In this document: positions 1-41,710 of the stretch, piece by piece
How the letters are laid out: each line of letters starts with the position of its first letter
Numbering within the stretch: position 1 is the first letter of the stretch
From: Sorangium cellulosum
GTDB taxonomy: Bacteria > Myxococcota_A > Polyangia > Polyangiales > Polyangiaceae
Assembly (NCBI GenBank): GCA_020720045.1
Contig: DYPH01000041.1
Span: 1 to 41,710 of the forward strand
Reading direction: 5' to 3'
DNA length: 41,710 bases
Translations under genes and position numbers: made by a program
The notes under the pieces: model-generated
What the model was told of the DNA's origin: nothing
The model's database searches: none
Seen by the model: only the letters and a program-made list of their open reading frames with translations

Positions 1-52
1 GCTGGGTTCGCTTCGCCGGGTACAGGCTCAGCTTTAACTGAGAGCGGTCTAG
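1..52. repeat. Terminal inverted repeat, left copy
   Basis: The first 52 bases are the exact reverse complement of positions 41657-41708. On the minus strand this stretch is in-frame coding sequence of the PAS protein (fourth PAS domain, after the WLLVDA segment), so it is ordinary gene sequence here and not a transposon end. No transposase is nearby. A repeat-induced contig break, a chimeric join or a real duplicated gene fragment would all give this picture. Confidence 0.95.
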
Positions 53-830
53 CGTCGACCAACAACCAAACTCGCTCGCGGGCGGTCGGCCGCTGGACGC
101 CCATCACCACGTGTCGCACCGGTGTGCCGGTCGCGAGCGCCTGTGGCACCGGGAGCGTTGGGCTCGCAAACGGGGTGCCGTCCTCGTGGATGACGTTCCA
201 CGACGGGTCGAAGGAGGTCTTGCCGAGGAGCTGGTCTTCGCTGAGGCCCAAGAGCTCGAGCGCCCGGGGATTGCTGAGCTGGATCTCGCCTTCCGGACCG
301 TAAATGAGCACGCCGACGTGAAAACCTTCGGTCAGCGTCCGGTAGCGCTCCTCGCTCCTGCGCAGCGCATCTTCGGTTTGCTGGCGAACGGTGATGTCGG
401 TGACAAGCCCCGACATCGAAACCGGCTTGCCACTTCGGTCGCGCTGGGTGGTGCCCACGAGCCGGATCGAACGGATTTCACCATCCACGCGGCGGATCCG
501 GCATCCCAGTTCCCAGTGGGATCCGCTGGCCATTGACTCTTGGAAGCTGTTTGACACCGCCCGTCGGTCCCCCGGCAGGACGTGTTCGAAGAACGTGTCG
601 ACCGTCCAGACCGGCACCAACGTGTCGTAGCCAAAGATACGATCGTGGGTGATCGTGCGGCGCAGGGAGTTGTCGAGGAGGTTGAGTTGCCATGCCGCCG
701 CGTGGGCCGCATCCAGAGCGCTGTTCAAGTGCTCTTCGCTCTGCCGGAGCGCCTCCTCCACCTGCCGGAAGTGGGTGATGTCCAGCGTGCTGCCGGTGTA
801 TTTCAGCAACTTCCCGTGACGGTCGAAGTG
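1..830 (-). CDS. Multi-PAS sensor protein, C-terminal part (frameshifted, runs off left edge)
   Basis: This is the continuation of the PAS protein that starts at 1513, in a different minus-strand frame. The frame is open without a stop from about 830 to the window edge. It completes PAS 2 (YTGSTLDIT), encodes PAS 3 (from about 760 to 390, with the segment FEHVLPGDRRAV and closing LVTDITVRQQ) and most of PAS 4 (RYRTLTEG, LELLGLSEDQL, RERVWLLVDA). Any kinase or GGDEF output domain would lie outside the window. PAS-S-box linkers of the ITDIT..R type strongly suggest a signal-transduction histidine kinase, but no HisKA or HATPase is visible. Joining this part to the first needs one extra C in the run of six at 830-835. 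Confidence 0.8.
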
Positions 831-1513
831 GGGGGCCGCGCGTGCTCCTGGACGACGCGCACGCTCCCGTCGGGGCGGACGATCCGGTGCTCCATCGCGA
901 AGGGCGAGCTGGTCCGCAGCGCTTCGCGAAAGGCCTCGTCGAGCAAGGGGGCGTCCTCCGGGTGGATGTGACGCGCGAGCAATTCCTCGTAGGGGGGCGA
1001 GGTCCCCGGCGGGAGTCCGTAGATCCGGCACTCTTCGTCGGACCAATAGGTCATTCCGCTCGCGGCCAGGTATTCCCAACTCCCCAGATGCCCGAGCGCT
1101 TGACCCTCGGTCAAAAAGGTATGCTCCCGCGCCAGCGCCTCCGCCGCCCGTTTGCGCTCGGTGATGTCGGTGATGAGGGCGAGGTTGCCGTCGGGCTCGC
1201 CATCGTCCCGGTAGAGGGGGATCGAATTGACGCTGACGGAAACCAACGAGCCGTTTTTGTGCGTGAGCTGGCACTCGTAGTCGTCGCTCACGCCCTTGGG
1301 GCGAGTCCCGATCCTCGCCTTCATCCGCGCGCGATCCTCCTCGTCGACGAAGGAGAACGCGGGGACCGCACGGAGCTCCTCCCGCGAGAAGCCAAGCATT
1401 TCGACGATGCGCGCGCTGACGTAGGTCGTCCGGCCTTCCGAATCGATTTGCCAGACGCCCTGCGACATGAGCTCGAACAGCTCGAACATGTCGTCGGAGT
1501 GGGCGGCCTTCAC
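803..1513 (-). CDS. Multi-PAS sensor protein, N-terminal part (broken by frameshift)
   Basis: A cytoplasmic sensor with no signal peptide or membrane segment. PAS 1 spans about residues 8-105 (MFELFELMSQGVWQID, VEMLGFSREEL, closing ITDITERKRAAEAL). PAS 2 begins at about residue 118 (LGHLGSWEY, CRIYGLPPGT, RHIHPED). The frame ends after RVVQEHARPP in 10 unrelated residues. On the plus strand the break sits in GGGGGG at 830-835; a seventh G would carry the frame into the remaining PAS domains down to position 1. The start codon is GTG at 1513; an internal ATG at 1489 is an alternative. PAS arrays of this kind bind small ligands or cofactors and drive a C-terminal kinase. Confidence 0.8.
   Translation of the reverse strand: MKAAHSDDMFELFELMSQGVWQIDSEGRTTYVSARIVEMLGFSREELRAVPAFSFVDEEDRARMKARIGTRPKGVSDDYECQLTHKNGSLVSVSVNSIPLYRDDGEPDGNLALITDITERKRAAEALAREHTFLTEGQALGHLGSWEYLAASGMTYWSDEECRIYGLPPGTSPPYEELLARHIHPEDAPLLDEAFREALRTSSPFAMEHRIVRPDGSVRVVQEHARPPTSTVTGSC
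830..835. other. Frameshift site in PAS gene (G6 run)
   Basis: Run of six G on the plus strand. Adding one G restores a single reading frame through PAS 2, 3 and 4. Confidence 0.75.
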
Positions 1514-2084
1514 GGGGCACCCACGTGATCGTCACCGGTCACCCGTTCGCGGGCGGTACGCTTGGAAGGCATAAACCCCGCGACGCTACGCCGGTTGCCC
1601 TCGAAGTCCACGGGAGTCTGCCAAAGAGCGGGCCCAGGAAGGCCTGCTGCCGATGGACTTGGTGATCAGCCCCGGAAGCAGATCCAAAGCGCTCTCCGCG
1701 GCGAACCGACCGGTGCGACCAGACCACCTTGCCCTTGTGAAGGCTCCTCCGCCGCTCGGTCAAAGACCTCCGCGGCTAAGAGTGCTGGTACGACGAACCT
1801 CGCTCAAGACTAGCTGTCGGCTAGTTCGGAGCGAGCGCTGGAATTATCTCCGCGAATCCTAGCCCCGAGAATGGGCGCTCACATGCTTTGAGCAGCGGGC
1901 AAAACCCGAAGGAGCCTTCGAGAATGCGCGTACGCATGTTTGCCAGCCTTGGGTATGCTCGGTCTAACCGCGCCTCCAGGACGTAGCTGCGAACTCCGAC
2001 CCGAGCAATAACGCTCGACCGGCCGAGCACCCGTCGCACTCGATTAGTTGGCCGCGCTCCCCGGTCGTCAGTTAGCCTCGCGGC
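1514..2084. other. Intergenic region, no recognised gene
   Basis: This lies between the start of the PAS gene (minus) and the start of the PIN/AAA cassette (plus). Short open frames exist on both strands, but none resembles a known family or carries a convincing ribosome-binding site. It presumably holds both promoters; no clear -35/-10 pair was identified. Confidence 0.5.
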
Positions 2085-2381
2085 GTGTTTATCAAGCTGC
2101 TTGTCAACGGGAAGCAGGTCTCCCGTGAGTCGATGCCGATAGATGGCGACGGCGTTCCAGGAATGCCCGAAGACGTGCGGGCGCTTCTGTGCGTGCCGGT
2201 CCCAGCGTGGACGGGGCAGAAGTTTCCGCTCGAAAAGCTCTGTCGGGTCGAGGTGGCGAAGGTGCTTCCGCCGTCGATCAGCGAACTGCACGCCGGAGCC
2301 TTTCTTGGGGCGATGTTGGCCGTCCTCGCACTCGACCGACGAAACCTGCAGCTTGGGGGCGAGCATGTCCTCATCGCATGA
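2085..2381 (+). CDS. Small protein, first gene of PIN/AAA cassette
   Basis: A 98-residue protein of unknown family with a GTG start and no strong Shine-Dalgarno sequence. The N-terminus (FIKLLVNGKQV) looks like two beta strands. The C-terminal half (ISELHAGAFLGAMLAVLALD) is predicted helical, with a hydrophobic stretch too weak to call a membrane segment. Support for its being real comes from context: its stop overlaps the start of the PIN gene by 17 bp, and the third gene overlaps the second by 4 bp. The three therefore look like one translationally coupled operon. A binding partner, antitoxin-like regulator or adaptor of the PIN protein is possible, but this is inference. Confidence 0.6.
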   Translation: MFIKLLVNGKQVSRESMPIDGDGVPGMPEDVRALLCVPVPAWTGQKFPLEKLCRVEVAKVLPPSISELHAGAFLGAMLAVLALDRRNLQLGGEHVLIA

Positions 2382-4368
2382 CGGCCGGCAAGTCCCCGCG
2401 GGAAGCTACACCCTGCGACGCGGGCAGGAAAAAGGAGCGCGGGAGCAAGGTGAGCAGGAACTCGGAACCCTCGTCGTCTACGACGAGGTGTCGGGTTTCT
2501 CCTCAGCGCCGTGGACGTTCACGCCGTTTTCGGAACAGATACAAGGCCTTCGGCGGCCAGCCGCCCGCGCCGAGTTGCTACCCGTGGAGTTCATCCGAGG
2601 AGCGGACGACCCATTGATGGCGCCGGCTCCGGTCTTGTTGATTCCAGACACGAACGCGCTCACCAACGGAGCGGTGCTGCAGGCGTTGCAGCTTCGCGGT
2701 CGCGCAGCCACAACCGTGGCGGTACCCGACCAGGTCTACATGGAAATCCAGAAGCACTCGGAGCGCGGACCGGCGTTGACGCCGGTAAAGCTCGCAGCTT
2801 GGTGGACGCTTGAGGAACTCCGGTCGCGTCAGGTGTCACTCCAATTTCTTCGGCCTGCCGACGCGCTCGTCCGCTACTTCGGCAGCGACTACGGTGCACT
2901 TAGTGGAGATGACAACGACGCAGACGGCAACGACGAGTCCCCCGGAGTCGCACACACCGCCGTTCGTGACCGCCTCTTGCTTGAAGCGCTTAGAGCAACG
3001 CGTCTCCAGCACTCGAACGCGGTCGCGGTTTTCTTAACTAGCGACGCGCGCCTCGCGGCTCAAGCTCGGCTTGAGGGATTCATGGTCACGCTGTTCAGCC
3101 CGGCGAGATGGACGGAGGGCAGGCCCCTGATGAGCCCGTTCCTCAACCCCTACACACTTGGAACGTTCGAGGTCGCTGTCGAAACGTTCCTCTCAAGTGT
3201 GTTTTACGACTGCCCGGGACGGAACCTGCAACTTGTTAGGGGCGCCGGCGGCGACAGCCTCGTCATGTCGATCTCCGACGCGCAACGTATGCACCGGCAT
3301 CGCTATCAACACGGAACGCGTCTCCCATCACTGCGGCCAGAACGTCCAAGGCCCCAGGTCGATGCCGCGGCTTACACAACACAGGTTTTGGCGCCCGCGA
3401 ATGCGGATCAAGCGAGCGCTGCGGCTCAAACGGACACCGTATCTCTGCGCCTGTCCCATGTGCTGGGAACGCCCATGGAAAACGAGGCGCACGTGGCCCC
3501 CACGGAAACTCCGCCGCAGCCGGAGGCGCACATGGCCCGCACGGAAGCTTCGCCACAGCCGGAGGCGCACATGGCCCGCACGGAAGTTTCGCCGCCGCCG
3601 AACGTTTCCGCTCGATCGCTCACTGAGCCTGCCGTTCGGGAGCATCATCTGGCGAGCGTGCGGGCCCCACTCAGTGCTCCGTCGCCTGCCGCCCTATTGC
3701 GCGCGCTGCAAGATGTGGGAAAGCAGGAGTCTTCGACATCTTCTTACCTGGTTGCGCTGGGGTGGCGGGACGCCAAAGGCACGTGGAGCGCACGTGGCGG
3801 CGAGGTTCGCGATCAACTGCGCGACGCGGCATCACCGGTCGCGATCGCCACATGGGCTCTGTCGGTGGCCAGCGAGTTCGTACACCTTGCTCCGCTCGCC
3901 GAACTTCTCTCAGCTATCCAGCGCGGGTGCCGCTCGGATCAGGACCTTGCCAGCGTCCTAGGGCGCACAGTCAATCAAGTTCGGTCCGAAGCTATTCTCC
4001 TCCAGGCGGTCGGAAAAGTGGTGCGGCTCGACGGGAAAACGTGGGCCGTGAACGCGGCGACGGCTGCCGCGACTCTCGTCCTTCGCGAATGTGAAGCGGC
4101 GGGAGCAGGAGCGCGTCTTGGCGATATCGTTCGTACGCTCGCAAATCGTGACGTTGCGATTGGGTGGCCCGACCTGATCCTCTCGGTGGCGTCGCTGCTT
4201 GATGACGGGCGGATCGTCGGAGGAAGCGATGTGCAGGTCGCTCCGACGCACGTCGTAGTGCTCGCTCGTGTTGATGGGGGACGAGTCGATGCGGTAGCTG
4301 TCGACGTCTCCAATACTTCCCTTCTCCCCCCCCCGGTTCGAACACAAGTCTTGAGTGCCCGGTTATGA
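2365..4368 (+). CDS. PIN-domain protein with repeat linker and C-terminal helical region
   Basis: A 667-residue protein. The start at 2365 was chosen because everything upstream in this frame is the out-of-frame shadow of the small protein. Residues about 88-245 form a PIN nuclease-like domain: IPDTNAL with Asp95, Glu127 in DQVYMEIQKH, Asp202 in VRDRLLLEAL, and Asp227 in LTSDARLAAQA, the four acidic positions expected for metal binding. A Pro/Ala/Thr-rich linker contains three 13-residue repeats (EAHMARTEASPQP type). The C-terminal half is alpha-helical, with stretches that could be winged helices (DLASVLGRTVNQVRSEAILL). PIN domains usually cleave RNA. The stop overlaps the ATPase start (ATGA), and a C9 tract at 4326-4334 lies just before it. 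A toxin or nuclease effector governed by the AAA partner is the likely role. Confidence 0.75.
   Translation: MSSSHDGRQVPAGSYTLRRGQEKGAREQGEQELGTLVVYDEVSGFSSAPWTFTPFSEQIQGLRRPAARAELLPVEFIRGADDPLMAPAPVLLIPDTNALTNGAVLQALQLRGRAATTVAVPDQVYMEIQKHSERGPALTPVKLAAWWTLEELRSRQVSLQFLRPADALVRYFGSDYGALSGDDNDADGNDESPGVAHTAVRDRLLLEALRATRLQHSNAVAVFLTSDARLAAQARLEGFMVTLFSPARWTEGRPLMSPFLNPYTLGTFEVAVETFLSSVFYDCPGRNLQLVRGAGGDSLVMSISDAQRMHRHRYQHGTRLPSLRPERPRPQVDAAAYTTQVLAPANADQASAAAQTDTVSLRLSHVLGTPMENEAHVAPTETPPQPEAHMARTEASPQPEAHMARTEVSPPPNVSARSLTEPAVREHHLASVRAPLSAPSPAALLRALQDVGKQESSTSSYLVALGWRDAKGTWSARGGEVRDQLRDAASPVAIATWALSVASEFVHLAPLAELLSAIQRGCRSDQDLASVLGRTVNQVRSEAILLQAVGKVVRLDGKTWAVNAATAAATLVLRECEAAGAGARLGDIVRTLANRDVAIGWPDLILSVASLLDDGRIVGGSDVQVAPTHVVVLARVDGGRVDAVAVDVSNTSLLPPPVRTQVLSARL
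3484..3600 (+). repeat. Three 39-bp tandem repeats coding 13-residue units
   Basis: Three in-frame units, 3484-3522, 3523-3561 and 3562-3600, encode EAHVAPTETPPQP, EAHMARTEASPQP and EAHMARTEVSPPP. They form part of the flexible linker between the PIN domain and the C-terminal region. Confidence 0.95.
4326..4334 (+). other. C9 homopolymer at PIN/ATPase junction
   Basis: Nine consecutive C bases sit about 30 bp before the ATPase start codon. With nine, the PIN frame ends at 4368. With ten, the PIN frame would read without a stop straight into the ATPase frame and give one fused polypeptide. The number of bases in this tract therefore decides whether there are two proteins or one. Confidence 0.85.
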
Positions 4369-5357
4369 ACTTCCGATTCCAATCCGGGAAGGCCTCCGAG
4401 GTCCTTCGCTATTCGTCGTGGGGGCTTGCCACCAATCCGTTTCCGGTCGCCGGCCAAGCTACGGACATCTTCGTCGAGCGAAGCGATGCTGCCGTGCTCG
4501 ACAGGGCCCTTGAGAACTTCTTGAGCGACGAAAACGCGATTGCTGGGCTTTGGTATTTGGAAGGGGACGCCGGCACCGGCAAGACCAACTACTTGCTCTC
4601 GCGCAAAACAAGGATCGATGCAGCGAACAAGCCGTCATGGGCCGTCGGCTACGTCCCGGGGACGCAATTGACGCCCCGAGGATTGCTCGGAATGATTGTG
4701 AGTACCATCGGCGAAGATCGAATTCGTGCCGGCTTGACGCGTGGGCTCGTCGTCGACGAGGCTGCCAACTTCACCGATCTCGCACGTGTGCTTGATGCGA
4801 CAGGCGCGCCGGCCGAAAAGGCGGCGTTCATTGCTCGTTGGCTAAGTGGGCATCAAACCTACGCCGCCGAGCGTGCTGCCTATAACATTTGGGACGGTGA
4901 GCGATTGAGCCCGGCGGTCGCGCTGCCGTACATTCGTTTCTTGGTCGCGGCCCTTGGTCGCGCCGGCCTCCTCACACACCTGATACTGTTTATCGATGAA
5001 CTCGAAAACGTTGGAGGCCCAAAGGACCTTCAAAACGAGTACTTTCTCGCGATTAAGAACCTCGTAAACGTATTTAACTTTCGCCAGGTGTTCGTCGTTT
5101 TGGCAGGACTCCGCGAAGCGCGTGTTCGCTTGGAGGGGAGCTACTCCTCGCTTTCAAGCCGCCTCACGACCGCACGCCTCCGGCGGCTCCAGGGTTTCCC
5201 GGAAGCACTCGCGCTCGCAAAGGTGTATTGCGACAAAGCGACGGTCGACGATACGCCACTGCGTCTACTCTTCACCAAAATGCCCGTGTTGGAAGGCGTT
5301 CGTCAACGCGATTTCCTCGCAGCCCTCCGGGCTTGGGCGGAAGAGCCCGTCGGGTAG
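4365..5357 (+). CDS. AAA ATPase, ExeA/ORC/TniB-like
   Basis: A 330-residue P-loop ATPase. The N-terminus has the WGL..NPF signature seen in ExeA, TniB and ORC/Cdc6-type ATPases. Walker A is GDAGTGKT (residues 67-74) and Walker B is LILFIDELE (206-214). A strand with VFVVLAGLREAR (about 242-253) is in the sensor position. The C-terminal region from about 265 is basic and helical (SRLTTARLRRL). The start ATG overlaps the PIN stop by 4 bp. Within the cassette it is likely the regulatory or loading ATPase for the PIN nuclease, by analogy with other AAA-effector pairs; DNA or RNA binding is possible but not shown. No transposase or restriction genes are adjacent. Confidence 0.8.
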   Translation: MNFRFQSGKASEVLRYSSWGLATNPFPVAGQATDIFVERSDAAVLDRALENFLSDENAIAGLWYLEGDAGTGKTNYLLSRKTRIDAANKPSWAVGYVPGTQLTPRGLLGMIVSTIGEDRIRAGLTRGLVVDEAANFTDLARVLDATGAPAEKAAFIARWLSGHQTYAAERAAYNIWDGERLSPAVALPYIRFLVAALGRAGLLTHLILFIDELENVGGPKDLQNEYFLAIKNLVNVFNFRQVFVVLAGLREARVRLEGSYSSLSSRLTTARLRRLQGFPEALALAKVYCDKATVDDTPLRLLFTKMPVLEGVRQRDFLAALRAWAEEPVG

Positions 5358-5410
5358 GGCGAACACTAGCTTTACCCGCACCATGGCGTGTGAATCCGGT
5401 AACAAGCGGA

Positions 5411-5457
5411 CTGCTTCGGGAAGCAGAGAGCCCGTAGACCGCAAGGCATACGGGCTC
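5411..5457. terminator. Two adjacent hairpins downstream of the AAA gene
   Basis: The first hairpin, 5411-5426, has six or seven base pairs (CTGCTT with AAGCAG). The second, 5428-5457, has a perfect 9-bp stem (GAGCCCGTA with TACGGGCTC). There is no long T tract, so intrinsic termination is only moderately supported; they may instead stabilise the 3' end of the cassette mRNA. Confidence 0.45.
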
Positions 5458-5605
5458 CGCTGTTTCCTGCAAGAATCCGCAGTGGAGGTTCGAGGCCTCG
5501 TGTTCCAATGAGGTCTGCTCAGTGCCGGCTTTCGGTATCAGGCGGCTGCACCCCCGTTCGGCATGCGCTTTCAATGCATCGGAACGCGATTCCGCCTAGA
5601 CTTTC

Positions 5606-5860
5606 TCAGTCTACGTAGAGCCAGAGATGGTCGACCGTAACACTCGCGTTGGCGCCCTGAATCGACGTCGGGGAGTTCAGCACTGTCAGTACGGACGCTG
5701 CCGCAGTGAGCGCGCTCGCAGGCGCAGGACTTGCCTTGGATTCCCACGTCCCCGTTGAGGTCTTGCTGAACGTCGGACTCAGGATGCTAGCGATATGGTT
5801 GCGAACGGCAGAGTTTGTGTCTTTGTTCAGTGAGAATCTCAAAATGATGCGTTTCGACAT
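5606..5860 (-). CDS. Small protein, possible ferredoxin-like (Cas2/VapD-type) fold
   Basis: An 84-residue protein starting at ATG 5860 (MSKRIILRFSL); a TTG at 5878 would add six residues. The strand pattern reads strand (KRIILRFSL), helix (NSAVRNHIASIL), strand (SKTSTGTWES), helix (ALTAAASVLTVLN), strand (VTVDHLWLYVD), as in small ferredoxin-like proteins such as Cas2 and VapD. No clear homologue can be named and catalytic residues are not evident. It lies opposite and convergent to the PIN/AAA cassette, and base composition in this stretch is lower in GC than in the housekeeping genes, which fits an accessory region. Assignment of the fold is inference from the pattern alone. Confidence 0.55.
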   Translation of the reverse strand: MSKRIILRFSLNKDTNSAVRNHIASILSPTFSKTSTGTWESKASPAPASALTAAASVLTVLNSPTSIQGANASVTVDHLWLYVD

Positions 5861-5977
5861 TCCGTCACGCTCATGCAAACAAGGCTAGAGAACTCCGATT
5901 CCCGGCAATCTTGGGAAGGCATCGGGAAAAACCCAGACGCCACGCTTCTGAACGGGGAGCTCGTGAACGTACTCCCA

Positions 5978-6229
5978 GATACCCCAGCTATCCAAACCTG
6001 CCTCCCCAAGGCACTCCGCGATAGCGCAGCTATCCAAAACTGCCGTCGCTATTCATTTTTGGATAGTCCAGCTTTCGGAACTGCCACCCGCCATTCACGT
6101 TTAGATAGTCCAGCTATCAAAATATGCCTCGCGGAGGCACTTCCGGATAGCTGCGCTATCGAAACCTGCCTCGCGGAGGCACTTCCGGATAGCTGGAGTT
6201 TCAAAACTGCCCTCGGGAGGCACTTTTAA
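5978..6229. repeat. Six 42-bp tandem repeats, each with two palindromes
   Basis: Units start at 5978, 6020, 6062, 6104, 6146 and 6188. The best unit (6146-6187) holds GATAGCTGCGCTATC and, 6 bp later, TGCCTCGCGGAGGCA, both able to form hairpins. In other units the arms vary, sometimes keeping the pairing (TGCCTCCCCAAGGCA) and sometimes losing it. Because 42 is a multiple of three, an open frame (5873-6229) runs through and encodes 14-residue repeats of the type LPDSCAIETCLAEA; whether it is translated is unclear. There are no unique spacers, so it is not a CRISPR array. It ends 145 bp before the next gene. Confidence 0.9.
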
Positions 6230-6374
6230 AACTCCAACTCTGATTTTTGTTCCGTTTTGCGGCGTGGCCGGCTCGGCGGGGATCCCTCCGGTGGCCCCGT
6301 TTGGCGCTCCGGAAACGCGCTCCCTTGCTTTCTTGTAACTTGAGCTTCACAAGATTTTGTGGAGCATCGGTCGC

Positions 6375-7226
6375 ATGCCGAATGAACAAGAGGAGCAGTT
6401 GACGTTTCGTGAGGCCTATGACCGCCAGCTCGTGCGCATCGAAGCGGTGCCGGAAAGCGCCCTTCGCCACATCACGACCGATGTCGGTGCGGCGGCGACG
6501 AGTGTGCTGGGGCTTGCCGAGCGCATCCAGACCTTTCGTGGGCGCCTCGCCCAATTGATTGAGTACGACATCGCCCTCGTCGACAACATTCACGAGGTGG
6601 CGATGGCGGTTCTTCACCTTCAAGGGGCGCGCCAAACGGCCGTATCGACCGGCCCTTCTATCGATCCACTCGTCGAGGACGCCACCGCGCGCCGCGAGCT
6701 CTTTCTTCACGAAGGGAAGACGCTCGTCCTCCGAAAGCTGATCGATCCTCAGGTGTTCAAAGAGATCGATGGCGGCACCGGATACCGCAAACTCGGCCTC
6801 GACCTCGTCGGCATTGTTTCCGCCTTCCGCAGCGCGTGGTCCCGAATTGATGGGCGCTGTGGCGTGACGGCAGCGGAACTCGACGAGGCGGAGCGCGTCG
6901 CTGAGCGGCTCATCACCGCCGTCGGCGAGCGGGAACACGCCGAGTCGCTTTCGGCGAACGTGAACATCCTTCGGGCGAAGGCGTTTACCCTCCTCGTTCA
7001 GTCCTACGACCAGCTCCGCCGCGGCATCGCCTTCCTTCGCCACGACGAAGGGGATGTCGACACGCTCTTCCCGTCCTTCTTCGGCGGAAAGAAGTCGCGC
7101 CCCCGGGACGAAGGTTCGCCGACGCCGATCCACACAAAGCCCCAATTCGGCGACGATCAATCGTCGGAACCGGCACGACCGGGCCAAGATCTACCGCCGA
7201 TCTCCAAAGACGGCCCCTTCCGCTGA
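6375..7226 (+). CDS. Unknown protein paired with HerA-type ATPase
   Basis: A 283-residue soluble protein with no recognised family. ATG 6375 (MPNEQEEQ) is preferred over a TTG at 6357 because GGAG lies about 11 bp upstream of it. It is mostly alpha-helical (LGLAERIQTFRGRLAQLIEY, LDEAERVAERLITAVGE) and ends in a polar, Pro-rich, probably disordered tail from about residue 240. No signal peptide, membrane segment or catalytic motif is visible. It precedes the HerA-type ATPase gene by 32 bp in the same direction, so the two are probably co-transcribed and may work together. It could be a structural partner or regulator of the ATPase. Confidence 0.7.
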   Translation: MPNEQEEQLTFREAYDRQLVRIEAVPESALRHITTDVGAAATSVLGLAERIQTFRGRLAQLIEYDIALVDNIHEVAMAVLHLQGARQTAVSTGPSIDPLVEDATARRELFLHEGKTLVLRKLIDPQVFKEIDGGTGYRKLGLDLVGIVSAFRSAWSRIDGRCGVTAAELDEAERVAERLITAVGEREHAESLSANVNILRAKAFTLLVQSYDQLRRGIAFLRHDEGDVDTLFPSFFGGKKSRPRDEGSPTPIHTKPQFGDDQSSEPARPGQDLPPISKDGPFR

Positions 7227-7258
7227 CGCCTCTCACCATCCCGCAAACCGGCTAAATC

Positions 7259-8614
7259 ATGGCGCCGCCTTCTCTCAAACTCGGCGGCTTCCGCCCCTTC
7301 GACGGCCGCGGGCCGACCCGCCCACACGCGCTCCCCGCGCACCACATGGTCACCCACGGGGTGATCGTCGGGATGACCGGGAGCGGGAAGACCGGGCTCT
7401 CCATCGTCGCCCTCGAAGAGGCGCTGGCGGCGGGGGTCCCTGTGCTCGCCGTCGACGTAAAGGGGGATTTGTCGAATCTTCTCTTGGCCTTCCCGTCGCT
7501 CGGCGCGGAGGCCTTTGTGCCTTGGGCGGAAGGGGCGAAGCGGCGCGCGGGGTTGGCCGAGGCGGGGATCGACGAGGGCGTCCTCGCGCGCTTCCACGCG
7601 AATACGGAAGTCCGCGTACTTACGCCGGGTTCGAGCGCCGGGGAGCCGCTGCACGTGCTGTCGTCGCTGGAGCGGCGGTCGGCGCGGTGGGATGCCGATC
7701 CCGAGTCGGCGCAGGCGTCGCTCTCGGCGGCGATTTCGTTGGTGTTGCGGCTGCTTGGCCGCGATCCCGATCCGGCGCGGAGCCGCGAGCATGTGATCCT
7801 CTCCGTCCTCGCCGAGCGGCGTTTGCGGGCGGGAGGGGACGCCGACATTGCGTCATTGCTTGCCGATTTGAACGACCCGCCAATTGCGGAAGTCGGCGCG
7901 CTCCCCATCGATTCTTTTGCGCCGAAGGCGGAGCGACGGGCGCTTGCCGCTGCCCTGAACAACCTGCTTGCCTCGCCGACGTTTGCGAGCTGGCGCGCCG
8001 GTGCTTCGCTCGATGTTGGAGAATGGCTTGCGCCAAAGAATGGCAAGGCGCCGGCGGTGATTGTGAGCGTCGCCCACCTCGACGACGAAGAGCGCACGCT
8101 CGTGTTGGGCGTGCTCCTGGAAGAGGTCCTCGCGTGGGTGCGATCGCTCCCGGGGACGGCCCGTTTGCGGGCGCTTATCCTGTTTGACGAAGTCTACGGT
8201 TTCCTCCCACCGCATCCGGCAAACCCGCCGACGAAGCGGCCGTTAGTCGTATTGATGAAGCAGGCGCGCGCCTTCGGCGTCGGTGTGCTTTTGGCGACCC
8301 AGAACCCGATGGATCTCGACTACCGGGCCCTCTCCAATGCGGGGATCTGGTGCATCGGAAGGCTCCAGACCGACGCCGATCGCGAGCGCGTCGTAGACGG
8401 CCTAAGCGGCACCGCCGGCAGGCGGGACAAAGAGCTCGAAGCAGTCATTTCCAAGCTCGCCCCGCGGTGGTTCGTCTTGCGAAACGTGCACGCGGAGGGG
8501 GCGCCTGTATTGCTGAATCCGAGGCACGCGATGAGCTACCTCAAAGGGCCTTTGACGCGGGTGGAGTTGAAGCAAGCGTTGAAGGCGCGGCGCTCCGAGG
8601 AGGATGTGCTGTGA
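7259..8614 (+). CDS. HerA/FtsK-like ATP-binding protein (DUF87 type)
   Basis: A 451-residue P-loop ATPase of the HerA-FtsK superfamily. Walker A is GMTGSGKTG (residues 38-46), followed by VDVKGDLSN (about 65-73), a hallmark of this group. Walker B is ALILFDEVYGFLPP (305-318), followed by the ATQNPMDLDY sensor segment (about 345-354). These hexameric enzymes pump or unwind nucleic acids, or drive secretion; no membrane segment or nuclease domain is present here. No NurA nuclease gene is adjacent, so the usual HerA-NurA pair is not formed. The upstream 283-residue protein is the obvious partner candidate. Confidence 0.8.
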   Translation: MAPPSLKLGGFRPFDGRGPTRPHALPAHHMVTHGVIVGMTGSGKTGLSIVALEEALAAGVPVLAVDVKGDLSNLLLAFPSLGAEAFVPWAEGAKRRAGLAEAGIDEGVLARFHANTEVRVLTPGSSAGEPLHVLSSLERRSARWDADPESAQASLSAAISLVLRLLGRDPDPARSREHVILSVLAERRLRAGGDADIASLLADLNDPPIAEVGALPIDSFAPKAERRALAAALNNLLASPTFASWRAGASLDVGEWLAPKNGKAPAVIVSVAHLDDEERTLVLGVLLEEVLAWVRSLPGTARLRALILFDEVYGFLPPHPANPPTKRPLVVLMKQARAFGVGVLLATQNPMDLDYRALSNAGIWCIGRLQTDADRERVVDGLSGTAGRRDKELEAVISKLAPRWFVLRNVHAEGAPVLLNPRHAMSYLKGPLTRVELKQALKARRSEEDVL

Positions 8615-8859
8615 CGGCGAGGAGCCCCCAAGAGCTCCGCGAACTCCAAAAAAATGCGTGTTCCGAGTTCGTGTCGTGAACACACAGCCGGCGCTTGGAT
8701 CCTGATGGTAGACATGGCAGAAACAAACTTACGACAGGCGTCCATTGTTAAAGCGAAAAAAAGGCGCTGTTCTCAATACGCCGACGGGATAGCTTGAGTC
8801 CTTTACCTTCAATGCGACGGGGCGATCAGTTTGTTGGATTTGAGGAATAGGAGAAAATG
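8615..8859. other. AT-richer intergenic region upstream of chimeric gene
   Basis: About 245 bp with clearly lower GC than the flanking genes and no recognisable gene. It continues into the low-GC beginning of the next gene, suggesting that both came in by transfer. An AGGAG sequence lies just before 8857. Confidence 0.5.
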
Positions 8860-9804
8860 ATGAAGAGCATAACGGCAGGATTGACTGTTCTTGTTACATT
8901 TTTATCAATGATTGGATCTTTCTTCGCACTTTTTGAGACGAAATGGCGCATTCTCGGCATCCTTGGGACGTTGATTGCAGCGGTGAGCCTACTTGGCCAG
9001 GTTTTTCTCATTTGGAAAGAGCGCGCGCAGACGTTCCGTGGTCCAAAGGAGATCAACGCGTACATGATGCGTTGGCTTGAGTCTGGCGGGAAAACCGCCA
9101 TATTCACCAACGACATGACGTGGGCGGAGGATCAGGAGGTTTTTGACGTCCTTGAAGCCAAGGCTCAAAGGAACGAACTCCTTGTGTGCGCTTCAGCAGA
9201 CAATGGCCGGATTTCGAAACTCGCCAGCGCGGGTGCAGACGCCTCACGACCGCTCCCGGATTCGGGGCCCGCCGACACGGGGCCTGCCGACACGGGGCCT
9301 GCCGACACGGGGCCCTCCACGTTCGCCCTTGGCGGAACGGCGACCGTCGCCGCAAACACGGGAACGGCCGGCGTCGGTGCCGACGGGACCGGGGGCCTCG
9401 TGCTCACCAACGGCGTCGAGGACGTGACGGTCCTCGCGAGCGGCCCCTTCCGCTTTCCGACGCCGGTTGCTCGCGGCAGCGCCTACGCGGTGACCGTCAA
9501 ATCGGCACCGACCAACCCGGCGCAGACCTGCCAAGTTACCGCAGGAACCGGGACTGTATCGGGCGCAGTGGATACCGTTCGTGTCGTCTGTACGGCCGTT
9601 CCCCACAAGATTACCGGTACGTTGAAAGGGAAGCGGGCGCCCAAGCTTACGCTCACCTCGGGACGGGGGTCTCCGTCGATGTGCTCGCCAATGGGGCCTT
9701 TGAATTCCCCGGTACCTTCGGAAGCGGGACCGACGTCACCGTCACTGTCAGCGCAGCGCCGGGCACTCAGAAATGCTTCGTCGACGGCGGTACCGCGCGC
9801 GTAG
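8860..9804 (+). CDS. Chimeric gene: two-TM membrane protein start joined to surface-lipoprotein modules
   Basis: ATG 8860 has AGGAG six bases upstream; ATG 8857 is too close. Residues 1-55 contain two membrane segments (TAGLTVLVTFLSMIGSFFALF and ILGILGTLIAAVSLLGQVFLI). A cytoplasmic segment follows (MMRWLESGGKTAIFTNDMTW, KAQRNELLVCAS) that resembles small two-TM proteins with a PLD-like domain. At about 9236-9244 (AGADA) composition changes from low to high GC and the frame enters a secreted-protein linker (three PADTG units) and an Ig-like module (VLTNGVEDVTVLASG). The usual second half of the membrane protein and the signal peptide of the surface protein are both missing. The frame is then lost near 9660. 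Either a real fusion or an assembly join. Confidence 0.65.
   Translation: MKSITAGLTVLVTFLSMIGSFFALFETKWRILGILGTLIAAVSLLGQVFLIWKERAQTFRGPKEINAYMMRWLESGGKTAIFTNDMTWAEDQEVFDVLEAKAQRNELLVCASADNGRISKLASAGADASRPLPDSGPADTGPADTGPADTGPSTFALGGTATVAANTGTAGVGADGTGGLVLTNGVEDVTVLASGPFRFPTPVARGSAYAVTVKSAPTNPAQTCQVTAGTGTVSGAVDTVRVVCTAVPHKITGTLKGKRAPKLTLTSGRGSPSMCSPMGPLNSPVPSEAGPTSPSLSAQRRALRNASSTAVPRA
9265..9309 (+). repeat. Three 15-bp tandem repeats (PADTG linker)
   Basis: Three 15-bp units (9265-9279, 9280-9294, 9295-9309) encode a PADTGPADTGPADTG linker typical of myxobacterial lipoproteins just after the lipid anchor. Confidence 0.9.
9660..9662 (+). other. Frameshift site in DUF2341 surface-protein gene
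   Basis: The Ig-like repeat module continues in another frame from about 9663 (TGVSVDVLANGAFEF). One extra G in the GGG just before 9663 would join the two frames as SGTGVSV. Confidence 0.7.
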
Positions 9805-10712
9805 GCGACGCCGACCTCGCCGTCGAAGTGACCTGCTACGACGAGGTCTCCTTCACGGGCGCGAACTCACCGGCGGTCGCCGATTTTCAAATCCCGGTGA
9901 CGCTCACCGCCGCCACCTTTGACTACGAACGCGCCGCCGCTACCGGGGCCGATCTCCGCTTCTACAGCGCACACAAAGGCGCTCCGGTCCCCTACTACTT
10001 CGATACGTGGAATCCCGCCGGCGATTCGAAGGTTTGGGTCCGTGTCCCGGCGGTTCCGGCGGCCGGCACTTCGAAACTCCTCATGTTTGCAGGAGATGCG
10101 GCGCTCCCGGCAGGGTCGAACGGCGCGGCGACCTTTGAGTTCTTTGACGACTTCGAAGGGAACGCCCTCGACGCGGCAAAGTGGGAGGTACGCGGCGCGC
10201 CCGGCTCGACGGCGGTCGCCAACGGATTCTTGAATTTCTTTGGAAATGCAAACGGGGAGTACCTGCGCGCCCGTACCCAGTTCACCAGTGGCATCTTTGA
10301 AGCCGACGTCCGCCACTACGGAGTCTCTGCCGCACTCGTGATCGGAAACTCCGGTACCGACAATCGCTTTACCTTTCGCGATAGTGGCGGTCGCTTCGCC
10401 ACGACGGTCGATCCCGATATCTCCGGAGGAAATTCCTACTTTGATAGCAACTACCCGGCCATCGCGCGCCCGGCGGACGGCGTTCTTCACCGGCAGAGCG
10501 TGCAAGCCCGCATCGATGGGACGAACCAGATTGAGCTTGTTTCCTTCTGCAGCTCAAACGCTGGATGCTCGGGAAGCAAGGTGCTCACCGGGACGGCCAA
10601 CCCTGAGTTCTTCGTCGGCTTTTCGTCCTACTCCTCGACGTTTCGCCTCGAAGTCGAGCGGACCTGGGTACGGAAGACGGCCGCCGGGACGTTCTCCGCA
10701 ACGCTGCTCTAA
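9663..10712 (+). CDS. DUF2341 surface protein, C-terminal part
   Basis: Downstream portion of the surface protein after the frameshift. It completes a second Ig-like module (DVLANGAFEFPG to VEVTCYD). A DUF2341 domain follows, about 9870-10130 (FQIPVTLTAATFDYERA, DLRFYSA, WNPAGDSKVWVRVP). A concanavalin-A-like segment then begins at FFDDFEGNALDAAKWEV (about 10140) and runs to the end. DUF2341 proteins are secreted, often lipid-anchored, and are thought to bind polymers or carbohydrates at the cell surface. The stop (10710-10712) is one base from the stop of the convergent epimerase gene. Confidence 0.75.
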   Translation, partial: TGVSVDVLANGAFEFPGTFGSGTDVTVTVSAAPGTQKCFVDGGTARVGDADLAVEVTCYDEVSFTGANSPAVADFQIPVTLTAATFDYERAAATGADLRFYSAHKGAPVPYYFDTWNPAGDSKVWVRVPAVPAAGTSKLLMFAGDAALPAGSNGAATFEFFDDFEGNALDAAKWEVRGAPGSTAVANGFLNFFGNANGEYLRARTQFTSGIFEADVRHYGVSAALVIGNSGTDNRFTFRDSGGRFATTVDPDISGGNSYFDSNYPAIARPADGVLHRQSVQARIDGTNQIELVSFCSSNAGCSGSKVLTGTANPEFFVGFSSYSSTFRLEVERTWVRKTAAGTFSATLL

Positions 10713-10713
10713 G

Positions 10714-11580
10714 CTACCGGCCTCGCAGCGTCTCCAGGTGGCGCAGCAGATCCTCGCGGCTCGTGACTGGGCCGCCGAGGAGCGCTTCGAGGCGGGTGGT
10801 GGAGAAGCGATGCTCCTTGCCGGGTGACGTCGGCTCCGGCGCCCTCGCGACGCCGGAAAGCGAAGCAATCTCCGCCCACTGCGTAACTTCTCCGTCGACG
10901 CAAACGATCGGGCCCGCCCAGGCGTCGTCGGTCGCGGCGAGGGCGGCGAGGACGATGCGTCGAAGGGCGCTCGTGCCGAGGAGCTGGCGGCCGCCGGGCG
11001 GCGCCGTCCCGCCTTTTGCCCCCGGGAAGGCCGGTGGGCCGACGACGGGCCCGAGGCGGAGGGCGGTGCCGACGAACCCAAACGACGCTGCGGCGGCCGC
11101 GAGAAAGAGCTCGGCGGCCGCTTTCGTCGCTCCATAGAGGTCGCTCGGCGCGAGGGGATCTTTTTCGGTCATTTCGCCCTGTTCCACGGCCCGGAAGGGG
11201 CGATGCAGAGCGACCGACGACAGGTACACGACGCGCTTCACTCCGGCGGCGCCGGCGGCGTCGAAGAGGGTGGCGGCGACGGCGGTGTCCCGTGCGGTGA
11301 GCTCCGGTTTCTCGGGCGGCGCCGTGTGTGGAGGCACATGCCCGTCCCAAACCAGCGCCGCGTGCACGAGGGCGTCGTGATCGGCGAGGGTGGCGACCAG
11401 CGCCGCATGATCCTCCAGGGAGATTTGCCGTGTATTCACGAGCGCTTCCAACGCTCCAAGGCGCTTCGGATCGCGCACGAGCGCAGTCACGTGATGGCCA
11501 GCTTCGACAAGCGCCGCCACGAGGTGGAGCCCCAGAAAGCCGGTCGCTCCGGTGACCGCGACGTGCATGACCTCGCTCAC
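10714..11580 (-). CDS. NAD(P)-dependent epimerase/dehydratase family protein
   Basis: A 288-residue extended short-chain dehydrogenase. The N-terminal Rossmann motif is VTGATGFLG (about residues 9-17). The catalytic region has YLSSVALHRP and the Tyr-x-x-x-Lys motif YGATK (about 169-173). Such enzymes act on nucleotide sugars or other hydroxylated substrates; the substrate cannot be told. The GTG start at 11580 overlaps the stop of the upstream 75-residue membrane protein gene (GTGA), so the two are translationally coupled. An alternative ATG lies at 11568 (MHVAVTG). Confidence 0.85.
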   Translation of the reverse strand: MSEVMHVAVTGATGFLGLHLVAALVEAGHHVTALVRDPKRLGALEALVNTRQISLEDHAALVATLADHDALVHAALVWDGHVPPHTAPPEKPELTARDTAVAATLFDAAGAAGVKRVVYLSSVALHRPFRAVEQGEMTEKDPLAPSDLYGATKAAAELFLAAAAASFGFVGTALRLGPVVGPPAFPGAKGGTAPPGGRQLLGTSALRRIVLAALAATDDAWAGPIVCVDGEVTQWAEIASLSGVARAPEPTSPGKEHRFSTTRLEALLGGPVTSREDLLRHLETLRGR

Positions 11581-11804
11581 GGCTCGCGGATGAAGAGCCA
11601 GAGGGCGGTCATCAGCAGGCCAAATACAAGGAAATTCAGCCCCAAGACGGCGGCGCGCACCGCGGGGGGCGCCTCTTTCAGGAACGTCGGGATGACCCCT
11701 TCGCCAACAGGAATGCCCCGCTTCCGAAGGTAGAGCGACGCAATGCCGGCGCCGGGGAGGGTGGCGATCATCGCCACCGCGAAAAACAAGGCGATTCGAA
11801 GCAT
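11577..11804 (-). CDS. Small two-TM membrane protein
   Basis: A 75-residue protein with an N-terminal membrane segment (IALFFAVAMIATLPGAGIASL), a short polar loop (RKRGIPVGEGVIPTFLKEA) and a second membrane segment (AVLGLNFLVFGLLMTALWLFI). No family is recognised. It is the first gene of a two-gene unit, overlapping the epimerase start by 4 bp. Confidence 0.7.
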   Translation of the reverse strand: MLRIALFFAVAMIATLPGAGIASLYLRKRGIPVGEGVIPTFLKEAPPAVRAAVLGLNFLVFGLLMTALWLFIREP

Positions 11805-11867
11805 TGGGGGACGTTAGCAGCCCTTGGTGAGCGTTTGGCGCACCTTCATCAGTGGTACCTCACCCCG

Positions 11868-13112
11868 ATGCCGCCCTCTACGGAAATAGACGCAAGTGCG
11901 CGTCCGCCCGGAACCGCCGGTCGGTACCGTCGCCTTCTTTTTCGGGCTTGCCTCGGGCTGTTGGCGCTGGTTGGGCTCGCCCTCGCGATTGCGACGCCCT
12001 TCGCCTGGCGGGGCCTCGGGACGCGGGCGCCCGGCGCCCGTCGCGCACGCATGGAGCGTTCGCCCCAGTGGTCGGCGGCGGCCGGGCATTTCGTCAACCC
12101 GGAGCCCCTCGACAACCATCTCCTCGAGAGCGTCCGCGACGGGTTTGCCGCGAGCCCTTTCGTGCGCCCAGCGCCGGAAATCCCCCTCGCGCTTCCGACC
12201 GACGTCGCCCGTCTTCAGGAAGCGCCGCCGACCGGTCTCCGCGTGACCTGGCTCGGGCACGCGGCGACACTGCTTGAAATTGATGGAATTCGTGTGCTTA
12301 CCGATCCCCAGTGGAGCCCGAAGGCCTCCCCGATCGCCGGCGAACGCGCCCCCGGCGCCGCCCGTTGGTACCCGCCGCCGCTCGCGATCGGCGACCTCGC
12401 CGCCCTCCATCCCGATGCCGTCGTCATCTCCCACGACCACTACGATCACCTCGATCGCGGCGCGATTGAGCTCCTCGCCACGACGACGCAAGTCCGCTTT
12501 TTTGTTCCGCTTGGCGTCGGGGCAGACCTTGCCTATTGGGGCGTCCCCGAGGGGCGCATCACCGAACTCGACTGGTGGGAGACGGCGACCGTCGGCCCGG
12601 TCACGCTCCACGCCCTCCCGGCGCGGCACGCCTCCGGTCGCGGAATCCTCGACAAAGACGGAAACCTCTGGGCCGGTTGGGGCTTTGTTGGCCCCCACCA
12701 CCGCGTCTATTTCTCGGGAGATACCGGACTGTTCCCCGCGATGAAGACGATCGGCGAGCGCCTCGGCCCCTTCGATCTCACCATGATTGAAGTCGGTCAG
12801 TACGATCGCGCCTGGCCCGATTGGCACATCGGCCCCGAACAGGCCGTTCTGGCCCACAAACTCGTGCGCGGGAAGGTCTTCCTTCCGATTCACTGGGGGC
12901 TCTACGCGCTCGCCTACCACGGCTGGACGGAGCCGGCCGAGCGCGCCCGCGCAGAAGCGCTCGCGCGCCACGAAGCGTTCTTGCTCCCGCGACCGGGGAC
13001 GAGCGTCGATGTCGGGCCGGCGGGCCCTCTGGACCGCTGGTGGCCGGAAGTCCCTTGGAAGACCGGCGCCGAGGACCCGATCGTCTCGACGGGCTGCGAG
13101 GCTCTCCGCTAG
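11868..13112 (+). CDS. MBL-fold metallohydrolase, NAPE-PLD/UlaG-like, membrane-anchored
   Basis: A 414-residue protein. ATG 11868 (MPPSTEID) is preferred to a TTG at 11835. A membrane anchor lies at about residues 25-48 (LFRACLGLLALVGLALAIA). The metallo-beta-lactamase fold starts with WLGHAATLLEIDG, and the metal motif is SHDHYDHLD (HxHxDH). Further ligands are in LPARHASGRG, YFSGDTGLF and FLPIHWGLY, which together match the N-acyl-phosphatidylethanolamine phospholipase D / UlaG group. It probably hydrolyses a phosphodiester or lactone at the outer face of the membrane; the substrate is unknown. It is divergent from the epimerase pair, with only about 60 bp between start codons. Confidence 0.85.
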   Translation: MPPSTEIDASARPPGTAGRYRRLLFRACLGLLALVGLALAIATPFAWRGLGTRAPGARRARMERSPQWSAAAGHFVNPEPLDNHLLESVRDGFAASPFVRPAPEIPLALPTDVARLQEAPPTGLRVTWLGHAATLLEIDGIRVLTDPQWSPKASPIAGERAPGAARWYPPPLAIGDLAALHPDAVVISHDHYDHLDRGAIELLATTTQVRFFVPLGVGADLAYWGVPEGRITELDWWETATVGPVTLHALPARHASGRGILDKDGNLWAGWGFVGPHHRVYFSGDTGLFPAMKTIGERLGPFDLTMIEVGQYDRAWPDWHIGPEQAVLAHKLVRGKVFLPIHWGLYALAYHGWTEPAERARAEALARHEAFLLPRPGTSVDVGPAGPLDRWWPEVPWKTGAEDPIVSTGCEALR

Positions 13113-13115
13113 CCG

Positions 13116-13769
13116 TCAGAGCGCGAGAGGCAAGCTCGGCGACGACTCGATCGCGTCCAAAAAAGCGACGTGGCCGGTTGCAAGATTGTATTTTGCTTCG
13201 ACAATTTGGAGGCCGCTCCGCGCGAGGTCCTGAAGCATGGCGCTCCGGCGAAGCTGCTTGGCGGAGGCGTGGACGTTCGCCTCGACGGCGGCGTCGGCGA
13301 GCTCCTCGCCTTGGAATTCCCCCGACTCTGCGAGGTGCAGGATCCCTGGCCGGATCCGTGAGACAATATCGTCGATGTGGTGGGAGAGGGAGTCCGACGA
13401 CGGATCGGCGATGCGCTCGAGGGTCGCATCGATGGCGCCGCAGTGGGTGTGCCCCATGACGATGACGAGTTCGGTCCCGAATTTCGCGGCGGCGAACTCG
13501 ACGCTCCCGATGATCGATGGGCCAGTGATGTTCCCCGCGATGCGGATCACGAACAGGTCACCAAGACCGACGTCAAACACGATTTCTGCCGGGGCGCGTG
13601 AGTCCGAACAGGCGAGAACAATGGCAAATGGCGTCTGTCCGGTGAGCAAAGACTCCCGGGTAGCTCGTGATGCAATCGTGCTTACACACCGAAGATTGCT
13701 TACAAATCTTCGGTTGCCCTCTTTGAGCTGTTCCAGAGCTGCCGCTGCAGACATGCGTGAATGTTTCAT
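13116..13769 (-). CDS. Beta-class carbonic anhydrase
   Basis: A 217-residue beta carbonic anhydrase, interconverting CO2 and bicarbonate. The zinc ligands and dyad are present: CSDSRAP (Cys54, Asp56, Arg58) and GHTHCGAI (His and Cys, about 106-113). The start at 13769 is an ATG with GGGAG just upstream. No signal peptide. It lies 15 bp downstream of the YoaK-type transporter gene in the same direction and is probably co-transcribed with it. Confidence 0.93.
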   Translation of the reverse strand: MKHSRMSAAAALEQLKEGNRRFVSNLRCVSTIASRATRESLLTGQTPFAIVLACSDSRAPAEIVFDVGLGDLFVIRIAGNITGPSIIGSVEFAAAKFGTELVIVMGHTHCGAIDATLERIADPSSDSLSHHIDDIVSRIRPGILHLAESGEFQGEELADAAVEANVHASAKQLRRSAMLQDLARSGLQIVEAKYNLATGHVAFLDAIESSPSLPLAL

Positions 13770-13784
13770 GTTTCTCCCGTGACG

Positions 13785-14165
13785 TCAGCTGATTGCCGTC
13801 GACGACTCTTCCGAGGGCGTGGCGCGTTCCCGGGGGAATGCGACGAACACGCCGACCGCGAGCGGAACGATGGGGGCAAGAAAGACAAGATAGTCGACGC
13901 GCGACGCGCACAGCGGCGCGATCACCCCGCCGAGAACGAACGAGCCGATCTTTACGAGGCGGAGACGCACGTGACGACGCGCCGTTCTCCGGTTGGTCGC
14001 ACCCCCAGAAACCGCTTGCGCAAGGAACACGGCGAGATCGGTCGCCGGTCCGGTGACGTGGGTCGTGCGGACCGCGTTCCCGGTCGCGACGCTCACGACC
14101 GCGTTCTGGAGGCCGCTCACAAACGCCAAAATACCAAGAAGAACGAAGTCTTGGTAGGTTTCCAC
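13785..14165 (-). CDS. YoaK-family (DUF1275) membrane protein, C-terminal part
   Basis: The second half of a DUF1275 membrane protein. It carries the family segment FVSGLQNAVVSVATGNAVRT followed by VTGPATDLA, then two more membrane helices (IGSFVLGGVIAPLCA, YLVFLAPIVPLAVGVFVAF). The frame is open upstream of the first ATG as far as about 14190 (GAFGPFGQTVETYQ), where it would join the N-terminal half if one base were added. Function of the family is unclear; small-molecule transport has been proposed. Confidence 0.75.
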   Translation of the reverse strand: METYQDFVLLGILAFVSGLQNAVVSVATGNAVRTTHVTGPATDLAVFLAQAVSGGATNRRTARRHVRLRLVKIGSFVLGGVIAPLCASRVDYLVFLAPIVPLAVGVFVAFPRERATPSEESSTAIS

Positions 14166-14545
14166 CGTCTGCCCGAACGGCCCGAACGCGCCTGGTGCCC
14201 GGCGATCGCGACGGAGGCCAGAAGCAGCGCCTCGGCACCGAAAAGCACAAAGAATCCAGTGCGATCCCCGTCACGCCCCCCGGACCCGCGGGAAAGGACG
14301 AGCAGCGACGCGAGGAAGCCCCCGAGCACAAAGAGGGAGAACACCATCGCGTACTCGCCAAGGAGCTTCCACTTGCCGACGTCGGCGCCGACCCGCGTCG
14401 CGATCCCGGTCATGTGCGTGATCAGGCGACCACAGGCGGCGAGGGACGATGAGTTCACCGCTCCAGACGCCATGCAGAGCATCCCCCACGCAAAGAGGTT
14501 GCGCCGTTGGTGAACCGACTCTGCGTCAAAGACGGGGGTGAACAT
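14117..14545 (-). CDS. YoaK-family (DUF1275) membrane protein, N-terminal part (frameshifted)
   Basis: The first half of the DUF1275 protein, starting at ATG 14545. It contains membrane helices FAWGMLCMASGAVNSSSLAA, the family motif ITHMTGIATRVG, YAMVFSLFVLGGFLASLLVL and FFVLFGAEALLLASVAIAG. After AIAGHQ the frame continues with unrelated residues. On the minus strand, a fourth G in the GGG of the AIAG codons would give IAGAPGAFGPFGQ and join the two halves into one protein of about 250 residues, the normal family length. Sequencing error is more likely than decay because both halves are otherwise intact. Confidence 0.75.
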   Translation of the reverse strand: MFTPVFDAESVHQRRNLFAWGMLCMASGAVNSSSLAACGRLITHMTGIATRVGADVGKWKLLGEYAMVFSLFVLGGFLASLLVLSRGSGGRDGDRTGFFVLFGAEALLLASVAIAGHQARSGRSGRRWKPTKTSFFLVFWRL

Positions 14546-14627
14546 AACCGACGCGCAATGTTACACGAGGGTAATCCCTCGCAAAGAGGGTTGCGAAATT
14601 TTTTCGTCTCCCCCTGTTATTCCAGCG

Positions 14628-15896
14628 CTAAAAGCGCAGCCGGTCGTCGAGAAAGGCCTGCTCGGGCTCCCGCTCCTTTGCCGCGCCGATGGTGCCTCCG
14701 CTGACGAAGACTTCCGCCGCGAAGCCGCGCCCATTGTAGCGGCTCGCCATCGGGTAGCCATAGGCACCGCCGTCGCGCAGGAGCACCAACGCGCCGTCCG
14801 GAAGGTCTTCCGGGAGCCGGTGAAAGCCGAAGTCGTCGGAGCTCTCGCAGATGGGACCGACGACGCGGAAGTCGATGCAGTTCTTCAAGGAATCGACGCC
14901 ATCGACCGGCGTCACGCGGTGGCGTGCCTGGTACATCGCCGGGCGCACGAGGTCGTTCATGCCGGCGTCGATCATGAGCCAACGACGTTTGCCGCCGCCG
15001 GCGTTAACCTCTTTGCGTTGTACGACGCGCGTGAGCAGGTGGCCGTACGGAGCGACGAGGACGCGGCCCGGCTCGATGTGGAGCGGGAGATCGCCAAAGC
15101 CAAATTCCTTGCAAAGTGCACGTATTTCCGCGACAAAGCGCCCGGGAGGGACCGGCTCTTGATCGCCGTAATCGATGCCAAATCCGCCGCCGCTGTCGAG
15201 GAAGCGGAGCTCGCTGCGCCGCGGGCAATCTTGTGCAGTTTGCAGCAAGATGCGTGCAGCATCCAGGTAATCTGCCGTGCTTAGAAGCTGGGATCCGGCG
15301 TGGACGGAGAGCCCCTGAAAGGCGAGCGAGGGCGCTTCGAGGGCGGCGTAGGCGGGGGCCAGGTCCGAAACCGGGACGCCGAATTTGGCGTCGTCGTGGC
15401 CGGTGGCGATCCCCTGGTGGGTGTCGATGCTCGCGAGCTCCGGGTTGATGCGGATGGCGACGCGGGCGGTGCGCCCGAGCGTCGTCGCCCGTGCAGCGAT
15501 ACGGTGCAGTTCTTCGGCACTTTCCGCTTGGAGGGCGAGGATGCCGCGGTCGCCGGCGAGGAGGGCGCGGTCGATCTCGTCGTTGGTCTTCGCGACGCCG
15601 GAAAATACGATTTTTTCTGGGGAAATCCCCGCCGCCATCGCGAGGGCCAGCTCGACGCCGCTAACGACATCGGCGCCGAGGCCGCGCGCCGCAAACCGCT
15701 TCAGCAGCGGGCCTGCGCTGTTCGCCTTCACCGCGTACGCGACGAGGTGCGGGGCGCCGTCAAACGCCGCCTCGACGGCGCAGGCGGCGGCGTCCATGGC
15801 GTCGAGGTCGTACACCCAGGTTGGTGTGCCGAAGCGTTCGGCGATGGCGGTCAGGAGCGCGGGCGTCAGGGCCGGGGAGGAAGGGGCGGGAACCAC
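14628..15896 (-). CDS. lysA: Diaminopimelate decarboxylase
   Basis: A 422-residue PLP enzyme of fold type III that makes L-lysine from meso-diaminopimelate, the last lysine step. The PLP lysine is in YAVKAN (about residue 58). Other family motifs are VHAGSQ (usually HIGSQ), SGGGFGIDYG, IEPGRVLVAPYG and, near the C-terminus, GPICESSDDF, which supplies substrate-binding Cys and Glu. The start codon is GTG at 15896. Ornithine or arginine decarboxylases of this fold are less likely given the CESSD segment. It stands alone and divergent from pyk. Confidence 0.93.
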   Translation of the reverse strand: MVPAPSSPALTPALLTAIAERFGTPTWVYDLDAMDAAACAVEAAFDGAPHLVAYAVKANSAGPLLKRFAARGLGADVVSGVELALAMAAGISPEKIVFSGVAKTNDEIDRALLAGDRGILALQAESAEELHRIAARATTLGRTARVAIRINPELASIDTHQGIATGHDDAKFGVPVSDLAPAYAALEAPSLAFQGLSVHAGSQLLSTADYLDAARILLQTAQDCPRRSELRFLDSGGGFGIDYGDQEPVPPGRFVAEIRALCKEFGFGDLPLHIEPGRVLVAPYGHLLTRVVQRKEVNAGGGKRRWLMIDAGMNDLVRPAMYQARHRVTPVDGVDSLKNCIDFRVVGPICESSDDFGFHRLPEDLPDGALVLLRDGGAYGYPMASRYNGRGFAAEVFVSGGTIGAAKEREPEQAFLDDRLRF

Positions 15897-16001
15897 CGCG
15901 GTCGGATACGACGAGACGCGTCATGACCGTGAGGAATTTTCCTCGCCGCGGAGCGATCGACCGGCAGAGCGACGGTCGCTTTTGATCTATGGTGCCGCGC
16001 C

Positions 16002-17411
16002 ATGAAGGTCCGTCGCGCGAAACTGGTTTGTACCCTTGGCCCCGCCTGCGATTCCGAAGATGGCCTTGAGCGCATCATCGAAGCCGGCATGGACGTCGCG
16101 CGGCTCAACTTTTCCCACGGCTCCCACGAAGAGCACGGCGAGCGCTTCCGCCGCGTTCGCGAGGCGAGCGAAAAGCGCCGCAAGGCGGTCGCCGTCCTCC
16201 AAGATCTCTGCGGGCCGAAGATCCGCACCGGGACGCTCGTCGAGCCCTTCGATTTGATCGCCGGCGCGAAACTCGATTTGTTTGAGGGCAAAGAAGGGGG
16301 CACCCCCGGCGCCATTCCGATCCAGTACGAAGGGCTCGCGGAAGACGTCCGTGTCGGCGATCGGATCCTCTTCGACGACGGGCGTATCGTCCTCGAAGTG
16401 CTCGCCGTGCGCGGCGATCGCGTCGAGGTCCTCGTCGTCCAAGGGGGCGGCATGCGTGCCCGTATCGGTGTGCATTTGCCCAGCAAAACGATGCGCCTCT
16501 CCGCGCTCACCGAGAAGGACAAGGCCGATCTCGCCTTCGGTCTGAAGCTCGGCGTCGACTACATCGCCCTCTCCTTCGTGCGCCGCGCCGAGGACCTCCA
16601 CCTCGTCCGCGAGATCTGCCGCGAGTGGGGGAAGCCGACGCCGATCATTGCCAAGATCGAGACGCCCGACGCCGTCGAAAACCTTGAAAGCGTCATTGCC
16701 GCTTCCGATGGCGTGATGGTCGCGCGTGGCGACCTTGGCGTCGAGTTTCCGCCGGAGCGGGTGCCGGTCATCCAGCGCCAGATCCTCGGCGTGGCGCGGC
16801 GGGTCCGTCGGCCGGTCATCGTCGCGACGGAGATGCTCCAGTCGATGACGAAGAGCACGCGGCCGACGCGCGCCGAAGCGAGCGACGTCGCCAACGCCGT
16901 CTACGCGGGGACCGACTGCCTCATGCTCTCCGGCGAAACGGCGACGGGCGACCACCCGATCATCGCCGTCGAGATGATGAGCGCCATCGCGATGGAGGCG
17001 GAAGCGAGCTCCTTTTACGAAGCGATTCCGCATATTTCGCGCGCCAATAACGTCGCCGAAGCGGTCGCACGCGGGGCGGTCAACACGGCCCGCGAAATCG
17101 GTGCAAAGTACATGGTCGCCTTCACCGAGAGCGGCACGAGCGCTCTCAACGTGAGCCTCGCGCGGCCGCCGATGCCGATCATCGCCTTCTCGCCGAACGT
17201 CCAGACCCGTCGCCAGATGGCGCTCCTGTGGGGGACGATCCCGCGGGAAATGCCGGCGATCCACGACCAGGACAAGCTCGTCGATTGGGTCAGCGCCGAC
17301 CTGATGGCCTCCGGCCTCGCGAGCCCCGGGGAGCGCGTGGTGATCGTCTTCGGCGCGCCGATCGGTGTGCCGGGATCGACGAACAGCATGCGTGTGCACG
17401 TGATCGGCTGA
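16002..17411 (+). CDS. pyk: Pyruvate kinase
   Basis: A 469-residue glycolytic enzyme converting phosphoenolpyruvate and ADP to pyruvate and ATP. The family segments are in order: RLNFSHGSHEEH and GPKIRTG (active site), then IAKIETPDAVENLE with the catalytic lysine, VARGDLGVEFP, ATEMLQSM, PTRAEASDVANAV and MLSGETATG. The C-terminal regulatory domain is present (TESGTSALNVSLARP). Length is normal for the bacterial enzyme. The gene is monocistronic and convergent with the kinase/FGE gene. Confidence 0.95.
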   Translation: MKVRRAKLVCTLGPACDSEDGLERIIEAGMDVARLNFSHGSHEEHGERFRRVREASEKRRKAVAVLQDLCGPKIRTGTLVEPFDLIAGAKLDLFEGKEGGTPGAIPIQYEGLAEDVRVGDRILFDDGRIVLEVLAVRGDRVEVLVVQGGGMRARIGVHLPSKTMRLSALTEKDKADLAFGLKLGVDYIALSFVRRAEDLHLVREICREWGKPTPIIAKIETPDAVENLESVIAASDGVMVARGDLGVEFPPERVPVIQRQILGVARRVRRPVIVATEMLQSMTKSTRPTRAEASDVANAVYAGTDCLMLSGETATGDHPIIAVEMMSAIAMEAEASSFYEAIPHISRANNVAEAVARGAVNTAREIGAKYMVAFTESGTSALNVSLARPPMPIIAFSPNVQTRRQMALLWGTIPREMPAIHDQDKLVDWVSADLMASGLASPGERVVIVFGAPIGVPGSTNSMRVHVIG

Positions 17412-17417
17412 CGCCTA

Positions 17418-17435
17418 ACCGGCTCCCCGGTCTTT
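17418..17435 (+). terminator. Possible weak terminator after pyk
   Basis: A short stem ACCGG/CCGGT with a 4-base loop is followed by CTTTG. The stem is short and the T tract poor, so support is weak. Confidence 0.3.
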
Positions 17436-17511
17436 GTCGGCCCTCCGTTCTCTCGCGACGCCGCGCTCAGCGAATTCGCAAGCGGTCGCGAACGGACGGG
17501 CCGTCCATGCC

Positions 17512-18690
17512 TCAATGGGGCATGTCGCTCGCGCAGCGGAAGCCGATCACGTGGGATTTCGCCGACGGCTCAAACGAATAACGCTGGGTCGGACGGACCC
17601 AAGACGCGAACCCGCCATTGAAGGCGCCGCCGCGAATGACGCGCTCGGCGCCGCTGGTGCTGCCGGTCGGGTCCTTCGCGTCGGCGTCGGTGTAGGGGCC
17701 GTAGAGATCGGCGGTCCATTCCCAGACGTTGCCGACGACGTCCTCCAGGCCGAAGCGGGATGCCCCCTTGGGGAAGGAGCCGACGGGGGCGGTCGCCGGG
17801 AAGCCGTCGTCGTCCGGATACATCGTCGGCATCGCCTGGCCGATCGATTTCCCCCAGCCGGTACACTCTTTTCCGCAAGCATTCAGGCGGGTTCCGTCGG
17901 GCGCTTCGTTCCCCCAGGGGTACGTGCGGCCGTCGGGACCGCGCGCCGCGAACTCCCACTCCCCCTCCGTTGGGAGGCGCTTCTTGGCGCGCGCGCAGAA
18001 GTTCGCCGCCGCTCGATGATCGACGCAATTGATCGGGTGCTTGGCGCGCCCGTTTGGATCGCGGGCGTTGCAGACGGCACCAAAGCCCTTCTTTTCCGCG
18101 GCCGAGATCCCCGCCCAGTTTACGTCGTTCGGCGCCGGCAGGCAGTCGCCGCGGTCGGAACAGGCTTTGTAGTCGGCGACGGTGACCTCCGTACGGTCGA
18201 TGCAGAACGGGGAAAGTGCGACGTGGTGGGCCGGCTTTTCCGCCGATTGACCGTCGTTCGAACCCTGAAAGAAGGACCCGCCCGCGATCGCGATCATCCC
18301 GGCGGGGCAGGTCGGTGGAGCCGGCGCCACGGATGGAGCGCCGACCGTCGCCGGGGCCGACGCCGATGGGGCTTCGCGCTCCGCGGTCGTCGGCAGCGCG
18401 TTGCGACGAAGGGCGACGAAGGCTCCAGCCGCGAAGACGGCCCCGAGGGCAACGGCGGCGACCACCCACGGGACGAGGCGGCTCGATCGGCCTTCAACCA
18501 GAGCCTGCGGCAATGGACCTGCCGGCGAAGAAACGGCGGGTGCGGCGACGATCGGAATGGTCGGCACCGCGCCAGGTAGCGGAAGCGGCGCTGTCGCAAA
18601 CGGACCGGGCCCATCCGACCGGAGCCGTTGCTTGCCCCGGACTGCGTCGAAGACATCGGAGAATCTCGAAAGGTTCCGAAGCTTAGCGGG
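17512..18690 (-). CDS. FGE-sulfatase (SUMF1-type) domain with TM segment, C-terminal part of kinase protein
   Basis: This frame is open from about 18690. It encodes a linker, one membrane segment (LVPWVVAAVALGAVFAAGAF), a low-complexity Ala/Pro stretch and then an extracytoplasmic formylglycine-generating-enzyme-like domain. That domain shows MIAIAGGSFFQGS, EVTVADYKAC, HPINCVDHRAAANFCA, RLPTEGEWEFAARG, YPWGNE, GNVWEWTADLYGPY, RVIRGGAFNGG and IGFRCA. In these kinases the domain is usually a sensor or binding module rather than an enzyme. It belongs to the kinase encoded just upstream, and an ATG at 18567 is only an internal codon. Adding one C in the CCCC run near 18688-18691 (minus strand) joins both parts into a protein of about 736 residues. 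Confidence 0.8.
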   Translation of the reverse strand, partial: PAKLRNLSRFSDVFDAVRGKQRLRSDGPGPFATAPLPLPGAVPTIPIVAAPAVSSPAGPLPQALVEGRSSRLVPWVVAAVALGAVFAAGAFVALRRNALPTTAEREAPSASAPATVGAPSVAPAPPTCPAGMIAIAGGSFFQGSNDGQSAEKPAHHVALSPFCIDRTEVTVADYKACSDRGDCLPAPNDVNWAGISAAEKKGFGAVCNARDPNGRAKHPINCVDHRAAANFCARAKKRLPTEGEWEFAARGPDGRTYPWGNEAPDGTRLNACGKECTGWGKSIGQAMPTMYPDDDGFPATAPVGSFPKGASRFGLEDVVGNVWEWTADLYGPYTDADAKDPTGSTSGAERVIRGGAFNGGFASWVRPTQRYSFEPSAKSHVIGFRCASDMPH

Positions 18691-19721
18691 GCAGGGCCCC
18701 CGTGACCGGCCTCCTCGGCGGCGCGGACCGCGGCCATGTGGGCTTCGACGACGGCACGTCGCTTCTTGCGGTCGCCGTCGAACATTTCTTCAACGACACG
18801 CCCGACGTCGTGGGCGCTTGTCGGCGTCCCGAGGTCGCGCAGGAGCCCTTCGATGGCGTCGCGGAAGGCGAGTGCGTCGGGATAGCGGTCCTCCGGCTTC
18901 GGGCTGAGGGCCCGTGCAACGACGGCGTCGAAGGTCGGCGGGAGTCGGTGCGCGCGTGCGAAGGGGGCCGGTGGCGGCTCATTGTCGAAGAGCATCCGGA
19001 GGACGACGTGGTTCGCCACGCCGGGGAACCGTCGGTCGCCGATCGCCGCTTCGTAGAGAAGCACACCGATTGCGTAGAGGTCGGCACGGCCGTCGATCTC
19101 GCTCGACGGGCGTTGGGCCTGCTCGGGCGCCATGTAGACGACCTTCCCCTTGAGGGAGCCGTCCTCGGTCTGGACCACGGAATCGGCCGCCTTCGCGATG
19201 CCAAAATCTGCAATCTTCGCAGTGCCATCGAAGGCAATGAGCAGGTTCTGCGGGGAGACGTCTCGATGGACGATGTGAAGCGGGCGCCCGTCGTAGTCGA
19301 CGAGGGTGTGGGCGGCGTGGAGCCCGAGGAGCGCATCGGCAAGGATGCGGAGCGCGTGGCGTAGGGCGAACGGCTCGGTGCGCCCTTCGCGGGTCGCCTT
19401 CCAGACGCGGCTCCGGACGCTGTGGTAGCTGGCACCATCCACGTATTCCATGGCGAGGAAGTGGCGCCCTTCGTGGGCACCGACTTCAAAGGTGCCGACG
19501 ACGTTCGGGTGCGACAGGCGCGCCGCGACCCGCGCCTCGTCCATGAACATCGCCACAAAGTTCGGATCGTCGGCGGCGTCGGCGCGAATTTGCTTCACGA
19601 CGACGAGCTTGCGAAAGCTCGCCGGGCCGGAGGCCATGGCAAGGTAGACGGTGGCCATTCCGCCAACGCCAAGTTCTCCGAGAAGCCGGTATTTCCCGGC
19701 GATCATCGCATCCTCGCTCAC
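18294..19721 (-). CDS. Serine/threonine protein kinase, N-terminal part (frameshifted)
   Basis: A eukaryotic-type (Hanks) kinase. GTG 19721 is preferred because AGGAG lies five bases before it; the ATG at 19736 overlaps that ribosome-binding site. Kinase motifs are GELGVGGMATVYLA (glycine loop), VVVKQI (Lys), HRDVSPQNLL (catalytic loop), ADFGIAK (DFG), GKVVYMAPEQ and RADLYAIGVLLYEA. The domain ends at about residue 290. After GHGGPAP (near 18690) the frame turns to Arg-rich nonsense, while a membrane segment and FGE-sulfatase domain continue in the next frame. It probably phosphorylates cytoplasmic proteins in response to a periplasmic signal. Confidence 0.85.
   Translation of the reverse strand: MSEDAMIAGKYRLLGELGVGGMATVYLAMASGPASFRKLVVVKQIRADAADDPNFVAMFMDEARVAARLSHPNVVGTFEVGAHEGRHFLAMEYVDGASYHSVRSRVWKATREGRTEPFALRHALRILADALLGLHAAHTLVDYDGRPLHIVHRDVSPQNLLIAFDGTAKIADFGIAKAADSVVQTEDGSLKGKVVYMAPEQAQRPSSEIDGRADLYAIGVLLYEAAIGDRRFPGVANHVVLRMLFDNEPPPAPFARAHRLPPTFDAVVARALSPKPEDRYPDALAFRDAIEGLLRDLGTPTSAHDVGRVVEEMFDGDRKKRRAVVEAHMAAVRAAEEAGHGGPAPLSFGTFRDSPMSSTQSGASNGSGRMGPVRLRQRRFRYLARCRPFRSSPHPPFLRRQVHCRRLWLKADRAASSRGWSPPLPSGPSSRLEPSSPFVATRCRRPRSAKPHRRRPRRRSALHPWRRLHRPAPPG
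18688..18700. other. Frameshift site in kinase/FGE gene
   Basis: A G/C-rich stretch with a four-base C run on the coding strand. A fifth C gives GHGGPAPAKLRNLSRFSD and joins the kinase to its transmembrane and FGE parts. Confidence 0.7.
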
Positions 19722-19867
19722 GTCCGCTCCTTTCATCCACGTTCCGGTACGTCCCGAACGTCCGGTCGAGTTGGGACCGGACGGGGCTCCTACGCGCGGC
19801 GCTCATTTCGGCTACGCGGTTGGTTCCTTTTGACCTCGGCGCGGGACCGTGAAAAAAAACGCGGTCC

Positions 19868-20650
19868 ATGAAGAGCCTCCTCGCTTCCGCCGCCTTTGTC
19901 GCCACCGTCGCGTTGACGGCCCATGCTTCTGCGGACGAACCGACCCCTGCGGCGCCCGCCGCACCGCCGGCGCCGCAGGCCGCGGAAGGGGCCAAAGTCG
20001 CCGCGCAGACGACCGCCGAGCAGGCCCAAAAGGCTGCTGCCCCGAAGGCGGAAGAGAAGAAGGCGGAAGAGAAGAAGGAAGAGAAGAAGGAACCCGAAGA
20101 CACCCATATTCGGGATTTCACGGTCCTTCTTAAGGTCGGCGCGGCGACGACCGGCGACCATACGCAAGACTCTGGGCCGGCTTCTGGCGGCTTTTCGGCC
20201 GGCATCGACGGCCTCTACGGCTGGAAATCGCTTCGGGTCGGCGGCTCTTTCTTCCGCTCGGGCGGCGCCGACGCGATGTACAACGGCTCGATCCTCGCCG
20301 GCGCTGGCCTTCGCGAGGGTCACGTGATCCTTCGCTTCCTGCTCGAAGGCGGCGTTCACGGCTACAGCGTGCGCCTCCCGGAAAGCTCGCAACGGGGCGG
20401 CGGGACGGTTGCGTTCCTCGGCGGCCGTCTCGACCTCGGGTACGTCTTCGGCGACGTCAACGCGAAGTTCCGCCCGGAAGTGGGCGTCGGGCTCGTGATG
20501 CAGCAGGACCTCTCAAAGAAGCACGTCTCCTACACGACGACGATGACCGACCGCTTCACGGATGTCACGACGGTCAGCAATCGCATGGTGCGCGTCGGCG
20601 GGGAATCGGCGGCCCTCTTCCTGAACGTCGGCGGGAAGTTCAACCTCTGA
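19868..20650 (+). CDS. Outer-membrane beta-barrel-like protein with signal peptide
   Basis: A 260-residue exported protein. The signal peptide is MKSLLASAAFVATVALTAHA, with probable cleavage after AHASA. An Ala/Pro-rich and then Lys/Glu-rich linker (KKAEEKKEEKKEPED) runs to about residue 78. The remainder has alternating strands (DFTVLLKVGAATTGD, LRVGGSFFRSGGAD, VILRFLLEGGVHGY, FLGGRLDLGYVFGDV) and ends in LFLNVGGKFNL, as an outer-membrane barrel would. No named family is recognised. It is divergent from the kinase gene and followed by a strong terminator. Confidence 0.75.
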   Translation: MKSLLASAAFVATVALTAHASADEPTPAAPAAPPAPQAAEGAKVAAQTTAEQAQKAAAPKAEEKKAEEKKEEKKEPEDTHIRDFTVLLKVGAATTGDHTQDSGPASGGFSAGIDGLYGWKSLRVGGSFFRSGGADAMYNGSILAGAGLREGHVILRFLLEGGVHGYSVRLPESSQRGGGTVAFLGGRLDLGYVFGDVNAKFRPEVGVGLVMQQDLSKKHVSYTTTMTDRFTDVTTVSNRMVRVGGESAALFLNVGGKFNL

Positions 20651-20684
20651 GCGGCCCGCCGTCGCCGCCCTTCCGCGCGACGAA

Positions 20685-20718
20685 ACCCCGGCCTTCTTTC
20701 GAGAAGACCGGGGTTTTT
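20685..20718 (+). terminator. Rho-independent terminator
   Basis: The stem ACCCCGG..CTTC pairs with GAAG..CCGGGGT across a short loop and is followed by TTTTTGTT. It lies 35 bp after the barrel gene; the convergent membrane protein gene ends just beyond it. Confidence 0.85.
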
Positions 20719-20726
20719 GTTGGGAA

Positions 20727-21371
20727 TTACTCGGCCCAGCCGAAGGCGACGATCGCCAGCGTGATCCCGAGCACGCAGACCCACACAAATAGGCGGACGG
20801 CGAATTCGCCGACGCCAATCGGGTGCTCGCTGAAGCCGGACGGGATGTAGGTCCCCTCGCGCACGGTGTGGAAGGCGGTCGCGACAAGGGTGCGGATCGG
20901 CGGGGCGCCGGTGCGGAAGTCCGCTTCGCCGGCAGCGCGTTCCTCGCGATGGACAAACGCGGCAGCGACCGATTCCGCGCGGGAAAGCGCCGGGTAGGGG
21001 ACCGACGCCTCAAACGTCGAACTGGGATCGACCCAGCCGTTTTTCAACGAGCCATCGAGGATCGCCGCCGGGTCGACCAATGCCGGCATCGGCCTCTGTC
21101 GCACCGGCACACGCCACGGAAGCAGCCGCACGACGCCCCACTTGCCGCGGCCGCCGAGCCCGATCATCCCGGCCCCCCACACCGGCGTGAGCGCGCATTG
21201 GCCGAGGCCGACGAGGCCGACGGCGAGCTGTCCGACAACGACGACGCCGCGCGCAAGTTGACCGATGGCGATGACCCCGTGGGCGATTTGGCCGATGGCG
21301 ACGATGCCGTTTGCCTGCTGACCAATGGAAAGCACAGCGAAATCCGGTTCGCCAAACGCAACGAGCTTCAT
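20727..21371 (-). CDS. Membrane protein with decapeptide GQ repeats
   Basis: A 214-residue protein. Residues about 15-62 are five near-perfect 10-residue repeats of the form IGQxAxGIVA ([43 protein letters not shown]), a pattern that may build a regular beta-helical or membrane-associated solenoid. The middle region is polar. The C-terminus has one membrane helix ([22 protein letters not shown]). No enzyme motif is visible and the family is not recognised. It stands alone, convergent with the outer-membrane barrel gene. Confidence 0.7.
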
Positions 21372-21441
21372 GGGGGCGAGCCTATCGCAAATCGCGACCC
21401 GCCGTGCCGGCGAGCGAATTCCCCGTGTTTTTACGTAGCAG

Positions 21442-21735
21442 ACCCCTGCCGGTCAGCCCTCTCGTACGGTTGAAGTGTCTCAAACCCCTGACCGTCAGCC
21501 CTCACGTACGGTTGAAGTGTCTCAAACCCCTGCCGGTCAGCCCTCTCGTACGGTTGAAGTGTCTCAGACCCGTGACCGACAGGGGTTTTGTACGGTTGAA
21601 GTGTCTCAGACCCGTGACCGACTGGGGTCTTCTACGGTTGAAGTGTCTCGAACCCGTTGCCGGTCCGCGGTTTTCGACGGTTGGGTGTCTCGAACCCGTT
21701 GCCGGTCCGCGGTTTTCGACGGTTGGGTGTCTCGA
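21442..21735. repeat. Seven 42-bp tandem repeats upstream of nadA
   Basis: Seven units begin at 21442, 21484, 21526, 21568, 21610, 21652 and 21694. The core TACGGTTGAAGTGTCTCA is conserved in the first five; the last two are identical to each other and shorter in conserved core (ACGGTTGGGTGTCTCGA). The central part of each unit diverges most. An eighth, degenerate unit starts at 21736. As 42 is a multiple of three, several frames are open by default, so coding is not implied. Confidence 0.95.
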
Positions 21736-21775
21736 ACCCCCTGCCCAGGATGGCCCGGCACGCCAATTTCTTTGG

Positions 21776-21988
21776 CCGCCGTCAATCGCGACGCCGGTCC
21801 CCGTCCATTTCTCTGGCCGTCGCGAACGGACGGGCCCTCTCCAGCAGGGCCCGCCGTCAATCGCGACGCCGGTCTCCTCAAAATGGGGTGGCGCTCGCGA
21901 ACGGACGGGCCCTCTCCACCAGGGCCCGCCGTCCCTCGCGACGCCGGTCTCCTCAAAATGGGGTGGCGCTCGCGAACGGACGGGCCCT
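21776..21988. repeat. 75-bp tandem repeats with hairpin, reaching the nadA start
   Basis: Two full units, 21776-21850 and 21851-21925, and a partial third, 21926-21988, which ends at the ATG of nadA. Across each unit border a near-perfect hairpin forms: ACGGACGGGCCCT (21826-21838) pairs with AGGGCCCGCCGT (21846-21857). Units contain TCGCGAACGGACGGGCC, also found at 17485-17502. Confidence 0.93.
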
Positions 21989-22987
21989 ATGGTCTCCGCG
22001 ATGGTCACTTCCGCCCTTTCGCAGCTCCCCATCTATGGCCGCGACACCGAGAAGACGCATGCGTCGAACCTCGATCTCGAAGTAGAGATTGCTCGTTTGA
22101 AGCGGGAGAAGAACGCCGTCGTTCTCGCCCACTACTACCAGGATTCAGACATCCAGGACGTCGCCGACTTTCTTGGCGATTCCCTCCAGCTTGCCCAGGC
22201 TGCAGCGACGACGAAAGCCGATGTGATCTGCTTCGCCGGCGTCCACTTTATGGCAGAGACGGCGAAGATCCTGAACCCGGAACGGATCGTCGTCGTCCCC
22301 GATATGGAGGCCGGTTGCTCGCTGGCCGACGGCTGCCCGCCCGACAAATTCGCGGCGTGGAAGGCGAAACATCCCGGCGGGATCGCCGTAAGCTACATCA
22401 ATTGCTCGGCGGCCATCAAAGCGCTTTCCGACTACATCGTGACCTCCAGCAACGCCGAGAAGATCGTCGCTTCGCTGCCGAAAGATCGACCGATTCTCTT
22501 CGCCCCCGACAAGAACCTTGGGCGCTGGCTCGAACAGCGGACCGGGCGCAAACTCGAACTCTGGCCGGGGAGCTGCTTGGTCCACGACACCTTCAGCCGG
22601 CGCAAGATCGTCGCCCTCCGCGAGCGCCACAACGGGGCGAAAGTCCTCGCACATCCGGAATGCGAAGAGGCGGTCCTCGAGCTCGCCGACTACATCGGCT
22701 CGACGACCAACATCCTCAAGTTTGCCCTCGCGTCGGCCGACACGACCTTCATCGTCGCGACTGAACCGGGAATTCTCCACCAAATGCGGAAACAGGCGCC
22801 GACGAAGGAATTCATCGCCGCCCCGCCCGAGGCGAACTGCGCCTGCAACGAGTGCCCCCACATGCGCAAAAACACACTGGAAAAAGTGTACTACGCGCTT
22901 CGGGATCTCGAGCCGCGCCTCGAGATGGACGAGTCGCTCCGTACCGCGGCGCGCATCCCCATCGATCGCATGCTCGCTTTAAGCTGA
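21989..22987 (+). CDS. nadA: Quinolinate synthase A
   Basis: An iron-sulfur enzyme of de novo NAD synthesis that condenses iminoaspartate with dihydroxyacetone phosphate to give quinolinate. Family motifs are [35 protein letters not shown], the cluster cysteine in [31 protein letters not shown] and [19 protein letters not shown]. Starting at ATG 21989 or ATG 22001 gives 332 or 328 residues, normal for the family. The frame is open far upstream, but that part is tandem-repeat sequence and not NadA. No Shine-Dalgarno sequence precedes either start, because the repeat array runs directly up to it. nadB and nadC are not nearby. Confidence 0.93.
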
Positions 22988-23027
22988 AGCTTTCGTCTTT
23001 GTTTCCGGTCTGGTAACGCGGGAACCG

Positions 23028-24299
23028 ATGATTCTGCGTGATCCTGTCCACGGACTTGTGAGCTTTGAGTCGGAGGAAGAAGCCGTTCTTCCGCGTTTGA
23101 TGGATACCGCAGAGGTCCAGCGGCTTCGGCGCGTAAAGCAGCTCGGGGTCGCCTGTTCCGCCTTCCCCGGCGGCGAACACACGCGCTTTTCCCACGCGAT
23201 CGGCGCCGCCTACGTCATGAAAAAGCTGCTCGTGCGCCTGCGGGCGATCCACGAGCAGCTCCCGTTTTGGCAGCGCGTCACCTCCCAGAGCGCCCGCGAC
23301 GCGCTTGCCGCCGCGTTCTTGCACGACGTCGGCCACGGCCCCTACTCACACCTCTTTGAGGACTCGCTCCCCGGCGCCCCCCATCACGAGGTCTGGACGG
23401 AGAGGGTCCTCCTCGATCCGTCGACGGAGGTCCACCAGGCGCTCGCCTCCCACGACCCGAAAATGCCGACGCGCGTCGCCGCCCTCGTCCGTGGCGAGCA
23501 CGAGCTCCCCTACCTGGCAAAAGCGGTCAGCGGCATGTTTGACGTCGACCGTTGCGACTACCTCTTGCGCGACGCCCATTTTACCGGCGTCGGCTACGGG
23601 AAGTTCGACCTCGACTGGCTCCTTCGCAGCCTCCGTTTTGGACCGGCAGAGTCGCTCGCCATCGACGGCGCGAAGGGACTTCCTGCGATTGAAGCGTTCC
23701 TTCTTGCGCGCCTTTTCATGTTTCAGCAGGTCTACCTCCATAAGGCGACCCGCGCCGCCGAATGGATGGTGAAGCTTGCCCTCCGGCGGGCCAACAACCT
23801 CCTCGCCGACGGCACCCGCCTCCCGCAGACGCCGCGCGCCATGCAGCTCGCCGCGTTTGGTGCCGAAATTCCGCTCGCCGATTACCTCGTCCTCGACGAC
23901 GCCACCCTCGAAGTGGCGATGCGCGCCTGGGAGGAGGGGCCCGACCCGATCCTCGCCGAGCTCTGCAAGCGGGCACGCGTCCGTTCCCTTTATAAAACCC
24001 TTGAGCTTTTCGGCGAACAGGCGACGCCGCACGGCCGGGAACGCGCCTTCGAGATCGCCCGAGAGATCGCCGCCGCGCGGGGCTTTGATCCGGCATGGTC
24101 GGTCGGTCTGGATGTGGCCGGTGACACGCCGGTCAATACGAAGAAAGAGGAGCTCCTGGTCGTCTTTCAGAAGGGGCCGGTCCGCCCGCTCGCCGATGTG
24201 AGCTTCCTCCTCGGGCGCCTCGCAAACGAGCGCCTCGAGCGGGTCCGCATCTTGATGCGACCCGAACTCCGCGACGAAGTCATTCAGGCGCTCGCCTAG
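23028..24299 (+). CDS. HD-domain phosphohydrolase (SAMHD1/dNTPase-like)
   Basis: A 423-residue protein that begins with the typical IRDPVHG-like start (ILRDPVHGLVSF) and QRLRRVKQLG. The metal-binding residues are in TRFSHAIGA (His56), FLHDVGHGPYSH (His99-Asp100 and following His residues) and FDVDRCDYLLRDA (Asp, about 182-194). The family hydrolyses deoxynucleoside triphosphates to nucleosides and triphosphate, or acts on related nucleotides; some members take part in phage defence, though nothing here points to that. It lies 40 bp after nadA in the same direction and may be co-transcribed. Confidence 0.85.
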   Translation: MILRDPVHGLVSFESEEEAVLPRLMDTAEVQRLRRVKQLGVACSAFPGGEHTRFSHAIGAAYVMKKLLVRLRAIHEQLPFWQRVTSQSARDALAAAFLHDVGHGPYSHLFEDSLPGAPHHEVWTERVLLDPSTEVHQALASHDPKMPTRVAALVRGEHELPYLAKAVSGMFDVDRCDYLLRDAHFTGVGYGKFDLDWLLRSLRFGPAESLAIDGAKGLPAIEAFLLARLFMFQQVYLHKATRAAEWMVKLALRRANNLLADGTRLPQTPRAMQLAAFGAEIPLADYLVLDDATLEVAMRAWEEGPDPILAELCKRARVRSLYKTLELFGEQATPHGRERAFEIAREIAAARGFDPAWSVGLDVAGDTPVNTKKEELLVVFQKGPVRPLADVSFLLGRLANERLERVRILMRPELRDEVIQALA

Positions 24300-24306
24300 A
24301 CACTCA

Positions 24307-24852
24307 TTATCGGAAGTAGCGCAGCCACTCGTCGGGGAGCGGTGCGTTCATCATCTTCTCGGCGCCGGCGCGGTCGGGCAACACAAACGTCATTTTGCTC
24401 GTAAATGCGAGCTCCTCGGATTGCGTTACGGCGACTTCGACGTCGACAAGGCGCGCCAGGTTTCGCGTGATCGAGCCGCGGCCAAGGAGCGGCACTCCGA
24501 GGCGAATCGGGCGCAAGAACCGCGAATTCATGGTGCCGGTAAAGCCGAAGTGGCCGCGTAGGAGCACGATCGTCCAGACGGCGAGTTCGTCGGCGAAGGT
24601 CGTCAAGAGGCCGCCATGCATCATGTTCGAGGCCCCTTGATGCAAGTCGCTCGGCACAAACGAACTGAGTACCGCGGTGCCGCGTAGGGCGAGCTCGCCC
24701 GTCTCCGTGACCGGGTTTTCCACGGAAAACTGCATCCGAAGGCCGCTCGGGTGGTCCGGCGCGCAGGCGAAACAGCGATTGTTGGGACCAAAGAGGGAGC
24801 CGCCCGTCATCCCCGAAATCGTGGGCGGGTGGGGATGGTCGACGGCGCTCAT
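24307..24852 (-). CDS. PaaI-type hotdog thioesterase
   Basis: A 181-residue hotdog-fold protein. The active-site motif MHGGLLTTFADELAVW (about residues 78-93) places HGG and the catalytic acid of the PaaI family. The N-terminal CFACAPDHPSGLRMQF is a typical lead-in for this subgroup. The likely reaction is hydrolysis of an acyl-CoA thioester; the acyl group is unknown. It is convergent with the HD gene and lies just downstream of the tRNA-His terminator. Confidence 0.82.
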   Translation of the reverse strand: MSAVDHPHPPTISGMTGGSLFGPNNRCFACAPDHPSGLRMQFSVENPVTETGELALRGTAVLSSFVPSDLHQGASNMMHGGLLTTFADELAVWTIVLLRGHFGFTGTMNSRFLRPIRLGVPLLGRGSITRNLARLVDVEVAVTQSEELAFTSKMTFVLPDRAGAEKMMNAPLPDEWLRYFR

Positions 24853-24880
24853 GGTGGCTCTCCAGGATGAGAAATCGCAC

Positions 24881-24911
24881 GAAAAAGCCCCCGAGAGACT
24901 CGGAGGCTTTC
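24881..24911 (-). terminator. Rho-independent terminator after tRNA-His
   Basis: On the minus strand AAAGCCTCCGAG pairs with CTCGGGGGCTTT across a 4-base loop, followed by T residues. It ends 15 bp downstream of the tRNA. Confidence 0.85.
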
Positions 24912-24925
24912 AAGGTTTCTTGCGG

Positions 24926-24998
24926 GGTGAGTGACGGGGCTTGAACCCGCGGCATCCGGAATCACAATCCAGCGCTCTACCACTGAGCTACACCCACC
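24926..24998 (-). tRNA. tRNA-His (GTG anticodon)
   Basis: Read on the minus strand, the acceptor stem GTGGGTG pairs with CACTCAC. The extra G at -1 (24998) faces the discriminator C, the histidine tRNA identity feature. The anticodon arm is CTGGA-TTGTGAT-TCCGG with anticodon GTG, and the T loop is TTCAAGC. The 3' CCA is not encoded. A terminator follows. Confidence 0.95.
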
Positions 24999-25104
24999 GC
25001 GTACGTGAAGTACACGCGGCGAGCTATCGAACTCGGCGCGTCGGTGCAAGAGGAATCGACGCACCCGCCGCGATCGGCGCGTTTGCGGAGAACTCGGCGC
25101 CGTC

Positions 25105-26151
25105 TCACCCGCCGACAACCGGCCAGTACCGCTTGGCGGCACCGACGGCGGCGCCAATGGTGGCCGCATCAAGATCTTGTGCAATTTCGAAATGTTTCCC
25201 AGCAAGCGCCTCTGCGCTTGCCCGCACACCGCTCGTGAGGGAAGGGAGGTCGTAGCCCCCTTCGAGGGCGAGGGCGATCCGGCCATCGCTATGGCGGTCG
25301 GCCACCGCCTTTAGCTGCTCGGTCATCCACCCAAACGCCTCCGCCGACAGGCGCATCTGCCCGAGGGGATCGCGCATGGAAGCGTCGTAACCGGCGCTCA
25401 CAAGCACAAGATTCGGCGCGAACGCATCGAGGACCGGGACGACGACCCGCTCAAAGGCGCCCCGGTAGACGGCGTCGTCGGACCCTTCGTCGAGCGGCAC
25501 GTTGACGGTGAACCCTTCGCCGGCCCCTTCGCCGCGCTCGCCGCGCTTCCCCGTCGACGGATAGAAGGGCCATTGGTGGGTCGACACATACAGAACCGTC
25601 GGATCTTCCCAGAAAATATCCTGGGTTCCGTTCCCATGATGGACGTCGAAATCGACGATCGCCACCCGCGCGAGCCCCCGGGCGCGGGCTGCTGCTGCCG
25701 CGGCAGCGACGTTGTTCACGAGGCAGAAGCCCATCGAGCGATTTCGCTCGGCATGATGACCGGGCGGGCGCACCAGAGCGAGCCCCTGCGTTGCCTCCCC
25801 ATCGAGAATTCGTGAAACAAGATCGATCGTTCCGCCGACGGCGTCCCGCGCGACCGCCACGCTTTCGGCGCCGACGTAGGTGTCTGGATCGATGTTCCCC
25901 GTCCGCCCTATCCAGCCCTGGAGATTCGCAAGGAGGGCCGGTGTGTGAACGCGGAGGAGTTCGTCGTCGGTCGCCGTGCGCGGCGGAATCGTGAGGTATT
26001 CTAGCGGTTTGCCGTGAAGGTCCTGCGCTTGGCGTGCGCCGTCCTCGGCCGCCTGGCGACGTTCGGGGCGTTCCGGGTGGTGCCCGACCGGCTTGTGCGC
26101 CGAAAACCGAGGGTCCGAGAGGAGCAGGATCGGCCGGGGGGAGTCGCTCAT
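25105..26151 (-). CDS. Histone deacetylase-like (arginase-fold) amidohydrolase
   Basis: A 348-residue zinc hydrolase of the histone deacetylase / acetoin-utilisation / acetylpolyamine amidohydrolase superfamily. ATG 26151 (MSDSPRPILLLSDPRF) fits the usual N-terminus; the frame upstream is non-coding. Motifs: GHHPERPER, RPPGHHAERNRSMGFC with the His pair, VDFDVHHGNGTQDIF with zinc-binding Asp and His, and VSAGYDASMRDPLGQM with the second zinc Asp. In bacteria these enzymes deacetylate small molecules such as acetylpolyamines or protein lysines. It is divergent from the MXAN_5187-type gene. Confidence 0.9.
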   Translation of the reverse strand: MSDSPRPILLLSDPRFSAHKPVGHHPERPERRQAAEDGARQAQDLHGKPLEYLTIPPRTATDDELLRVHTPALLANLQGWIGRTGNIDPDTYVGAESVAVARDAVGGTIDLVSRILDGEATQGLALVRPPGHHAERNRSMGFCLVNNVAAAAAAARARGLARVAIVDFDVHHGNGTQDIFWEDPTVLYVSTHQWPFYPSTGKRGERGEGAGEGFTVNVPLDEGSDDAVYRGAFERVVVPVLDAFAPNLVLVSAGYDASMRDPLGQMRLSAEAFGWMTEQLKAVADRHSDGRIALALEGGYDLPSLTSGVRASAEALAGKHFEIAQDLDAATIGAAVGAAKRYWPVVGG

Positions 26152-26542
26152 GGGGAAGCGGACGGTACGGCGCGGCGCGGCGCAAATCGAGGACTGAAAT
26201 CGCCACCACCCGTCGAGCCGCCGCCAATCGGTCGGGGAACCGGCGATGCCTCCAACGGAAGGTTGAAACGGATGGCCAGAGAAAGGTACTCTCTCGATAC
26301 TTCCGGGCGAAGCGCGACCTCGCGTCACCCCGCTTGCTTGGGGCGTCCTTGTGGCGCGCCGGCGAGGCGCGGATTTTCGCGCCACCGGGAGAATTCCACG
26401 TCTGCCGAGGCCCTCTCGGCGGCTGCATTTCCGCCGAGCTCCCGCTCGGCAATCGCGATTCCGCCGAGTTTTCACCCGGCGATCGCCTGACAAGACCTCG
26501 CGTTTCGGGCCGAGCCGTTCCTCGGGGAGGATTCACAGTCGC
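26152..26542. other. Divergent intergenic region with hairpin repeats
   Basis: About 390 bp between the deacetylase-like gene (minus) and the MXAN_5187-type gene (plus). No gene was seen. The right part holds three hairpin repeats (26404-26480) and, near 26524-26530, GGGGAGG as ribosome-binding site of the plus gene. Confidence 0.6.
26404..26480. repeat. Three ~30-bp tandem hairpin repeats
   Basis: Palindromes GCCGAG-5/6 bp-CTCGGC at 26404-26420 and 26433-26450, and a weaker GCCGAG/CCCGGC at 26463-26480, are spaced 29 and 30 bp apart. Linkers are similar (ATTCC before the second and third). They lie 60-140 bp upstream of the plus-strand gene. Confidence 0.8.
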
Positions 26543-27925
26543 ATGCGCTCTAGAATCATCGCGGTCTATTCCGTCATCGTCGCCTTGACCGGGCTCTTCG
26601 CCTTCTTGTTCGTTCGCGGCCAGTTGGATGCCGCCAACCGCGACCCCGCGTTGATTTCCGCGCGCGCCAAAGGGGATGCCGAGGCGGTCGCCGCCCGCCT
26701 CCAGGTCGACGCCGTCGCTTCCGAGCACTGGCTCGCGAGCCACGCCCACGATGCGGCCGTCCTCGATGTGCTCGGTCGCGCGACTCCGGCAGCCCGCGGC
26801 GACGCCGCGCGCGCCCTTTGCGACAAACTGTTCGAAGAAGCTCGAGGCCGCCGCGAACTCGGCGCCCAGCCGGCCATCGTCACCTTCGTCGACGCCAACG
26901 GCGTGACGCTCGGCCGCAACGGCACCGACGGCGGTCGTGACGAAAACCTCGGGAACGTCGCCGCTGCCTTCAAAGATGCCGTCAGCAAGGGCCTTGGCGG
27001 CTCGGACATCTTCGTCAAGAAAGACGGAAACGTCCTCTATCTCGGGTCCTGGTCGCCGGTCGTCGACGGACAGGGGAAGCCGGCGGGCGCTCTCCTTCTC
27101 GGCGTCAATTTGAACGACGCGCTCGCGCGTAACGACTCGGGATCGAAGGGGATTGTCGTCGTCGACAAGGCGGGCGCAGCGATCGGCAGCTCCGCTGGCG
27201 CCTCCGAAACCACGAAAACGGCCGTCGTTGCTGCCGCGAAGTCGAGCGTCAAAGAGACCCTCGATGGCGGTCGCGCAACGTCGGTTGCCGGTGCCGGTCT
27301 TGGCCCCCTCGGAAGCTTTGGTGACGGCCACTCCTTCGTCGTCGCCGTGGTCGCGCCGGAGGTCCTCCTCCCGGCGGCCGCCTCGGTCCCTTACGGCATT
27401 CTCGGCGCGACGGTGCTCGGTCTCGTGATGGCCATCGCCGGCGGAATTTTCCTCGGAAATCACATCTCCCGCCCGATTGCCGAACTCGAAGAGGGGCTCC
27501 TCGCCATCCTCAATGGCCAGGCCGACAAGCGCTTCAACATGGTCCACCCGGAACTCGGCGGCCTCGCCTTCCGCATCGACCAGTTGTTGAACAAACTCAT
27601 GGGTGTTGAAGAAGACAACACCGACGACGAGGGGCGAGTCTCCGTACCTTCTCAGCGTCCGCCGGCGGCGAGCCTCGTTGGCGAGACCTCCGGCGACGGC
27701 CTTGCGACGGAGCCGGCGGAACTCTACTACGCACGCCTGTTCGGCGAATACATCCAAGCAAAGCAGCTGCTTGGCGAGGATACCTCGGCAATTACCGATG
27801 CGATGTTCCGCGGCCGCATCGAAGCGATGGAGGCCGAGCAGGCGAAGGCCCTCGGTCGGCCGGTGCGCTACCGGGTGCAGTCAAACGGGAAAGAAGTGAG
27901 CCTTCTCGCTGTCCCCCTTGCGTGA
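26543..27925 (+). CDS. MXAN_5187-type membrane sensor with HAMP-like region
   Basis: A 460-residue membrane protein starting at ATG 26543 with GGGGAGG upstream. TM 1 is IIAVYSVIVALTGLFAFLFV. The extracytoplasmic region (about 30-275) looks like a Cache-type sensor (FVDANGVTLGRNGTDGG, DIFVKKDGNVLYLGSWSPV). TM 2 is GILGATVLGLVMAIAGGIFL, followed by a HAMP-like segment (RPIAELEEGLLAILNGQ). The last about 70 residues (LYYARLFGEYIQAKQLLGED to the end) match the MXAN_5187 C-terminal domain described in Myxococcus. Role unknown; presumably senses an external ligand. No kinase or chemotaxis output domain is present. Confidence 0.78.
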   Translation: MRSRIIAVYSVIVALTGLFAFLFVRGQLDAANRDPALISARAKGDAEAVAARLQVDAVASEHWLASHAHDAAVLDVLGRATPAARGDAARALCDKLFEEARGRRELGAQPAIVTFVDANGVTLGRNGTDGGRDENLGNVAAAFKDAVSKGLGGSDIFVKKDGNVLYLGSWSPVVDGQGKPAGALLLGVNLNDALARNDSGSKGIVVVDKAGAAIGSSAGASETTKTAVVAAAKSSVKETLDGGRATSVAGAGLGPLGSFGDGHSFVVAVVAPEVLLPAAASVPYGILGATVLGLVMAIAGGIFLGNHISRPIAELEEGLLAILNGQADKRFNMVHPELGGLAFRIDQLLNKLMGVEEDNTDDEGRVSVPSQRPPAASLVGETSGDGLATEPAELYYARLFGEYIQAKQLLGEDTSAITDAMFRGRIEAMEAEQAKALGRPVRYRVQSNGKEVSLLAVPLA

Positions 27926-28125
27926 GCGAGTTCGCGGCACCACCTTCCGCCGCGTCGCTCGGAATGGGCGCGGTGGGCTTCGAATTCTTTGAATTTGTTC
28001 TCCGATCCGGCGCGCTTGGCCGGGCGGAGACGAACGTGTTCCTCGGGCCGCGCTAGCGGGCGAGGACGACCTTGTTGGGGGACCTTCGGTGCTCCAGCGG
28101 CGTGTCGCTACAAAAGGATCAGATC

Positions 28126-28860
28126 TTGGGCTTCTTCGACCTTTTCAAGAGCAACAAAGACGGCGGAGCACGCAAGAGCAACGCGGCCGACAAGTTCTCG
28201 GAGCGCGCGAACGACAAGCGCGCCCAGACCTACGACCGCGTGGAAGCACTCAGCGCGCTCAGCGAACTCGGCACCAAAGAAGCCGTCGCTGCGCTGCTCA
28301 AGCGCTTCACCTTTCAGGTCGACCCGTCGATCTCCGACCAGGAGGAGAAGGACATCGCCTTTCGTGGCGTGCTCCGAGCCGGTGACGAAGCCCTCGAACC
28401 GATTCGCAATTTCGTCAAGAAGGCGGAGAGCGTCGCTTGGCCGCTCCGCGTGATCAAGGAGCTCCTCGGCCCCGAGGAGTACGTCGGCGAGGTCCTTGCC
28501 TGGCTCGAACCCTGGGACACCGACTATCGAAAGTTCTCCGACCCGAAGCTTCAACTCCTCGCCGCTCTGGAAGAACAGCAGGACCCACGCATCGTGGCGG
28601 CGGTCGCCCCCTACCTTGACGACACCCTCGAAACGGCCCGTTTTCACGCCGTCGCGACGCTCTTCGCCCAAGACGACGAAGCGGCGAGAGCCCCGCTCGT
28701 CGCGCGCCTGGTCGACGAGGAGAGCGTGCGGATCCGTGGAAAGATCGCCGAAGGGCTCGCCCTCAAGGGCTGGTTTCTTCGGGATGATGAGCAGGAGCCG
28801 GTTCGTAAGGTCCTTCCGGGCGGCTATGTCGTCGACGGGAGCGGCCGGATCCGTCGCTGA
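28126..28860 (+). CDS. HEAT-repeat domain protein
   Basis: A 244-residue soluble protein. TTG 28126 (giving MGFFDLFKSNKD) is chosen because AAAGGA lies seven bases upstream and this N-terminus matches the family. HEAT-like helical repeats follow: ALSALSELGTKEAVAALLKR, GVLRAGDEALEPIRNFVK, LLAALEEQQDPRIVAAVAPY and FHAVATLFAQDDEAARAPL. Such proteins act as scaffolds. Conserved in Myxococcota and other deltaproteobacterial lineages as far as I can recall; function not known. It is downstream of the MXAN_5187-type gene on the same strand with a 200-bp gap. Confidence 0.78.
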   Translation: MGFFDLFKSNKDGGARKSNAADKFSERANDKRAQTYDRVEALSALSELGTKEAVAALLKRFTFQVDPSISDQEEKDIAFRGVLRAGDEALEPIRNFVKKAESVAWPLRVIKELLGPEEYVGEVLAWLEPWDTDYRKFSDPKLQLLAALEEQQDPRIVAAVAPYLDDTLETARFHAVATLFAQDDEAARAPLVARLVDEESVRIRGKIAEGLALKGWFLRDDEQEPVRKVLPGGYVVDGSGRIRR

Positions 28861-28978
28861 CGCCCCACCCGGACGGTCTGCCTCCACCGGCGCAACGCGG
28901 TTTTTTCCAGCCGTTTTGCGCCGTAACGTTTTTGTGACCGGCGCGAAAAATCTTCTGGCACGTCGGATAGAGTGCGAT

Positions 28979-29440
28979 ATGGAACCGACGACCATGACAG
29001 TACGTCTCCGTCCGATTCTCGCGGTTTCTATCGCGTTTCCTCTCCTTGCACTCGTCGCCTGCGCCGAGTCGGGGGCCGACGGCGATGACGATGTGGTTGT
29101 AAAGGATGCGGGGACCGACGCGAAGGTCGACGGCGGCGCAAAAGATGCCGGCATCGACGCAGCCAAGGACACCGGCCCGACCGACTCTGGCACCCTCGTC
29201 GACGCAACCGCCGACACCGGCGTGGTCGAACCGCCGGATGCTGGCGTGGTTGACCCGCCCGATTCTGGACCGAACGTGATGTGCGGCGACCAGGCCGGAA
29301 CTGCGACGGCGTGCGTCCTCTCGGGCGCGTGCGCGAGCGTGGCTGATTGTTCCCTGTGCGATCCGAATGGCGGCCTCACCGGTCAATGCTGTGCGGCGAA
29401 GCTTTTTGGCGGCGGCTACTACTGCGCACCGAGGCTCTGA
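28979..29440 (+). CDS. Cys-rich lipoprotein
   Basis: A 153-residue lipoprotein. The signal peptide (MTVRLRPILAVSIAFPLLAL) ends in the lipobox LVAC, so Cys is lipidated. A long low-complexity Asp/Ala/Thr/Gly/Pro linker follows (DAGTDAKVDGGAKDAG, DTGVVEPPDAGVVDPPDSG). A compact C-terminal domain of about 50 residues has eight Cys (MCGDQ, TACVLSGACAS, DCSLCDP, QCCAA, YYCAP), probably disulfide-bonded at the cell surface. ATG 28979 or 28994 may start it. Family not named. A terminator follows. Confidence 0.78.
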   Translation: MEPTTMTVRLRPILAVSIAFPLLALVACAESGADGDDDVVVKDAGTDAKVDGGAKDAGIDAAKDTGPTDSGTLVDATADTGVVEPPDAGVVDPPDSGPNVMCGDQAGTATACVLSGACASVADCSLCDPNGGLTGQCCAAKLFGGGYYCAPRL

Positions 29441-29456
29441 GCGAGCATCCCGAATG

Positions 29457-29494
29457 ACGAAAAGGCGCAGTCGTGAGACTCCGCCTTTTTCGTG
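29457..29494 (+). terminator. Terminator after lipoprotein gene
   Basis: The stem ACGAAAAGGCG pairs with CGCCTTTTTCGT (one bulged T) and contains a T run. It could act in both directions. Confidence 0.7.
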
Positions 29495-29512
29495 TTCTCA
29501 GTCCAAAACGAA

Positions 29513-29542
29513 GAAGCCCTCCGGGATTTCCCGGGGGGCTTC
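29513..29542 (-). terminator. Terminator after the minus-strand motor operon
   Basis: On the minus strand GAAGCC..CCCGGGA pairs with TCCCGG..GGCTTC, followed by TTCGTTTT. It lies about 20 bp after the last TolR-type gene. Confidence 0.75.
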
Positions 29543-29562
29543 AGTCGTCGCGTCCTCGAGCC

Positions 29563-30138
29563 TTACTGCTTCGCGCCTTGATTCACCATAAGGTGAAACT
29601 TCGCGAATTCGTTCTGCCCGAGGGTGTAGAGCACCTCACAAAGCAGGCGGTACGGGGTGTTCTCGTCGGCGACGATGATCGCCTCACTCGAGTTCGGATC
29701 CTTGCCCGTCGCGGTTCGGATCGCCTTATCGGTCTCACGAAAGCTTGAGAGGGCCGTCCCAAGGCGCGTGATGTAAAGGTCGTTGGCGCCGTTCTTCTTA
29801 TACTGGGCGTCGACGCCGTTGCTGGCATCGGGCGGAACCGGGACAACCTCGTTCTCGCCGACGTTGATCCCCTTCTTCGTGATCAAGACGGGGAGCCCTT
29901 CCTGGGAAGCTTCCGTCGTCAGCACGCTGGCCGGAAGTTTCAGGTCGTTCGACTGGGGGACGTTGTTGGAGGTCGTCATGCTCTTCAGCAAGAAGACGAG
30001 GATGATCGTCATCATGTCGAGCATGGCGGTGATGTTGAGGAAGTTGACCTCGTGCGCCCCCCCCCTTCGCAACGTCTCCTTACGAAGCATGCGTTTGAAG
30101 GTCGCGGTTCCGGCTGGCTTCTGTCCGGCTGTCGTCAT
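29563..30138 (-). CDS. ExbD/TolR-family motor protein (cluster 1, second R)
   Basis: A 191-residue inner-membrane protein with one N-terminal membrane helix carrying the conserved proton-path aspartate (LNITAMLDMMTIILVFLLKS). A periplasmic domain follows, with the strand PVLITKKGINVG and the C-terminal TolR-like part (EAIIVADENTPYRLLCEVLYTLGQ). It is about 50 residues longer than E. coli TolR. ExbD/TolR proteins rotate or move with ExbB/TolQ to couple proton flow to periplasmic work. The start overlaps the stop of the preceding R gene (ATGA). A nine-G run at codons 25-28 is a potential indel site, but the frame is intact. Confidence 0.88.
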   Translation of the reverse strand: MTTAGQKPAGTATFKRMLRKETLRRGGAHEVNFLNITAMLDMMTIILVFLLKSMTTSNNVPQSNDLKLPASVLTTEASQEGLPVLITKKGINVGENEVVPVPPDASNGVDAQYKKNGANDLYITRLGTALSSFRETDKAIRTATGKDPNSSEAIIVADENTPYRLLCEVLYTLGQNEFAKFHLMVNQGAKQ

Positions 30139-30713
30139 TTGACCAACCCAAACTGGACGTCAGGAAACATCTCTTTCTTCTCCTTCGCGTCCGGCGCGGT
30201 TTCCGGATCCGAGCGGAGCGCATCCATCACACCAACGACCGCCTTGTAAGGGATCTCCTTGTTCGCGGAGATCGTGACCGAGGTCTCGTCTTCGAAATCG
30301 GGAGAGGACCCCTTCAAACGTTTGGCGCATTTGGCGAGCGTCTTGAAGTCGTACTCGTTGTTCTTCTTCGGAACCGCGAGCCCTTCGCCGACGCTCTCGC
30401 AACCCGGGGCGACGTTGCCGCCGCGGGCTTTCAGGCTGAACCCGTCAGGAACGACGAGCACCGTCAAACCGAGCGTGTTCTGCTGCTGACTCGCCCCACG
30501 ACCGCCACCACCCGCACGCGGCGGGAAGGTGTCGATCGTCGCGGTGAACGTAACGCTCACCGTGGCAAGAACGAACATCAGAACGTTCATCACGATATCG
30601 AGGAAGGGGACGATGTTGAGCTCGCCCCCCTCTTCGTCCGGTGCCAGTTCCTTCGGTGCGGACAACCGCCGGATTTTGCTCCGCTGCGCTGCGGAAAGCT
30701 TCTCTTCAGCCAT
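30135..30713 (-). CDS. ExbD/TolR-family motor protein (cluster 1, first R)
   Basis: A 192-residue protein with a basic cytoplasmic N-terminus (RSKIRRLSAPKE) and one membrane helix holding the conserved Asp (LNIVPFLDIVMNVLMFVLAT). A Gly-rich hinge (RAGGGGRGAS) leads into an enlarged periplasmic domain (LGLTVLVVPDGFSLKARGG, TSVTISANKEIPYKAVVGVMDAL). It has two cysteines (CESV, AKCAKR) that could form a disulfide. It lies 29 bp after the TolQ-type gene and overlaps the second R gene by 4 bp, so the order is Q-R-R. Confidence 0.88.
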   Translation of the reverse strand: MAEEKLSAAQRSKIRRLSAPKELAPDEEGGELNIVPFLDIVMNVLMFVLATVSVTFTATIDTFPPRAGGGGRGASQQQNTLGLTVLVVPDGFSLKARGGNVAPGCESVGEGLAVPKKNNEYDFKTLAKCAKRLKGSSPDFEDETSVTISANKEIPYKAVVGVMDALRSDPETAPDAKEKKEMFPDVQFGLVK

Positions 30714-30742
30714 GTGTGTTCTCCCCGCTTAAGGAACGGGGA

Positions 30743-31426
30743 TCAGCCGTTTCCGCGGGAGCCGAGGGTCAAGAGATTGAACACGCGCTCCTGGGTCGTA
30801 TCGAGGTCGTGCTGGATGTTCTTGACGCGGGCATGAAGCAGCAAGTGCGCAATCATGCACGTCACGGCGATGAAGAGACCGAGCGCCGTGTTGTACATCG
30901 CTTCCGCGATACCGTTCGCGAGAACGCGTTGCTTCTCGGCGGCCGAGAGGCCCGGCGCGGCGACGGCGCCGAAGGTGTGGATGAGGCCGTACACGGTGCC
31001 GAGGAGACCGATAAGGGTTGCGATGTTCGCGAGCGACCAGAGCGCGCCGATGCGCTGCTCGACGGCGGGCTTGATTTCGCCCATCTTTTCGCTCATCGCG
31101 GCATCGATCTCGTCCGGCCCCTTCGAGGCGTTCGTGAGACCAGCCTTCACAAGCTGCAACGTCGGGTAATCGCCCGCGTCACAAAGCTTCACAGCGCGAT
31201 CGAGGTTCCCCGCGACCACGAGCTTCTTCACCGAGGCGAAGAATTCCTTGGAATTGACCTTGTACTTCGAGACCTGGAAGAGGAAGCGCTCCGCGATTAC
31301 TGCTACGCAGATCGCTAGGGTACCAAGATTGATGGAGAGGAAAAGCGGATTCTCTTTGAAGGCTTCGAGGATGCCGCTGCTCGCGCTTCCCCCGCCCGCT
31401 TCTCCACTCAACAAGAAAACGAACAT
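30743..31426 (-). CDS. MotA/TolQ/ExbB-family motor protein (cluster 1)
   Basis: A 227-residue stator-type protein. ATG 31426 (MFVFLLSGEAGGG) has AGGAG eight bases upstream; the longer upstream frame is not supported. Three membrane segments: LFLSINLGTLAICVAVIAE, IATLIGLLGTVYGLIHTFGA and GLFIAVTCMIAHLLLHARV. The ExbB/TolQ signature GTVYGLI and the channel threonines (LIGLLGT, EAMYNTALG) are present. With the two R-type proteins it should form a proton-driven inner-membrane motor complex. AglR in the Myxococcus gliding machine and TolQ are the nearest functional analogues; which of these it serves cannot be decided from sequence alone. Confidence 0.9.
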   Translation of the reverse strand: MFVFLLSGEAGGGSASSGILEAFKENPLFLSINLGTLAICVAVIAERFLFQVSKYKVNSKEFFASVKKLVVAGNLDRAVKLCDAGDYPTLQLVKAGLTNASKGPDEIDAAMSEKMGEIKPAVEQRIGALWSLANIATLIGLLGTVYGLIHTFGAVAAPGLSAAEKQRVLANGIAEAMYNTALGLFIAVTCMIAHLLLHARVKNIQHDLDTTQERVFNLLTLGSRGNG

Positions 31427-31569
31427 CCCGGATGCTCCTTTCTGGAACTTTCTACACGCTGTCTGGTGCGGCGACCCGAGACGCCGGTCTCGGATCGTGC
31501 GGCGCCGCCGCCCCCGTTGAGGAATCGGTCTCCGCAGCGCCGCGGGGAGGCCGCGACGTAAGTCAGGGC

Positions 31570-31599
31570 ACGATACCTGCGTCCTTTTCGGCAAGTCAA
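31570..31599 (-). promoter_or_regulatory. Putative sigma70 promoter of motor cluster 1
   Basis: On the minus strand, -35 TTGACT (31599-31594), an 18-bp spacer and -10 TATCGT (31575-31570). This gives a leader of about 135 bases before the TolQ-type start. Confidence 0.5.
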
Positions 31600-32061
31600 C
31601 CAGCGTGATGGATTGTTGCGGGATCGGTCAGCGTCGCCAAGCATTCGCAACGAATGCGAGCAGAGAATTTGCCGGCGTGGGGTGGCGTCGGCCGAAGCTG
31701 AGCGGGCTCCCGCACAAAAAGCGCCCATTCCGTGCGTGATACACATAACTTGGCAGCTCGGGGAAATCACCCACGTCGACCAAAGGGCTTGACCGCGGCC
31801 GTGTCTCCTGCGAACCCTGCGCGCCGATCGCTCCTCTGGCAGCGATTGCCGCTTCATGGACGCCCTTCGGCGCCAGGGGCATCTTAATTCCGCCCGATTC
31901 TTCTGCCTGCCTCGCTACGACCGTCGCCTCCGGTGCCGCCGTCGCGAAACCAGGAAAACGTCTCCGAAACGTCCCGTTCCAGGGCGCCGAACGAGGCTCT
32001 TCTTGGCGTTTGGGACCCCGCGTCCGCGATCGCCGTGCTCTTTTCCGCGCGATAGTCGTTC

Positions 32062-32077
32062 GAGGTGCTTGCACCTC
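32062..32077. promoter_or_regulatory. 16-bp perfect palindrome (possible operator)
   Basis: GAGGTGCTTGCACCTC is a perfect inverted repeat with 7-bp arms around TT. A possible -35 (TTGCAC, 32069) and -10 (GATAAC, 32091) with 16-bp spacing overlap it, so a repressor site or a hairpin at the promoter is possible. Confidence 0.5.
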
Positions 32078-32121
32078 CCTCTCGCGTTCGGATAACGTGC
32101 CGCCACCTCACGGTCGGAAAA

Positions 32122-32136
32122 GTTGCATAATGCAAC
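32122..32136. promoter_or_regulatory. 15-bp perfect palindrome containing a -10-like box
   Basis: GTTGCATAATGCAAC has 7-bp arms around one central A. It includes CATAAT, one base from the -10 consensus. It lies about 100 bp upstream of the plus-strand TolQ-type gene and looks like an operator. Confidence 0.5.
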
Positions 32137-32232
32137 GAATCGGACCGGAGGCCACGCGTCGACGGGGCCCTACCTGCCCTAGACCCCAATTACGTTCGGC
32201 CCGGGGCCGGATGCCGTCAGGAGTAGTTCGCA

Positions 32233-32874
32233 ATGTGGAAGCATTTCCAAGAAGGTGGATGGGGGATGTGGCTCATCCTCTTCTGGTCCATCATCACGAT
32301 CGGCGTGATCATCGAGCGCGCGCTCACCCTCTTTAGCTCGTCGATCAACAAAGACGTGTTCCTTGCCACGATGCAAAAGTGCATCCTCGCGGGCGACGTC
32401 CAGCGTGCCGTCAAGATGTGCTCCGCCGCGAATGCGCCGCTTGCGCGTATCGTTCAGGCAGGTCTCGTCAAGGTGAACCGCCCTGATGAAGAAGTTCAGG
32501 CGGCGATGGACGAAGCGGCTCTCCGCGAAATCCCGAAGCTCACCGCACGTACCCCGTTCCTCGCGCTCCTCGCGAACCTCGCGATGCTCTCCGGTCTCCT
32601 CGGAACCGTGACGGGTCTCATCTCGTCCTTCGCCGCCGTCTCTGGCGACGGCATCGACCCCTCCCAGAAGGCGAAGCTCCTCGCCGGCGGTATCGCGGAA
32701 GCGATGAACTGCACGGCATTCGGGCTCATCGTCGCCATTCTCGCGCTCGTCGGGTTCGCGCTCCTCAACAGCAAGACCCAAGGGCTCGAGGACGACATCA
32801 ACGAGTCGAGCGTTCAGGTGCTCAACCTCGTCGTTACGAATCGTCAGAAGGTCAATCTCCCTGCCGAAGGCTAA
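32233..32874 (+). CDS. MotA/TolQ/ExbB-family motor protein (cluster 2)
   Basis: A 213-residue stator-type protein with ATG 32233 and AGGAG nine bases upstream. Membrane segments are WGMWLILFWSIITIGVIIE, LLANLAMLSGLLGTVTGLIS and TAFGLIVAILALVGFALL. The family signature GLLGTVTGLI and the conserved EAMNCTAFG are present. The N-terminus (MWKHFQEGGWGMWLILF) matches the TolQ-type group common in deltaproteobacterial lineages. It is divergent from cluster 1 and clearly different in sequence, so the two are not a recent duplication. With two downstream R-type genes it forms a second complete Q-R-R set. Confidence 0.9.
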   Translation: MWKHFQEGGWGMWLILFWSIITIGVIIERALTLFSSSINKDVFLATMQKCILAGDVQRAVKMCSAANAPLARIVQAGLVKVNRPDEEVQAAMDEAALREIPKLTARTPFLALLANLAMLSGLLGTVTGLISSFAAVSGDGIDPSQKAKLLAGGIAEAMNCTAFGLIVAILALVGFALLNSKTQGLEDDINESSVQVLNLVVTNRQKVNLPAEG

Positions 32875-32990
32875 GAGACGACCGTGTGTGGCAGGTAGTG
32901 TGACGGGCGGGGCCGCTCGAACGGAGCGGTCCTCGTCCCTGTCCCCCAAATTTTCCGACCTTCATTGCGTCGGTTCGTGAGGAGACGACC

Positions 32991-33569
32991 ATGGGTGGCG
33001 TAAGCGTCGAAGGCGGCGGCGGTGGCAAAAAGTCGGTGAATTCGGAGGTCAATATGGTCCCGATGATCGACCTCTTGATGTGCACCATCTCCTTTCTCCT
33101 CATTACCGCGGTGTGGTCCCAGATGGCCCGCATCAATGCGGACGCGCAGGTCCCTGGGCCGCCGAGAACCGATCAGCAAATCGACAAGGTCGAACCGGAG
33201 CCTCAGCTCCATGTGACCCTAGGCCCGACCCAAGAAGGGGGCAAGAAGCGCAGCTTCAGCCTCGTTTGGAAAGCGGGCGGCTCTCAGATCAAGGAAGAAA
33301 AGATCGAGGTCCAAGCGGTCGAAGAGAAGGGCACTGTGAAGTACCCGGAACTTTCCGCAAAGATCGAGAGCCAGTGGAACGAGACCGGCAAGCACCGGGA
33401 GGCCAGCGACAAGAAGTTCGACCAGGCCGTTCTCCACTCCGACAACACCACGCCCTACAGCGAACTCATTGGTGTTATCGACGCAATCTATGCTCCGCAG
33501 CGGCAGTACAAGGTCGGCGAGAAGACCGAAAAAGCCTCTGCGTTCAACGTAACTTTCGCGATGCAGTGA
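32991..33569 (+). CDS. ExbD/TolR-family motor protein (cluster 2, first R)
   Basis: A 192-residue protein. A Gly-rich N-terminus (MGGVSVEGGGGGKKS) is followed by a membrane helix with the conserved Asp (VNMVPMIDLLMCTISFLLIT). The periplasmic domain is large and charged (KKRSFSLVWKAGGSQIKEEK) and ends in the usual TolR-like part (VLHSDNTTPYSELIGVIDAIY). It stands 116 bp after the Q gene and 10 bp before the second R gene. Confidence 0.87.
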   Translation: MGGVSVEGGGGGKKSVNSEVNMVPMIDLLMCTISFLLITAVWSQMARINADAQVPGPPRTDQQIDKVEPEPQLHVTLGPTQEGGKKRSFSLVWKAGGSQIKEEKIEVQAVEEKGTVKYPELSAKIESQWNETGKHREASDKKFDQAVLHSDNTTPYSELIGVIDAIYAPQRQYKVGEKTEKASAFNVTFAMQ

Positions 33570-33579
33570 GGATTTCGTC

Positions 33580-34146
33580 ATGACGATCCATGAGCCGGGC
33601 AAACGGCTGATGCACGCTATCCCCCTTAAGTTCGTTCAGAAAAAAGTGAGCGGACATGGTGGGCGGAGCGTTGCTGCCGAACTTTCGTTGACGAGCATGA
33701 TCGACTTCCTCGTGACGATCGTCGTGTTCCTTCTGATGACGTTCAGTGCGAGCGGCGAAACTTCGCTCCCGAACGGCATCACGCTCCCTTCCGCCGAGCA
33801 CACGATCGACCTCCTCGATGCACCGATGGTGGCGATCACTGCCGACCAAATCCTGGTCAACGGCCAGCCGATGGGCAACACGCGCAGTGTCGTCGAAGCG
33901 AACAAGGTTCAGAAGATCGAAGAGCTCTTCAATTCTCTGAAGGGTCAGCGAGACGTCTATAAGCAGCTCAACCCGAACAAGGACTTCCCGGGAGTCGTCA
34001 TCCTCACGATGGACGCAAAGGTTCCGGCAGTCGTGGTGAAGAGCGTCTTCCAGACGGCGGCGTTTGCCGGCTTCCCGAACGTCTCGTTCATGGTCAACAA
34101 GACCGGCGGCAAGAAGCCGGCCGGTGGCGGTGGCGGCGGCGAGTGA
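33580..34146 (+). CDS. ExbD/TolR-family motor protein (cluster 2, second R)
   Basis: A 188-residue protein with the conserved Asp in its membrane helix (LSLTSMIDFLVTIVVFLLMT). The periplasmic domain has the TolR-like pattern (PMVAITADQILVNGQPMG, GVVILTMDAKVPAVVVKSVF) and ends in a Gly tail (PAGGGGGGE). It is the last gene of the Q-R-R set and is followed by a terminator-like hairpin before the one-TM protein gene. Confidence 0.87.
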   Translation: MTIHEPGKRLMHAIPLKFVQKKVSGHGGRSVAAELSLTSMIDFLVTIVVFLLMTFSASGETSLPNGITLPSAEHTIDLLDAPMVAITADQILVNGQPMGNTRSVVEANKVQKIEELFNSLKGQRDVYKQLNPNKDFPGVVILTMDAKVPAVVVKSVFQTAAFAGFPNVSFMVNKTGGKKPAGGGGGGE

Positions 34147-34169
34147 TCGTCGATGCACCCAAGTGTGAG

Positions 34170-34208
34170 GCTCGGCATTTCTTCGGAAAGCCGAGCTTCT
34201 CTTCTTTG
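34170..34208 (+). terminator. Terminator after motor cluster 2
   Basis: GCTCGGC-A-TTTC pairs with GAAA-GCCGAGC around a TTCG loop, followed by the T-rich TTCTCTTCTTTG. The next gene begins about 140 bp later. Confidence 0.75.
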
Positions 34209-34345
34209 TGACCCAAGAATGCCCAGTTCTCCGAAACTATTCAGAAATTGGGAACATATTTCTGTTCGTGTAGTCCTCGGGTGCGTTCCCGTCCGTGTCG
34301 TCGTCTTGGCCGGGAGTTCCGGCCCCCCTCAAGAGAACACCGTCC

Positions 34346-35413
34346 ATGGCGAAGAAACCTGACCCGACCGAGCGCGTGCGCGGCCTCGCTGCCGTTCAAG
34401 AGATCCGGGAGAACCGGAAGCGCGGCAAGTATGGGCGCCCGACGTTTAAGCACGCCCTCGTCGCCTTCTCCCTCGTTGGCGTCCTCCTAGGCGTCTACTA
34501 CTTCCGTTGGAACCGAGGGGTTCAGACCGGTCGTGCCAAGCTGCTGTCGGCCCAGGCCGACACCGTCGCGACGCTTGGCAAGGATTGGTTTCCGCTCCGC
34601 GACCAAATGGAGGCGGTCGTTAAGGGCGCCCGCAACGACTTCTCCGGGGACGATGTGCAGCCTGCGGCGCGCACCTTGGCGTTCCGGAGCGAGCCGGGCC
34701 TCTACCTGCGCCTCCGCCTCGCCGAAACCGGCGATATCGGCGCAGCGGCCGAACATTCGGTGAAGGACGGCTTTACCAGCTGTCTCGTGCGAGGAACGAG
34801 CGCCCCGGCGGTCAACCCACCTCCGTCCGGGACGCCGATGATCGTTGGCGGCGACCAACCGTGGAACGTCCGCCAGGCCTATCGTTCGACCCGGGTCCTC
34901 ACCGACACCTGGCGAAAGCTCGTCGAAGGGGTCGACGATGATTTGCGCCTGAAGGTCTTCGAGGAGCAGTACGAACAAGCCCAGAAGACCGAGATTCCGT
35001 TTGCACTTAACGTCGTCAAACAGGCCAAATATTTCCTCTTAGTCCTCGATGAAGACGTGCCCGAAGCACGCATTGTGGAGCCGACGGCTGTCGGCGACGC
35101 TGGCGCAATCAAGCCGCGGACCACCTTAAATGTCGATGATTTGGCGCTCGTACCCCATCCCGTCCGGATCTATCTCTACGATTTTTCGCAGAAGAAGATG
35201 ATCGCCCAAGTTCGGCGAACCTCCATTGGGCATGTGTCGCTCGGCCCGGAAGTTCTTTCGACGAATCCCGAGGTTGCAAATGCGCTTCACCGCCAGGTGA
35301 ACAACTGCCAATTGGCCCACGATTTCGTCGAAGCGGTTTCTCCCGACGACCCCGCGACCGCCGCGCCGTCGCCCCCCGCTTCCGCCCTCGGGAAGGGGCC
35401 TGCCCCGCGCTGA
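34346..35413 (+). CDS. One-TM protein next to motor cluster 2, unknown function
   Basis: A 355-residue protein with ATG 34346 ([19 protein letters not shown]). It has a basic cytoplasmic N-terminus, a single membrane helix (about 36-53, [18 protein letters not shown]) and a large extracytoplasmic domain of about 300 residues with segments [32 protein letters not shown] and [19 protein letters not shown]. It ends in a Pro/Ala-rich tail. No family is recognised. Its position between a Q-R-R motor operon and the elongasome genes suggests an envelope role, perhaps as a periplasmic partner of the motor. Confidence 0.72.
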
Positions 35414-35449
35414 GCGACGCCCCCGCGACGAATTCAGAATTTGTGGTGC

Positions 35450-35478
35450 TTGCGCCCGGCGAAACCTTGGTGTATGGA
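35450..35478 (+). promoter_or_regulatory. Possible rpmG promoter
   Basis: TTGCGC (35450-35455), a 17-bp spacer and TATGGA (35473-35478), followed by a leader of about 50 bases to the rpmG start. The boxes only partly match consensus. Confidence 0.35.
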
Positions 35479-35534
35479 CCGCTCCCCCAAGCCGGACGTG
35501 CGCGTTCGGCGCCGATTTTTCTCTAGGAAACACC

Positions 35535-35696
35535 ATGCGCGATCTCATCAAGATGTCCTGCCAGAACTGCAACCGCGCGAACTACGTCACCGACAAGAAC
35601 AAGCGGACGATGACGGAAAAGTTCGAGATCAAGAAGTTCTGCCCGAGCTGCCGCGCGCACCACGCGCACAAAGAAGGCAAGATCTCCAAGGGGTGA
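35535..35696 (+). CDS. rpmG: 50S ribosomal protein L33
   Basis: A 53-residue basic protein ([20 protein letters not shown]) of the large ribosomal subunit. It has two CxxC pairs (CQNC and CPSC), the zinc-binding C+ form, and the family core [24 protein letters not shown] lies six bases before the ATG. It is monocistronic, followed by a terminator. The usual partners secE, nusG and tRNA-Trp are not adjacent here. Confidence 0.93.
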
Positions 35697-35772
35697 TTCC
35701 GTCGGCCCGCGTGCGGGCCGGGGATGCTTGAGGGGTCGAAGCCGCTCGGACGGCTCCGGTCCCGTCGCTCCG

Positions 35773-35799
35773 GCCCCGTCTTCGCGGGGCTGTTTCTTT
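35773..35799 (+). terminator. Terminator after rpmG
   Basis: GCCCCG pairs with CGGGGC across a TCTTCG loop, followed by TGTTTCTTTG. A second GC hairpin (35704-35719, GGCCCGC/GCGGGCC) lies between the gene and this site. The rest of the gap to mreB (35800-35987) shows no gene and presumably carries the elongasome promoter. Confidence 0.65.
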
Positions 35800-35837
35800 G
35801 TCTGGGATTGGCCGCTGCATCCTTTTCGTCGGTCTGA

Positions 35838-37022
<1,185 letters not shown>

Positions 37023-37044
37023 GGCCGGTGGCGATCGAACTACC

Positions 37045-37920
37045 GTGGCCTGGAAGCGCTATCGAGACGTGACCCTCGTGGTCTTGCTGTTGACTGTTCC
37101 GTTTTTCTTTCTCCGCGCGAACGTCAAGCGCCCCGAGAATCTGAACGGTATGGATCGTGCGCTTTTGCAGGTCAGCGCCCCCATTGAATTCGTCGTGGCG
37201 AGCGGCGCGCGCGGGATTTCCAACTTCTTCTCCGACTACATCTATCTCGTCGATGTAAAAGAAGAAAACGAACGCCTTTCCTACGAGAATGCGCGCCTCC
37301 GTGAGCAGGTTCACAAGCTTGAACGCGCAGAAGCGGAGAACCGTGAATTGCGAAAGCTCCTCCAGCTCAAAGAGGGGACTCCTGGCGATACCGTATCGGC
37401 GCAGGTCGTCGGAACCGATATCACGGAGTTTTTTCGCGTCACTCGCGTTGTTCTCGACCGCGGCTCCCGAAACGTACGCCCACACATGCCGGTGATCACA
37501 TCGGCCGGTGTCGTCGGGACCGTCCAATGGGTTTCTGGAGATAGCATTTCTGTGCAGCTCTCCGTCGACGCGGCTTTCGGCATTGACGTTGAAGATGAAG
37601 TTACGCGGGCTCGTGCCTTTGTACGCGGCACCGGAGACCCGACGAAATACACCTGCAAAGTCGAGATGGTCGATTCGCGCGATAGCGTTGAAGTCGGCGA
37701 TTTACTGGTTACTTCTGGTAAGGGGAAGTGGTTCCCGCGTGGCATTCCCGTCGCCCGCGTAACGAAGGTGAACAAGCAGGAGATCGGTCGCGATCAAGAG
37801 GTTGAAGCGGAGCCGACCGTCGACTTTTCCCGCCTCGACTCGGTGCTTATCCTGACAACGCCCCCCGGCGAGCTTGACGATACGAAGGGGGCTGCAAAGC
37901 CGGGAGCCCCGAAGCCTTGA
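37045..37920 (+). CDS. mreC: Rod shape-determining protein MreC
   Basis: A 291-residue bitopic membrane protein of the elongasome. GTG start at 37045. It has one N-terminal membrane helix (VTLVVLLLTVPFFFLRA), a coiled coil (about 71-110, VKEENERLSYENARLREQ) and the beta-rich periplasmic domain (VVGTDITEFFRVTRVVLDRG, PVITSAGVVGTVQWVSGDS, EVGDLLVTSGKGKWFPRGIP). It scaffolds MreD, PBP2 and RodA. The Ala/Pro-rich tail overlaps the mreD start by 4 bp (TTGA). Confidence 0.95.
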   Translation: MAWKRYRDVTLVVLLLTVPFFFLRANVKRPENLNGMDRALLQVSAPIEFVVASGARGISNFFSDYIYLVDVKEENERLSYENARLREQVHKLERAEAENRELRKLLQLKEGTPGDTVSAQVVGTDITEFFRVTRVVLDRGSRNVRPHMPVITSAGVVGTVQWVSGDSISVQLSVDAAFGIDVEDEVTRARAFVRGTGDPTKYTCKVEMVDSRDSVEVGDLLVTSGKGKWFPRGIPVARVTKVNKQEIGRDQEVEAEPTVDFSRLDSVLILTTPPGELDDTKGAAKPGAPKP

Positions 37921-38528
37921 GAAACACAGCGTTTTTCATCGCGGGACTTCTTCTCGTTCTCGCTCAAGAGCACTTTTTCCGACTCCTCCGCCTGCTCGGT
38001 AAGCTCTTGGCGGTCGCGCACATTCCCCACGGATTCCTCATGATTCCGGGGATTACGCCGGCGCTCACGCTGCCGCTCATTCTCTTTATGGGCGTCCAGG
38101 AGTTTCCGCTCCTTCGCGGCGCCTCGGTCGCGTTCGTGCTCGGCTACGCGACCGACCTCGTCGGCATGGCGCCAGTTGGCCTCTACAGTTTCACCTATGT
38201 GGCGCTGTTCATCACCGCCCGCGGGGCCGGAATTCGGCTCGCCGCCCAAGCGCGTTGGATGCAGGTCCTGCTCACCTTCGCCTTCACGTTGGTGAAGAGC
38301 GCGATGCTTCTTGGTCTTCTCGCGATCTTTGGCCGGGATACGTGGGTGCCTCGTGCGCTCTGGAAGATTTCGTTTCCCCACGCGATTTCGACAGCCCTCT
38401 TTGCGCCTTTCGTCTTCCATTTGGGCGTGCGTTTGCTCGCCTGGACCGCCGCGACCAGCAAGGCCGACCGGGGCCTCACCGTCGCCGCCGGTACCCGTGG
38501 CGAACGCGTGACGACGGAGCCGCGCTGA
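37917..38528 (+). CDS. mreD: Rod shape-determining protein MreD
   Basis: A 203-residue inner-membrane protein with a TTG start overlapping mreC. It has five or six membrane segments (AFFIAGLLLVLAQEHFFRLL, TLPLILFMGVQEFPLLRG, AFVLGYATDLVGMAPVGLYS, MQVLLTFAFTLVKSAMLLG). The GYATDLV..APVGLYSF segment matches the family's conserved core. It recruits PBP2 and RodA to MreB/MreC. The stop and the PBP2 start share one base. Confidence 0.88.
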   Translation: MRNTAFFIAGLLLVLAQEHFFRLLRLLGKLLAVAHIPHGFLMIPGITPALTLPLILFMGVQEFPLLRGASVAFVLGYATDLVGMAPVGLYSFTYVALFITARGAGIRLAAQARWMQVLLTFAFTLVKSAMLLGLLAIFGRDTWVPRALWKISFPHAISTALFAPFVFHLGVRLLAWTAATSKADRGLTVAAGTRGERVTTEPR

Positions 38529-40540
38529 TGTTTCTTGCGCCTCGATCGGACATCGGCGAATTTCGTAAGCGTTACAAGTGGATCGCCCTTGGGGCGGTGC
38601 TTGCATTTCTCACGATTCTCGGCCGACTCTTCCAGCTTCAGGTTCTTGAGGGGGCCGACTATCGGCAGATGGCCCACGAGAACATCATTCGTCGGGTGCG
38701 GATCGCGACGACGCGTGGCGTGATTCGCGACGAAAAGGGAAGAATTCTCGCCAGTTCCCGTCCCGCGTACAACGTCTATCTCGTCCCTGGGCGCGTGATG
38801 CCGACCGCCCGCCCGCCGAAGAAGGGGCGGAAAAAGAAGGAAGAGGTCGATACACTTCCGCGGATCGCCGACGCCCTGCGCCTGAATCCGGACGAGCGCA
38901 AGCGCCTCGAAACCAAGATTAGAGACGTCTGCCGAGAGGACGACGACCGCAGCCCCTGTTGGCGTGCGATCCTCGTTCGCGAGGACGTTGCACGTGATAT
39001 TGTTGCGGAAATACGGCAGCACCCGCAAGAAATGCTCGGCGCGGAAGTCGTTCAATCGCCGGTCCGTTTCTACCCGTTTAAGAATCTCGGCGCCCACATG
39101 ATGGGTTACGTTTCCGAGATTGATTTCGAGGCGTTGCAGAAGTTTCGGCCGGAAGGCTACGAGCTCATGACCGCCGAGGAGCGGCAGAAGTACAACCCGC
39201 TCGGGTACGACGCTGGCGACAGCATCGGCGCCACCGGCATCGAGCGCGGTTGGGAGGCGCACCTCCGCGGGCAGCGCGGCTGGGAAAAGCGTGTTGTGGA
39301 CGCGCGCGGCCGCTACCGGGGCGGCCCCGACGCCGACCGCCTCGTCGATGAGCCGCACCGCCAGGATCCGATCGCCGGACGCGACCTTCGATTGACCGTC
39401 GACATCGACCTCGTCGCCGCCATCGAAAAGGCGATGCGCCCCCATTTGTCCGGTGCGGTCGTTGTGGTTGACGTAAAAAGTGGCCGAATTCGGGCACTTT
39501 ACAGCAAGCCCGACTTCGACCCGAACGACCTCTCCGGTACCGGCGGCCGCGAAAGGCGCCGCGAAACGATCCGAAAGCTCGCCTTCGATCCGCTGCATCC
39601 GATGCTCGACAAGACGATGACGGGCGCCTTCCCACCCGGCTCGACCTTCAAAGCTTTTACGGCGATGGCCGCTCTTGAAGGGAAGCTCGTCGACCCGAAA
39701 GACACCATCCACTGCGACGGCGTCCTCTACTACGGCAAGCGCCCCTTCCGCTGCACCCACCACCACGGCCAGGTCAACCTCAAACAGTCGATCGCCGAGA
39801 GCTGCAACATCTACTTTTTCAAGCTCGGCGAGGCCATTGGCGTCGATCGTATTGCACAAATTGGTAATGAATTCGGTCTTGGCCAGAAGACGGGCCTCTC
39901 GATCAATCCCGAATCGCCGGGGAAGATGCCGACGCGCGCCTGGTACACGCTCCGCTATCGGGGGCAGTTCCGCATCGGCTTTACGCTCAACACCGCGATC
40001 GGCCAGGGTGCCGTCCTGGTGACACCGGTTCAGCTTGCGCTCGCGTATGCAGCGATCGGCAACGGCGGGACCGTCTATTCGCCTCAAATTGTTCGCTCTT
40101 TAGAGACGAGCGATGGAACGGTTTACCAAGACTTTTCCCCGCGCGTCCGCCAGAAGGCACACGTTTCGCCAGACACGCTCGCGAAGGTCCAGGCAGGTCT
40201 TCACGCGGTCGTGAACGACGAGCTCGGAACCGCCTACCCGGTGCGCGACCCGTCCCTCGACATTTCCGGGAAAACAGGAACGGTTCAGACAGGTTACGTG
40301 CCAAAGCCCGACGAAGATCCTCGCGTCGGTTGGTACAAGAGCCAAGACCACGCATGGTTCGCGAGCTTCTATCCGTCTTCGGCGCCTGAGGTTGCGGTCG
40401 TCGTCTTTATCGAGCACGGCCGTTCCGGTCCAAAGGCGGCCGCCCCGGTCGCGATTCAGGTCGTTCGGGACTACGTTCGCCTGAAGCACGAGGGGGCGCA
40501 CGCGCCGACCCATCCCGCACGCCCCGAACCGAGGAGATGA
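38528..40540 (+). CDS. mrdA: Penicillin-binding protein 2 (elongation transpeptidase)
   Basis: A 670-residue class B penicillin-binding protein that cross-links peptidoglycan during elongation. It has an N-terminal membrane anchor (WIALGAVLAFLTILGRLFQL) and a pedestal domain (RGVIRDEKGRILASS). The transpeptidase motifs are STFK (372-375), SCN (425-427) and KTG (582-584). A basic insert (RPPKKGRKKKEE, about 96-107) and an extended loop (FDPNDLSGTGGRERRRE) are typical variations. ATG 38528 overlaps mreD; upstream in-frame sequence is not coding. It works as a pair with RodA, encoded one base downstream. Confidence 0.95.
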   Translation: MFLAPRSDIGEFRKRYKWIALGAVLAFLTILGRLFQLQVLEGADYRQMAHENIIRRVRIATTRGVIRDEKGRILASSRPAYNVYLVPGRVMPTARPPKKGRKKKEEVDTLPRIADALRLNPDERKRLETKIRDVCREDDDRSPCWRAILVREDVARDIVAEIRQHPQEMLGAEVVQSPVRFYPFKNLGAHMMGYVSEIDFEALQKFRPEGYELMTAEERQKYNPLGYDAGDSIGATGIERGWEAHLRGQRGWEKRVVDARGRYRGGPDADRLVDEPHRQDPIAGRDLRLTVDIDLVAAIEKAMRPHLSGAVVVVDVKSGRIRALYSKPDFDPNDLSGTGGRERRRETIRKLAFDPLHPMLDKTMTGAFPPGSTFKAFTAMAALEGKLVDPKDTIHCDGVLYYGKRPFRCTHHHGQVNLKQSIAESCNIYFFKLGEAIGVDRIAQIGNEFGLGQKTGLSINPESPGKMPTRAWYTLRYRGQFRIGFTLNTAIGQGAVLVTPVQLALAYAAIGNGGTVYSPQIVRSLETSDGTVYQDFSPRVRQKAHVSPDTLAKVQAGLHAVVNDELGTAYPVRDPSLDISGKTGTVQTGYVPKPDEDPRVGWYKSQDHAWFASFYPSSAPEVAVVVFIEHGRSGPKAAAPVAIQVVRDYVRLKHEGAHAPTHPARPEPRR

Positions 40541-40541
40541 C

Positions 40542-41660
40542 GTGGCGACCACCACCCGAAACCGCCTCGAAATCGACTGGGCCCTCTTTCTCGCCGCCTG
40601 CATGCTCGGAGTCATCGGCGTCGTTAATCTCTATTCGGCGACCAGCGCCGCGCGCGCAGCCCTCGCCGACTTTCACCTCCAACAAATCTATTGGTTTGTC
40701 ATCGGTGGCATCTTCGCGACGGTGGTTGCGGCCATCGATTACCGCCACTACGAACGCCTCGGATACGTGCTCTACGTGGTCGGGATCGTGCTTCTGATTC
40801 TCGTCTTCATCCTCGGACGAGATATTCGAGGAAGTTCGCGTTGGATTTACATAGGTAGCTTCAGCTTTCAGCCCTCTGAATTCATGAAGCTCTTCCTTGT
40901 GATTGCGCTCGCGAAGTACCTTCACGATGACTCGAAAGGGGGCATCGAAGGGCGCACGTTGAAGGACTTGGCGATCCCCGCGGCGATCGCCGGCGTGCCC
41001 GTCGCACTGATTTTCAAGCAGCCTGACTTGGGAACTGCACTCATCAACGGGCTAATTTTCGTCACGATCTGCTTAATGACCCGAATTCGCTGGCAGTCGC
41101 TTGCGAAGCTCGGCACCTTCCTGATCGTCACACTTCCGGTGGTGTGGAACTACATTCTCCACGACTACCAGAAGGAGCGCGTCACGAGCTTCTTGAATCC
41201 AGAAGCCAACATCAAGGGCTCCGGCTGGCACGCCCACCACGCGCGTGTGGCCATTGGAAATGGGAGTTTCTCTGGCCAAGGATTCATGAAGGGGTCCCAA
41301 AATCAGTACCTCTTCATTCCCGATCAGCATTCCGACTTTCCCTTCGCGGTCTACGCGGAGGACTGGGGGTTCGTCGGGTGCCTGGTGCTCGTTTCCGTGT
41401 ATCTTTTCATCGTGCTGTGGGCCGTGCGGATCGCAGCGACGGCCAAGGACCGGTTCGGCGCCGTCCTCGCGATTGGCGTCGGTGCCCTCATCTTCTGGCA
41501 CGCGTTCTTCAATCTCGGAATGGTGACCGGCATCCTCCCCGTCGTTGGCGTGACGCTCCCCCTCTTTTCTGCCGGCGGCTCGAGCGTCTTGACGATATTG
41601 CTCGGAATAGGGCTGCTGATGAACGTCAGCATGCGCCGTGCGACCCTCGACGCGAACTAG
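40542..41660 (+). CDS. rodA: Peptidoglycan glycosyltransferase RodA
   Basis: A 372-residue SEDS-family glycosyltransferase that polymerises lipid II with PBP2. GTG start at 40542, one base after PBP2. About ten membrane segments are present, with the SEDS motifs GSSRWIYIGSFSFQPSEFMK (about 103-122), QPDLGTALI and the C-terminal GVTLPLFSAGGSSVLTILLG. The length equals that of E. coli RodA. However, the stop codon TAG (41658-41660) lies inside the 52-bp sequence shared with the left end, so the true last residues and stop could differ if that junction is an artefact. Confidence 0.92.
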   Translation: MATTTRNRLEIDWALFLAACMLGVIGVVNLYSATSAARAALADFHLQQIYWFVIGGIFATVVAAIDYRHYERLGYVLYVVGIVLLILVFILGRDIRGSSRWIYIGSFSFQPSEFMKLFLVIALAKYLHDDSKGGIEGRTLKDLAIPAAIAGVPVALIFKQPDLGTALINGLIFVTICLMTRIRWQSLAKLGTFLIVTLPVVWNYILHDYQKERVTSFLNPEANIKGSGWHAHHARVAIGNGSFSGQGFMKGSQNQYLFIPDQHSDFPFAVYAEDWGFVGCLVLVSVYLFIVLWAVRIAATAKDRFGAVLAIGVGALIFWHAFFNLGMVTGILPVVGVTLPLFSAGGSSVLTILLGIGLLMNVSMRRATLDAN

Positions 41661-41708
41661 ACCGCTCTCAGTTAAAGCTGAGCCTGTACCCGGCGAAGCG
41701 AACCCAGC
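41657..41708. repeat. Terminal inverted repeat, right copy
   Basis: Exact reverse complement of positions 1-52. Read on the plus strand it encodes the same PAS segment that is coded on the minus strand at the left edge, and the last two bases of the window extend it slightly. Both ends of the window therefore lead outward into the same sequence. It begins at the CTAG that contains the rodA stop codon. Confidence 0.95.
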
Positions 41709-41710
41709 CG

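Follow-up and report, generated by a model that had tools for sequence, protein, structure and literature searches.

Sorangium cellulosum contig DYPH01000041.1, analysed over a stretch of 41,710 nt (the window), carries two divergent operons (left, 29563-31432, minus strand; right, 32233-34146, plus strand), each consisting of one Q and two R genes. The locus would offer a naturally occurring example of a cell equipped with two paralogous proton motors, each needing its own partner, and raises the question which motor each operon encodes and which machinery it drives.

Organisation of the two operons

The first-pass annotation had described two divergent Q-R-R operons that keep all membrane aspartates and channel residues. 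Gene calls and Pfam matches, PF01618 for both Q and PF02472 for all four R proteins, bore out this description (Table 1). Membrane aspartates are located at D39 in R1a, D41 in R1b, D27 in R2a and D42 in R2b, and channel threonines at positions 146/182 in Q1 and 125/161 in Q2. These Asp and Thr columns are conserved in at least 93% of the 31-34 sequences compared per subunit, window included, as are Cys105 and Cys129 of R1a (32 sequences). A simple hydropathy scan found three membrane segments each in Q1 and Q2; the same scan marked a weaker extra segment at 139-157 in R2b. An alternative start codon of Q1 is possible at 31426.

Table 1. Features of the two motor operons and the adjacent genes (window coordinates).
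Feature	Position	Strand	Assignment	Basis
R1b	29563-30138	-	second ExbD/TolR-type subunit, left (M2-type) motor	PF02472, E 3.3e-13
R1a	30135-30713	-	first ExbD/TolR-type subunit, left motor	PF02472, E 1.5e-11
Q1	30743-31432	-	MotA/TolQ/ExbB-type subunit, left motor	PF01618, E 2.8e-25
Gap between divergent operons	31433-32232		presumed promoter region, 800 bp	gene coordinates
Q2	32233-32874	+	AglR orthologue	PF01618, E 3.9e-26
R2a	32991-33569	+	AglQ orthologue	PF02472, E 1.3e-12
R2b	33580-34146	+	AglS orthologue	PF02472, E 1.3e-13
G34k	34346-35413	+	seventh cluster gene	one N-terminal membrane segment, two conserved Cys
MreB	35988-37022	+	MreB	NCBIfam TIGR00904, 519 bits
MreC	37045-37920	+	MreC	gene order
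MreD	37917-38528	+	MreD	gene order
PBP2	38528-40540	+	PBP2	gene order
RodA	40542-41660	+	RodA	gene order

Identity between the operons amounts to 35% for Q1-Q2, 27% for R1a-R2a and 25% for R1b-R2b, in agreement with the earlier view that they did not arise by recent duplication. The four R proteins (188-192 aa), previously called enlarged, are so relative to E. coli TolR (142 aa) and ExbD (141 aa; both from gene lengths), but not relative to the Agl proteins, since AglS has 194 and AglQ 162 aa.

Phylogenetic assignment of the two motors

AglR-AglQ-AglS of Myxococcus xanthus constitutes motor M1 (MXAN_6862-6860; PMC3169522, PMC3858216). AglX and AglV, which the first-pass annotation had suggested as references, belong to the Tol-Pal system as its TolQ and TolR. 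In the reference strain Myxococcus sp. CA023, whose MglA shows no difference from the deposited sequence, AglRQS was recognised by protein lengths of 245/162/194 aa and by the Asp at residue 28 of the 162 aa protein, a membrane residue of AglQ known through the M. xanthus D28N variant. L241 of CA023 was taken as the second motor M2 because it alone among the other 7 Q loci scores high with the models used here.

In the Q tree (59 rows), all 49 Q proteins of type 1 and type 2 were split from the 10 Tol/Exb-side Q with support of 100/100, and the R proteins separated likewise in the R tree (60 rows; 99/94). That the operons encode ordinary Tol-Pal or ExbBD-TonB energisers, as membership of the same Pfam families and the best NCBIfam names might suggest (tolQ for both Q and tolR for every R except R2b, which drew no name, each score lying far under the cut-off), is therefore extremely improbable: both trees rule it out, no TolA-, TonB- or TolB-like gene was seen beside the two operons, and the genome has its own Tol-type set on contig C109 and an ExbBD-TonB-like set on contig C92 (TolA, TolB and TonB assigned by visual inspection of gene order and size). 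A PDB sequence search with Q1 gave hits to TolQ/ExbB and, apart from these, just to designed or repeat proteins. The Q-R-R make-up, which had been taken as a mark of Agl motors, proved a weak one, as the CA023 sets L244 and L247 are also Q-R-R and fall with the Tol/Exb rows.

Measured against a support mark of 95/80, Q1 and Myxococcus M2 grouped together (100/98) within the type-1 branch of 23 rows (99/94), and Q2 fell in a 24-row branch with AglR whose support of 88/89 is short of the mark. The AglR candidate of Myxococcus shares 49% identity with Q2 and 34% with Q1. At both R positions the R tree showed the same pattern: R1a branched with M2a (99/91), R1b with M2b (97/92) and R2a with AglQ (98/96), and R2b with AglS at 83/86, again short of the mark. 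The branch of all type-2 rows, including L102 and L108, was weakly supported (73/7). Topology tests rejected AglR with Q1 (p-AU 5e-8) and M2 with Q2 (p-AU 1.5e-4). For the Q proteins of L110 and L114 HMM scores alone mislead: the Q2 model gives them a slight advantage, yet they are type 1 in the tree.

By these sequence comparisons the right operon is the AglR-AglQ-AglS orthologue, and the left operon matches the second Myxococcus motor M2 (MXAN_3003-3005) rather than AglRQS. The proposed AglRQS identity thus holds for the right operon and fails for the left; assignment of both operons to AglRQS is ruled out by the topology test, and a reading of the left type as AglRQS, based on its glt linkage elsewhere, was overturned by the comparison with Myxococcus. 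The two operons would encode complete stator-type motors driven by protons, ancient paralogues each built from one Q and two different R proteins.

The right operon shares gene order, subunit make-up, channel residues and tree position with AglRQS; Asp27 of R2a matches Asp28 of AglQ, Asp42 of R2b is the counterpart of that in AglS, and glt and mglA genes are present in the genome as in M. xanthus. It differs in its head-to-head arrangement with an M2-type operon, in the longer R2a (192 aa), in being followed by G34k, and in its proximity to mreB in more than half of the family genomes with both placed. The left operon resembles M. xanthus M2 in its Q branch and in both R positions, and neither lies inside a glt cluster; the Polyangiales left motor is, however, paired with AglRQS, whereas M2 of CA023 stands at its own locus. 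Among the papers found, M2 is treated only in PMC3169522 and PMC3858216, without an assigned partner or function. The paired arrangement appears in none of the titles and abstracts that our search covered; the Sorangium pair may already be depicted in Luciano's Figure S1.

Glt-type machines as candidate partners

The check for glt and tol-pal genes elsewhere in the genome found, besides the Tol-type set, two Glt sets devoid of Q-R-R genes. Contig C36 encodes a gliding-type set, gltC-D-E-F-G with a GltI-like gene (gltF by position and size only), and no motor gene; its GltI-like protein of 3796 aa shares 27% identity (E 0.0) with a 4093 aa protein in the CA023 gltG cluster, and its GltG reaches 304 bits where the equivalog cut-off is 650. 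Contig C182 carries the second set, GltC2-D2-E2-F2-G2 (Glt2), beside barrel-like and polysaccharide-export genes. The genome also encodes an MglA (82% identity).

The distribution in relatives was followed in 33 fetched loci of the order, drawn from 37 genomes with a Q2 orthologue (G002 and G009 have none) and excluding G018, G022 and G031, with the window standing for G000. The head-to-head Q1/Q2 order is kept in 31 of these 33 loci. Outside the order the two kinds stand at separate loci: a left-type Q-R-R set lies between a GltE-/GltF-like and a GltG-like gene in 8 of 20 chosen loci of the phylum and in Nannocystis, and the other 12 loci hold a right-type motor without a gltC-D-E set. The left-type motor shares its branch (99/94) with these fetched glt-linked motors and so resembles the group B core cluster described in other bacteria, in which gltC, D, E and G accompany aglR, Q and S homologues (PMC3169522). 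It differs in lying outside the glt cluster, where a Q-related gene without channel threonines occupies the motor slot.

This slot holds a single gene of the Q-related set in 14 of 21 examined loci of the order, as well as in all four fetched loci of genus g5. The Q-like gene lies on long branches, and its joining with the glt-linked rows was not rejected (p-AU 0.24). Its dN/dS was 0.23-0.50 in six pairs, compared with 0.19-0.31 in like pairs of a control gene picked by size, for which three of six pairs, of unlike genes, were dropped.

Among the matches listed for 39 genomes, which went down to 45 bits and thus below the Q1 matches, the left motor and Glt2 were both found in 34 (G030 with a Glt2 fragment only) and neither in one, G005. 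Glt2 occurred without a found left motor in three (G002, 80% complete; G009, 83%; G034, 99%) and the left motor without Glt2 in one (G035, 90%). Four of the 39 genomes therefore misfit the pairing, and the two are not tightly bound. The G034 contig ends 1.2 kb before Q2. G005 (98% complete) and G116 (100%), which belong to the same genus, have neither left motor nor a GltC2-grade match among those listed and keep Q2-R2a-R2b-G34k together with gltC-D-E-F-G. Within this genus GltC2 was listed, whole or in pieces, for 8 of 12 genomes, the other four being G005, G116, G399 (83% complete) and G404 (72%); the losses in G005 and G116 may go back to a single event.

Three lines point to a partner of M2: gene order in the phylum, the channel-less leftover in the slot, and a lineage lacking both motor and machine. 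We consider it probable, though well short of certain, that the right motor drives the gliding Glt set of C36 and the left motor drives Glt2. Protons conducted at the Q-R interface of the right operon would turn or pull GltG, and, by analogy with gliding in Myxococcus, AglRQS would drive the gltC-D-E-F-G and gltI-like machine along the cell under the guidance of MreB and MglA; the organism itself may glide. The left M2 motor would drive GltC2-D2-E2-F2-G2, whose job might be to move or lay polysaccharide exported to the cell surface. Naming a candidate, a Glt-type machine next to a polysaccharide exporter, makes the partner question of M2 testable. Findings in M. xanthus count against the pairing: deletion of MXAN_3004 still allowed viable spores to form, a two-hybrid test showed no binding of MXAN_3003 to GltG or NfsG, and AglRQS serves two Glt-type machines, implying that a single motor may have several partners.

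The conserved back-to-back order and the complete channel residues of both operons would also fit a single gliding apparatus, in which Q1, Q2 and the four R proteins form two stators or mixed stators. This is rather unlikely, given that the kinds occur apart in the 20 phylum loci, that G005 and G116 have the right motor alone with the gliding Glt set, and that in CA023 the sets stand at separate loci, the second set of M. xanthus being dispensable for motility. As an extension of the pairing of M2 with Glt2, we tentatively propose that in Polyangiales a polysaccharide-linked Agl-Glt machine was split, its motor now acting in trans, and that the Q-like gene left behind, deprived of its R partners and its channel threonines but still under selection, became a non-conducting adaptor docking the M2 motor onto GltG2. 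If so, an adaptor that evolved from a motor subunit would distinguish the two motors of a cell.

The mreB neighbourhood and G34k

As initially noted, mreB lies about 2 kb from the motor genes, its start being 1.8 kb past R2b. In relatives this link is partial. Among the matches listed, mreB lies 3-20 kb from Q2, in differing layouts, in 13 of 22 family genomes with both placed, and the mreB-to-rodA block adjoins the motor genes in L031, L047 and L049; in 14 genomes from other families of the order, no mreB was seen closer than 20 kb to Q2 (5 of these, on contigs below 18 kb, cannot tell). The outcome set beforehand as refuting the first-pass reading, with both motor sets grouping among Tol- or TonB-linked systems and no mreB link in relatives, was thus not observed. 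This proximity, and the report, by its title, that MotAB-like machinery moves MreB filaments in Myxococcus (Fu 2018), would suit a role in cell-wall growth, with the mreB-to-rodA genes as true partners and the motor pair moving or energising the elongation machinery. We regard such a role as improbable: in G020, assembled as one contig, 800 kb separate mreB from the motor genes, and 38 of 39 genomes proved to have an MreB irrespective of linkage. Conservation extends to other neighbours, for instance family F9 (window 23028-24299), kept in 8 loci, so that stability is a feature of the entire region; the mreB link is a gene order common to a single family.

G34k has no match in Pfam or NCBIfam, and its single-sequence fold (mean pLDDT 40.6) was not used. 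The gene was seen neither in the 20 phylum loci nor after AglRQS in CA023, and it follows R2b in 28 of the 33 fetched loci of the order as well as in Sorangium. An alternative start at 34295 would give a protein of 372 aa.

Identity and conservation of the two motor operons

The two divergent operons of one Q and two R genes described by the first-pass annotation were borne out by gene calls and Pfam matches. There is a 4-bp overlap between R1a and R1b, and gaps of 29 bp and 10 bp separate Q1 from R1a and R2a from R2b, respectively. The window is the entire contig C31 of an assembly (G000) of 6.34 Mb in 357 contigs that is 100% complete. Across this whole genome four Q-type and six R-type genes exceeded the Pfam cut-offs: the two window sets, a Q-R pair on contig C109 with TolA-like and TolB-like genes after it, and a Q-R pair on C92 with a TonB-like gene after it (the last three genes named by eye).

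HMMs built from the order's orthologues split 20 chosen phylum loci into two kinds, concordantly for Q, first R and second R except for the Q of L110 and L114, and both types fell outside Tol/Exb in trees of 59 Q rows and 60 R rows. These trees fit a duplication of one ancestral Q-Ra-Rb operon that would have given rise to type 1 (left) and type 2 (right). Eight Q loci, all of them fetched, are present in Myxococcus sp. CA023, which encodes an MglA 100% identical to the deposited one. Its type 2 locus L240 was recognised as AglRQS by two features: the products (245/162/194 aa) have the lengths listed for AglR/AglQ/AglS in Table 1 of PMC3169522, and the 162-aa protein carries at position 28 the Asp altered by aglQ D28N (PMC3858216). 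The type 1 locus L241 (245/173/193 aa) was taken as M2. On sequence grounds, we consider the identity of both operons firm, the right one as AglRQS orthologue and the left one as M2 counterpart. Grouping of AglR with window Q1 was rejected (p-AU 5e-8), as was grouping of M2 with Q2 (p-AU 1.5e-4). The Q-R-R make-up is not specific, as two CA023 sets of this kind (L244, L247) have a Q that groups with Tol/Exb rows.

Among the matches listed by a Q2 search, 37 of 39 genomes, G000 included, have an orthologue of at least 61% identity, that of G022 being partial. In 31 of 33 fetched loci Q1 is the divergent neighbour of Q2 and the R genes keep their order, counting L060, where R1b would lie beyond the contig end; L049 (G005) is without the left operon, and the contig of L059 (G034) stops 1.2 kb upstream of Q2. 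Q2 is highly conserved, with a mean column identity of 73% over 15 sequences versus 62% for Q1. G34k, the gene after R2b, is present in 28 of the 33 loci, and a matching seven-gene set occurs in Sorangium cellulosum So ce26 (L251). Because So ce26 and G019 share 99.6% identity in Q1, the window's family is probably the Polyangiaceae, in the order Polyangiales.

Features and their coordinates
Feature	Locus	Position	Remarks
Q1-R1a-R1b	window	29563-31432	left operon, minus strand
R1a	window	30135-30713	conserved cysteines 105 and 129
Q2-R2a-R2b	window	32233-34146	right operon, plus strand
G34k	window	34346-35413	directly after R2b, same direction; then mreB and rest of elongation block
X	L280 (G000, C182)	10986-11570	solitary Q-related gene between GltF2 and GltG2
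Q-R-R set	L244 (CA023)	7589-9169	
Q-R-R set	L247 (CA023)	8612-10334	
Lone Q2-like gene	L064 (G036)	8949-9584	both channel threonines retained (by eye)
Lone Q2-like gene	L065 (G023)	8478-9212	both channel threonines retained (by eye)
Lone Q2-like gene	L066 (G026)	near 8813	
Extra diverged Q-R-R set	L313 (G033)	1483-3377	Q 145 bits to Q1 model

The cysteine pair of R1a perhaps forms a periplasmic disulphide. G34k, found in the order's loci only, has one membrane segment, no family match and conserved cysteines 163 and 338 (372-aa numbering); it is a possible additional component of the right motor.

Proximity to mreB

Q2 and MreB could both be placed in 22 of 25 family genomes, and in 13 of these (G000, G001, G005, G012, G008, G023, G016, G003, G015, G021, G013, G007, G011) they lie 3-20 kb apart on one contig. 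Of the remaining nine, G020 has a distance of 800 kb between them and the others have them on separate contigs; in G010, which belongs to these nine, rodA- and PBP2-like genes accompany Q2 on its contig and mreB lies on a different one. The Q2 contig of G018 is 4 kb. No mreB was seen within 20 kb of Q2 in 14 genomes of other families, five of which (G030, G031, G033, G034, G035) are undecidable as their Q2 contigs of less than 18 kb cannot show proximity; the distance was 68-104 kb in G037, G028 and G025 and 1.4 Mb in G036, and the genes were on different contigs in ten. The mre block is not always on the same side of the motor genes (L031, L047, L049). The link to mreB drawn in the first-pass annotation is thus a family trait, probably inherited from a common ancestor, and as a pointer to function it is weak.

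Glt clusters and the solitary gene X

The gliding-type cluster on contig C36 encodes GltC (590 aa), GltD (1238), GltE (483), a GltF-like protein (86, named from position and size) and GltG (690), followed by a 304-aa protein. A 3796-aa C36 protein matches a GltI-sized CA023 protein of 4093 aa (27%, E 0.0), and one of two GltA/B-like genes matches genes of a CA023 cluster taken for nfs. No motor gene was found on C36. The second cluster, Glt2 on C182, reads GltC2-D2-E2-F2-X-GltG2, then F24, barrel-like F16 and exporter-like F33, without a Q-R-R set on this contig. These names were transferred from the counterpart L099, where Poly_export scored above the Pfam cut-off and GltG, GltE and GltC matches were below NCBIfam cut-offs. 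A type-1 Q-R-R set occupies the X slot in 8 of the 20 chosen phylum loci (L099, L100, L110, L112-L115, L117) and likewise in Nannocystis (L255). A GltG-like gene adjoins 3 of 12 type-2 loci (L106, L108, L118), and the fetched stretches of these loci contained a GltC-D-E set in 0 of 12.

Among 21 order loci examined for the slot (20 fetched plus L280), 14 carry a single 102-250-aa gene flanked by GltF2 and GltG2, four have no X-type gene there (L287, L294, L298, L299) and three end before it (L284, L286, L289); L283 and L282 contain extra gene calls of 138 and 79 aa. X is also present in 4/4 loci of genus g5. Outside G000, X occupies the slot in L282, L283, L285, L288, L290-L293, L295-L297, L300, L301 and L305-L308. 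Singly, five of 14 X (L283, L295, L296, L297, L300) matched the Q1 model (18-41 bits) and the other nine did not. An X profile of four order-level rows matched Q1 at 98.8% (E 4e-17), one of eight family-level rows including the G000 copy at 51% (E 1.5e-4; 7% after removal of L283), and nine control profiles at no more than 0.6%. L296, alone of four X tested, neared Pfam MotA_ExbB (22.2 bits versus a cut-off of 22.9); the G000 copy had no MotA_ExbB match. The homology of the G000 X to Q thus runs through intermediates, its identity to L283 being 37% (E 1.7e-32). Both channel threonines are replaced in 13/13 aligned copies (the alignment of the weakest rows being unsure); the replacements include one Ser and one gap, which both belong to the short L293. 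R genes were not seen next to X. Its dN/dS was 0.23-0.50 among four congeners (NG86; dS 0.7-1.6), and its branching position is unsure.

Co-occurrence and proposed pairing

At E 1e-20, GltC2 was detected in 37 of the 39 genomes (in G030 as a fragment only), the two with no such match being G005 and G035; among the matches listed, no left Q was found in G002, G005, G009 and G034. Thirty-four genomes have both left motor and Glt2, one has neither, three Glt2 only and one the left motor only. This table alone is not significant, the chance of at least one shared absence being about 0.2 by our own calculation. The genus of G005 comprises 12 genomes, and the left motor was checked in G005 (98% complete) and G116 (100%). 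Neither contained a GltC2-grade match (58 and 61 bits), and G116 has no left Q (one match among those listed; L302); both keep gltC-D-E-F-G and Q2-R2a-R2b-G34k. GltC2 is present in 8 of 10 other congeners, six at 770-833 bits and in pieces in G400 and G402; it was not found in G399 and G404 (83% and 72% complete).

From work on related stators, described as 5:2 motors (PMC9389320), protons crossing at the Q-R interface would drive rotation of either the R pair or the Q ring. AglR of Myxococcus is described as binding GltG and NfsG (PMC3169522; PMC3858216); by that model, each window motor would therefore require a GltG. We infer AglRQS with GltG1 and M2 with GltG2 as the parsimonious match. 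Four genomes do not fit this pairing, three of them at most 90% complete. The pairing is a testable proposal built on one supporting lineage and one conserved leftover.

Additional motor-like genes were observed in the compared genomes (see table), and no R-model matches lie beside the lone Q2-like genes of L064, L065 and L066. In 14 of the 33 order loci fetched (L032, L035-L041, L043-L046, L048, L050), a membrane H+-pyrophosphatase gene, absent from the window, adjoins the left operon or lies one gene away from it. It also occurs near the left operon in L251 and L127 (PF03030, 602 bits in L127; other copies by similarity) and, in an Anaeromyxobacter record (L254), beside an operon of the right type, which places a proton pump close to proton motors.
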